The position numbers and the translations under genes are program-made. A stretch of DNA of 36,561 nt from a virus: positions 1-36,561 of the IMG/VR virus record IMGVR_UViG_3300037189_016610; one strand, written 5' to 3'. Shown one piece after another: positions 1-36,561 of this stretch. Every line of letters starts with the position of its first letter. Position 1 is the stretch's first letter. Below the pieces are notes generated by a model. That model did no database searches, was not told the origin of the DNA, and was given only the letters and a program-made list of their open reading frames with translations.

Positions 1-75
1 GCCATCGGAACTGAGATCAAGTTCGCCGAAGAAGTGGGTGTTCTGAACTATAACACCGGAAGCTTGGCCAACTAA
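1..75 (+). CDS. Major capsid protein, C-terminal fragment (duplicate of the right end)
   Basis: The last 24 codons and TAA stop of the capsid gene, read in frame from base 1, ending in residues TGSLAN. It is the same sequence as the end of the full-length gene at 35569-36549 and is present only because the contig ends overlap. It should not be counted as a separate gene. Confidence 0.93.
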   Translation, partial: AIGTEIKFAEEVGVLNYNTGSLAN

Positions 76-87
76 GCGAATCAACAA
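1..87. repeat. 87-bp terminal direct repeat (left copy)
   Basis: Bases 1-87 are identical to 36475-36561. The repeat covers the last 25 codons of the major capsid gene plus 12 bases after its stop. A repeat cut at arbitrary points inside a gene is what a k-mer assembler leaves when it closes a circular or permuted molecule, so this is more likely an assembly overlap than a biological terminal repeat. Unique length is about 36,474 bases. Confidence 0.93.
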
Positions 88-112
88 CATAAACGAATAA
101 AAAAGAACTGAC

Positions 113-628
113 ATGCCTACTTGTGGAAACATCACCGCCGGTTATACGCGCTCTTGCGAGAACATCGCAAGCGGTATCAAAAACCTGTGGATCGCAAACT
201 TCAACACCGCGACCGTATGGTCGGCCGGTACGACCGGAAACATCGTGTCCGCTACGAGCGCTCCGACGTTCTATCGCGCGGAGATCCGCGAAGGGACTTG
301 TTCCTTCACCGAGGACATCGTGGCGAACGCTCAATTCGGATCCAAGAACATCCGCCAAAACTTCGAGCTGGTGATCATCGGCCAAGGACAGAGCGGCCGA
401 ACCTTCGTCAATGAATTGCTCGGAGCGCGCGTCGTTCTCGGCGTTCAGACCGAAGCCGGGGAATACATCTTGGCGGGCGAGGACAAGGCTCTCGAAGTGA
501 ACGCCGGTAAGGGAACCGCAGGAGTTCAGGCGGGCGAGGAGAACACGATCCGCGTAACCCTTTCGGGTCTCGCCAACGAGTACGCTCCGACCGTGGCATC
601 CGCCTACGCGACGACGATCTTCGTGTAA
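113..628 (+). CDS. Putative major tail (tube) protein
   Basis: A 171-residue soluble protein with no signal peptide or membrane segment. It is rich in beta-prone Thr, Val, Gly and Ala, as tail tube and structural proteins often are. It lies directly after the major capsid gene, with no TATTTA box of its own and an A-rich leader (about 25 bases of mostly A before the ATG), so it is probably co-transcribed with the capsid at high level. A rho-independent terminator follows. Size, composition and position suit a tail tube or other abundant structural protein. I do not recognise a family from motifs alone, and a capsid decoration protein is the main alternative. Confidence 0.5.
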   Translation: MPTCGNITAGYTRSCENIASGIKNLWIANFNTATVWSAGTTGNIVSATSAPTFYRAEIREGTCSFTEDIVANAQFGSKNIRQNFELVIIGQGQSGRTFVNELLGARVVLGVQTEAGEYILAGEDKALEVNAGKGTAGVQAGEENTIRVTLSGLANEYAPTVASAYATTIFV

Positions 629-654
629 ACCGATACCGTCATTCCGTTACATTC

Positions 655-686
655 AAAGAAGGCCCTCCGGGGCCTTCTTCGTTTCC
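655..686 (+). terminator. Rho-independent terminator after the capsid/tail genes
   Basis: A 10-bp perfect stem (656-665 with 670-679) closes a TCCG tetraloop and is followed by CGTTTCC. It lies about 30 bases after the stop of the 113-628 gene and before a TATTTA box at 709-714, so transcription seems to end here and restart for the portal group. Confidence 0.8.
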
Positions 687-707
687 GGTCCCGCGCATGG
701 AACAGGC

Positions 708-714
708 GTATTTA
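708..714 (+). promoter_or_regulatory. TATTTA box before the 722 gene
   Basis: The sequence GTATTTA ends 7 bases before the ATG at 722 and directly follows a terminator. It is one of about a dozen such boxes upstream of genes in this phage. No -33 TTG element is evident. Promoter function is inferred. Confidence 0.55.
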
Positions 715-721
715 GTTAAGG

Positions 722-1066
722 ATGAAACACATCACGATCGGCGATAACGCGCTCTACTTCTCTATCCTCCGGGATTCGCCGTACTTCCAACCGACGACGA
801 ATTACTATGCCCTCAAGGTCCGTTCTATGGACACATCGGTAGAAAAGACCGTCCTCCTTCGGGATGTGAGCGCAGCCCCGTCCTCCTATCAACATTTCCT
901 CTTGACGGGCTCGACCTCGACGGACGTGCTCAGTGCGGCAACGATATCGATGCGGCCTTATGGCATGTTCTACGCGAGCATCTATCCCGTAAGCGGGTCT
1001 ACCCTTTCTGAAGTAGACGCATCCCAAGAACTATGGACCGGATTGATCTATTCAAAAGAATCCTGA
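722..1066 (+). CDS. Hypothetical structural protein upstream of portal
   Basis: A 114-residue protein with no membrane segment or signal peptide, rich in aromatic and beta-prone residues. It starts 7 bases after a TATTTA box and ends 4 bases before the portal gene, so the two are probably one transcript. The C-terminus reads SQELWTGLIYSKES. Its position between tail-tube-like and portal genes suggests a virion or head-tail joining role, but no family is recognised. Confidence 0.7.
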   Translation: MKHITIGDNALYFSILRDSPYFQPTTNYYALKVRSMDTSVEKTVLLRDVSAAPSSYQHFLLTGSTSTDVLSAATISMRPYGMFYASIYPVSGSTLSEVDASQELWTGLIYSKES

Positions 1067-1070
1067 ACGA

Positions 1071-2516
1071 ATGAGCGAATCACAACAAATCCCGAAAGGC
1101 CTATCGACGGACTTCTTCGCCTTCTCGAAATTGTATCCCGAGCCCACCTTCAAAACGAAGAAAGCAAGCGGGAAGCAATGGATCGAGTTCGGTCAGGACA
1201 ACAACCTCCCGGCCTATGTCGAGGACCTTCTCGACAAGTCACCGGACGCCTCGGGGATCATCCATGGATCGATCCTTTTCTGTTCCGGGAACGGCCTAGT
1301 GAAACCCTCGGACCCGAAGGCGGCCGCCATGTACGCGAACGGCTCGATCAACCGGGCCAATCCGAACGACCTCAACGCCGTTCAAGGAAAGCTCTTCCGG
1401 GACCTCGTCGTCCATGGCGGAGCATGCCTCAACGTCCGTTGGAGGAAGGATAAGAAGGGGATCGCCGATGTGCATGCCGTACCGGTTACGAAGATGCGCC
1501 TCGATGCCGAGGGGGACGGATTTTGGATCTCCCCGGATTGGACCAATTTCAAGAAGGACGGCAACGAGCCGGAGTTCTTCGGGCATTTCGACCCCGAGGC
1601 GGGCGGTTCCCAGATCATCTATCTCCGGGCTCCTTCTCCTCGTTCCACCCCGTACGCGATGCCCTCCTATTGGAGCGCGCGCGAATCGATCGAACTCCAA
1701 TCGGCGTTGATGCGCCATAACCTCAAGCGGGTTCAAAATAACTTTATGGTTTCGGCGATCATTTCTTATGACGACGTACCAACGGCCGAAGAACAGGACA
1801 AGATGAACAAGAGCCTGAAGGATTTCGTCGTGGGACCCGATGGGGAGTTCACGGGCGGATTCCTGACGACTTACGGCGGAGGCGTGAAGGTCACCCCTTT
1901 CGATTCCGGAGCCGGGCCGAAGGATTTCGCGCAGATCCAAGAGACGGCAGATCAACGCATCCGCTCCGCCTTCCGTGTATGCGGGAACGGGGACATCTTC
2001 GGTCTCGCCCGAGGCAACGAGACGGGATTCAATTCGAGCGACCTCGAAACGGAATATGAACTCTATTCCCAAACGGTCGTCCGTCCCTTGCAAAACCTGT
2101 TGATCGGGGTTTGGGCCATGCTCGGAGAGTTGGGCGGGATCCAACATCAATGGGAGATCGACCCGTTCACGCTCCGCCAAGTCGAGCAATCCGTGAAGGG
2201 GGCCGAAGCCGCAACGCCGGGCGGTTCCTTGCCCGCCCCGGATGCGTCCAATCCCGTTCCGGCTACCGATGTGGCCGCGACCGCCCTCAACGGCGCTCAG
2301 ATCGATTCCCTGCTCTCCATCGTTCAGGCCGTTTCGTCCGGGACGCTCACGAAGGAAACCGCCCTCCCGCTCATTCAGGCCGCATTCCCCACGATCCCCG
2401 TCGCCATGGTCGAGGCGATGATCAACGGGGCGGCCAAGGCCGAACCCCTTCCGGCGAAGGATGTTCCCGCCCTTCCCGCTCCAACATCAAATCCCGCTCT
2501 CCTCAATGGCAAATGA
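1071..2516 (+). CDS. Phage portal protein
   Basis: A 481-residue protein of normal portal length. It would form the dodecameric ring at one capsid vertex through which DNA is packaged and ejected. The N-terminal part has the portal-like stretch WIEFGQDNNLPAYVEDLL followed by a segment on repeated subunits (SPDASGIIHGS). Around residues 255-330 come the wing/stem-type sequences (DFAQIQETADQRIRSAF and GNETGFNSSDLETEYELYSQ) typical of HK97/SPP1-type portals. The last 110 residues are Pro/Ala rich. The next gene starts inside its last four codons. The gene is unusual in lying downstream of the capsid gene and about 17 kb from the large terminase. Confidence 0.88.
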   Translation: MSESQQIPKGLSTDFFAFSKLYPEPTFKTKKASGKQWIEFGQDNNLPAYVEDLLDKSPDASGIIHGSILFCSGNGLVKPSDPKAAAMYANGSINRANPNDLNAVQGKLFRDLVVHGGACLNVRWRKDKKGIADVHAVPVTKMRLDAEGDGFWISPDWTNFKKDGNEPEFFGHFDPEAGGSQIIYLRAPSPRSTPYAMPSYWSARESIELQSALMRHNLKRVQNNFMVSAIISYDDVPTAEEQDKMNKSLKDFVVGPDGEFTGGFLTTYGGGVKVTPFDSGAGPKDFAQIQETADQRIRSAFRVCGNGDIFGLARGNETGFNSSDLETEYELYSQTVVRPLQNLLIGVWAMLGELGGIQHQWEIDPFTLRQVEQSVKGAEAATPGGSLPAPDASNPVPATDVAATALNGAQIDSLLSIVQAVSSGTLTKETALPLIQAAFPTIPVAMVEAMINGAAKAEPLPAKDVPALPAPTSNPALLNGK

Positions 2517-3078
2517 AAAACTACTCGTCTCCACGGAAACGGTAAAGGCGAACTCGATCATCGAGGGCAACGTCGAACCGGCCAAGCTCCGCCAATGCAT
2601 CCTCGAAGCTCAACGCATCGAACTCAAGAGCATTCTCGGCGCGCGCCTGTTCGGGATCTTCCTCGATTCGGTGGACGACTCCGGTTCCTTGACGGGGCTC
2701 ACATCCATTCAGACCGAATGTTATGAGGAGTATATCGTTCCCCTGTTGTCCAAATACGCCGAGGAGCGTTTCGTCTATGCGACCTCTTACCAGCTATCGA
2801 ACATCGGGGTCGCTCAGACCAACACGAGCAACAACAAATCCGCAACGGATGAATCGATCGCCAAGGTCGCCAAGCGGTCGAGGAACGACGCGGATTTCTA
2901 CGCGCAACGCCTGAAGAACTTCATCCTGTTGAGCGAGAACTCTACCGACCTCGCGGTCTATTATTACGAGAGCAATCAGAACATCGCCCCACAAAAGAAG
3001 GTCGCTCAAGGATTCATCTACACCGGCCCGCATCGGGGAGGGAACCCCGATGGATGCTGTAATCCTCCCGGCCGATGA
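2506..3078 (+). CDS. Head-tail connector/adaptor-like protein
   Basis: A 190-residue, mostly alpha-helical protein starting at an ATG that overlaps the portal stop by 11 bases, which implies translational coupling. Helices such as LRQCILEAQRIELKSILG and YEEYIVPLLSKYAEERFVY, and the position directly after the portal, fit the gp6/gp15-type head-completion adaptors. Similar proteins after the portal are common in Bacteroidota phages. An in-frame ATG at 2461 exists but lies deep in the portal gene. The tail (HRGGNPDGCCNPPGR) is Gly/Cys rich. The role is inferred from position and helical content, not from a catalytic motif. Confidence 0.6.
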   Translation: MANEKLLVSTETVKANSIIEGNVEPAKLRQCILEAQRIELKSILGARLFGIFLDSVDDSGSLTGLTSIQTECYEEYIVPLLSKYAEERFVYATSYQLSNIGVAQTNTSNNKSATDESIAKVAKRSRNDADFYAQRLKNFILLSENSTDLAVYYYESNQNIAPQKKVAQGFIYTGPHRGGNPDGCCNPPGR

Positions 3079-3428
3079 ACCTGTTCGCCATGTCTACCGA
3101 TTCCGTTCAATTCGCGATCATCGCCGCGTTGATCTCCGCTCTCGGCGGGGTGATCATCTACATCCAAAGCCAAGGCGAGAAACATCAACAAGAGCACAAC
3201 GCGCGCACCGAGGCGAAGCTCGGTTCGTTGGATGAAAAGATGGAGCAATCCCACAAGGCAACGGCCGAAGCTCAAAAAGCCAACGCCGAGGATCACGCGA
3301 ATGTGGTCTCCACCTTATCCCGCGTCGAGCAAGCGATCCTCGGGGTGAACAAGGATCTCGAACGGCACGAGCGCGAGATCGATTACCTCAATAGACAGGT
3401 GGACGACTTGCGCGAAAGAACTCTTTGA
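3075..3428 (+). CDS. Membrane-anchored coiled-coil protein (holin/spanin candidate)
   Basis: A 117-residue protein with one hydrophobic segment at about residues 10-29 (VQFAIIAALISALGGVIIYI). A long charged coiled coil follows, with heptads through the Gln/Glu/Lys-rich region to the C-terminus. It overlaps the upstream gene by ATGA (3075-3078) and lies one base before another membrane protein. Topology resembles small holin-like or i-spanin-like lysis proteins. Its place at the end of the late operon supports a lysis role, but a structural function is possible. Confidence 0.55.
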   Translation: MNLFAMSTDSVQFAIIAALISALGGVIIYIQSQGEKHQQEHNARTEAKLGSLDEKMEQSHKATAEAQKANAEDHANVVSTLSRVEQAILGVNKDLERHEREIDYLNRQVDDLRERTL

Positions 3429-3429
3429 G

Positions 3430-3819
3430 ATGAAACTGCTCCGGTACTTCCGTTCCGTTTGGGCATCGATCCCATCGGATGAACGAGAGGACCGCCGTAC
3501 GCGTTGGGTCCTAACGTTGCTCTCGTTCCTGATGCTCTCGTTCCTGATGTTCGCCGGGTTCATTGCGGCCATGTTCAAGGGAGACGAGATCGCTCTCGCG
3601 TGCATTGATCTCGTGAAACATCTCTCCTATGTGTTCGCCGGAACGATCTCGTGTTATTACATGGCGGAGAGCTTCTTCCCTTCCTCGGATCGCCCCTATT
3701 GGGGCGGAGGCGGATCGGTGGTGAACGTGTTCAAACGAAAGGGACAGGACCAAGGATCTCCTTCGGATCTCTCTCAGCCGCCCGTTTCCCCGGACTCCGC
3801 CGATTCACAGGTCGATTGA
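3430..3819 (+). CDS. Two-segment membrane protein (holin candidate)
   Basis: A 129-residue protein with a basic, charged N-terminus. Hydrophobic segments lie at about residues 27-47 (WVLTLLSFLMLSFLMFAGFI) and 57-75 (around LVKHLSYVFAGTISCYYMA), and a Pro/Ser/Asp-rich soluble tail of about 45 residues follows. Size and topology match a class II holin, which would form the pores that let the lysin through. It is the last gene of the late operon. No holin family signature can be confirmed by eye, and no endolysin sits beside it. Confidence 0.55.
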   Translation: MKLLRYFRSVWASIPSDEREDRRTRWVLTLLSFLMLSFLMFAGFIAAMFKGDEIALACIDLVKHLSYVFAGTISCYYMAESFFPSSDRPYWGGGGSVVNVFKRKGQDQGSPSDLSQPPVSPDSADSQVD

Positions 3820-3915
3820 AACGAACCCGAGCAGGTCGGCAACGGAGACCCCGAGCAGGAGCAGGACCACGCAATAGAACGCGTCGATCAACCTCGTTCT
3901 CGTCCGGTTGTCCAT
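3805..3915 (-). CDS. 36-residue single-span membrane peptide
   Basis: This short gene reads leftward. Its ATG overlaps the TGA of the upstream minus-strand gene by one base (TGATG at 3917-3913), a typical coupling arrangement. The peptide has a basic N-terminus (MDNRTRTR) and one long hydrophobic span (AFYCVVLLLLGVSVADLLGF). Its 3' end runs 15 bases into the 3' end of the convergent 3430-3819 gene. The coupled start and clean membrane span argue that it is real. Function is unknown; pinholin, toxin-like peptide or exclusion peptide are possibilities. Confidence 0.5.
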   Translation of the reverse strand: MDNRTRTRLIDAFYCVVLLLLGVSVADLLGFVSIDL

Positions 3916-4211
3916 CACGCCGGGACGGAGATCAACTCGAACTCGATCACGAGATTCTGTCCCGGCTCCATCACGACCCCTTTAGCGGCCATTATCGCCA
4001 AGAGGAACCCATCGAATCCCGGCCGTAGTTCATCCGGTTCAACGTCCCAAATGGAGAGCCCGGCGACCCGGATCCGGACCTCTTGGAGCGGCTCCTGATG
4101 GAACGCCTCGACAAGCATGTCGAACAGGCTCGCGTTATCGCGGTCCCTAATCAGGATCTCGCCCCCTTCGAGGCGTAGGGTATGGACCCCGGAGAGGAGA
4201 TTCTTCGCCAT
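3915..4211 (-). CDS. Hypothetical protein, 98 residues
   Basis: This reads leftward, against the flanking late and integrase genes. The sequence is acidic and mixed alpha/beta, with stretches such as LRLEGGEILIRDRDNASLFD and MEPGQNLVIEFELISVPA, and no membrane segment. ATG at 4211 is chosen. A GTG in frame at 4274 would add 21 residues, and the frame stays open to about 4495 with no ATG, GTG or TTG. It is coupled by TGATG to the 36-residue membrane peptide downstream. No family is recognised. Confidence 0.6.
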   Translation of the reverse strand: MAKNLLSGVHTLRLEGGEILIRDRDNASLFDMLVEAFHQEPLQEVRIRVAGLSIWDVEPDELRPGFDGFLLAIMAAKGVVMEPGQNLVIEFELISVPA

Positions 4212-4394
4212 GGATCCAAAGATCGGGGATTCCCCGGCCCGAAGAACGCCGGTAGCCCTCCAAGGGAGTCGCACCCGGCGAATCGCCCCTTTTGTTGCCG
4301 GAGGACCCCATTTCCGGGCCTGTTTCCACCCCTCCCAAAGACATTCCCGGAACGTCTGTAATGCCCGAGGCTCTAAGGAAAAGGCCGAAAACGA

Positions 4395-4423
4395 CTGGGG
4401 CCCCTGATGAACAGGAGCCCCAG
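4395..4423 (-). terminator. Hairpin, possible leftward terminator or attenuator
   Basis: CTGGGGC pairs with GCCCCAG, then CCTG with CAGG after a one-base mismatch, with a five-base loop. On the minus strand it is followed by TCGTTTTCGGCCTTTTCC. It could end leftward transcripts entering from the integrase side, or lie in the leader of the leftward pair. The region 4280-4603 otherwise holds no gene I can support. Confidence 0.4.
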
Positions 4424-4603
4424 CGCTCAGTGAACCCGTAGGGAGTTCCGGAGCGACCCCGTTCAGACATGGGCAAACGTTTAGAATGTCAAGGAGTTAA
4501 CCCCTCTTCCCGACCTATGCGGATCAATCCAAGGGAGCGGCAAAGTTGATGTTTTTAGTTCCGGTTTTGCCCCCTCTTTTGCCGGAGCCAACCGAAAGAA
4601 CCA

Positions 4604-5824
4604 ATGAAAAAAGAGCCTCAGGTTTACCTCGACGGGAGTACGATTTATCTCCTCCAACAAGGCATCCCGATGATCGCCCCGGATGGGACGAAACGTTACG
4701 GCCGGGTCCGGGTCTCTACCGGCCTGACAATCGTGCCCGATAAATGGAATCCTAAGGAGGGGAGACCGAGCCTCCAACATTCCGTCCAAGACGGGTTCTC
4801 CCTGACCGGGAAGATCGAGGAACAACTCGCCAAGATGACGGCCGCTTACCAACATGCGGAGCGCGAAGGGGACCTCCGCCCGGAACGCATCCGAGACGAG
4901 TTCCAACAACTCGCGAAACCCAACCGCCCGACGGTGATCGTTCCGGTCCGGGTCGAGGCGGGCGTCTCCGCCCTGATGACGGAGATCGAGAAAGCATGTC
5001 GGGACCCAAAGAGCCGGAACCAATCGGCGAACTTCAGGCATCGCCTTGAGGAGTTCGACGCCTCGGCGTCCATGCTCCGGATCGATGACCAATGGAGGAC
5101 CCGGTTCTATGGGTTCCTCCGCGCCGAGCGCGGCTATAGCGACAACTCCATGTGGAACGCGCAAAAGCATTTGAACAAGTTGATCCTCTTCTCCCAAAAG
5201 AAGGGGATCAAAACCAAGCTCTCGACCGATCGCCAGTTCAAGCTCACGAGCGCGATAACGGATTGGCTCGATTGGTCCGACTTGGCGCGCATCGTGGCGC
5301 ATGTGCCGTCTACTCCCCGCCTGATGGAAGCCAAGACGTTCGCCCTGCTCGGCGCGTTCACCTCCATCCGGATCTCTGATTATCCCCGGTTCTTCGAGAA
5401 CCTCTCCCTGAGGAACGGGATCTATTGCTCGCAGTTCAAATGCACCAAGAGCCCGAGCCCGCTCGTTATGCCGATCGTCCTGCTCCCATTGGCGGATCAA
5501 CTCCGGGAGGCGGGCATCCCCAAGAATCGCTCCGAGCAGGGCATCCGGGACGCGGTTCAAGACCTCGTGAACGAGGCGGGTATCGCCAAGGTGATCACGC
5601 CCCACTGTCTCCGCCGGTCGTTCATAAGCAATATGCTTGCGGGCGCGCCTGAGATCGGAGAGAGGATCCTTTGTTCCCTCTTCACAGGCCACCAAATCGG
5701 AGGATCGGAAAGGAAGGTTTTCGCCGGGTACAATCAGGGCGGGTTGATCGCGGACGCGGCCCTATTCGTTCGCTTGGCCAAGACGATCAACCCGGAGAAC
5801 ACGGGCGGGATGCGGCTCGTCTGA
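4604..5824 (+). CDS. int: Tyrosine recombinase / phage integrase
   Basis: A 406-residue protein of normal integrase length, which would carry out site-specific recombination between phage and host attachment sites. An N-terminal arm-binding-type domain (about 1-60, with GRVRVSTGLTIVPDKWNP) resembles that of Bacteroidota integrases. A SAM-like core-binding region (about 115-205) and the C-terminal catalytic domain follow. All catalytic positions are visible: Arg256 (SIRISDY), Lys282 (CTKS), His334 and Arg337 (HCLRR), His363 (TGHQ) and Tyr376 (AGYNQ). The start is preceded by an A-rich context. A terminator follows the stop. It makes the phage temperate in principle; no attP core can be identified from this sequence alone. 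Confidence 0.92.
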   Translation: MKKEPQVYLDGSTIYLLQQGIPMIAPDGTKRYGRVRVSTGLTIVPDKWNPKEGRPSLQHSVQDGFSLTGKIEEQLAKMTAAYQHAEREGDLRPERIRDEFQQLAKPNRPTVIVPVRVEAGVSALMTEIEKACRDPKSRNQSANFRHRLEEFDASASMLRIDDQWRTRFYGFLRAERGYSDNSMWNAQKHLNKLILFSQKKGIKTKLSTDRQFKLTSAITDWLDWSDLARIVAHVPSTPRLMEAKTFALLGAFTSIRISDYPRFFENLSLRNGIYCSQFKCTKSPSPLVMPIVLLPLADQLREAGIPKNRSEQGIRDAVQDLVNEAGIAKVITPHCLRRSFISNMLAGAPEIGERILCSLFTGHQIGGSERKVFAGYNQGGLIADAALFVRLAKTINPENTGGMRLV

Positions 5825-5850
5825 TTCCGGGGGATCCATGTTGAACGAAG

Positions 5851-5880
5851 AAGGGCGGCCAATGGCCGCCCTTTCGCGTT
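5851..5880 (+). terminator. Integrase terminator
   Basis: A 10-bp perfect stem (5851-5860 with 5864-5873) has a three-base AAT loop and is followed by TCGCGTT, 27 bases after the integrase stop. It faces the leftward terminator about 80 bases further on, separating the convergent integrase and early transcripts. Confidence 0.75.
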
Positions 5881-5944
5881 CTCCCGGCTCGACTCCTCAG
5901 ACGGGCCCGTTGATATGCGCGCACCAAGATCGCCGCTTATATCG

Positions 5945-5979
5945 AACAAAAAACAAAGGGCGGGGATCCCTCCCCGCCC
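5945..5979 (-). terminator. Strong leftward terminator of the early operon
   Basis: On the minus strand GGGCGGGGA and TCCCCGCCC form a perfect 9-bp stem around GGGA, followed by TTTGTTTTTTGTT. It is the only strong terminator downstream of the leftward gene run from 11680 to 6063, so that run may be one long transcript. The remainder of 5881-6062 shows no gene. Confidence 0.85.
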
Positions 5980-6062
5980 CCAACCAAAACAAGAAACCGG
6001 AGAACATGGCCGAACCCGGTCGCTTATAAATAGGGCGGCTATCGAGGACCCGCGCCTTCGCC

Positions 6063-6341
6063 TCAATTGTTCTCGTTCAGTTTCGACCAACAACAACACC
6101 CGTCCTTTGCGGCAGCGGCTTGGTTCGCATCACGGGCGGCTTGGTTCAGGCGTTCCCGAATCTCCGCCTCCGGTAGATTGGTCAGGGAGAGGATATTCTT
6201 CTCCTTTCGATAGTACTCCGTTCGGATGGAATCATAGTCCTGTTGACAGTTCTCGTTCTTCTTGCAGGATACGAGCACCAAGACAAGAGCCACGAGATAG
6301 ACGGCCAATGCGCGGCCAAGGTTTGTGGTTGTGTTCTTCAT
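6063..6341 (-). CDS. Small lipoprotein
   Basis: A 92-residue protein with a classical lipoprotein signal: MKN start, a hydrophobic run at 11-24 and a lipobox LVSC with the lipidated Cys at 26. The mature part is a charged helix with an unusual C-terminal Cys cluster (DGCCCWSK). It is the last gene before the leftward terminator, overlapping the upstream gene by ATGA. The ATG at 6341 lies behind AATCAAA, the A-rich context seen elsewhere. Small phage lipoproteins serve as outer spanins or as superinfection-exclusion factors. Expression with early/accessory genes fits exclusion better than lysis, but this is inference. Confidence 0.8.
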   Translation of the reverse strand: MKNTTTNLGRALAVYLVALVLVLVSCKKNENCQQDYDSIRTEYYRKEKNILSLTNLPEAEIRERLNQAARDANQAAAAKDGCCCWSKLNENN

Positions 6342-7159
6342 TTTGATTCGGGTTGTTGGGTTGTTGTTTCGGGTTGTTGGGTTACGCGTTGCAGGATGGC
6401 GATGAATTTGGCGGTTGAGGCTTCGATTTTGTTCATTTCGAGTCTGCCTCCATTGACGAGCGCAATCGACGCATGGAGCGCGGCCGCTGCTATAGCGGGA
6501 TCGATACCGGTGCGGGCCGGAATAGGAGCGAATGATATCGGCGCATGCGACGAGGGGACCGGGGCGGGCGGCATAGCGGGAGCGGATGCCTTGGCGGATT
6601 GGATCTCGTCGGTCTTGGCGGGGCGGAACTTCCATCCATGGGGACCCTTGCTCACGGGTTCGGCCGCGTAATGGCGCGCGACGCCAACCGGGAAGAACTT
6701 CTCCCCGTTCTCCCTGCTCTTGCCCGTGTATTCGCCTGAGGTCCCGTCCTCCATCGTGACGACGAAATCGTACATCGTGCCGAACTTGTTCTTGAATTCC
6801 TTTTTGAACTCTACCGTCTTGACGGTATACTCTCCTATCCCTGCTTCGACTTGTTTCATTTTTGTTTGAAATTTGATTCCTGATTCCCGTTCCTGTTGTT
6901 CCCTCTTCGATCGATTCACTTGTTCGGTCCATTCCTCCGCCTCCCGGCGCAACTCCTCCGGGACATCCTGATCGGGCGAATGCACGAAATCCCATGTCTC
7001 CATGGCATGCCTGATGTATTGGCCCGAGGCGACCCCGTAACCGTGGAATCTCTGCCCATCCTGACTCGTCACGAGCACCCGGTAACCGTCGCGCGTACGC
7101 TCGACAACGCGACCGACGAGGGTTTCGCGTTCGTCTATCCGGGTCGCTTGCTCGATCAT
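6338..7159 (-). CDS. Hypothetical protein, possible OB-fold/ssDNA-binding C-terminal half
   Basis: A 273-residue protein. Residues 1-100 are basic and charged (LVGRVVERTRDGYRVLV, then a Glu/Arg-rich helix). Residues 101-175 are beta-rich (FGTMYDFVVTMEDGTSGEYTGKS, KFRPAKTDEIQ) and recall small OB-fold single-strand-binding proteins of Bacteroidota phages. Then come a Pro/Ala linker, a helix with KIEASTAKFIAILQ and a TTQQPE tail. An internal ATG at 6859 sits behind TTTCAAACAAAA, exactly the leader type used by neighbours, so a separate 173-residue product is likely. It is coupled by ATGA to the genes on both sides. The ssDNA-binding role is tentative. Confidence 0.6.
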   Translation of the reverse strand: MIEQATRIDERETLVGRVVERTRDGYRVLVTSQDGQRFHGYGVASGQYIRHAMETWDFVHSPDQDVPEELRREAEEWTEQVNRSKREQQERESGIKFQTKMKQVEAGIGEYTVKTVEFKKEFKNKFGTMYDFVVTMEDGTSGEYTGKSRENGEKFFPVGVARHYAAEPVSKGPHGWKFRPAKTDEIQSAKASAPAMPPAPVPSSHAPISFAPIPARTGIDPAIAAAALHASIALVNGGRLEMNKIEASTAKFIAILQRVTQQPETTTQQPESK

Positions 7160-7548
7160 TTCCCGGCGCGTACTTCCATTGTGACCGCGATCAGGTCCCG
7201 CAATCGGGCCGCTCGGAGATAATCCTCCGAGGCGACGGCCGCGTCGAGTAGACGGCGCATACGTTCGACCGTATGCTTCGGCTCCGGGAGGACGATCACG
7301 CTCGCGTTCGGATGGATCCCCTCGGGGCAATTGGTGCAATCCCGCGCCCGGATAACCTTCGCTCCCCGGTCCTCAAGATGTTTGATCGCCACCCGTCCGG
7401 GATAGGAGAGGCGATAAGTCTCCCGGTGGTACCATTCGATCGGGACATCGCGGCATGGGATCACGCGTGTATCGCGCTCGTCCGCTGCTGCAATCGCATC
7501 GCATACGATGGCGATCACATTGGATTTGATTGTTCTTTTCGTCTCCAT
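7156..7548 (-). CDS. Stand-alone UVR-motif protein
   Basis: A 130-residue protein. Residues about 98-122 (MRRLLDAAVASEDYLRAARLRDLI) match the UvrB/UvrC UVR helix-pair motif, which mediates contacts between UvrB and UvrC. A CxxC pair at Cys71 and Cys74 (RDCTNCPEG) may bind zinc. No ATPase or nuclease domain is present. The ATG follows an AACAACAACAACAA leader and the stop overlaps the next ATG. It might bind host UvrB/C or Clp-adaptor-like partners. The motif is clear; the function is inference. Confidence 0.65.
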   Translation of the reverse strand: METKRTIKSNVIAIVCDAIAAADERDTRVIPCRDVPIEWYHRETYRLSYPGRVAIKHLEDRGAKVIRARDCTNCPEGIHPNASVIVLPEPKHTVERMRRLLDAAVASEDYLRAARLRDLIAVTMEVRAGK

Positions 7549-7578
7549 GTCCGTCGATTGTTGTTGTTGTTGTCCGGT

Positions 7579-7887
7579 TCATTTACGATCGAAGATGTAT
7601 TCCGTCGCTGCGATTCTGTTGTTGTCGCGGTACATTTCCGTGCGCTCCGCATCGATCAACACGACATTGTGGGCGCTGAGTTCAACGATGAATCGCTTCA
7701 ACAACCCGATGTGCGTGTCGGGTATCGCGATCGCGAGGTAGCGCGCTACGCCGAAGTTGCGCTCGTGTATGTCGCAGCGGTTCACCGGGTCGCCCGCTTG
7801 GAGTTGGCGAATGATGTTGTCGAGCGATTCGTTCGAGGTAGTGAACGGGTCGATCTTTCTGTAAGTAGCCGTCTGTTCCATGTTCAT
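7579..7887 (-). CDS. Hypothetical protein, 102 residues
   Basis: A soluble alpha/beta protein beginning MNMEQTATYRKIDPF, first gene behind a candidate Bacteroidota-type promoter at 7900-7931. The leader ACACAAACAAAAA directly before the ATG matches A-rich translation starts. It is separated by 30 bases from the UVR-motif gene, so the two are probably co-transcribed. No family is recognised. Confidence 0.65.
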   Translation of the reverse strand: MNMEQTATYRKIDPFTTSNESLDNIIRQLQAGDPVNRCDIHERNFGVARYLAIAIPDTHIGLLKRFIVELSAHNVVLIDAERTEMYRDNNRIAATEYIFDRK

Positions 7888-7899
7888 TTTTTGTTTGTG

Positions 7900-7931
7900 T
7901 TAATATATAGTCCGCTTTTCTTCTTTTCCAA
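7900..7931 (-). promoter_or_regulatory. Candidate Bacteroidota-type promoter (leftward)
   Basis: On the minus strand TTG (7931-7929), a 21-base spacer and TATATTAA (7907-7900) approximate the TTG / TAnnTTTG elements, in an AT-rich stretch. The start codon follows 12 bases after the -7 element. The -7 match is imperfect (6 of 8). Confidence 0.5.
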
Positions 7932-7968
7932 ACATTTCCCAAAATTAAATCTCCCGGCCCCAAATCCA

Positions 7969-8008
7969 CAAGTCCGAGTTCCCAACAGATGTGGGATCCT
8001 CCGACTTG
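7969..8008 (-). other. Intergenic hairpin
   Basis: CAAGTC pairs with GACTTG in an outer stem with one mismatch, and CCCA pairs with TGGG inside it. It lies between the 8019-8670 genes and the promoter at 7900-7931. No T-run follows on the minus strand, so it may be a weak terminator or an mRNA 3'-end structure. Confidence 0.4.
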
Positions 8009-8018
8009 TCCAATTCGA

Positions 8019-8132
8019 TCATCCTGCTATATTGACGCGCGCCCGTTCCATATCCTTGGGGAGACCCGAGAAGAGCTTACGGGGCATCACCCGGATATGT
8101 TGCCCGAGCGTCTTATCCGCGCCGATCGCCAC
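8019..8132 (-). CDS. Possible 37-residue protein with GTG start
   Basis: It starts at a GTG inside the last codons of the upstream gene (20-base overlap) and has protein-like composition (MPRKLFSGLPKDMERARVN). The frame is open further upstream with a CNLCGTRDSC stretch inside the 8113-8670 gene. It is kept only as a tentative call because no motif or clear leader supports it. Confidence 0.25.
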   Translation of the reverse strand: MAIGADKTLGQHIRVMPRKLFSGLPKDMERARVNIAG

Positions 8133-8670
8133 GGCACGGAGGCACGAATCCCGCGTCCCGCATAGATTGCAGGATGTCGCGCTTCCCCTCTCGATCGCAG
8201 GCACGATAACGGGCCAATCGCTCCGGATCGTTCTTCGCAAAATACCTCAGGACCGCCGCACGGAAGCGGGTCTCCTCCCGGTTCGCCGCGTAATGCGCCC
8301 GACAATAGTCGCGATGCCATGCACGGACCGCCTCGTCGAGGGAGACAACATTCCCGCTCGGATATTCGTTCGACATTTTCCGGGCGAGCGATTGCTCGAA
8401 TCGTTCCTTGGCATCCTGTTTTTTTTGCAAATCAATCTCCTCCGGAGAGAGCCGAGGAACGGGCCGCCCCGCTCTATCGCGCTCGCGCTCCCATACGTTC
8501 AGCATCCCGGCCAACTCGGCGTGAGTCTCGAACTGGCGGTACGACTCGAATCCCGACCGTACGGCCTCATTCAGGGGGATGCGTTGGCCGCGCTCCAACG
8601 ATGCCCACGCGTCCTCGGGGTCGAGGTCGGTGATCAGGTAGGGTTTCCGAGCATATGGGCGGGACGACAT
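8113..8670 (-). CDS. Hypothetical protein, 185 residues
   Basis: A charged, helical protein. The N-terminal part (DLDPEDAWASLERGQRIPL) resembles the start of the neighbouring 79-residue protein (TPEEAWRLIERGGIP), so the two share a module. A Cys/His-bearing helical stretch follows (HRDYCRAHYAANREETRFR). The ATG at 8670 lies exactly 5 bases after a TATTTA box, which helps fix the start. No enzyme motif is seen. Confidence 0.65.
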   Translation of the reverse strand: MSSRPYARKPYLITDLDPEDAWASLERGQRIPLNEAVRSGFESYRQFETHAELAGMLNVWERERDRAGRPVPRLSPEEIDLQKKQDAKERFEQSLARKMSNEYPSGNVVSLDEAVRAWHRDYCRAHYAANREETRFRAAVLRYFAKNDPERLARYRACDREGKRDILQSMRDAGFVPPCRGDRRG

Positions 8671-8675
8671 ACAAT

Positions 8676-8682
8676 TAAATAC
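8676..8682 (-). promoter_or_regulatory. TATTTA box before the 8670 gene (leftward)
   Basis: The minus strand reads GGTATTTA, ending 5 bases before the ATG at 8670, the same spacing as at 20567, 21487, 24821 and 34369. Function is inferred from this repeated placement. Confidence 0.55.
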
Positions 8683-8685
8683 CTG

Positions 8686-8925
8686 TCACCCCCGAGCCTC
8701 AAGATAGGCCGCCATTTGGGCTCTGAGACGTTCGGTCCGTTGCGCGGCCGTCAGACTCTTAGCGGGCAACGGTTCGCCCGTCTCCCGCGCCAAGACAGCA
8801 CGGGACAGGTCGAGGTTCATCGAGATCTCGGGCTCCCAACACGATAGACGCTCGCGCTGATAGACGATTCCGTCCGGGATCCCGCCCCGCTCAATCAGAC
8901 GCCAAGCCTCCTCCGGGGTTATCAT
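8686..8925 (-). CDS. Hypothetical protein, 79 residues
   Basis: The ATG at 8925 lies inside the end of the upstream zinc-motif gene (35-base overlap). The N-terminus MITPEEAWRLIERGGIP is similar to the N-terminal module of the 8113-8670 product, suggesting paralogy by local duplication. The C-terminus is a basic helix (TAAQRTERLRAQMAAYLEARG). No function is recognised. Confidence 0.6.
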   Translation of the reverse strand: MITPEEAWRLIERGGIPDGIVYQRERLSCWEPEISMNLDLSRAVLARETGEPLPAKSLTAAQRTERLRAQMAAYLEARG

Positions 8926-9319
8926 CGATCCCCGAGGAGGGCGGGGTTTTCTTTGCTTTTTGCCGCTCGCGATATCGGCGGTTCGCTTCGTTTCGTCGTT
9001 CACGGAATTCGTTGTATTTCGCGGGATCTTTCTTGATCTCCGTGTACTTCTTGGCCTTGGCCTTACGGTGATATTCCCGGATCTGCTCCAGCCGCTCCGG
9101 ATCATTCGCGCGGATGTGATCCCTCCTCTTGCGTTGCTGCTCCATCATTTTTTCGCGGCGCTCCGGGGAGAGACGCTCGACCTCCCGGCGGTTGCGGCAC
9201 GCGCGGCACATCCGCATCGAGCAGACGTATCCGTTGATCATTTTCAAAAAATCCTCGATCGGATGGACGCACAAGCATTCCCAGCATTCTTTGAACGCGG
9301 TATCGGTGTTCCGGTTCAC
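8891..9319 (-). CDS. Zinc-ribbon-like protein (HNH-type N-terminal module without HNH)
   Basis: A 142-residue protein starting at GTG 9319, overlapping the upstream stop as GTGA. Cysteines at 12, 15 and 17 and then 33, 38 and 41 (CWEC ... CSMRMCRAC), with a Phe24 between, resemble the zinc-binding domain found before HNH nucleases in many phages. The rest is a very basic, Tyr-punctuated helix (REYHRKAKAKKYTEI). No HNH catalytic His-Asn-His is visible, so nuclease activity is doubtful and nucleic-acid binding is more likely. Confidence 0.65.
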   Translation of the reverse strand: MNRNTDTAFKECWECLCVHPIEDFLKMINGYVCSMRMCRACRNRREVERLSPERREKMMEQQRKRRDHIRANDPERLEQIREYHRKAKAKKYTEIKKDPAKYNEFRERRNEANRRYRERQKAKKTPPSSGIDDNPGGGLASD

Positions 9320-9672
9320 TTCTCCGAGGTATGTTTCGCCGATCCATTCGACCCGATAGCCGGGCCCCCGATCTCCTGCTCGATCTCCGCCTCCACCTCC
9401 GCCGTGATCGTCAGGCGAACCCGGTCGATCGTCTTGCCCTCGCACATCGCGAGAACGAGGCGGTCGATGGATTCCTGATTCGGCTCGTTCCGATGCGTGA
9501 ACTGTTCTCCATCCACATCCATCGTCAGGGATCGGACCTGAGACGGATACGGGAGACGCTCCATCGCGACGGACCCGACCGAGTCCAATCCACGGAATGA
9601 GACGAGCCCGTTGCGGAATTGGAGTTCGCCCGACTTGGCGTCGATCACCGTGCTTTGATAATTATACTTCAT
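9316..9672 (-). CDS. Hypothetical protein, 118 residues
   Basis: A beta-rich small protein beginning MKYNYQSTVIDAKSGELQF, with a Glu-rich C-terminal part (TAEVEAEIEQEI). It is coupled by ATGA to the 49-residue gene upstream and by GTGA to the zinc-ribbon gene downstream. The ATG is behind AACAACAACAGAACAAGAA. No membrane segment or known motif was found. Confidence 0.65.
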   Translation of the reverse strand: MKYNYQSTVIDAKSGELQFRNGLVSFRGLDSVGSVAMERLPYPSQVRSLTMDVDGEQFTHRNEPNQESIDRLVLAMCEGKTIDRVRLTITAEVEAEIEQEIGGPAIGSNGSAKHTSEK

Positions 9673-9818
9673 TTCTTGTTCTGTTGTTGTTGGTTCTTCT
9701 CCGGGACCTTCAATTCCTCGGGCTCCGTTCCCTCCAAGAAATCCAGCATCGCCATCATCTTCCTGAACCGTTCCCGGCGATCGGCGATGTCCTGTTGGAG
9801 TTGGGATTCTTCCGTCAT
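9669..9818 (-). CDS. 49-residue protein, duplicated small gene (copy A)
   Basis: A helical, charged peptide (MTEESQLQQDIADRRERFRK...) ending QQQQNKK. It is coupled by ATGA at both ends. Its first 20 residues match the 27-residue gene at 10138-10221 (MTKEETQLQQDIADRRARFRK), and the coding DNA shares a 33-bp identical block exactly 400 bp apart. Copy A has an extra C-terminal segment. Function is unknown. Confidence 0.6.
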   Translation of the reverse strand: MTEESQLQQDIADRRERFRKMMAMLDFLEGTEPEELKVPEKNQQQQNKK

Positions 9819-10141
9819 TGGTGCGGGGTATCATTTACGCCGCCCTCAGGTGCGGGACGGTCGGGATTGTTGAGCGCGAGCAACACGTGAGCGATGCCAG
9901 CAAGGGGCGCAAACACGATAACGAGAACCCACAACGGGAAGCGGTCGAGTCTCTTGTTCCGGTTGTGTTCGCCCTCGTTCACGTTCGGCCAGCGACCGAA
10001 CCGGATTCGATACTTCAGGTCGTCCCATACCCATATCGGGCGATAGAGCAGGAGTCCCCACGGAGTCAACGGGCGCAACTCGCACGGGCCCGCGTCTGGA
10101 TGCGGATCTTCATTCGGATTGTGGCGATCGTCTGCTCTCAT
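9815..10141 (-). CDS. Small membrane protein with long soluble N-terminus
   Basis: A 108-residue protein. A Pro/Asp-rich polar N-terminus is followed by an aromatic stretch (LLLYRPIWVWDDLKYRIRFG) and one clear membrane span at about 70-91 (LWVLVIVFAPLAGIAHVLLA). The tail is DRPAPEGGVNDTPHQ. The DRPAP-GGVNDT tail recurs in the 10624-10932 product, and NDTPHQ ends the 10218-10517 product. ATGA couples it to both neighbours. Function is unknown. Confidence 0.65.
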   Translation of the reverse strand: MRADDRHNPNEDPHPDAGPCELRPLTPWGLLLYRPIWVWDDLKYRIRFGRWPNVNEGEHNRNKRLDRFPLWVLVIVFAPLAGIAHVLLALNNPDRPAPEGGVNDTPHQ

Positions 10142-10221
10142 TTCTTGTTCCTTATCATCTTCCGGAATCGTGCCCGGCGATCGGCGATGTCCTGTTGGAG
10201 TTGGGTTTCTTCTTTGGTCAT
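10138..10221 (-). CDS. 27-residue protein, truncated paralogue (copy B)
   Basis: It reads MTKEETQLQQDIADRRARFRK and ends IRNKK, closely matching the first 20 residues of the 49-residue gene 400 bp away. It is coupled by ATGA to the genes on both sides, so it is positioned like a true cistron. It may be a duplicated remnant kept for translational coupling. Confidence 0.5.
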   Translation of the reverse strand: MTKEETQLQQDIADRRARFRKMIRNKK

Positions 10222-10517
10222 TGGTGCGGGGTATCATTATTGCTGGGAGGTTCGAGTCCATTGATCAAGATCTCCTCTCCGTCCGCCGTTGTCCATAGTA
10301 GGCTCTTGGCATATTCGTACTCCGGGTGATAGTCACCTTCGATCCAGATGATCCATCCATCGGCCATCCGATAGCCGAACATCTTCTTCGACGCGATCAG
10401 GTCGATAGCCTTCTGATCGACGGCCGCGAGTTCATACTCTTCTCTCATCAGATGGAGTTCTCTTCGGTCCTCGAACGTCTGGTTCTGTAGCGCATAGATG
10501 AATTGTTTTGTCTTCAT
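10218..10517 (-). CDS. Hypothetical protein, 99 residues
   Basis: A soluble protein beginning MKTKQFIYALQNQTFEDRRE, with a Trp/Tyr-rich middle (WIIWIEGDYHPEYEYAKSL). Its C-terminus NDTPHQ is the same as in the 9815-10141 product, because the DNA around both 3' ends is duplicated. The ATG follows CCTCAACAGAA. No family is recognised. Confidence 0.65.
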   Translation of the reverse strand: MKTKQFIYALQNQTFEDRRELHLMREEYELAAVDQKAIDLIASKKMFGYRMADGWIIWIEGDYHPEYEYAKSLLWTTADGEEILINGLEPPSNNDTPHQ

Positions 10518-10553
10518 TTCTGTTGAGGTTGTTCGGATTGTGGTCGTCCGTTC

Positions 10554-10658
10554 TCACTTCTTGTTCCTTTTCTTGGCCATCGACTTCCGGGCCGCGACAC
10601 GCTGCCGGAGTTCTCCTCCGGTTCTATTCCTCTGACGCTCTTTTGTTGTTGGTATCAT
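10554..10658 (-). CDS. 34-residue basic peptide
   Basis: It starts at ATG 10658 inside the end of the upstream gene (35-base overlap) and ends in RKSMAKKRNKK. That 11-residue C-terminus is identical to the end of the 136-residue protein at 11270-11680. The AAC AAG AA(A/G) TGA ending also closes the other small genes of this run. Probably one of a family of duplicated short basic cistrons; function is unknown. Confidence 0.45.
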   Translation of the reverse strand: MIPTTKERQRNRTGGELRQRVAARKSMAKKRNKK

Positions 10659-10932
10659 TTACGCCGCCCGAGGGTGCGGGACGGTCGCTGTTGTCATTGT
10701 CCTCGTATACATCCTCTCTCCATTCGCCCGATGCGACCTCGGTCAACACGACCGCGTTGGAGATCTCGAACAAGCGATTGCAGGAGCACAGGAAGAGCGG
10801 ATTCTTGCCCGGCGGATCGCTGATGTATCGATAGGGGTCGATGTGCGATAGCTCTCCGCATTCGCATCGGATGTCGATGCACAGGTCCGCGTTCTTCCAC
10901 TGGTGGGATGCGGTTGTCTTGTTGGAGTTCAT
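10624..10932 (-). CDS. Zinc-ribbon-like protein
   Basis: A 102-residue protein with two cysteine knuckles: RCECG (Cys23 and Cys25, with Cys18 just before) and LCSC (Cys49 and Cys51), spaced like a small zinc ribbon. An acidic tail (EDVYEDNDNSDRPAP) follows. The ATG at 10932 overlaps the upstream stop as ATGA. Nucleic-acid or protein binding is likely; no catalytic motif was seen. Confidence 0.6.
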   Translation of the reverse strand: MNSNKTTASHQWKNADLCIDIRCECGELSHIDPYRYISDPPGKNPLFLCSCNRLFEISNAVVLTEVASGEWREDVYEDNDNSDRPAPSGGVNDTNNKRASEE

Positions 10933-11246
10933 TTCGCGGTCGTGTTGGAATTGTTGGGATCGCTTGGAGGTGCGGGATTTTCGTTGATTGTTGGAATGTC
11001 GAACACGCTTCCGTGATCGACCCCGTCGATCGTCCATATAGCGCGTTCATAGAATTCGATCGGATCATAGTCAATCTCGACGTTGTGCTTTCGCATCAGA
11101 GCGGATAGTTCCATCAGGAAGGGAGCAATCCTTTCAGCACGTTGTGCCTTCGCGATGCGCTCCGCTTCCATATTGCGTTCCCATTCCTCATTGTCCCGGT
11201 GAGAGACCTTGCCGATATACTTGTTTAGTTGTTCTTCGTTGATCAT
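10929..11246 (-). CDS. Hypothetical protein, 105 residues
   Basis: A helical, charged N-terminal half (NMEAERIAKAQRAERIAPFL) is followed by an acidic segment and a Pro/Asn-rich tail. The start ATG 11246 follows ACCGAAAACCT. It is coupled by ATGA to the zinc-ribbon gene. No family is recognised. Confidence 0.65.
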   Translation of the reverse strand: MINEEQLNKYIGKVSHRDNEEWERNMEAERIAKAQRAERIAPFLMELSALMRKHNVEIDYDPIEFYERAIWTIDGVDHGSVFDIPTINENPAPPSDPNNSNTTAK

Positions 11247-11269
11247 AGGTTTTCGGTATTAGCGCTCGG

Positions 11270-11680
11270 TTATTTCTTATTCCGCTTCTTGGCCATCGAC
11301 TTCCTCGCGGACTCGCGCTGCTTCTCGGCGTTCGCTTCGTCCTTGATCCATTCCCGGCGGTATTCGCGCTGATATTTGCGTGATTCCTCCGCGTGGTCCT
11401 TCGCCCATTTCCTGCCTCGCTCCGTGCGTCTCTCATAGGTCGCGATAATCTCATCGGCGCTCTTTGTTCTCGTATGCGAGCGCTCGCCCTGACCCGGAAT
11501 ACGGAGCACGGTAGCGGTCTTGAGCTTTCTGGCGGCCACAGCCTTGGCCACCTGCACGGTGACGGTGTGTATGGTGCATCCCATCGCCAAGGCGATGGCG
11601 GTGAACGTCTTGTCGAGGTATTCGGGGTTCGCCAAGACGAAGGCGAGCACGTCGTGTTTTGGTGGTCTTCCGGTTCTCAT
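11270..11680 (-). CDS. HTH-type DNA-binding protein, first gene of the leftward operon
   Basis: A 136-residue basic protein. Residues 1-12 (MRTGRPPKHDVL) and 24-50 (KTFTAIALAMGCTIHTVTVQVAKAVAA) look like a small helix-turn-helix module. The rest is a strongly basic helix (RKYQREYRREW) ending RKSMAKKRNKK. ATG 11680 is used because the leader ACAAATCAAAAACCT directly precedes it and a TATTTA box ends exactly 20 bases upstream; an ATG-less extension exists to 11710. As the first early gene, divergent from the replication block, it may be a regulator. Confidence 0.6.
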   Translation of the reverse strand: MRTGRPPKHDVLAFVLANPEYLDKTFTAIALAMGCTIHTVTVQVAKAVAARKLKTATVLRIPGQGERSHTRTKSADEIIATYERRTERGRKWAKDHAEESRKYQREYRREWIKDEANAEKQRESARKSMAKKRNKK

Positions 11681-11686
11681 AGGTTT

Positions 11687-11717
11687 TTGATTTGTATCAA
11701 TAAATAGCATATTTTTC
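11687..11717 (+). promoter_or_regulatory. Rightward promoter candidate in the divergent early region
   Basis: TTG (11687-11689), a 20-base spacer and TATTTTTC (11710-11717) match 7 of 8 positions of the Bacteroidota -7 element. It would transcribe the gene at 11757 and the iteron/replication region. It overlaps the leftward box at 11701-11707, so the two directions may compete. Confidence 0.55.
11701..11707 (-). promoter_or_regulatory. TATTTA box for the leftward operon
   Basis: The minus strand reads CTATTTATTG, with TATTTA ending exactly 20 bases before the ATG at 11680. The same 20-base spacing occurs at 20624 and 35071. Confidence 0.5.
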
Positions 11718-11756
11718 CTGAAATCCGAGGAAGGAGGAGATATTTATTTTTGTGCC

Positions 11757-11981
11757 ATGGACAGAATGCAACGCGATCGATTGGAGCGGCTCGGGTTCGC
11801 CGTGGTGACTCCGGAGAGAGTTATCCATCCCCACCGAGGAACTCTCCTCGTTGTGGCCGTACATCGGGAGCGAACGGAATTGGTCGCGCTCGACGGCGGG
11901 AAATGGTTCTTCGATGGGAGGTTCGCGATGGGGAAGTTCGTGGCGGAGGACAGGATCAACGCTCACCTGTCCACGGAATAG
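11757..11981 (+). CDS. Hypothetical protein, 74 residues
   Basis: It starts MDRMQRDRLERLGFAVV and contains beta-prone segments (TLLVVAVHRERTELVAL, GGKWFFDGRFAMGKFV). A box ATATTTA at 11740-11746 ends 10 bases before the ATG, and a promoter candidate lies 40 bases upstream. It is divergent from the leftward operon and just left of the iterons. Position suggests an early regulatory or replication accessory role; no family is recognised. Confidence 0.6.
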   Translation: MDRMQRDRLERLGFAVVTPERVIHPHRGTLLVVAVHRERTELVALDGGKWFFDGRFAMGKFVAEDRINAHLSTE

Positions 11982-12054
11982 GATTGCCCGGTCCGGGGCC
12001 GCTATCCCATACGCGCGGGCCATGGCGGGAACTGCCCTCCGATACGCCCCGAAC

Positions 12055-12139
12055 TAGCGTCAAAACGACGCTACCTGCTAGCGTCAAAACGACGCTACCT
12101 AGCGTCATAACGACGCCACGTAGCGTCAAAACGACGCGC
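12055..12139 (+). repeat. Four palindromic iterons, probable replication origin
   Basis: Four copies of a 19-bp unit, TAGCGTC-AAAAC-GACGCTA, start at 12055, 12079, 12100 and 12121. Each unit is itself an inverted repeat with 7-bp arms. Copies 1 and 2 are perfect; 3 and 4 vary in the loop or right arm. Centre spacings of 24, 21 and 21 bp (about two helical turns) put the units on one face of DNA. A purine/AT-rich stretch follows (12140-12190), suitable for unwinding, and a winged-helix initiator candidate is encoded 350 bp downstream. An operator array is the alternative. No gene is seen in 11982-12205. Confidence 0.75.
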
Positions 12140-12205
12140 TATTAGATGAGTTATCAGAATAGAGAGAAGATGATGTGTGTATGTTGAGAGAGCGCCGCGC
12201 GGTAC

Positions 12206-12403
12206 ATGGGCGGCATGGAGCCTAACAGGATGGAACAGGCACAACAACACAACAGGATATCGATTCCGTTCTCTCTTTACGCGGAGCATGCTCCGGACCG
12301 CTTCGCTCAATTGATCCCGGATTTGGAGTTCAGACGCGGATTCATTATATTTTCTTCGGTTCGGGATGCGGAATCCACATTTCCGGACTACTTATGGAAG
12401 TAA
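12206..12403 (+). CDS. Hypothetical protein, 55-65 residues
   Basis: A short rightward gene just after the iterons. ATGs at 12206, 12215 and 12230 are all possible; 12230 (MEQAQQHNRISIPF) is followed directly by protein-like sequence (PFSLYAEHAPDRFAQLIPDL). The last codons (FPDYLWK) overlap a 16-base sequence repeated at 14474. It is in the replication transcript; function is unknown. Confidence 0.45.
   Translation: MGGMEPNRMEQAQQHNRISIPFSLYAEHAPDRFAQLIPDLEFRRGFIIFSSVRDAESTFPDYLWK
12380..12395 (+). repeat. 16-bp repeat TTTCCGGACTACTTAT, copy 1
   Basis: Identical to 14474-14489. Here it forms codons near the end of the small gene at 12206-12403 and lies about 100 bases before the initiator gene. 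The second copy is non-coding and 40 bases before a start codon. It may be a shared promoter or operator, or a relic of duplication. Confidence 0.5.
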
Positions 12404-12491
12404 TGCGACAATCACAATCTATTTCGGACGCCAGCGGGGATGCAAGCCTTAGTCGCATTCGGCTCTCCCCGTTGGTGCTCCACCTCAACGA

Positions 12492-13283
12492 ATGCGACCT
12501 ATCACTTATGACGACCTATCGACCTCGTTCATCCGAATCGATCCCGCTCTCCATGCTGCAACCTATCTCGTCCAACCGACGAAGCCCGGAGGCGAAGTAA
12601 GGACCTGTCGCCTCGATGGAGCCGACAAGATCCTGTTGAGCGACGTGCTCTCGTTCCATCTTGAGGGGATGGAATACTATCGCTCGATCCGGTCCATCGG
12701 AGAGATCATCGGCTTATCCGACCGAGCCGTAGGACGTAAGCTCCAACTCCTGAATCAACTCGGATTCCTCGTCGTTACGGTCAACCGGAATAGCTTCAAT
12801 CAGACCAACACGATCGTGTTGGGCCCGGAGACGCTCAAGCTCTTCGTTCGGTCAGGGGAGAACTCCGGGAGGAACGTAGAACGCGCACAACCAGAAGCGA
12901 CGGCCAAGGCGTCCAATCCCCCGAAAGAACCGGCCAAGCATGCACCGAAGCCAAACGAGCCGAAAGAACCAAAGGCGACCCGAACGGCTCCGTCGGTCCT
13001 GCTCACTTCGGCGGATGCACCAATTCCACGTAAGGTGTTCTCCCGGCTCGACTACTATCCCGACGGAGGACGCCACGAATTCACCGAGAGCGATGCGGAG
13101 ATCGTGTTCGAGCTATACGGTCAGGAATGCGAACAGGCGCTCGCGTGGCAACGGAAACAGACGGAGAACAAATGGAGAGCGGTCTCGAACAAGTTGGACG
13201 CCTGCAAGGTTGCGGCGCATGCCTTACAGGTTGCGGCCAAAATGGCATCCGTTCCCAAGATTGCCCGCGCCGATTACGATTGA
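12492..13283 (+). CDS. Winged-helix replication initiator candidate
   Basis: A 263-residue protein. Residues about 45-110 form a winged helix-turn-helix, with recognition region SIGEIIGLSDRAVGRKLQLL and wing FLVVTVNRNSFNQTNT, as in phage replication initiators of the O/DnaD-associated type. A Pro/Lys/Ala-rich linker (about 135-168) follows, then a helical C-terminal domain (EIVFELYGQECEQALAWQRK) that could recruit a host helicase or loader. Lying beside four iterons supports an origin-binding role. Three copies of AATGCGAC (12402, inverted at 12452, 12491) flank its start and could be an autoregulatory site. No helicase or polymerase gene accompanies it. Confidence 0.6.
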   Translation: MRPITYDDLSTSFIRIDPALHAATYLVQPTKPGGEVRTCRLDGADKILLSDVLSFHLEGMEYYRSIRSIGEIIGLSDRAVGRKLQLLNQLGFLVVTVNRNSFNQTNTIVLGPETLKLFVRSGENSGRNVERAQPEATAKASNPPKEPAKHAPKPNEPKEPKATRTAPSVLLTSADAPIPRKVFSRLDYYPDGGRHEFTESDAEIVFELYGQECEQALAWQRKQTENKWRAVSNKLDACKVAAHALQVAAKMASVPKIARADYD

Positions 13284-13294
13284 TCCCAAATCCT

Positions 13295-13942
13295 ATGGAG
13301 AGACCTACTCAACTCATCACTTATTTGATCACCGACGATCGCTTGTTCAAGATCGGCAAGACCTCGAACATGGCGTCAAGAATGCTTTCGCATAAGACCT
13401 CCAACGCGTTCGTCCGCGTGATATGCCAAGGAGACGGAATTTCCGAGGGAATGCTTCACGCGCTATATAACGAGAAGCGCGTCTCGGGAGAATGGTTCGA
13501 CCTGTCCCCGGAGGACGAGAGCCGGATCACTTCGCTGATCCTTGGTGAGTACATCACCGAGGAGGAGTTCCACCGGGCCGCGCGGTATCTATTCAAGAGC
13601 TTCCGGTCCGATACGTATGCGAACACATTGACTCGGATCGCTGAGGTGATCCAAACGGAGCCGGAACTCCTCGATCATCACCACGGGGAGGCGCTCCGTT
13701 CCTATTGGAAAGATCGCAGGGACGAAACCGAATCTCGTCGTCAAGAGATCAATCATTCAATCGATCAGGACCTATTCGACCTCGTGATTCAGGGACAGGA
13801 CCCGGTGATCCCCGGCAATCTTATGGCCTACATCTTGAACACGCCACGGATCCGAATCGCTCCCCATGAACCGGAACCCATCTACTTCGGACCGGACCTC
13901 TCCTCAGTCATTTGGGAATGGATCCCACCGGAGCAGAACTAA
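13295..13942 (+). CDS. T5orf172/MUG113-type GIY-YIG-like protein
   Basis: A 215-residue protein with the T5orf172 pattern in its first 80 residues: TYLITDDRLFKIGKTSNMASRML, then EGMLHALYNEKRVSGEWFDLSPED. This family belongs to the GIY-YIG nuclease superfamily; the KIGKT and SGEWF elements are clear. The remaining 135 residues are helical and unassigned. ATG 13295 is 11 bases after the initiator stop and preceded by ATCCCAAATCCT; an upstream-open frame overlaps the initiator and is ignored. A nicking or DNA-processing role in replication is possible but unproven. Confidence 0.75.
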   Translation: MERPTQLITYLITDDRLFKIGKTSNMASRMLSHKTSNAFVRVICQGDGISEGMLHALYNEKRVSGEWFDLSPEDESRITSLILGEYITEEEFHRAARYLFKSFRSDTYANTLTRIAEVIQTEPELLDHHHGEALRSYWKDRRDETESRRQEINHSIDQDLFDLVIQGQDPVIPGNLMAYILNTPRIRIAPHEPEPIYFGPDLSSVIWEWIPPEQN

Positions 13943-14004
13943 ATTCCTCGTCCCCTCCGGATTCCTTCTTTTCCAAACTATTTGTGAAGAAACAAGATAC
14001 CCCA

Positions 14005-14373
14005 ATGGCCCAAATCACCTCCAACATCCTACGCGTGTTCTTGCATCCGGATTACTCCATCGAACAACGCATCGCGCTGCTCACGGACCGCCCGGACGGG
14101 AGCCGCAAACCGAAAGCCGCAATGATGAATCAGGCGCTCCGGGCGATCACTCAGGCTTACGCGCAGATGTACACGGAGCAGATCCTCGAAAATTACGAAC
14201 GAGCCGTCTCTTATCGGGAATTCATCAAAGCTCTCCGATCGACCTATCGCCTCGCGATATGGCAATACGCGGATGCCTCCATGGAGGACCAACGCGCGCT
14301 CGATCATACCGACGCCCTATTCCGTAGGATCGACCTGTCCGAAGCCGAATCCGCCGCAAAGGAACTCGCCTAA
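14005..14373 (+). CDS. Hypothetical helical protein, 122 residues
   Basis: An all-helical protein beginning MAQITSNILRVFLHPDYS, with no membrane segment. ATG 14005 follows GAAACAAGATACCCCA. An in-frame ATG at 13912 overlaps the previous gene and gives a poor Pro/Ser-rich extension, so it was not used. It is the last gene before a strong terminator. Its position after the initiator and GIY-YIG genes suggests replication or recombination support; no family is recognised. Confidence 0.65.
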   Translation: MAQITSNILRVFLHPDYSIEQRIALLTDRPDGSRKPKAAMMNQALRAITQAYAQMYTEQILENYERAVSYREFIKALRSTYRLAIWQYADASMEDQRALDHTDALFRRIDLSEAESAAKELA

Positions 14374-14388
14374 GGCTCCGCATGCGGT

Positions 14389-14440
14389 ATATTTACATCA
14401 GACGTGAGGCTCTGTGGTGGTGCTCTGATCGTCTTTTTTG
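14389..14440 (+). ncRNA. Possible short structured transcript
   Basis: A box ATATTTA (14389-14395) is followed by AGACG (14400-14404), which pairs with CGTCT (14430-14434), directly before a run of T. That gives a box, a folded segment of about 35 bases and a terminator-like tail with no open reading frame. It might be a small RNA, or simply a first, weak terminator of the replication operon. Confidence 0.25.
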
Positions 14441-14442
14441 CG

Positions 14443-14476
14443 GAATCCCTCCCCTAACGGAGGGATTCTTCTTTTT
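14443..14476 (+). terminator. Terminator of the replication operon
   Basis: GAATCCCTCC (14443-14452) pairs perfectly with GGAGGGATTC (14459-14468) around CCTAAC, followed by TTCTTTTT. It separates the initiator operon from the nuclease/sigma-like operon. Confidence 0.88.
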
Positions 14477-14489
14477 CCGGACTACTTAT
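14474..14489 (+). repeat. 16-bp repeat TTTCCGGACTACTTAT, copy 2
   Basis: Identical to 12380-12395. Here it begins in the T-run of the terminator and ends 39 bases before the ATG at 14529, where a promoter for the next operon is expected. Confidence 0.5.
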
Positions 14490-14528
14490 AGCGGAGAATG
14501 ATATCCTTCTCGACAAAATCCACCACAA

Positions 14529-15062
14529 ATGAAGATCGTCCTACGCGACGCGCTGATCGACTTCGCGCGTCTATCCCACATCTATTCCTCGACAACGATC
14601 TCGCCCGATAACGATCAGGGGAGATACATCCGTCAGGAGACCGCGATCCGGCTCCGCCTGTTCGATGTGCTCTCGAAGGACCCGCACATCACCAAAATCC
14701 TCTGCACCGACCCCTATCAGGACGACGGCCGTCTATGCGTGTTCGACATGTTCCTCGTCTCGGGCGGGACCGAATACCTCCTCGAAGGGAAGGAACGCAA
14801 CTCCGGATCGACCGCCGTGTCCTCTTGGGGGATCGAATCGGTCAAGGCCGACGAGCTGCTCGAAGTATCCCGTCGCAAGTCGATCGGCGTGCTATGGGCG
14901 AGCCTCCATACCGACGGTGTCTGTCTGATTTGGCCCATCGGAGCGCCGTCCTATGCGCGCAAACGCCTCTGCGACCGCAAGACCTTCGAGCCGGGACTCG
15001 GCAAGATCCCGAAGGAGTTCCGTGATTATCCCGTCCGCAACGCAATCCGTCTCCACCAATGA
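14529..15062 (+). CDS. PD-(D/E)XK-type nuclease
   Basis: A 177-residue protein with the core of a restriction-endonuclease-like fold: Asp73 in VFDMFLV, then Glu86 and Lys88 in YLLEGKER, separated by one beta hairpin as in the D...ExK motif, preceded by an alpha helix. Proteins of this size in phage replication/late-regulation blocks are resolvases or packaging-related nucleases. The ATG follows CGACAAAATCCACCACAA. The stop overlaps the next gene by ATGA. The fold is probable; substrate and role (Holliday junction resolution is one option) are inference. Confidence 0.65.
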   Translation: MKIVLRDALIDFARLSHIYSSTTISPDNDQGRYIRQETAIRLRLFDVLSKDPHITKILCTDPYQDDGRLCVFDMFLVSGGTEYLLEGKERNSGSTAVSSWGIESVKADELLEVSRRKSIGVLWASLHTDGVCLIWPIGAPSYARKRLCDRKTFEPGLGKIPKEFRDYPVRNAIRLHQ

Positions 15063-15730
15063 GCGCCGATAATTGCCTCCCATGGAGCGGGGAGAACTAT
15101 CGGGACCCGCGCGAGGAACGACTCTCGGCGTCCTCCATCGATCACGCCTATCGCCTGCTATCGACCTCCCCGGTGATACGTCAGATGTACCGGGCCAATG
15201 CGTTACCCAAATGGCATGGAGCGGAGTTCTACGCCGAAGCGATCCAAGACCTGTCGCTTACCCTGTTGTGCAAGTTCTCCGCTTCGACGGACGGCTTTCT
15301 TTCCTTCTTCAATGGTAGTTATTTCAACTATTGGTTAATCCGCTACTTCCAAAACACCCATCGGAGCGCCTCCTCGAAGTTCGCCCGGCGTTGGAGAGAA
15401 CATGGCGACCTCGACGAGATGTTCGAGGAGCCTCAATCGCACGACCGCCCGTTCGATGTGGTCCCGCAAATGCGCAACGTCCGTCTGTGGGACTTCGATG
15501 TGATCCGGTGGCGTCTGTTGGGATCCCCCATCTTCTCGGGATTCACATCGAGCCAAAAGGAGACGTACCTCACGTATTTACAGGAGAGCGCCACGATGGG
15601 AAAGAAGGTCAAGCTCCGCCCATTTGCGGAGCGCCATGGCATCCCGTACGATATCGTGCTCCGGTTGGTGGTGAAGATCAACCGAATGATGATAGACCGC
15701 ATCCGTGAACTCGAAAAACTCGACCAATGA
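15059..15730 (+). CDS. Sigma-factor-like protein, candidate phage promoter recognition factor
   Basis: A 223-residue protein. Residues 57-112 (AEAIQDLSLTLLCKF..., YWLIRYFQN..., SSKFARR) follow the pattern of sigma-70 region 2: an acidic helix, core-binding and -10-reading segments ending in basic residues. Residues about 164-215 (SSQKETYLTYLQ..., LRPFAERHGIPYDIVLRLVVKI) resemble a region-4 helix-turn-helix followed by a helical tail. Size fits a minimal phage sigma. It is coupled by ATGA on both sides. It could direct host RNA polymerase to the TATTTA boxes upstream of late genes. The similarity is by pattern and not strong, so a divergent regulator is possible. Confidence 0.5.
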   Translation: MSADNCLPWSGENYRDPREERLSASSIDHAYRLLSTSPVIRQMYRANALPKWHGAEFYAEAIQDLSLTLLCKFSASTDGFLSFFNGSYFNYWLIRYFQNTHRSASSKFARRWREHGDLDEMFEEPQSHDRPFDVVPQMRNVRLWDFDVIRWRLLGSPIFSGFTSSQKETYLTYLQESATMGKKVKLRPFAERHGIPYDIVLRLVVKINRMMIDRIRELEKLDQ

Positions 15731-16011
15731 ACAACCTCCTATTGATACTCGCCTTCGCTTATCTATGGTTCTCCTTCCGGGAACTCATCCAACACCTTTG
15801 GAAAACCGCCAAGGAATCGACGGGATCCGTCCTCGCCAAGGCGATCGCCGTCCTGAGGGAGATCATCTCCAACGCGACGGGTTGCGGCAAATGCGCGACC
15901 TTTTGGGGCGGCTTGGCCGCTTCGTTCGTGCTGGGATTCCCCTTCGTTGTCGCTGTGGCCGCGAGCGCGATATATGATCTCTATGAGAGGATCAAACTCC
16001 GTTACCTCTGA
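15727..16011 (+). CDS. Membrane protein with CxxC-FW motif
   Basis: A 94-residue protein. Hydrophobic segments lie at about residues 2-16 (NNLLLILAFAYLWFSF) and 62-83 (GGLAASFVLGFPFVVAVAASA), and a conserved-looking GCGKCATFWGG lies just before the second span. It overlaps both neighbours (ATGA upstream, one-base TGATG downstream). Similar small CxxC-FW membrane proteins occur in phages, but no function is established here. A holin-like role is possible, given that lysis genes are not otherwise clear. Confidence 0.6.
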   Translation: MNNLLLILAFAYLWFSFRELIQHLWKTAKESTGSVLAKAIAVLREIISNATGCGKCATFWGGLAASFVLGFPFVVAVAASAIYDLYERIKLRYL

Positions 16012-16277
16012 TGGCCGTCGAGACCCTAGACCAATTCCGCGCGCTGAGGCAAGTCGCCAAGGGGAGCACCGTTCGCCGGGAGAGCGCGAACGAGATCGAG
16101 TTCCTGTTCCGGAGCCATGTGGAGAACCGCCCGATCAACCTCTCCTGTCCGTCCTGTCTGTGGGATGCGTTCAAATCGCTCAAGGATGTATATCAACGCG
16201 TCCGGGGGGAATGGGAAAATGTCGAGCGCCAAGAGCAAGCGGAGCGTGATCTACAGGATTACAAGAGCGGAGAATGA
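16011..16277 (+). CDS. Small CxxC protein, 88 residues
   Basis: A charged, helical protein with one CxxC (NLSCPSCLWDAF) in the middle and an acidic C-terminal helix. Its ATG shares one base with the upstream TGA. The CxxC-aromatic element echoes the one in the membrane protein immediately upstream, so the pair may act together. Convergent with the HEPN-like gene, whose stop is 3 bases away. No family is recognised. Confidence 0.6.
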   Translation: MAVETLDQFRALRQVAKGSTVRRESANEIEFLFRSHVENRPINLSCPSCLWDAFKSLKDVYQRVRGEWENVERQEQAERDLQDYKSGE

Positions 16278-16279
16278 AT

Positions 16280-16777
16280 CTATCTGTTCATCTTGGTAAC
16301 TCGTTCGGGTAGCCCCACGAATTGATCGCCTACATGCCTGCAAAGACGACCGAACGCGAGATGTAATCGGTTCTCGATAGGTAAGACTTTCTCCTTTGGT
16401 GGGCTCGGAAAGGCTTTGAGCAAGCTTTCGGCGTTCAATCCCGCATCGGTGTACTTCAGGCATTCCACAAAGGAAGAGGCTTCTAAGTTGTGCATCATTT
16501 GATTCCTTATTTGAAGTAACCAAAGGATTTTTGTTTTCTCCTTCTCCGAGATCAACTCGAAGTCGATCAGGAACTGAAGCCGCTCGACAAGACCTAACGC
16601 CCGTGATGAATGTCCGACGGCTTTGTGTTTGCTGGGATTCAAGCGGAGGATCCTGATCAACAGGATGCGCGTCAAGTATTCCAGTTGGAGGGTTTTCCAT
16701 AAGACATATTTCCGGGTCTCCATGCCACAATTGCGCATGGACTCGCGTTCGGTTCTGGTCGTTCTGATGCGTGTCAT
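16280..16777 (-). CDS. HEPN-like protein, probable moron / host-interaction gene
   Basis: A 165-residue leftward protein inserted between rightward genes. It is mostly helical, and residues 86-97 (WLLQIRNQMMHN) carry the RNxxxH (Arg91-His96) motif of HEPN-domain ribonucleases and related MltR-like helical proteins, after a hydrophobic helix (LQFLIDFELISEKEKTKILW). Its base composition is visibly more AT-rich than the flanks, and it stands alone in orientation, as morons do. HEPN proteins act as RNA-cutting toxins or antiphage effectors; here superinfection exclusion is plausible but inferred. No antitoxin partner is adjacent. The start could also be the ATG at 16735. Confidence 0.65.
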   Translation of the reverse strand: MTRIRTTRTERESMRNCGMETRKYVLWKTLQLEYLTRILLIRILRLNPSKHKAVGHSSRALGLVERLQFLIDFELISEKEKTKILWLLQIRNQMMHNLEASSFVECLKYTDAGLNAESLLKAFPSPPKEKVLPIENRLHLAFGRLCRHVGDQFVGLPERVTKMNR

Positions 16778-16785
16778 CGTGGAAA

Positions 16786-16792
16786 GTATTTA
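16786..16792 (+). promoter_or_regulatory. TATTTA box upstream of the small terminase gene
   Basis: GTATTTACC on the plus strand lies 112 bases before the terminase small subunit ATG, with nothing coding between. It is also 8 bases outside the leftward HEPN-like start. Weaker than the boxes with fixed spacing. Confidence 0.35.
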
Positions 16793-16904
16793 CCTAAAGA
16801 TCCCTTCCGAACCGGTACGCGATCACTCTAAGGTGTGAACGGGGTGGAGAAGGAGTGAAAAGGTAATTCGCCCTATTGATACGGGCCCCGAAAAAAAACT
16901 CTCC

Positions 16905-17519
16905 ATGCCCCAACTCCCCTCCTTCCGAGCCCTCTCCCCGTCTCACCAAGCATTCGTCTCGGCATACATCCGGAACGATTGCAACGCCGTTCGCGCGCTC
17001 GATCAATTGAAGCCGGGGGAAACTCACGAGGTGCAAGTCCGAAGGGGTTGGAAACTTCTCCAACGTCCTGACGTGAAGCTCGCGATCGGGGATCTCCTCG
17101 ACCGTCAGGCGGAGAAACACCTCCTGTCCCGCGAGGACATGCTCCGGGAGCTATACGAACTCATAAGCCGGGCCAACGGGCTACCCGATGCCGGGCAAAA
17201 ACTTTCGACCCTGAAGTTCTCGAAGGATGTGCTCGATTCCATGGCGAAGGTTCTCGGGTACAATAGTTCGACGGTGAACCAAACCGGAGGACAGGAGATC
17301 ACCGTTCAACTCGTCGGCATGGGCGGGGTTGCCGGTGCCGTAAATCCTACCATCCCTCCGGTTGATATTGAGTTAACGCCCGAGGAGCCGCCTGTTCAAT
17401 TGGAACTCTCGTTCCCGCCGAGCGACCCCATCCCGTTCGACCTATCGGACCTCGACGAGATCTCTGATCCGCCCGAGGATTTGCCGGACCCCGATGATTC
17501 CCTCCCCTTCGAGGATTGA
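16905..17519 (+). CDS. terS: Terminase small subunit
   Basis: A 204-residue protein. The first 130 residues show the Terminase_2-type layout: a helical DNA-binding start (LSPSHQAFVSAYIRNDCNAVRALDQL), a segment of stacked helices with RPDVKLAIGDLL, then SREDMLRELYELISRA, and an oligomerisation region. The last 70 residues are very acidic and Pro-rich (DLSDLDEISDPPEDLPDPDD), perhaps to contact the large subunit. It recognises phage DNA and recruits the large subunit. The leader GAAAAAAAACTCTCC precedes the ATG. Unusually, the large subunit is 1.7 kb away on the opposite strand. Confidence 0.75.
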   Translation: MPQLPSFRALSPSHQAFVSAYIRNDCNAVRALDQLKPGETHEVQVRRGWKLLQRPDVKLAIGDLLDRQAEKHLLSREDMLRELYELISRANGLPDAGQKLSTLKFSKDVLDSMAKVLGYNSSTVNQTGGQEITVQLVGMGGVAGAVNPTIPPVDIELTPEEPPVQLELSFPPSDPIPFDLSDLDEISDPPEDLPDPDDSLPFED

Positions 17520-17575
17520 GTTCCCTTTGTTGGCGCGGGTTTCCGCTCAGGGGTTTCTACTCCCCTTGGGAACCA

Positions 17576-17668
17576 AAACCCTACCCGGAACCTCGGGAAC
17601 CTCGGGAAGCATGGATAGGGTTTCCTGATCTCCCGGAAACGAAGAAGGGGAAGCTCTCGCCTCCCCTT
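17576..17668. terminator. Convergent terminator region
   Basis: Two stems lie between the terminase small subunit stop and the leftward RHH gene stop: AAACCCTA (17576-17583) with TAGGGTTT (17616-17623), whose loop holds CCTCGGGAA twice; and AAGGGGA (17645-17651) with TCCCCTT (17662-17668). On the minus strand the second is followed by CTTCGTTTCC, fitting a terminator of the leftward cluster. The rest of 17520-17690 shows no gene. Confidence 0.55.
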
Positions 17669-17690
17669 GTGTTGGTGCTGGGATCCTGTC

Positions 17691-17888
17691 CTATCGCCCG
17701 AACTCCTTCCGGTGTGCGGTCCTGATGATCTCCCGGAGCGTTGCGGCCTGATTCCCGCCCTGTAATGCGTCGGCAAGCTCTTGGAGTTGCTTCCGGGTCT
17801 CTCCGGGCAAGCGGAAGGCGGAGAGCTTGGTCTCGGTGAAGTCGTCCCCCGGTGGGGGAGTTTTGGTTTTGGCGGTCTTGGTGGCCAT
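17691..17888 (-). CDS. Ribbon-helix-helix (CopG/Arc-type) repressor
   Basis: A 65-residue protein with a disordered Lys/Pro-rich start. From about residue 22 it has the ribbon-helix-helix pattern: strand LSAFRLPGE, helix TRKQLQELADAL, a Gly-Gly-Asn turn, then helix AATLREIIRTAHRKEF. Such proteins bind palindromes as dimers. It is last in the transcript that starts at the promoter/operator 18400-18432, so it could autoregulate by binding the 23-bp palindromes there and at 19065. It may serve as the lysogeny or late-gene switch, since no CI-type repressor was found; this is inference. Confidence 0.75.
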   Translation of the reverse strand: MATKTAKTKTPPPGDDFTETKLSAFRLPGETRKQLQELADALQGGNQAATLREIIRTAHRKEFGR

Positions 17889-17900
17889 GGGGATCAGTGC

Positions 17901-18368
17901 TTACTTGGAAGTCTGAAGAGCGGCAATGTACGGGGCCAACACCTCGGGCGAGATCTCCATCAACCGACATTCCCGCTCGATGATCCCGTTCGCCTTGGTG
18001 GGGAACAGGGCTACCCATTTGGCCACCCGACGCGCGGTCCTCTTCAGGCGGAGTTCCCGGTAGCGGATTTGGTTCTTTGCGTTCACGTCCTCCGCACGGG
18101 CCCGGAGAGCAGGGTAGAACGGGGACCCCTCGAAGATCGTGACGTGATCCTTCTCGAAGTAGTCCGTCATAAGGTCCGAGGCGTTCTCGACCGTCACATG
18201 TGCGGACAGGATGCGAGACAGGTCCCGGCCGTAAGAGTCGGAGTAGATCGTAACGCAACGACGGGAATCCGCGCGGTTATCGAGGCTATACATCACCTTA
18301 CATTTCAGAACTCCGTTCGTAACGTAGTGGTGAAGGAAGCGGATCGCGGAGGTGTTGGAGGTGCTCAT
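17901..18368 (-). CDS. Hypothetical protein, 155 residues
   Basis: Begins MSTSNTSAIRFLHHYVTNG and continues as mixed alpha/beta with a basic helix (RELRLKRTARRVAKWVAL). ATG 18368 is used because the leader ACAACACAAG precedes it and the upstream in-frame extension reads through the promoter. It is 12 bases before the RHH gene in one transcript. Not recognised; a co-regulated accessory or regulatory protein is likely. Confidence 0.65.
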   Translation of the reverse strand: MSTSNTSAIRFLHHYVTNGVLKCKVMYSLDNRADSRRCVTIYSDSYGRDLSRILSAHVTVENASDLMTDYFEKDHVTIFEGSPFYPALRARAEDVNAKNQIRYRELRLKRTARRVAKWVALFPTKANGIIERECRLMEISPEVLAPYIAALQTSK

Positions 18369-18399
18369 CTTGTGTTGTTGTGTTGGTTCGTTGATGGGC

Positions 18400-18432
18400 C
18401 AAATGTATAGCGTTATGCTATACATGCTCCAA
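18400..18432 (-). promoter_or_regulatory. Promoter with embedded palindromic operator (copy 1)
   Basis: On the minus strand TTG (18432-18430), a 22-base spacer and TACATTTG (18407-18400) match the Bacteroidota TAnnTTTG promoter exactly at -7. The spacer holds a perfect 9-5-9 inverted repeat, ATGTATAGC-N5-GCTATACAT (18403-18425), placed so that a bound dimer would block polymerase. It drives the 17901 and RHH genes. Confidence 0.82.
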
Positions 18433-18454
18433 CTATGTGACGAACGGTTGATCC

Positions 18455-18476
18455 CTTGATCCCCTTCGGGTCTCTC
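18455..18476 (-). repeat. 22-bp 3'-end repeat, copy 1
   Basis: The 22 bases are identical to 18787-18808. Both copies lie at the stop codon of a small leftward gene (18475 and 18809), reading GAGACCCGAAGGGGATCAAG on the minus strand. Likely an mRNA end or processing element duplicated with its gene cassette. Confidence 0.6.
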
Positions 18477-18762
18477 ACAGGGAGGGGACCGGTTCGCACA
18501 TGCTCCAACGGGAGGAGTTCTCCGGGGTGATCGATAGGCGAACGAGGTTCCCGTCGAGGTCCATGGCCCGGACGCTAACGCTCCGCTTCAATTGGCGAAC
18601 ACGTACGGCCGTGTATATCGTGGAGACCTCGCGCTTACCGATCAGGCGAGAGGTAACGGTCCTGATGCGTCCGAGTTCGTCGAACTGGCGCTCGGTGTGA
18701 TACACGTCCTCGTTCACGGTGAAGGCGAGGAGAGTTCCGGGGCGGATGTTGGCGGGTTCCAT
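18475..18762 (-). CDS. Hypothetical protein, 95 residues
   Basis: A beta-rich protein starting MEPANIRPGTLLAFTVNED, with basic strands (VRVRQLKRSVSVRAMDLDG). ATG 18762 follows a leader of AACAACACAACAACACCG. It lies in the transcript from the operator at 19062, behind the 75-residue gene, and ends in the 22-bp 3' repeat. Small beta-barrel character is suggested; no family is recognised. Confidence 0.6.
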   Translation of the reverse strand: MEPANIRPGTLLAFTVNEDVYHTERQFDELGRIRTVTSRLIGKREVSTIYTAVRVRQLKRSVSVRAMDLDGNLVRLSITPENSSRWSMCEPVPSL

Positions 18763-18786
18763 GGCGTTCGGTGTTGTTGTGTTGTT

Positions 18787-18808
18787 CTTGATCCCCTTCG
18801 GGTCTCTC
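18787..18808 (-). repeat. 22-bp 3'-end repeat, copy 2
   Basis: Identical to 18455-18476, directly after the stop of the 18809-19036 gene. The repeated promoter/operator plus repeated 3' element suggests that this cluster grew by cassette duplication. Confidence 0.6.
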
Positions 18809-19036
18809 TCACTTCGAGGAGAAGGCGACGAGGCGGTTCTTTCCGATCTTCCGTTGATAGGTCTTGTCCCCGTCATACCGTTCGAGGATCACCACGAACG
18901 AGGCGGTCTCGCGAACGATAGCCTCGACAACCGAGGTCCCGCCGTAGTTCCAAACGAGCGTGTCGCCTACCCGGATCTCCGCGCCTGTCTTAGCTTGGAA
19001 GCGGCCGATCCCTTGGAGTTGGATTGAGTTGTTCAT
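18809..19036 (-). CDS. Hypothetical protein, 75 residues, small beta-barrel type
   Basis: Starts MNNSIQLQGIGRFQAKTGAEIRVGDTLVW; alternating hydrophobic and charged strands (TSVVEAIVRETASFVVILERY) suggest a small beta barrel. ATG 19036 follows ACAACAACGCAAG. It is the first gene after the second operator-containing promoter. No function is recognised. Confidence 0.6.
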   Translation of the reverse strand: MNNSIQLQGIGRFQAKTGAEIRVGDTLVWNYGGTSVVEAIVRETASFVVILERYDGDKTYQRKIGKNRLVAFSSK

Positions 19037-19061
19037 CTTGCGTTGTTGTTCGTTGATGGGC

Positions 19062-19091
19062 CAAATGTATAGCGTTCTGCTATACATGCAA
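19062..19091 (-). promoter_or_regulatory. Promoter with embedded palindromic operator (copy 2)
   Basis: On the minus strand TTG (19091-19089), a 19-base spacer and TACATTTG (19069-19062), with the same 9-5-9 palindrome at 19065-19087. A 42-base block (19048-19089) matches 18386-18427 with one difference, in the palindrome loop. Both copies keep the arms intact, which argues for function. The 19092-19238 stretch beyond shows GC-rich stems but no gene. Confidence 0.82.
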
Positions 19092-19238
19092 GAGCCGACC
19101 TCACATTTAACATTTGATCCATCGATTCCCCGGTCCCCGAGAACCCCAAGGAACCCTCCCGGAAGGCCCGGAATCTTCGTTCTCCGGGGTTATCTCCCCA
19201 TCCATGGGGGAACGGGCCCGGAAGGAGGACGGGTTCCC

Positions 19239-20567
19239 TCAGAACCGGACAACGTCCACCCGGAACTCCTTACGGCGGAGCAGGAAGAGCATCCGCTGAG
19301 ACACGCAATCGGACAAGTCCGGGGAACGACCGATGATCCGGGCGACTTGGCTCTTTGGCAGGATAGCCGCATTCTGATCCGTGTCGGTCCGGTAGCTCTT
19401 ATGGGCGATCAACTCCTCGGCAAGCTCCTCGCGTATCTCCGGGCAACGGAATCGGATCTCTCCCTTCGCTATCGCCTCGGACAAGCGGAAATATAGTTGG
19501 TCCTTCAGGGTAGCATAACCCGCTCCGTCGAGCGGTCTCGCGTTCGCCCGGTAGTCGAAGCATCCCCGGAACTGAGAGACCAAGGCCGCCGAACCTATTC
19601 CGTCGATCGAAACGTTCCGGGCCGGTACCTGATTCTCCGAGATGATCCGCCTCACGTCCTCGACCTGAGCGGATGCGTCCCTCTTGCGCCAAACCCAAAC
19701 CCGCTCCATGCTCATTCCCTGCCATAACATCACGACCGAGCGATCCCCGCCCCCATACGCCGGATCCCATGTGAGGAACTTCCCTTTCAGGTCTACGCCT
19801 TCGGGGGACCAATCGAACGCGTTGGCGATATCCGAGATCGTGAAGCAATCCCGGTCCCCTCTCTCATAACGCCAATTCCCGAGGATCTGACTTTCCCAAA
19901 TGAACTCGTCGAAGTTCTCCCGGACGAGGGTAGCCCGGAACCGTTCATCGAGGAATGGGTTCTCGAATTGCGTGCATGGTATATAGCGGATGTTCTTCGG
20001 GAGGGTTCCCTTCTCCCATTGGTCGAAGAAGTCGAAAACGTAGTTCCGGGAAGGGTTGCTACAGAGAAGGATCTTCGGGCCGAAGGGCGGGCAATTGTAC
20101 CTCAGTCGAGTTAGGAGGGTCTGATAGACGAGCCGCTCGGTCTCCCCGGATTCGTCCACGGCCGCGAAACTCAATTCGAGCGACCCGATCTCCTGAAAGG
20201 TTTCGTCTCCTTTCGGATCGACTTGGCGGAGCAGGATCTTCGAGCCGTTCGGCAACTCGATCACCTTGCGTTGTTGATTGTATCCCGCCCGGAGCGTCTG
20301 CTCTATTCCCATGGAGCGGGCAACCCGCCAAAGGGATTCCAAGGTCGTCGCGATAAGGTCGGCGTATACCTTACGGCATATCAGGTATTTCGTATCGGGA
20401 TAAGTGAAAGCCGCCCAAAGAACGAAGGCCGCGATCAGGACGGACTTTCCGCCGCCCATGGCACCGCCGTAGACCACGGTCAAAACCGAGGGATCCTTCA
20501 GGGCGAGAAAGGCCTCCTCTTGTTTTCGATGGAGTTTGAATTGATTGAGGGTCGGCGCGTTGCTCAC
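19239..20567 (-). CDS. terL: Terminase large subunit
   Basis: A 442-residue packaging motor. The ATPase domain has the Walker A GGAMGGGKS (34-42) and a Walker B AAVDESGE (about 135-142). The C-terminal RNase H-fold nuclease has Asp268 (TWDPAYGGG), Asp322 (SIDGIGS) and Asp417/Asp420 (SPDLSDC). Length is normal. The start is GTG at 20567, exactly 5 bases after a TATTTA box, divergent from the tail operon. It pumps DNA into proheads and cuts concatemers. It is unusual that this gene is separated from its small subunit by a regulatory cluster and lies on the other strand. Confidence 0.93.
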   Translation of the reverse strand: MSNAPTLNQFKLHRKQEEAFLALKDPSVLTVVYGGAMGGGKSVLIAAFVLWAAFTYPDTKYLICRKVYADLIATTLESLWRVARSMGIEQTLRAGYNQQRKVIELPNGSKILLRQVDPKGDETFQEIGSLELSFAAVDESGETERLVYQTLLTRLRYNCPPFGPKILLCSNPSRNYVFDFFDQWEKGTLPKNIRYIPCTQFENPFLDERFRATLVRENFDEFIWESQILGNWRYERGDRDCFTISDIANAFDWSPEGVDLKGKFLTWDPAYGGGDRSVVMLWQGMSMERVWVWRKRDASAQVEDVRRIISENQVPARNVSIDGIGSAALVSQFRGCFDYRANARPLDGAGYATLKDQLYFRLSEAIAKGEIRFRCPEIREELAEELIAHKSYRTDTDQNAAILPKSQVARIIGRSPDLSDCVSQRMLFLLRRKEFRVDVVRF

Positions 20568-20571
20568 GGGA

Positions 20572-20604
20572 ATAAATACCCCGCACCGAGCGGGAGGTAT
20601 TTAT
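20572..20604. promoter_or_regulatory. Divergent late promoter pair (two facing-away TATTTA boxes)
   Basis: Two boxes form a near-palindrome: ATAAATACC-CCGC (20572-20584) and GCGG-GA-GGTATTTAT (20590-20604). The left box serves the terminase large gene (5 bases to its GTG) and the right box the tail operon (20 bases to ATG 20624). The symmetry could also be a single dimer-binding site. Confidence 0.65.
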
Positions 20605-20623
20605 CGGAGACCAACCTCAAGCA

Positions 20624-21295
20624 ATGAAACAAGTCGAAGTCAACTCTCGCGTGATCTCCATCCCGTCCTCCGTTTGGGAAATGGACCTCGGTCCCTTCCT
20701 CGACGTTATGACGGAACTCCAACAACGGGCCGCCGATCCTGAGGGCGACTCCCTGCTCCATCAAATGCGACTCGTGAGTTACATCACCGGCCTACCCTTG
20801 TCGGAGATCGAGGAACTTCCGTTCCCGGCGTTCGTGCAATTGGCGGAGTTGGCCACCCTCGACGAGATCGTTCTCCCGGAGGTCGTCACCCCGGACGAAG
20901 CGGGTCTCGACGAATCGCGCAAACCGATCTCCTTCCAAGTGACGGACGAACACGGAACCGTTCACGAATTCGCCTTTCAACCCGACTTCGTTATGAACAA
21001 GGTCAAGCACGTATCGAAGGCGGAGGATATACTCCGGGGCATGGATCTTATGGCGAACCTCCATCGGTTGCTCGCTCTGACCGCATGGCGCGAGGGCGAA
21101 ACATTCAACGAGAACACGCTTGAAGAAAAGAACCGCCTGATGTGCCGAGCCAAAATGTCGGAGGTCTATCGCCCGCTCTTTTTTTTTGCTCTTCAAGGAC
21201 GCGGCTCTTCACTGTTCACGCGGCTCTTTTCAAGGGACAAAGCGACGGCGGTCGAGCCGACAAGATCAATCAGAAATGGGGATGGTACCGCGTAA
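20624..21295 (+). CDS. Tail assembly chaperone, short (G-like) form with -1 frameshift site
   Basis: A 223-residue product in the unshifted frame. It starts MKQVEVNSRVISIPSSVWEM and is helical and acidic. A run of nine T (21179-21187), read CTC TTT TTT TTT GCT, contains the slippery form T TTT TTT. A -1 slip there joins the first 188 residues to an 87-residue frame ending at 21450, giving a 275-residue long form. This copies the G/GT arrangement of lambda-like tails, where both forms coat the tape measure during tail assembly. It lies first in the tail operon, as expected, though the tape measure is 8.7 kb downstream. A homopolymer sequencing error would produce the same picture. Confidence 0.72.
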   Translation: MKQVEVNSRVISIPSSVWEMDLGPFLDVMTELQQRAADPEGDSLLHQMRLVSYITGLPLSEIEELPFPAFVQLAELATLDEIVLPEVVTPDEAGLDESRKPISFQVTDEHGTVHEFAFQPDFVMNKVKHVSKAEDILRGMDLMANLHRLLALTAWREGETFNENTLEEKNRLMCRAKMSEVYRPLFFFALQGRGSSLFTRLFSRDKATAVEPTRSIRNGDGTA

Positions 21296-21450
21296 CGTCG
21301 GACCTATTGGGGGAAGGGTTCGGGTCTACATTGGCTGAAGTAGGCGAGGCTCGCGTTGGTGAAGTCCTCGAACATCTTTCCTATCTCAAGGATATGAGCG
21401 CGGTCGAACGCATGCGCCAAGACGCGGCCTCCGGGACCGTTAGGCATTGA
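21187..21450 (+). CDS. Tail assembly chaperone T-domain, expressed by -1 frameshift
   Basis: It follows the nine-T run in the -1 frame and has clear protein character (KINQKWGWYRVTSDLLGEGF, then LEHLSYLKDMSAVERMRQDA). No start codon with a normal leader precedes it, and it ends 36 bases before the next gene, so translation as a fusion to the upstream frame is the simplest reading. It would be the part that binds the tail tube protein. Confidence 0.68.
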   Translation, partial: CSSRTRLFTVHAALFKGQSDGGRADKINQKWGWYRVTSDLLGEGFGSTLAEVGEARVGEVLEHLSYLKDMSAVERMRQDAASGTVRH

Positions 21451-21474
21451 GGATCGAGCCCGAGACGCGTCGCG

Positions 21475-21481
21475 ATATTTA
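21475..21481 (+). promoter_or_regulatory. TATTTA box before the 21487 gene
   Basis: GATATTTA with TATTTA ending at 21481, exactly 5 bases before ATG 21487. Confidence 0.5.
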
Positions 21482-21486
21482 AGGCA

Positions 21487-24279
21487 ATGGCAAACCAATT
21501 CCGTTCGATCACCCCTCGGGGGATCCATGCCCTCCTCGAAACGCTCTCCGGGGCGGATCCGCGTATCGCCTCCTTCCGCTTGGGGGACTTTGCGCAAAGC
21601 GAAATGAAGGTCGATGATCAATACCCGGCGATCCTTTACGAATTGATCGACTCGAAGATCCTCGGTCCGGAACGCGGGAACGAGCAACGCAACGAATGGA
21701 GCCTCCGCCTCTATTGCTTCACGATGCGCCGGGCGGATTCGGAGAACGTTGTGGACGCCATGGCCGAGACCCATAACCTGCTCACGGATCTCGTGCTCCG
21801 TTTCAAATCGGAGCAGGCGTTCAAGGATTGGGGGATCCGATTCCTACCGAACGCGAACGTCCGTTTCGATTACGTGCTCATCCAAGACCGCGACGACCTG
21901 ATCGGCACGAGCTGCGAAATCGTGTTCACGACGGCTCTCGCAGGATGTCCGGACGATCTCCTCGGGTACGGTACGCTCCCGGATGTAGGGCTCTACTATA
22001 GCGCCTCAACGATCACTCGTCCCTCCTCATACCTGACATGCGCCACCCTCTCGGGTTGTTCGACATGGACCACGACGATCGCCTCCATCGATACGCGTCT
22101 CGACGCGTTGGAGGCCGCTACGGGATCCACGTTTGATTGTGCTGCCCTGTTGTCTTGTCCTGACTTCCTCGCCTTGTCCGCACGGACGGAGTCGAACGGA
22201 GTCTCGATCCTCGCGTTATCGGCAACAACACAAACGCACACATCGGAAATCGCCCTGCTCTTAACCCTTACGGGAGGAACGGGAACAACAACCTATGTTC
22301 AAGACGGAGTCAATACCTACACAGGAGGAACGGCTTCACGTCCAACGGTCAATCTGAACGACTACATCGAGATCGAGCGGATGTCGGCAACCTATACGGG
22401 GTTCCTCTCGACGATTACCGCTTCCAACCAAGGAACGGGATACGCGATCGAGGCGACCAGCGAGAACGGGACAGGAGCCTTGATCTACTCACAGAACGGG
22501 ATGGCTCTCCAAGTCACCGCATCGGATTCAGGCAACACGGAGGACATCGCGCACTTTGAAAACAGCAACGCTCAGGGACTCCACATCAACAACGATGGCT
22601 CCTTGACTTGGACATCCCCTACCGGAGCCGCTAGCACAAGGACCAACCTCGGGATCAACAACACCTACGTTCAGCCCGGAACCAATATCACCACCGGAGG
22701 AACGGCATCCGCTCCAACGGTGAACCTCGTTGATTCCCCTTCTATCACGAACCTCATCGCCTCTGGAGTCGTGTATGGAGTCACCTTATCGGGAGGAACG
22801 ATCTACTCGGGAGGAACCAACATCCAGAACCTGTTCGCTCCAATCGGCTCGGGCGGATCAGGCGGAGTCGGAACTCTGGAGCAGGTAACGGCAAGCGGCA
22901 ACACAGCGAATCGCTCCATCTACCTCCAAGGGAACGGATCTTCTTTTGATCTCGTCCGTAAGGTATACTTCAAGGACACGGACCCGACGCTCTCCGGTTC
23001 GTCCGACGCATCGGTCGGCATCGATTACGCCATCGCTGGAGGTCCGAGTCTCGTGCTGGAGTCTCCATCCTCTGTGTTTGCTGTCGGTGGACCATCTCTC
23101 GTGGATGTCTCCTCCATTCCGTCCGTCACGGATTGGTTCTCGGTCAACGACCGCCAAGGTGTTGCTGGGGCGATCGGGTTCGGATTCCTATCGGCCGCTA
23201 CCGTTGACCTGAGAGCATTCGGATATCTCCGCCTCGGGTCCAACGCAAAGGACGGCTCCGGTATCCAAGGTTCGGCCTTCTTGGTGGCATCCGGCCTGAC
23301 CGATACAAGACTCGTCTCCCTGCCCGACAAGTCCGGGACGATCGCCTTCCTCGATGATCTCGTCGCGGGAACAACGACCTACGTCCAACCGGGAAGCAAT
23401 ATCACCACAGGAGGGACCCCGTCCGCTCCCATCGTGTCGGTGGTCTCTTCCCCTTCGTTCGTGAACCTCACGGCCACGACCCTACAGGAAACAACCTTCG
23501 TCACTCCCGGAGGGGTATATTATCGCGGCCCGTCCGGGACCTTGACGGCGAACCCGGATTTCACCTTCGATGAGGACGCGGTCGCTCTTCAGGTTCTCGG
23601 AACCGTATCGGCTTCTACTTTCTTCGAGGGATCCCTGTCGCTCGCCTCGAAGTATGCGCCAATCTCGGTTGTCCCGACCTACGTCCAACCGGGAACGAAC
23701 ACAATAACGGGGGGAACTATCACGCGTCCGACCGTCAACTTGGTTGCGTCCCCATCTGTCACCAACCTGACGGCGTCCGGTGTGGTGTATTGCGCAACAG
23801 TATCCGCTGACACACACTATCAGGGATCCGACCTACAGGCCAGCACGCGGATGGTCCGCCTGACCGGGGATGTCACCAGCAATTCCGCGAGCTATGTTGA
23901 TGTGACGGGTCTGTCATTCACGGTGGACGCGAACACATCCTACTTCTTTGAATTCACGATATCCTACCTGTCAAGCGGAAACACCACAGGCGCGGGATTC
24001 AGCGTCACCGGTCCGTCATCGCCTGTGCTTTGTTCGGGCAGGATGGACGGGCACCAAAGCGCGGGCAATTATCCCCAGTTCATCACGGGATATGATACCG
24101 GCGCGGCTGCTGGTTCTGTGGCCATTGCCAACGCTGTGTACACGGCGATGATCCGTGGCAATTTCGTGAACGGGGCCAACGCGGGAACGCTGAAGGCCCG
24201 CTTCCTGCGTGGTGGTACGGCTGGCGTCAACATTACCGTCCGGGCTGGATCAAGCGGAAAGATCACCAAGACCTCTTAA
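21487..24279 (+). CDS. Tail protein fused to fibre-like repeat region
   Basis: A 930-residue protein with two parts. Residues 1 to about 165 form a compact alpha/beta domain (FGDFAQSE-like start, WSLRLYCFTMRRADSENVVDAM, SCEIVFTTALAGC) that resembles a tail-terminator or neck-type protein. The rest is Gly/Ser/Thr-rich, with a motif of the type YVQPGxNxxTGGTxSxPTVNL at about residues 268, 391, 628 and 730, often followed by SPSxTNLxASGVVY. This is typical of fibrous adhesin shafts. The C-terminal 130 residues look like a globular beta head. The same motif occurs once in the 26272 protein. It probably mediates host binding; the fusion is unusual. Confidence 0.7.
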   Translation: MANQFRSITPRGIHALLETLSGADPRIASFRLGDFAQSEMKVDDQYPAILYELIDSKILGPERGNEQRNEWSLRLYCFTMRRADSENVVDAMAETHNLLTDLVLRFKSEQAFKDWGIRFLPNANVRFDYVLIQDRDDLIGTSCEIVFTTALAGCPDDLLGYGTLPDVGLYYSASTITRPSSYLTCATLSGCSTWTTTIASIDTRLDALEAATGSTFDCAALLSCPDFLALSARTESNGVSILALSATTQTHTSEIALLLTLTGGTGTTTYVQDGVNTYTGGTASRPTVNLNDYIEIERMSATYTGFLSTITASNQGTGYAIEATSENGTGALIYSQNGMALQVTASDSGNTEDIAHFENSNAQGLHINNDGSLTWTSPTGAASTRTNLGINNTYVQPGTNITTGGTASAPTVNLVDSPSITNLIASGVVYGVTLSGGTIYSGGTNIQNLFAPIGSGGSGGVGTLEQVTASGNTANRSIYLQGNGSSFDLVRKVYFKDTDPTLSGSSDASVGIDYAIAGGPSLVLESPSSVFAVGGPSLVDVSSIPSVTDWFSVNDRQGVAGAIGFGFLSAATVDLRAFGYLRLGSNAKDGSGIQGSAFLVASGLTDTRLVSLPDKSGTIAFLDDLVAGTTTYVQPGSNITTGGTPSAPIVSVVSSPSFVNLTATTLQETTFVTPGGVYYRGPSGTLTANPDFTFDEDAVALQVLGTVSASTFFEGSLSLASKYAPISVVPTYVQPGTNTITGGTITRPTVNLVASPSVTNLTASGVVYCATVSADTHYQGSDLQASTRMVRLTGDVTSNSASYVDVTGLSFTVDANTSYFFEFTISYLSSGNTTGAGFSVTGPSSPVLCSGRMDGHQSAGNYPQFITGYDTGAAAGSVAIANAVYTAMIRGNFVNGANAGTLKARFLRGGTAGVNITVRAGSSGKITKTS

Positions 24280-24282
24280 TCC

Positions 24283-24747
24283 ATGGCGATACGTGCTCTC
24301 CTGATAGATCTCGCGTCCCTCCTGAAGAAGGAGGGCTCCGCCATGGCACAAGACCTGAAGGGAGTCGTCCCTATCGCCGAAGGGAAACTCCGGGACTCGG
24401 TGCGATCCGATGTGCGGTTCGACGGTGCGGTCGTCACGATGGAACTATCGGCCGCTCCTCACTTCCGTTTCGTTGATCTCGGTCGTCGTCCGAGACAGAA
24501 AGCTCCTCCCTCGGGACCGGGATCGAACATCCGCCGTTGGTGCGAGGTGAAGGGAATCGATGTGAAATTCGCGTTCGTTATCGCGCGGTCCATCGGGATC
24601 CGGGGTATACCGGGGAAGCACATCCTCCCCGGAGTCATTCAGAGGCACGAGAAGGGCATCCTATCGGCCGTTCGGACCGCCTTCGGTGAAGGGCTGAAAG
24701 TCGAGACGGAGAACCTGATCAAGCGCACGTTCCCGACGAAGCAATAA
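24283..24747 (+). CDS. HK97-gp10-like tail/neck protein
   Basis: A 154-residue protein matching the HK97-gp10 pattern: VPIAEGKLRDSV near residue 30, then PHFRFVDLGRRP around 60-70, and a C-terminal part with GKHILPGVIQRHEKGI. Members take part in head-tail joining or tail completion. It starts 4 bases after the fibre gene. No membrane segment or signal was seen. Confidence 0.72.
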   Translation: MAIRALLIDLASLLKKEGSAMAQDLKGVVPIAEGKLRDSVRSDVRFDGAVVTMELSAAPHFRFVDLGRRPRQKAPPSGPGSNIRRWCEVKGIDVKFAFVIARSIGIRGIPGKHILPGVIQRHEKGILSAVRTAFGEGLKVETENLIKRTFPTKQ

Positions 24748-24773
24748 AGACGGAGTCCGGAGGTGCGCGTAGC

Positions 24774-24806
24774 GCCTTGCGTTGTCGAGCGAAGCGAAGG
24801 CAAGGC
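24774..24806 (+). other. Stem-loop before the next late gene
   Basis: GCCTTGC (24774-24780) pairs with GCAAGGC (24800-24806), directly before the TATTTA box. No T-run follows, so it is either a partial terminator or a structure in the overlapping transcript. Confidence 0.4.
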
Positions 24807-24808
24807 AA

Positions 24809-24815
24809 GTATTTA
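24809..24815 (+). promoter_or_regulatory. TATTTA box that fixes the 24821 start
   Basis: GTATTTA ends exactly 5 bases before ATG 24821. It supports that ATG over an upstream alternative start at 24782 that would place the box within the gene. Confidence 0.55.
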
Positions 24816-24820
24816 TCCCC

Positions 24821-26275
24821 ATGGCGATAAACATCCTCGACTCCCCGCAAGAGTTCTCCCCTTGCTATAACCCGACGCATTGGCTTTTCAATTCCAGCGC
24901 GAAGAACAAGGCGGGGTTCTCCTATCTCGTGGATATCTATACGGGCCAGACGGTAGGGTCTCCATTGGCTCGCCTGAAGGTCCCGAAGCGCCCGACGACG
25001 GGTTACGGATTGGTGGACCTCGCCTCGATCCTCCGCTCGGAGATCGACCACGAGATCGACCTCCTTCCGGGAGCCGGGAACTTCCTTCCCGCTCCCGGCT
25101 ATTCGCGCGTCTATAATGTGCAACTCGGAGAGTCGAGCGACTATTACTCGTTCGAGGATTCCTACTATGGGCCGAACGGATTCGTCCTCTTCTCCTCCTC
25201 TACCGACCGTCACGACTTCGAGGTCGGAGATCAGGTGATCGTTCAACAGACCGCGCCCTATCTCTTCAGTGAGTTCAACGGACCGCATATCGTTTACTCC
25301 GTTGTGGACGAGTTCTCCTTCGAGATCGAGGAAGGCTTCCAGAGCGGACCCGTTACTCCGGGAAAGGTATACAAGGCGGACGGTTCCTCGATCTCGTTCT
25401 CCGGTCTTACCTCCGCAACGGGAACAACCGTAGGGTTCTCCTTGCCTCGCGAGGAGTTCACGCCATGGACGACGGACCGGTACATCGCATCGCCGGGGAA
25501 CTACGCCGTCGAGCTAATGACCAACGCCCCGGACCTTAAACACATGGGACGGAGCGGCCAAGGATGGATCCCGGTCCAAACGGACGGAGAGCAGAACATT
25601 CTATTCGTCTTGACGAAGGACTCCGCAGGGGCCACCGTTGGATCCTACCGGATCGATCAGACGGGAGTCACGGGATCGGACTTCTCCTATTGCCCCGCCG
25701 GACCCGTCAACCTGACGGCCTCGACCTTCACCGTGATCTCCGGACCGAGCGACATGTTCGGCGCATCGGTGGCGACCTATTCGCTCCGCTTGGCCAATAT
25801 CTCCGGACCGAGTTCGGAGTCGAGGACCTTCACGCTCGATGATCGTTGCGTTCCCTTCGAGTCGTTCTCGATCCTGTTCGCCGACAAGATGGGAGCATGG
25901 TTCACGACGGAGTTCTACTATAAGAACACGGAAGAGAACACCGTGAAGAAACAGACGTTCGCCCGCGCGGGTTATGCGAAGGTCGTCGGCTCCTCGGTAA
26001 CATACTCGGACCAGCGTAGAGGATTCGAGGTCTATAACGTCGAGCACATCCGGAGTTATACCGTGCGCTCGAACTGGATGCACCAAGAGGAAGGAGACTA
26101 TCTCGTCGAATGCCTGATGAGTCCCCGCGCCTTTTGGGTGCAAGACCCCGAGACGTTCATCCCGTTGATCCTCGACGACGTGACGGTCGAGCGCATCGTT
26201 GGCGATCAGGAGAAAGACCTGATCCGTTACGAATGCACGTTCACAAAAGCCTATAAAGAGAATTCCATCGGATGA
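24821..26275 (+). CDS. Tail-tip/baseplate-type structural protein
   Basis: A 484-residue protein beginning MAINILDSPQEFSPCYNP. This start, and the KVPKRPTTGYGLVDLASIL segment at about residues 52-70, follow a pattern common to large virion proteins of Bacteroidota phages. It is beta-rich with many aromatic residues and has no membrane segment. Its last four bases overlap the next gene (ATGA). Position before the tape measure and next to fibre-bearing genes suggests a baseplate or tail-tip role; no enzymatic motif was seen. Confidence 0.65.
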   Translation: MAINILDSPQEFSPCYNPTHWLFNSSAKNKAGFSYLVDIYTGQTVGSPLARLKVPKRPTTGYGLVDLASILRSEIDHEIDLLPGAGNFLPAPGYSRVYNVQLGESSDYYSFEDSYYGPNGFVLFSSSTDRHDFEVGDQVIVQQTAPYLFSEFNGPHIVYSVVDEFSFEIEEGFQSGPVTPGKVYKADGSSISFSGLTSATGTTVGFSLPREEFTPWTTDRYIASPGNYAVELMTNAPDLKHMGRSGQGWIPVQTDGEQNILFVLTKDSAGATVGSYRIDQTGVTGSDFSYCPAGPVNLTASTFTVISGPSDMFGASVATYSLRLANISGPSSESRTFTLDDRCVPFESFSILFADKMGAWFTTEFYYKNTEENTVKKQTFARAGYAKVVGSSVTYSDQRRGFEVYNVEHIRSYTVRSNWMHQEEGDYLVECLMSPRAFWVQDPETFIPLILDDVTVERIVGDQEKDLIRYECTFTKAYKENSIG

Positions 26276-29200
26276 GCATCTTCTCCCAAATTGAACTCTT
26301 CCGGGAGATACCGGTCGAGGGCCAACTCCATCAGATCCGCCTCGTGAACCCGACGTTCTCCCTATCGGGGGAAGTCGCGGGAAACTGGTCGCAAGGTCAT
26401 TCCGTGGAATGGTCATTTACCGCAGGAACGGGAACGGCGTCGTTCACCGACAACGGCGTTCACGGGTTCCTCCGTCAGGACTTCCCCAACCCCATCCGCG
26501 ATAATACGTGGTACACGGTATCGTTCACGGTATCCAGCAGAACGACGGGCGGAGTACGGCTATACATGGGAGGTCTCCCGGTCACCGGTGTAACGGTGAA
26601 CGGATCCTATGAGATCCCCTATTGGAGTTCGTCCGGGTCATCGCATGCGACCTACATCCTCTTCCAACCGAACGACGACGGAGGCACATGGTTCGACGGT
26701 GAGATCGACGCGGTCTCCATCGTTCAGGACCGGAGGCTCTCTCCCCCGGAATCCTCGACGCAATGGGAACCGGTAGGTTTTCTCGACATGGACGACCGGG
26801 AGCGGCTCGGTGTGACTTACACCGTCTCCGATGTGAAGTCCATCACGAAGCGGTTCGGCGCATGGTCGAAGGTGTTCAAGCTCCCCCGGACGCCCACGAA
26901 TGCCGCGCTCCTCGGACATCTTCACTCGAACGAGGCTCAACCCTCGGTGTTCGATCCCCGCAATAAGACGAAGGCCGTACTATGGAGCGACGACGTTCCT
27001 CAGGTCCGGGGATATTTGTCCCTGAAGTCCGTCTCCGACCAAGGGGAACTCGGTTGGTTCGAGGTCGAACTCGTGGACGGCGGAGTCGATCTCGTGGATG
27101 CGATCAAAGGGAAGAAGCTCTCGGACCTCGACCTCTCCGCCTATGCCCATCCGCTCACGAGGGACAATATCGTTCAGACGTGGCAAGACGGATGGACATG
27201 GGAGAACGGGTATTATTATCCGCTCTACCTGAACGAGGATGATCGCTTCCGCGTGAAGGATGATTTCAAGCCCGCCTACTTCAACCGCGCGATCCTGAAG
27301 GCGATATTCGACGAGGCGAACTACTCCTTCGACTTGTCTCCGGAACTGGAGGAAAAGTTCGATCTCGTGTTGACCGCTCCTACCGGGAGACCGAAAGCCG
27401 GGGAGGGCGACTTGGAGGCTTCCGGGGCGCGGGCATCTTCCTCCGCCGATACCGTGTACCAAGCGAACGGGGACACTTCGCCGCCGATCTTCGTGAATGA
27501 TAACGGACAAGTCGCCCTCGATGTAGAGGAAAGCGACCCGCTCGATAACTTCTACCCGGCCTCCGGTTTCTTTATTGCTCCCTTCACCGGACCCTATACC
27601 GTCGAGTACCTTGTAACGACGACGATCGCCGGTTCGCAGCAAACGCCAACGTCCGGCGATCGTGTTATCGATGGCTCGACGGATTACTCCGATATCGCGA
27701 ACTCCTTCGTCTCCTTCGACGTATGGGACTATTCGGCGAACGTCGCTCTCCTCGGACCCGATCAAGGGCGATGGGAGTTCCCTCAACAGTATACCGCGCC
27801 ATACTCTCAGGCGCGTATTTTCTCGGGACAGACAACGACCCTCGATCTAGTCGCGGGACAGATCGTCTGTCTCAATGGACGCGTTCAGAACCGGCTCCAA
27901 TACTTCGACAACATCGCCCATTGGGGTACTGATCTAACGGTAACGGTCGATCACACCGAGACCTACTTCTCCATCCGTCCGAGCGCGGGCGTTCCCATCA
28001 CCGAGGGCATGTTGATCTCCGCCCCGGATTGGCTCGGGAAGATCACTCAGCAATCGTTCCTAGAGGACCAGATCCGCGCCTTCAATTTGCATCTCGTCCC
28101 GGATCCCGACAACGAGCGGTTGATCCACATCTTCAGCAGGAACGAACTCTACGGAACGGACGAGGTGATAGACCGCTCCGGATGCGTTGCCATGGACGAG
28201 GAGATCACGCGGGAGTACCTCTCGGAGATCACCGCGTCGAAGCTCGTCCTCGGGCATAAGACGCCGATCTCCTCCGATGCGTTCAACGAACACTGGACAG
28301 AACTAGCCGGGGAAAGCCGGATCTATGGGGACAAGGAGTTTTCTTTCGGAACGAACCTATACATCGAAACGACCGAGACCCGGCTCGCCAACTATACGCC
28401 CGCTCCGATCACCGTCGATAACGGAGGCCGGTTCGTGTCTGCGGTCCTATCGCGCGGGGAGGACGCGGACACGAAGCTTCTCGTCCGTTGCCCCGAGACG
28501 TATCCCTCGGAGGTGCTCGTCTCGTGGTACTCCCCGAACGTCGGGAGCTACTATACGACTCCATACGCCTACTATAGGCCAACGTTGCACGTTGACCGCG
28601 TAACAGGATCGACCTTCTCGCTCACGTTCGGGGAGGTGCCTCTTCTCCTGACCAGCGAAGAGATCGACATCACCTCGAACACACTCTTCTCGGACCACTA
28701 TCAGGACCAGCTAGACCAGTGGAAAAACTCCCGGCTCTTCTCCTGTTACATGCGTCTCTCGAACGCTCAGGTCGGGGAACACCTTAGGAACATCGGCGCT
28801 CACATCTTCGTGGAGGAGTTAGGGAATTGGTTCCATCTTTACTCGATCATCGATTGGGACCCGACCCTTTCGGACTCCGTCCTTACTAGGGTCGTTCTGC
28901 TCGAAGCTCCGCCATCGAACCGCGCGATCCGTAGGCAATACTTCCAACGTCCACCGAACAAGATCTCGGGGTTCAATCCTCTGATCACGGCGGGCGTCTC
29001 CGGTCAGGACTTCGGGACGACCGTGTTCGGTACCCGAACCTCGATCTATAACACGAACGTCGGGTTCAACACACTACGCACCGAGAACTACTATAACTCG
29101 GTCTACGGTAGCGGGAACACCGTCAACAATAACGCGAACTATAACTTCATCCTCGGTGATAACAACACGATAAGCGCGGGCGTCTCCGGGGTGACCATGC

Positions 29201-30054
29201 TCGGAGGTGTGACCAACGTCACGGCCTTAACATCGAACACGACCTATCTCGGACCGAACTACATCTTCTCCCCATCGGGCGCGACTTTCTTCGGCTCTTC
29301 CGGAGTCACGATAGGGAACACCTCGACGAACTTCTACGGCTCGTCCGGGGTCTCCATTAGCGCGACCGCTATCACGATCAACGGGGTCGTGATCACGAGC
29401 GCCTCGACGGATCACACAAAGGTTCAAGGTGGAGTCAATACCTACACGGCGGGAACCGAATCGCGTCCATCGGTGAACGTCGTCGCGAACCCTTCATTCT
29501 CCGCGATCACCGTAGGGACCGGCGTAACGATCTCGTCCACCGGGATAACGATCCAAGGGCTGACGATCACGAGCGGGTTCACCTCCGGGATCTCCGGGAA
29601 TTATCTCCCTCTTACCGGTGGCACAATGTCGGGCAACACAACGTGGATCAATGGGACATCGATAAAGCTCAACTCCGCAGCGGGATCCACGACTTTCATC
29701 CCGTCCTACGCGACCTCTAATCACGACCTCTACACACCCAACAAGGCCGGTGAAATTGCGTTGGTCCCCGTCAGTAGGGAGATATCCTCGGACTATTCCG
29801 TAACGGATTCGTATCAATACTATGTCTGCGATACCTCTTCGGGAGGATTCGTCGTCACGCTTCCTCCCTCGCCTTCCTTGACGGAACAGTATCACTTCTT
29901 CGACAAGCGGGGGTCTTGGGGGTCGGATAACCTGACGCTCTCCGGGGGAACGAATAACATCAACGCCGGGACCAGCTATGTGCTCGGTGTGGATAATCAA
30001 CACGCGTTCGTTACGTGGATCGGGAACAAATGGGCGATCATCGTTACCGCGTAA
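26272..30054 (+). CDS. Large tail-tip/receptor-binding protein
   Basis: A 1260-residue protein. Residues about 24-160 look like a carbohydrate-binding jelly roll (LVNPTFSLSGEVAGNW, DNTWYTVSFTVSS). Residues about 180-215 carry TYTVSDVKSITKRFGAWSKV followed by FKLPRTPTNAALL, a pattern seen in Bacteroidota phage baseplate proteins. A long middle region is of tail-tip type. From about 930 the sequence becomes fibre-like with Asn/Thr/Gly repeats (NNTISAGVSGVTML, SSGVTIGNTSTNFYGSSGVSI), one VNTYTAGTESRPSVNV repeat shared with the 21487 protein, and YLPLTGGTMSG, a common fibre motif. It likely contacts the host surface. It is coupled by ATGA to the previous gene. Confidence 0.68.
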   Translation: MSIFSQIELFREIPVEGQLHQIRLVNPTFSLSGEVAGNWSQGHSVEWSFTAGTGTASFTDNGVHGFLRQDFPNPIRDNTWYTVSFTVSSRTTGGVRLYMGGLPVTGVTVNGSYEIPYWSSSGSSHATYILFQPNDDGGTWFDGEIDAVSIVQDRRLSPPESSTQWEPVGFLDMDDRERLGVTYTVSDVKSITKRFGAWSKVFKLPRTPTNAALLGHLHSNEAQPSVFDPRNKTKAVLWSDDVPQVRGYLSLKSVSDQGELGWFEVELVDGGVDLVDAIKGKKLSDLDLSAYAHPLTRDNIVQTWQDGWTWENGYYYPLYLNEDDRFRVKDDFKPAYFNRAILKAIFDEANYSFDLSPELEEKFDLVLTAPTGRPKAGEGDLEASGARASSSADTVYQANGDTSPPIFVNDNGQVALDVEESDPLDNFYPASGFFIAPFTGPYTVEYLVTTTIAGSQQTPTSGDRVIDGSTDYSDIANSFVSFDVWDYSANVALLGPDQGRWEFPQQYTAPYSQARIFSGQTTTLDLVAGQIVCLNGRVQNRLQYFDNIAHWGTDLTVTVDHTETYFSIRPSAGVPITEGMLISAPDWLGKITQQSFLEDQIRAFNLHLVPDPDNERLIHIFSRNELYGTDEVIDRSGCVAMDEEITREYLSEITASKLVLGHKTPISSDAFNEHWTELAGESRIYGDKEFSFGTNLYIETTETRLANYTPAPITVDNGGRFVSAVLSRGEDADTKLLVRCPETYPSEVLVSWYSPNVGSYYTTPYAYYRPTLHVDRVTGSTFSLTFGEVPLLLTSEEIDITSNTLFSDHYQDQLDQWKNSRLFSCYMRLSNAQVGEHLRNIGAHIFVEELGNWFHLYSIIDWDPTLSDSVLTRVVLLEAPPSNRAIRRQYFQRPPNKISGFNPLITAGVSGQDFGTTVFGTRTSIYNTNVGFNTLRTENYYNSVYGSGNTVNNNANYNFILGDNNTISAGVSGVTMLGGVTNVTALTSNTTYLGPNYIFSPSGATFFGSSGVTIGNTSTNFYGSSGVSISATAITINGVVITSASTDHTKVQGGVNTYTAGTESRPSVNVVANPSFSAITVGTGVTISSTGITIQGLTITSGFTSGISGNYLPLTGGTMSGNTTWINGTSIKLNSAAGSTTFIPSYATSNHDLYTPNKAGEIALVPVSREISSDYSVTDSYQYYVCDTSSGGFVVTLPPSPSLTEQYHFFDKRGSWGSDNLTLSGGTNNINAGTSYVLGVDNQHAFVTWIGNKWAIIVTA

Positions 30055-30072
30055 AGTCGCGAGGCATGGCGC

Positions 30073-30108
30073 GTATTTACCGGGGAGGGGACAATAGTTC
30101 CTCTCCCC
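30073..30108 (+). promoter_or_regulatory. TATTTA box and leader hairpin of the tape measure gene
   Basis: GTATTTA (30073-30079) is followed by a 9-bp stem with one G-T pair: GGGGAGGGG (30082-30090) with CCTCTCCCC (30100-30108), loop ACAATAGTT. The hairpin ends 4 bases before ATG 30113 and could limit translation of the very long tape measure mRNA. It is the only box-to-ATG leader with such a hairpin. Confidence 0.6.
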
Positions 30109-30112
30109 AGCA

Positions 30113-33100
30113 ATGGCCGATAACGAAACGATTCACCGCCTTACAGTAGACACCTCCGGGTCGAATACCGAAGACCTACGGAAGAAGCTCGAATCCCTGA
30201 AGAAGGAGATCCTCTTGAACGAGGAATCCGTGAAGAAGTACCGCGCCGAACTGAAGGCGGGAACAACGACGATCGATCAGGCGGCCGGGCCGATCTCTCA
30301 ACACGAGGCGAAACTGAAGGGTCTCCGGACGGAGTACCTCGCGACTCAACAGGCCTCCCAAGGTCTGGCCACCTTTACCCAAAAGATAGGATCCGAGTTC
30401 TCCAAGGCCGTATCCCCCCTATCGGGATTCCTTGCCCAACTCGGGCCCATGGGCAACTCCATCAATTCCCTCGTGGGGAAGGTCGGGCAATTCGGTAACG
30501 CGCTCGGTTCCCTTGGTGGCAATTCCGAAAAGCTCCAAGGCGGAATCGGCAAGATCAAAGGTTCGGTGGACGGACTCAACGGTCCGCTCTCGAATCTCGG
30601 GAAGCATGCCGGGGAAACATCCGCAGGAATCGCCCGCCTAAACGCGTCGAGCGATCAGACGGCCGCAGGCATCGGGAAACTGAATGCGTTCACTAGCGGG
30701 CTCGGAAAGGCCGCAGGCGGGGCCTTGTTGGGGATAGGTGCGCTCGTGGGCGGTCTCTCTGCTCTTGGAGTCGGTATCACGTCGAGCGTGAAGGCTTACG
30801 ATGAATCTGAAAAGGCCGCGCGTCAACTCACGACCGCGCTAGGTGGATCCACCGTAGCGGCGAAGGAACTCCTCGACCAAGCTCACGACCTCCAAGACCT
30901 GACGGGTATAAGCGACGAGGCAATCGTGAAGGGACAATCCTTCGCCGCATCGTTGGGAATCTCGACCGATTCCATTAAGGAACTCACGCCCCTCGTCCTC
31001 GACTTGGCGGCCGCAACTGGTCAGGACGTGACCTCCGCATTCGAGGCCGTCGCCTCCACCCTATCCGGTGGACGTGACGCATTGAAGAAATACGGGATCT
31101 CGCTCTCGGATACCGCATCGCAGGGAGAACGGACCCAACAAGTGATCGAAGGTCTCACCGCAAAGTTCCAAGGCCAAGCGGCCGCCATTGGCAGCGCGGG
31201 CGGTTCGGAGTTGAAGAAGTTCCAAGTCAACCTCGACGACCTATCGGAGTCCATCGGCTCGATAATCGTTCGCGGGATCGGACCCTTTGTCGAGGGAATT
31301 ACTTCCCTCGTGCATGGGTTCAACGACCTGATCGAACCCGCTGGGAATCTCACGACGGAACTAACCGCCCAGCGGAACGCCATTGTCGAGACGGCCGCCG
31401 AAGGAACGAAGCTCGTCGATCGATACGATGAACTCTCAACCGCCACGAACCTAACGGACGAGGAACACAAGGAACTGAACAAGACGGTCGCTCGCCTTAC
31501 CGAACTCTTCCCGAGCGCCATCACGAAATGGGACGAGTACGGTAAGGCCGTAGGCATTTCATCCGTAGCGGTACGGGAACACCTCTCTCTGATGGGACAG
31601 GAACTCCGGGCGCTGAATGCCGACCGCATCCAAGAGCTAACCAAGGCCCTCGAAAACCTCGACCAAAAGAGCGAAGGCATCAACCTACCGGACCTCGGTA
31701 TCGTGTTCTCCAACTCGGGGCAATCCCTGAAAAGCGCGGAGGCCTTCCTCGCCAACCTCGAATCCGTGCGCAAGACGGGCGCATTGGTGAACAAGGAACT
31801 CGGAGCTACTTCGGTTCAGGTACAATCTATCGACGCGGCCGGTAAGACCGTGACCGAGACCTTCGCTCAATTCGAGGGGAAGGTCGTCAAGCTGGGCAAG
31901 GGACAGAACAACGTTCGCGACCTCGTCACGGTTCAGGAGAAGGATCTCACCGCGAACGAGGACAAGGTCCGGAGCTTCTTCGGTCGGCTCAAAGGATATC
32001 AGACCACGATTCAGGCGGAGATCAACAAGATCAACGGAGAGGATCTCGCCAAGTCGATCGACGAACTAGCGAAGAAGCAAAAGGAGGAAGCGGACGCGGC
32101 CAACGCAGCGGCCAAGGCGTACACTTCACAAGCGGCAACGCTCGAAGAACTCACCAACCGGAAGAACGCGCTCAACGAATCCCTGAAGTCCGTCCCGGAG
32201 AATGATACCGGCCGAATCAAAGGGATAACCGACGAGATCAAGGCGATCGACAAACGGATCGAGGCGTTCAAGGTTGACTCCAAGGAGACGAAGAAGAACA
32301 CGGACGAAGCGGCCAAGGCATACGCCGAACGGGAGCAGAAGATCCGCGCGTCTCTCGCGTTGGAATTGGCGGCGATCGATGATCAGGAGTCGAAGAAGCT
32401 CGTCTCGGAGATTGAAGGGAACAAGCGCCGGGGCGAAGCCTTGTCGAAGTTCCTCTCCGAGCGCATACAACAGGAGCAGGAGGCAGCGACCAAGGCATCG
32501 AAGGGCGGGGAGATCCCGCTGGAATTCCGATTGAAGATCTCCGGGCTCGAATCCGAGAAGGCGAAGGTCGATCGCGAGGTAACGAACCTGAAGGCCGAGA
32601 TCGAGAACAGGATCAAGGAAGTAACCGGGAAGATCGTTCTCCGCATCGAAGCCGATACGAACGAACTGGAGAAACAGATAGCCGACGCTATCGCCATGGA
32701 CGACCTGTCGCGCTCCTTCGAGGAGAGCTTCACGCGTTCCTCCAAGACGATAGGCGTAGACCTGAGGACCGAACTAACGACGGCCGCTCTCGATGGGACG
32801 ATCGACTTCGACACGTTGATCGCCAACAAGGATCTACCGAAGAAAACGATCGAGGAACTACGCGCGGCCTATCTGAAGTTCCAAGCGGAGACCAAGACCA
32901 ACGCGATCGAATTCACCAAGGCATCGGACGAGCAATCGCTCGCACGCCTGAAGGATCGGTTCGCCGAACTGGTCAAGCTACGCGCGGAACTGGTCGCGAA
33001 GAAAGAGACGGCGGAGACCGATGTCTCGATCGTGTTCACGGACGAGGACGCGGAATCCTTGTCCGCCATGGACTCGGAACTCGATGCCCTCGACGGGAAG

Positions 33101-34348
33101 ATCGTAACGGCCTCCGTCAAAGTGAATGCGGACACGGCCGGAATAGATGCCATCGCCGAAGGTCTGAAGAAGGCCGTCCCGGACGGAGGGAAGAAGGATT
33201 CCAATGATTCCCCGCTCGCCAAGTTGTTCGGCCTCGACCAAGAGACGACGGCGTTCCTCGTGGACTCCGCCGTTCAACTCGGACAAGATATCTCCGACGC
33301 GATCTTCACCGCACAACGCGAACGAATCCAACGCTCTCTCGACCTCACGATCGCGTCGATCGATGATACCCGGAACTCCGAGATACAAGGGATCGAGGAT
33401 CAGATCGAGGCGGGGTTGATCACCGAGCAGGAAGGCGCGGCCAAGCGGACCGCTATCGACAAGGCAGCGGCCGCCGACCGCAAGGCAGCGGCGAAGAAGG
33501 CGTTCGAGGAAGAGCGGGCCGTAAAGCGCGCTTCCGCCTTGGTGAACCTCGGAGCGGAACTTGCGGGCATCGCCGCGACTTCCGTACAAACCGGGCTCGG
33601 TGCTCCGTTCTATCTCGCGATCCAAACGGGTCTCGCCTTGGCGCGATTCGCCGGGAACATCGCCACTATCAACGGGGCGCAATTCGCGGAAGAAGGAGCG
33701 ATCGTTCAGGCCGAACGCGGTCGCATCGCTAAGGGTCCATCCCATGCGGAGGGCGGCATTCCGGGAATCGTGAACGGGAACCAAGCGGTCGAACTCGAAG
33801 GCGAGGAGGCGATCATAAACAAACGCTCAACGAAGAAGTTCGCTCCGCTCCTTTCGGCAATCAATCAATACGAAGGGAACGGGATCTCATTTGCTCCCTC
33901 GAACCCTGTTGTGTTGCGTGATCTTGTGCAAGAGGTGCTCCCTGAGGGGAAGCCGATGTTCGCTAGTGGTGGCAAGACAACGCGGGGAATCGCCATGGTC
34001 AACGCGTCCGCTCCTGCTCTCGATCCCCGCGTCCGTCCAATTCAACGCGCGGATTTCGGTGCATGGGTCGGACATGCGGCTCTCGGTTCCTTGCCCGTCG
34101 CCCGGTTCGCCATGGGAGGACAGATCCCGAAAGTGTTCGCCGGTGGCGGAGAGGTCTCGGTTATCCCGGCGGACGGAACGATCGCCAACCGGAGGCAATT
34201 GGAGGCAAGCGCGACGATCGAGTCGAACCGTGTTATCGCTCTCAACGGCGAAGGAGACGAGAAAAAGACGGTTGTCTATATCTCCGAGCTATCGGCCAAG
34301 ACGAGCAGGATCCAACGCACTATGGATCGGGTATCATTTGGCGGTTGA
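30113..34348 (+). CDS. Tape measure protein
   Basis: A 1411-residue protein with an N-terminal coiled coil (LRKKLESLKKEILLNEESV), Gly-rich segments and a hydrophobic stretch at about 201-222 (AGGALLGIGALVGGLSALGV). A long helical, Lys/Glu-rich body follows, then a C-terminal domain with hydrophobic segment (GAPFYLAIQTGLALARFAG) and Gly-rich end (FAEEGAIVQAERG, FASGGKTTRG). This is the standard tape measure layout. The family rule of about 0.15 nm per residue gives a tail of roughly 210 nm. It sets tail length and is ejected with DNA. Confidence 0.9.
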   Translation: MADNETIHRLTVDTSGSNTEDLRKKLESLKKEILLNEESVKKYRAELKAGTTTIDQAAGPISQHEAKLKGLRTEYLATQQASQGLATFTQKIGSEFSKAVSPLSGFLAQLGPMGNSINSLVGKVGQFGNALGSLGGNSEKLQGGIGKIKGSVDGLNGPLSNLGKHAGETSAGIARLNASSDQTAAGIGKLNAFTSGLGKAAGGALLGIGALVGGLSALGVGITSSVKAYDESEKAARQLTTALGGSTVAAKELLDQAHDLQDLTGISDEAIVKGQSFAASLGISTDSIKELTPLVLDLAAATGQDVTSAFEAVASTLSGGRDALKKYGISLSDTASQGERTQQVIEGLTAKFQGQAAAIGSAGGSELKKFQVNLDDLSESIGSIIVRGIGPFVEGITSLVHGFNDLIEPAGNLTTELTAQRNAIVETAAEGTKLVDRYDELSTATNLTDEEHKELNKTVARLTELFPSAITKWDEYGKAVGISSVAVREHLSLMGQELRALNADRIQELTKALENLDQKSEGINLPDLGIVFSNSGQSLKSAEAFLANLESVRKTGALVNKELGATSVQVQSIDAAGKTVTETFAQFEGKVVKLGKGQNNVRDLVTVQEKDLTANEDKVRSFFGRLKGYQTTIQAEINKINGEDLAKSIDELAKKQKEEADAANAAAKAYTSQAATLEELTNRKNALNESLKSVPENDTGRIKGITDEIKAIDKRIEAFKVDSKETKKNTDEAAKAYAEREQKIRASLALELAAIDDQESKKLVSEIEGNKRRGEALSKFLSERIQQEQEAATKASKGGEIPLEFRLKISGLESEKAKVDREVTNLKAEIENRIKEVTGKIVLRIEADTNELEKQIADAIAMDDLSRSFEESFTRSSKTIGVDLRTELTTAALDGTIDFDTLIANKDLPKKTIEELRAAYLKFQAETKTNAIEFTKASDEQSLARLKDRFAELVKLRAELVAKKETAETDVSIVFTDEDAESLSAMDSELDALDGKIVTASVKVNADTAGIDAIAEGLKKAVPDGGKKDSNDSPLAKLFGLDQETTAFLVDSAVQLGQDISDAIFTAQRERIQRSLDLTIASIDDTRNSEIQGIEDQIEAGLITEQEGAAKRTAIDKAAAADRKAAAKKAFEEERAVKRASALVNLGAELAGIAATSVQTGLGAPFYLAIQTGLALARFAGNIATINGAQFAEEGAIVQAERGRIAKGPSHAEGGIPGIVNGNQAVELEGEEAIINKRSTKKFAPLLSAINQYEGNGISFAPSNPVVLRDLVQEVLPEGKPMFASGGKTTRGIAMVNASAPALDPRVRPIQRADFGAWVGHAALGSLPVARFAMGGQIPKVFAGGGEVSVIPADGTIANRRQLEASATIESNRVIALNGEGDEKKTVVYISELSAKTSRIQRTMDRVSFGG

Positions 34349-34356
34349 TCGTGTAT

Positions 34357-34363
34357 GTATTTA
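34357..34363 (+). promoter_or_regulatory. TATTTA box that fixes the protease start
   Basis: GTATTTA ends exactly 5 bases before ATG 34369. An open frame continues upstream inside the tape measure gene, so the box helps choose the ATG. Confidence 0.55.
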
Positions 34364-34368
34364 CTCCC

Positions 34369-35028
34369 ATGGACAACACACCGAAAGACCTCCCTGTTTT
34401 CCGTCTCGTTCAGGGCAGCGACGAGGACGCCTCCGGGATACTGGCGACGAGCCTCGTCAACGATCCCGCTCACGAGGTCGCGTTCATTGCTTTCTCGAAA
34501 GAGCATCCCGTGGAATTGAAGTTCGCGGCCGATGCCATGCGACGCAACGTCTCGGGCCCGCTTATCGTGCCGGACAAGATGATCTATCGCAACGACGCGA
34601 AGCACGGTCCGCATTACGTCTACTTCTCTTCCTCGGACATCGAGTCCATCGTGAGGAAGCACGGAAAGAACCTCCGCTTCTCGAACGTCACCGTCGAACA
34701 TGCGCCCGGACTTGTCGAGGGGGCCTATATGGTCGAGACGTGGATCACCGGGGCGAATGACAAGGCGAAGGATCTCGGTTTCGATGTTCCTCAAGGAACA
34801 TGGATGGCAACGATGCACATCGAGAACGACGCGCTTTGGAACGAGGTTCTCTCCGGAGATCGGACCGGGTTCTCCATCGAGGGTCTGTTCGCTTATGAGC
34901 GCGCGCAAATGAGCGCCGCACCGACGAATGAACCTACCGAGATCGCGGTGCTCTCCATCCTGCTCGACGCCAATAAGACCGACGAGCAAAAAGAGAAAGA
35001 CCTGATCAATTTGCTCGGTCCCTGCTAA
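34369..35028 (+). CDS. XkdF-type prohead protease
   Basis: A 219-residue protein with the pattern of the phage XkdF/prohead serine protease family: start LATSLVNDPAHEVAFIAFSK, a His at 111 in NVTVEH, and Ser169 in TGFSIEGLF as the likely nucleophile. Such enzymes cut the scaffold and capsid N-termini as the head matures. It lies directly before a scaffold-like gene and the capsid gene, the usual head module order. The last 35 residues are an acidic helix, perhaps part of the scaffold interaction. Confidence 0.8.
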   Translation: MDNTPKDLPVFRLVQGSDEDASGILATSLVNDPAHEVAFIAFSKEHPVELKFAADAMRRNVSGPLIVPDKMIYRNDAKHGPHYVYFSSSDIESIVRKHGKNLRFSNVTVEHAPGLVEGAYMVETWITGANDKAKDLGFDVPQGTWMATMHIENDALWNEVLSGDRTGFSIEGLFAYERAQMSAAPTNEPTEIAVLSILLDANKTDEQKEKDLINLLGPC

Positions 35029-35043
35029 TAATCAACACATCCC

Positions 35044-35050
35044 GTATTTA
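35044..35050 (+). promoter_or_regulatory. TATTTA box of the scaffold-capsid transcript
   Basis: GTATTTA ends 20 bases before ATG 35071, the same spacing as at 20624 and 11680. The capsid and 113-628 genes have no box of their own and probably rely on this one. Confidence 0.55.
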
Positions 35051-35070
35051 CCTATTAAGACCCTATCGAA

Positions 35071-35535
35071 ATGACTCTGATCGAAAAGATGAAAGCAACC
35101 GTCGCCGAATGGATGACGGCCAAAGAAGCTAAGACCGAGGCAACCGCCGAAGTCGCCGCCGAGACCCAAGAGACGAAAGTCGAGGTCGATATGAACGCCG
35201 AGACCGAGAAGCCGGAAACCGAGGTGAAGATGGAAGTGGCTCCGGCCGATGCTCCCGCCGATGTTCCCGCGCCTGATGCTATGGACGCCCGGATCTCCGA
35301 ACTCGAAAAGATCGTCGCGGCTTTGGTGGACAAGGTCTCCGCCATGTCCGCAAGCGACACGGCCGCTCAAGCGATGGCCGCCGTCGAAGTTCTCAAGACG
35401 GAGTTCTCCGCTACCGAAAAGAAGGTCTCCGAGATCGCCGCTCAACCCGAGGGGAAGGTCGCCGGAACCGAAAAGAAAACCGTGAAGATCGCGCCCGCCC
35501 ATAAGGGTCTCGCGCAACTCATCGGCTCGAACTGA
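35071..35535 (+). CDS. Scaffolding-like protein
   Basis: A 154-residue protein with little hydrophobic core. An acidic, Glu/Thr/Ala-rich first half (about 20-75) and a Pro/Ala/Asp segment are followed by a predicted coiled coil (MDARISELEKIVAALVDKV) and a basic C-terminus (KKTVKIAPAHKGLAQLIGSN). This composition, and the place between protease and capsid genes, match phage scaffold proteins, which fill the prohead and are removed by the protease. No sequence family is identified. Confidence 0.65.
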   Translation: MTLIEKMKATVAEWMTAKEAKTEATAEVAAETQETKVEVDMNAETEKPETEVKMEVAPADAPADVPAPDAMDARISELEKIVAALVDKVSAMSASDTAAQAMAAVEVLKTEFSATEKKVSEIAAQPEGKVAGTEKKTVKIAPAHKGLAQLIGSN

Positions 35536-35568
35536 ATCATCAAACAACAACACGAAATCAAATAAGCA

Positions 35569-36549
35569 ATGAGCGTTTCAACCTCTTCCCTCTCCACCTA
35601 TTGCGATCAGAGCAAGAAGGAGCTTCTCGCCAAGGCGGTAGCCGGAGCCAATACGTTCGCGGATACCGCGTTCGTCAACATCGTTCCGGGCATTCCTTAC
35701 GGGAGCCAGATCCAACAGAAGTTCTTCTCGGTGATCCCCGGATATCAAGTAAATTCTACCTGCCCCGCGATCAGCGGTAGCACGACCTTCACGGAGAAGC
35801 TCCTGAGCACCTCCCTCGTGGTGGTGTCGGATGCTTGGTGCTCCGATGATCTTCGCGCGAAGCTCACGCCTTATATGCCCGCCGGTGCGAACAACGCCGA
35901 GGCGTTCGAGGTGCCCAACGAGGTGATCGACGACATCACGGCGCAAATGGCGCGCGATGCGGCCGTTACCGCTTGGCAGGGAATGCGCGGCGCTCCGACC
36001 AACTCGATGAACGGTCAGATCAAGGGATGGCTCTATCGCCTGATCAACAACGGTGCAAGCTCCTACAGCGGAAGCACCTTCAAGACGACCTCGACCTACA
36101 CGAGCTTGACGAGTTCCAACTTCATCGCTGCGATGGATGACTTTATGGCCAACGTTCCGGCGGCCATTCAGGGAATGGATCTCGTGATCGCTTGCCCTTA
36201 CGATGCCTATAACGCTGGTAAGGTAGCTTACCGCAACACTTACGGCGCTGGTTCGCTCGAAGTCGTTCCCGGTGATGTGGAAATGTACAAGCTGCTCGGT
36301 TACGATAACGTGACGGTGAAGCGCGACGACGGCCTGAACGGCGCAAAGGTTTGCGTTATGTCAACGGCGAAAGGTGGAAACTTCATCTACAACGTGGACA
36401 TCGCTGGTGATGCTACCGAAGTGAAGGTGGGCTATGACGGCCTGACCGACAAGACGTGGTACCGCCTGAAGGCGGCCATCGGAACTGAGATCAAGTTCGC
36501 CGAAGAAGTGGGTGTTCTGAACTATAACACCGGAAGCTTGGCCAACTAA
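35569..36549 (+). CDS. Major capsid protein
   Basis: A 326-residue protein of normal capsid length. It starts MSVSTSSLSTYCDQSKKELLAKA, with beta-rich middle and C-terminal parts (NFIYNVDIAGDATEVKVGYD). A long helix stretch (EVIDDITAQMARDAAVTAW) fits the backbone helix of HK97-fold capsids. It follows protease and scaffold genes and is followed by another structural gene, as expected. The leader is A-rich (CAACAACACGAAATCAAATAAGCA). The final 25 codons reappear at the start of the contig. The family is assigned by size, fold pattern and context. Confidence 0.8.
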   Translation: MSVSTSSLSTYCDQSKKELLAKAVAGANTFADTAFVNIVPGIPYGSQIQQKFFSVIPGYQVNSTCPAISGSTTFTEKLLSTSLVVVSDAWCSDDLRAKLTPYMPAGANNAEAFEVPNEVIDDITAQMARDAAVTAWQGMRGAPTNSMNGQIKGWLYRLINNGASSYSGSTFKTTSTYTSLTSSNFIAAMDDFMANVPAAIQGMDLVIACPYDAYNAGKVAYRNTYGAGSLEVVPGDVEMYKLLGYDNVTVKRDDGLNGAKVCVMSTAKGGNFIYNVDIAGDATEVKVGYDGLTDKTWYRLKAAIGTEIKFAEEVGVLNYNTGSLAN

Positions 36550-36561
36550 GCGAATCAACAA
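36475..36561. repeat. 87-bp terminal direct repeat (right copy)
   Basis: Identical to bases 1-87. See the left copy: the contig closes into a circle through the end of the capsid gene. Confidence 0.93.

Follow-up and report, generated by a model that had tools for sequence, protein, structure and literature searches.

Start-codon-proximal TATTTA boxes form a promoter-like network in a Bacteroidota-type tailed phage with relatives that carry other boxes at the same genes

The phage and its TATTTA boxes

The DNA analysed here (the window) is the virus record IMGVR_UViG_3300037189_016610, of 36,561 bases, with a GC content of 54-59% in 2-kb steps, in which gene starts were assigned manually on the open reading frames, without a trained gene finder. 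The gene at 15059-15730 (+) encodes a putative sigma-like protein of 223 residues, and its start is overlapped by the gene at 14529-15062 (+). Downstream of it are found the genes of the terminase small subunit (16905-17519 (+); phrog_51, E 8.9e-8) and large subunit (19239-20567 (−); phrog_2, E 1.6e-30), the latter on the strand opposite to the small subunit gene and to most structural genes. Judged by their matches, the terminase, portal, tape measure and replication proteins, along with the terminase relatives and the integrase, mark the phage as a Bacteroidota-type tailed phage: the best full-length matches of the terminase among phage records, at approximately 30% identity, are mostly to Bacteroidota phages, and the integrase weakly matches domains that we take to be typical of Bacteroidota. 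A search for Rfam families found none. Over the whole window, the hexamers CTTGGC/GCCAAG (57 copies, 12.8 expected) and those of the ACAACA type (42-50 copies, 6-10 expected) are over-represented.

The hexamer TATTTA is present 15 times in the window, against 4.26 copies expected and a maximum of 10 in 100 shuffles, and is the commonest A/T-only hexamer after poly-A. Its neighbours ATTTAT, ATATTT and TTATTT are found at their expected counts, and TATTTA alone is strongly over-represented among the commoner mixed A/T hexamers. Fourteen of the 15 copies fall outside gene calls, that is, in 9.6% of the window (1.2 expected; maximum 5 in 500 shuffles), and 13 of these 14 are followed on their own strand by a gene start. 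The gap from box to start is exactly 5 bases at five genes (8670, 20567, 21487, 24821 and 34369) and exactly 20 bases at three (11680, 20624 and 35071), the remaining gaps being 7, 10, 33, 112 and 133 bases. TATTTA followed after five bases by ATG or GTG occurs six times (0.076 expected; maximum 1 in 500 shuffles), the sixth case being the box at 11741, where a GTG is also present at the 5-base gap. The signal is nearly all-or-none, with a perfect box or nothing close: 11 of 40 gene starts have an exact box within 40 bases, four a match at five of the six positions and 25 four matches or fewer. The base before the box is G in 9 of 13 boxes. A sequence-only reading of this DNA had listed eleven boxes, all of which are present at the coordinates and on the strands it gave, and its gaps of 5 and 20 bases were reproduced. 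It had also noted that no −33 element is shared, and the k-mer search likewise yielded no −33/−35 element, the best 3-, 4- and 5-mers upstream of the boxes being no better than those of shuffles. Its list missed the intergenic boxes at 14390 (+) and 16787 (+), and the copies at 6027 (−) and 15575 (+) were likewise absent from it. That the pattern is a by-product of chance or base composition could be suspected from the hand-called gene starts and from a box of only six bases; it is contradicted by the shuffles (15 copies against 4.3, 14 against 1.2 between genes, 6 against 0.08 at gap 5), and the idea hardly deserves credence.

The leftmost box (709-714 (+)) lies 7 bases before gene 722, and that at 8676-8681 (−) lies 5 bases before the start at 8670 (−). 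A divergent pair is formed by the boxes at 11701-11706 (−), 20 bases before the start at 11680 (−), and 11741-11746 (+), 10 bases before 11757; another is formed by those at 20573-20578 (−), 5 bases before the terminase large subunit start at 20567 (−), and 20598-20603 (+), 20 bases before 20624. Both divergent pairs are inverted repeats (AATAAATA..TATTTATT at 11699-11748; ATAAATACC..GGTATTTAT at 20572-20604), so that the two putative promoters of each pair would be near mirror images. Further to the right, all on the plus strand, are the boxes at 21476-21481 (5 bases before 21487), 24810-24815 (5 bases before the tail gene 24821), 30074-30079 (33 bases before the tape-measure gene 30113), 34358-34363 (5 bases before the head maturation protease gene 34369) and 35045-35050 (20 bases before 35071). 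Greater distances separate the box at 16787-16792 (+) from the terminase small subunit gene (112 bases) and that at 14390-14395 (+) from gene 14529, which precedes the sigma-like gene (133 bases). A T-run within approximately 50 bases after the latter box (14390-14450) may end a hairpin terminator, and a transcript from this box may therefore not reach gene 14529. The copy at 15575-15580 (+), in the 3′ part of the sigma-like gene and 146 bases before the next gene, is of doubtful function. Presumed early genes are also preceded by boxes (8676, 11701 and 11741), as is gene 14529 next to the sigma-like gene (14390). Neither the major capsid gene nor the portal gene has its own box, and TATTTA is missing before overlapping genes inside operons.

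A position so close to start codons would also suit a translation signal, namely an A/U-rich stretch that guides ribosomes to the start in Bacteroidota, where Shine-Dalgarno pairing is not used. The 5-base gap corresponds to the distance of a ribosome site, and in Flavobacterium the nucleotides upstream of a start, in particular an A at −3, matter for its use (PMC6847099). The Start Associated Sequences of Cluster K mycobacteriophages, for which a translational role has been proposed, are likewise repeated, mostly one-directional motifs placed 3-7 bases before starts; they differ in their 13-base sequence (GGGATAGGAGCCC), in host and in being associated mostly with non-structural genes (PMC3203893). 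TATTTA was rejected as a sequence of this class, the place being similar and the sequence unrelated to GGGATAGGAGCCC. As for a translational role in general, some boxes lie as far as 20, 33, 112 and 133 bases from starts, enrichment is seen for the exact hexamer but not for other A/T hexamers, and the overlapping operon-internal genes are without a box. On balance a translation signal, the second rival to the promoter reading discussed below, appears improbable.

Even less probable, to the point of being very unlikely, is a role of the boxes as binding sites of a phage regulator, in the manner of operators or stoperators, or as the U-tracts of intergenic terminators. Like mycobacteriophage stoperators, they are short, point mostly in one direction and are located between genes, and a fairly strong hairpin lies just upstream of four of them (14390, 20573, 20598 and 24810). 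However, neither function needs an exact 5-base spacing to start codons, and for the boxes as a set there is no clear hairpin excess (mean z −0.43, versus −0.15 at random places). Moreover, five of the 13 boxes (11701, 11741, 16787, 20573 and 20598) lie between divergent genes and have no gene of their own strand immediately upstream, a placing that best suits a start signal.

Relatives with other boxes at shared genes

No close relative of the window was found by megablast with bases 1-12000, by single-protein scans of IMG/VR with the 15059 sigma-like product, the terminase and the capsid protein, or by tblastn against phage records with the sigma-like product and the capsid protein, and GTDB contigs yielded a single terminase match, at 26% identity. 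An alignment of terminases led to 80 distant loci, and from the records of these loci came the nearest relative, G005 (IMG/VR IMGVR_UViG_3300046004_001785), which is collinear with the window and has a GC content of 32%. It has in common with the window the tail proteins 24821 and 26272, the protease, the portal, genes 2506, 113 and 14529, and the terminase. A second tail-protein scan returned G005 again and nothing else, and a protease scan matched only AT-rich, more distant phages. The GC-rich terminase relatives G008 and G032 have no TATTTA excess of the kind seen in the window, and in G008 no obvious box network was found.

TATTTA is not enriched in G005 (79 copies, 93 expected). Its box is ATAATTTA followed after zero to three bases by ATAAA, found eight times against 0.15 expected and in all eight cases upstream of late genes; in six copies AAAC precedes ATAATTTA at a distance of exactly 15 bases (0.1 expected). 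The leftward genes of G005 carry host-type TAnnTTTG boxes, unlike its late-gene box, so that two promoter classes can be distinguished in this genome. In freshwater phages, found via the tail protein, ACAATATAGG followed by T or C directly abuts the ATG; the pattern ACAATATAG, then G or T, then T or C, touching the ATG, marks three to four genes in each of the best loci and almost never arises in shuffles. Their boxed starts include the orthologues of the protease gene 34369 and of the tail gene 24821 of the window, and these two genes have a start-adjacent box in all three lineages, that is, the window, G005 and the freshwater phages. Thus, box position is common to the lineages and the letters differ, in disagreement with the sequence-only reading, which had described a conserved TATTTA; the relatedness of the boxes across lineages is judged from position only, because their sequence is not conserved. 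The boxes of the relatives have an upstream partner element at fixed or nearly fixed spacing, a pairing that also speaks against a translation signal.

A third group, L232, has TTATAGG, similarly placed, before two starts. At L232:9968 and L232:14084, ACGTTTATAGG followed by T or C and TATG is found at gene starts, with AACAAAA upstream; it may be a fourth type of box. Between TA and TTT lie two bases in the host-type TAnnTTTG, one in TAATTTA of G005 and none in TATTTA (window 11741 and 24810; L092:1960), which may be a coincidence.

The product of the gene at 15059-15730

The 223-residue product, which had been called sigma-like from sequence alone, has no informative match in Pfam or PHROGs, where no profile of sigma region 2 or region 4 matches it, and no match was found by tblastn in phage records. 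Gene 14529 is related to L088:833-1366 (BLASTP E 2e-7) and to a gene of L109 (phmmer E 9.6e-6); its homologue in G005 directly precedes and overlaps the gene of a 248-residue sigma (PF04542, E 5.9e-11), and that in L109 sits two genes before a sigma-like gene. The 15059 gene thus has the place of the sigma genes of two relatives, G005 and L109; its product may correspond either to the 248-residue sigma of G005 or to the protein of the 180-residue sigma-like gene there. For its membership among the sigma proteins, gene order is supporting, and does not define it alone. In G005 two sigma-like genes are found in a row at 21812-23261 (L093:6812-8261), the first being the 248-residue one with PF04542 and the second a divergent one of 180 residues. 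The family of 180-residue sigma-like proteins recurs in approximately 50 loci, and in many freshwater phages a box lies inside the 3′ end of the gene of this type.

In an alignment of the window protein with the sigma-like proteins of relatives (A4), in which it shows 10-16% identity, the relatives weakly match PF08281, PF04542 and phrog_1740. A profile of the set, dominated by the relatives, retrieves sigma chains from the PDB, and the window protein in a one-to-one comparison gave an hhalign E of 0.14. A single-sequence AlphaFold2 model was poor (pLDDT 48); with A4 the mean pLDDT rose to 65, with residues 150-223 at 77-95, in a model steered by relatives that had been picked for sigma-like features and hence possibly biased. 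Region-2-like helices are predicted at approximately residues 55-115 and a region-4-like helix-turn-helix at approximately 146-222. In Foldseek searches of the PDB with this model, ranks 1-7 were all chains of initiation complexes, ranks 1-5 and 7 being Mycobacterium tuberculosis SigH (rank 1 a chimera), with E values of 0.13-0.5; in BFVD, rank 1 was a Bacillus phage sigma-E (E 0.025, probability 0.97). The overall rmsd of the fold matches is high because domain packing is uncertain. The C-terminal domain gave a Z score of 6.3 to domain 4 of Staphylococcus aureus sigma-A, among other helix-turn-helix proteins. No fold match is significant alone, and it is together with gene order that the fold matches make a sigma-like role the likeliest for this protein; such a role is moderately supported.

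Putative late promoters, of phage or host type

We infer, from sequence comparisons, that the boxes are promoters, where their transcripts would start, and that the 15059-15730 product may read them. To the full reading, that is, promoters consisting of a −10-type box only, with leaders of zero to a few bases, read by the host polymerase carrying the 15059-15730 sigma-like protein, we give slightly better than an even chance. TATTTA boxes would be the −10/−7-type elements of phage promoters, which RNA polymerase would bind without a fixed −35 element, starting approximately 5-7 bases downstream. In Flavobacterium psychrophilum the box of sigma-A spans positions −12 to −5, and approximately 5.5% of the mRNAs with mapped starts have no leader (PMC9723704), most mRNAs of F. 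johnsoniae having leaders (PMC6847099). With a sigma-A-like geometry, the gap-5 boxes would give transcripts that start at the start codon or beside it, so that at these five genes the 5′ end would fall on the start codon or one base before it, yielding leaderless or near-leaderless mRNAs, and short leaders would result at genes with other gaps. A occupies 3 of the 25 spacer bases between box and start at the gap-5 genes, compared with 51 of 145 (Fisher p 0.021), which fits a spacer that is not an mRNA leader, five genes being a weak test. Specificity would most likely be supplied by the 15059-15730 product as an ECF-like sigma of two domains; its gene lies in the rightward operon, immediately ahead of the packaging genes, and the protein would redirect the polymerase of the host to operons with structural and packaging functions. 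Against this reading, the model of the protein keeps a region-4-like domain though no −35 element was found.

The main rival is that the boxes are promoters read by a host sigma, primary or ECF, while the 15059 product has another function, for example Q-like antitermination or activation. In its favour, boxes also occur ahead of presumed early genes and of the operon leading to the sigma-like gene, the protein is without a sequence-level sigma match, and some A4 members match phage antitermination Q-like profiles. Furthermore, the box at 11741 overlaps TATTTTTG (11745-11752), a perfect match to the Bacteroidota sigma-A −7 consensus. This is the only box that TAnnTTTG overlaps. TAnnTTTG, the sigma-A consensus of Bacteroidota, is not enriched in the window (4 copies, 5.9 expected). 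E. coli-type promoters are not above chance in 20500-36561. With the sigma-A promoters of Bacteroidota (TTTG/TAnnTTTG; PMC6847099, PMC9723704) the boxes would have in common the expected host polymerase and some leaderless mRNAs; they differ in that TA and TTT are adjacent rather than two bases apart, in ending in A and in having no −33 element. TATTTA as a promoter of this type (TAnnTTTG with TTTG at −33) was rejected, there being no enrichment, a single overlap and no shared upstream element. A host sigma is also disfavoured by G005, where the late-gene box is unlike the host type before the leftward genes, and boxes at a dozen operon starts are too many for a Q-like factor, which acts at one or few sites. 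Overall, we regard this rival as unlikely, if worth serious attention.

As parallel for the preferred reading, with a phage sigma, T4 late promoters (TATAAATA, read by gp55) had been put forward, and they are indeed promoters of late genes with only a −10-type box. T4 gp55 is a minimal sigma that works with gp33 and the gp45 clamp. It is not the best parallel, because in the 15059 product a C-terminal region-4-like helix-turn-helix is confidently modelled; moreover, the box is TATTTA, not TATAAATA. A better fit is gp36 of the E. coli podovirus phiEco32, an ECF sigma that reads the motif tAATGTATAtA 6-8 bases before the transcript starts of several operons (PMC4281155). In both phages a small sigma, here predicted, would go with a repeated −10-type motif at several operons, which in phiEco32 are those of middle and late promoters. 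The motif and the host phylum are different, and gp36 was recognised as a sigma by sequence, whereas the 15059 product was not. We know of no start-codon-locked placing in phiEco32. With these differences, its ECF sigma may be taken as the closest working parallel.

As far as sequence can tell, the promoter-like network is real and unusual, and its principle, rather than its letters, is common to the relatives. What had been claimed as a promoter network stands in so far as a promoter-like signal near start codons is well supported by the statistics and by two lineages; a purely late network served by a phage sigma only is too simple, because some boxes stand in front of presumed early genes (8676, 11701 and 11741). 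The different boxes of the relatives at the same genes suggest that each has its own promoter code for late genes and probably its own polymerase specificity factor. More tentatively, and as a possibility that we consider rather doubtful, there may be a lineage of Bacteroidota tailed phages with near-leaderless late mRNAs and start-codon-locked boxes, in which the letters (TATTTA, ATAATTTA and ACAATATAGG) would have been rewritten in step with a fast-diverging phage sigma, leaving each with a private late-promoter code.

Phage sigma systems with −10-only promoters are already known elsewhere. As far as we found, what would be new is the locking of a box to the start codon, the presence of such an arrangement in Bacteroidota phages and a box that differs from lineage to lineage; nothing was found in the open-access literature on late promoters or sigma factors of phages in Bacteroidota, and the control of late transcription in these phages appears to be little described. 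If true, the proposed arrangement would help to locate late operons in phages that have not been cultured. It would also provide a naturally occurring series of sigma factors and promoters that have changed in concert, and an example of near-leaderless mRNAs from a phylum with ribosomes that do without Shine-Dalgarno pairing.
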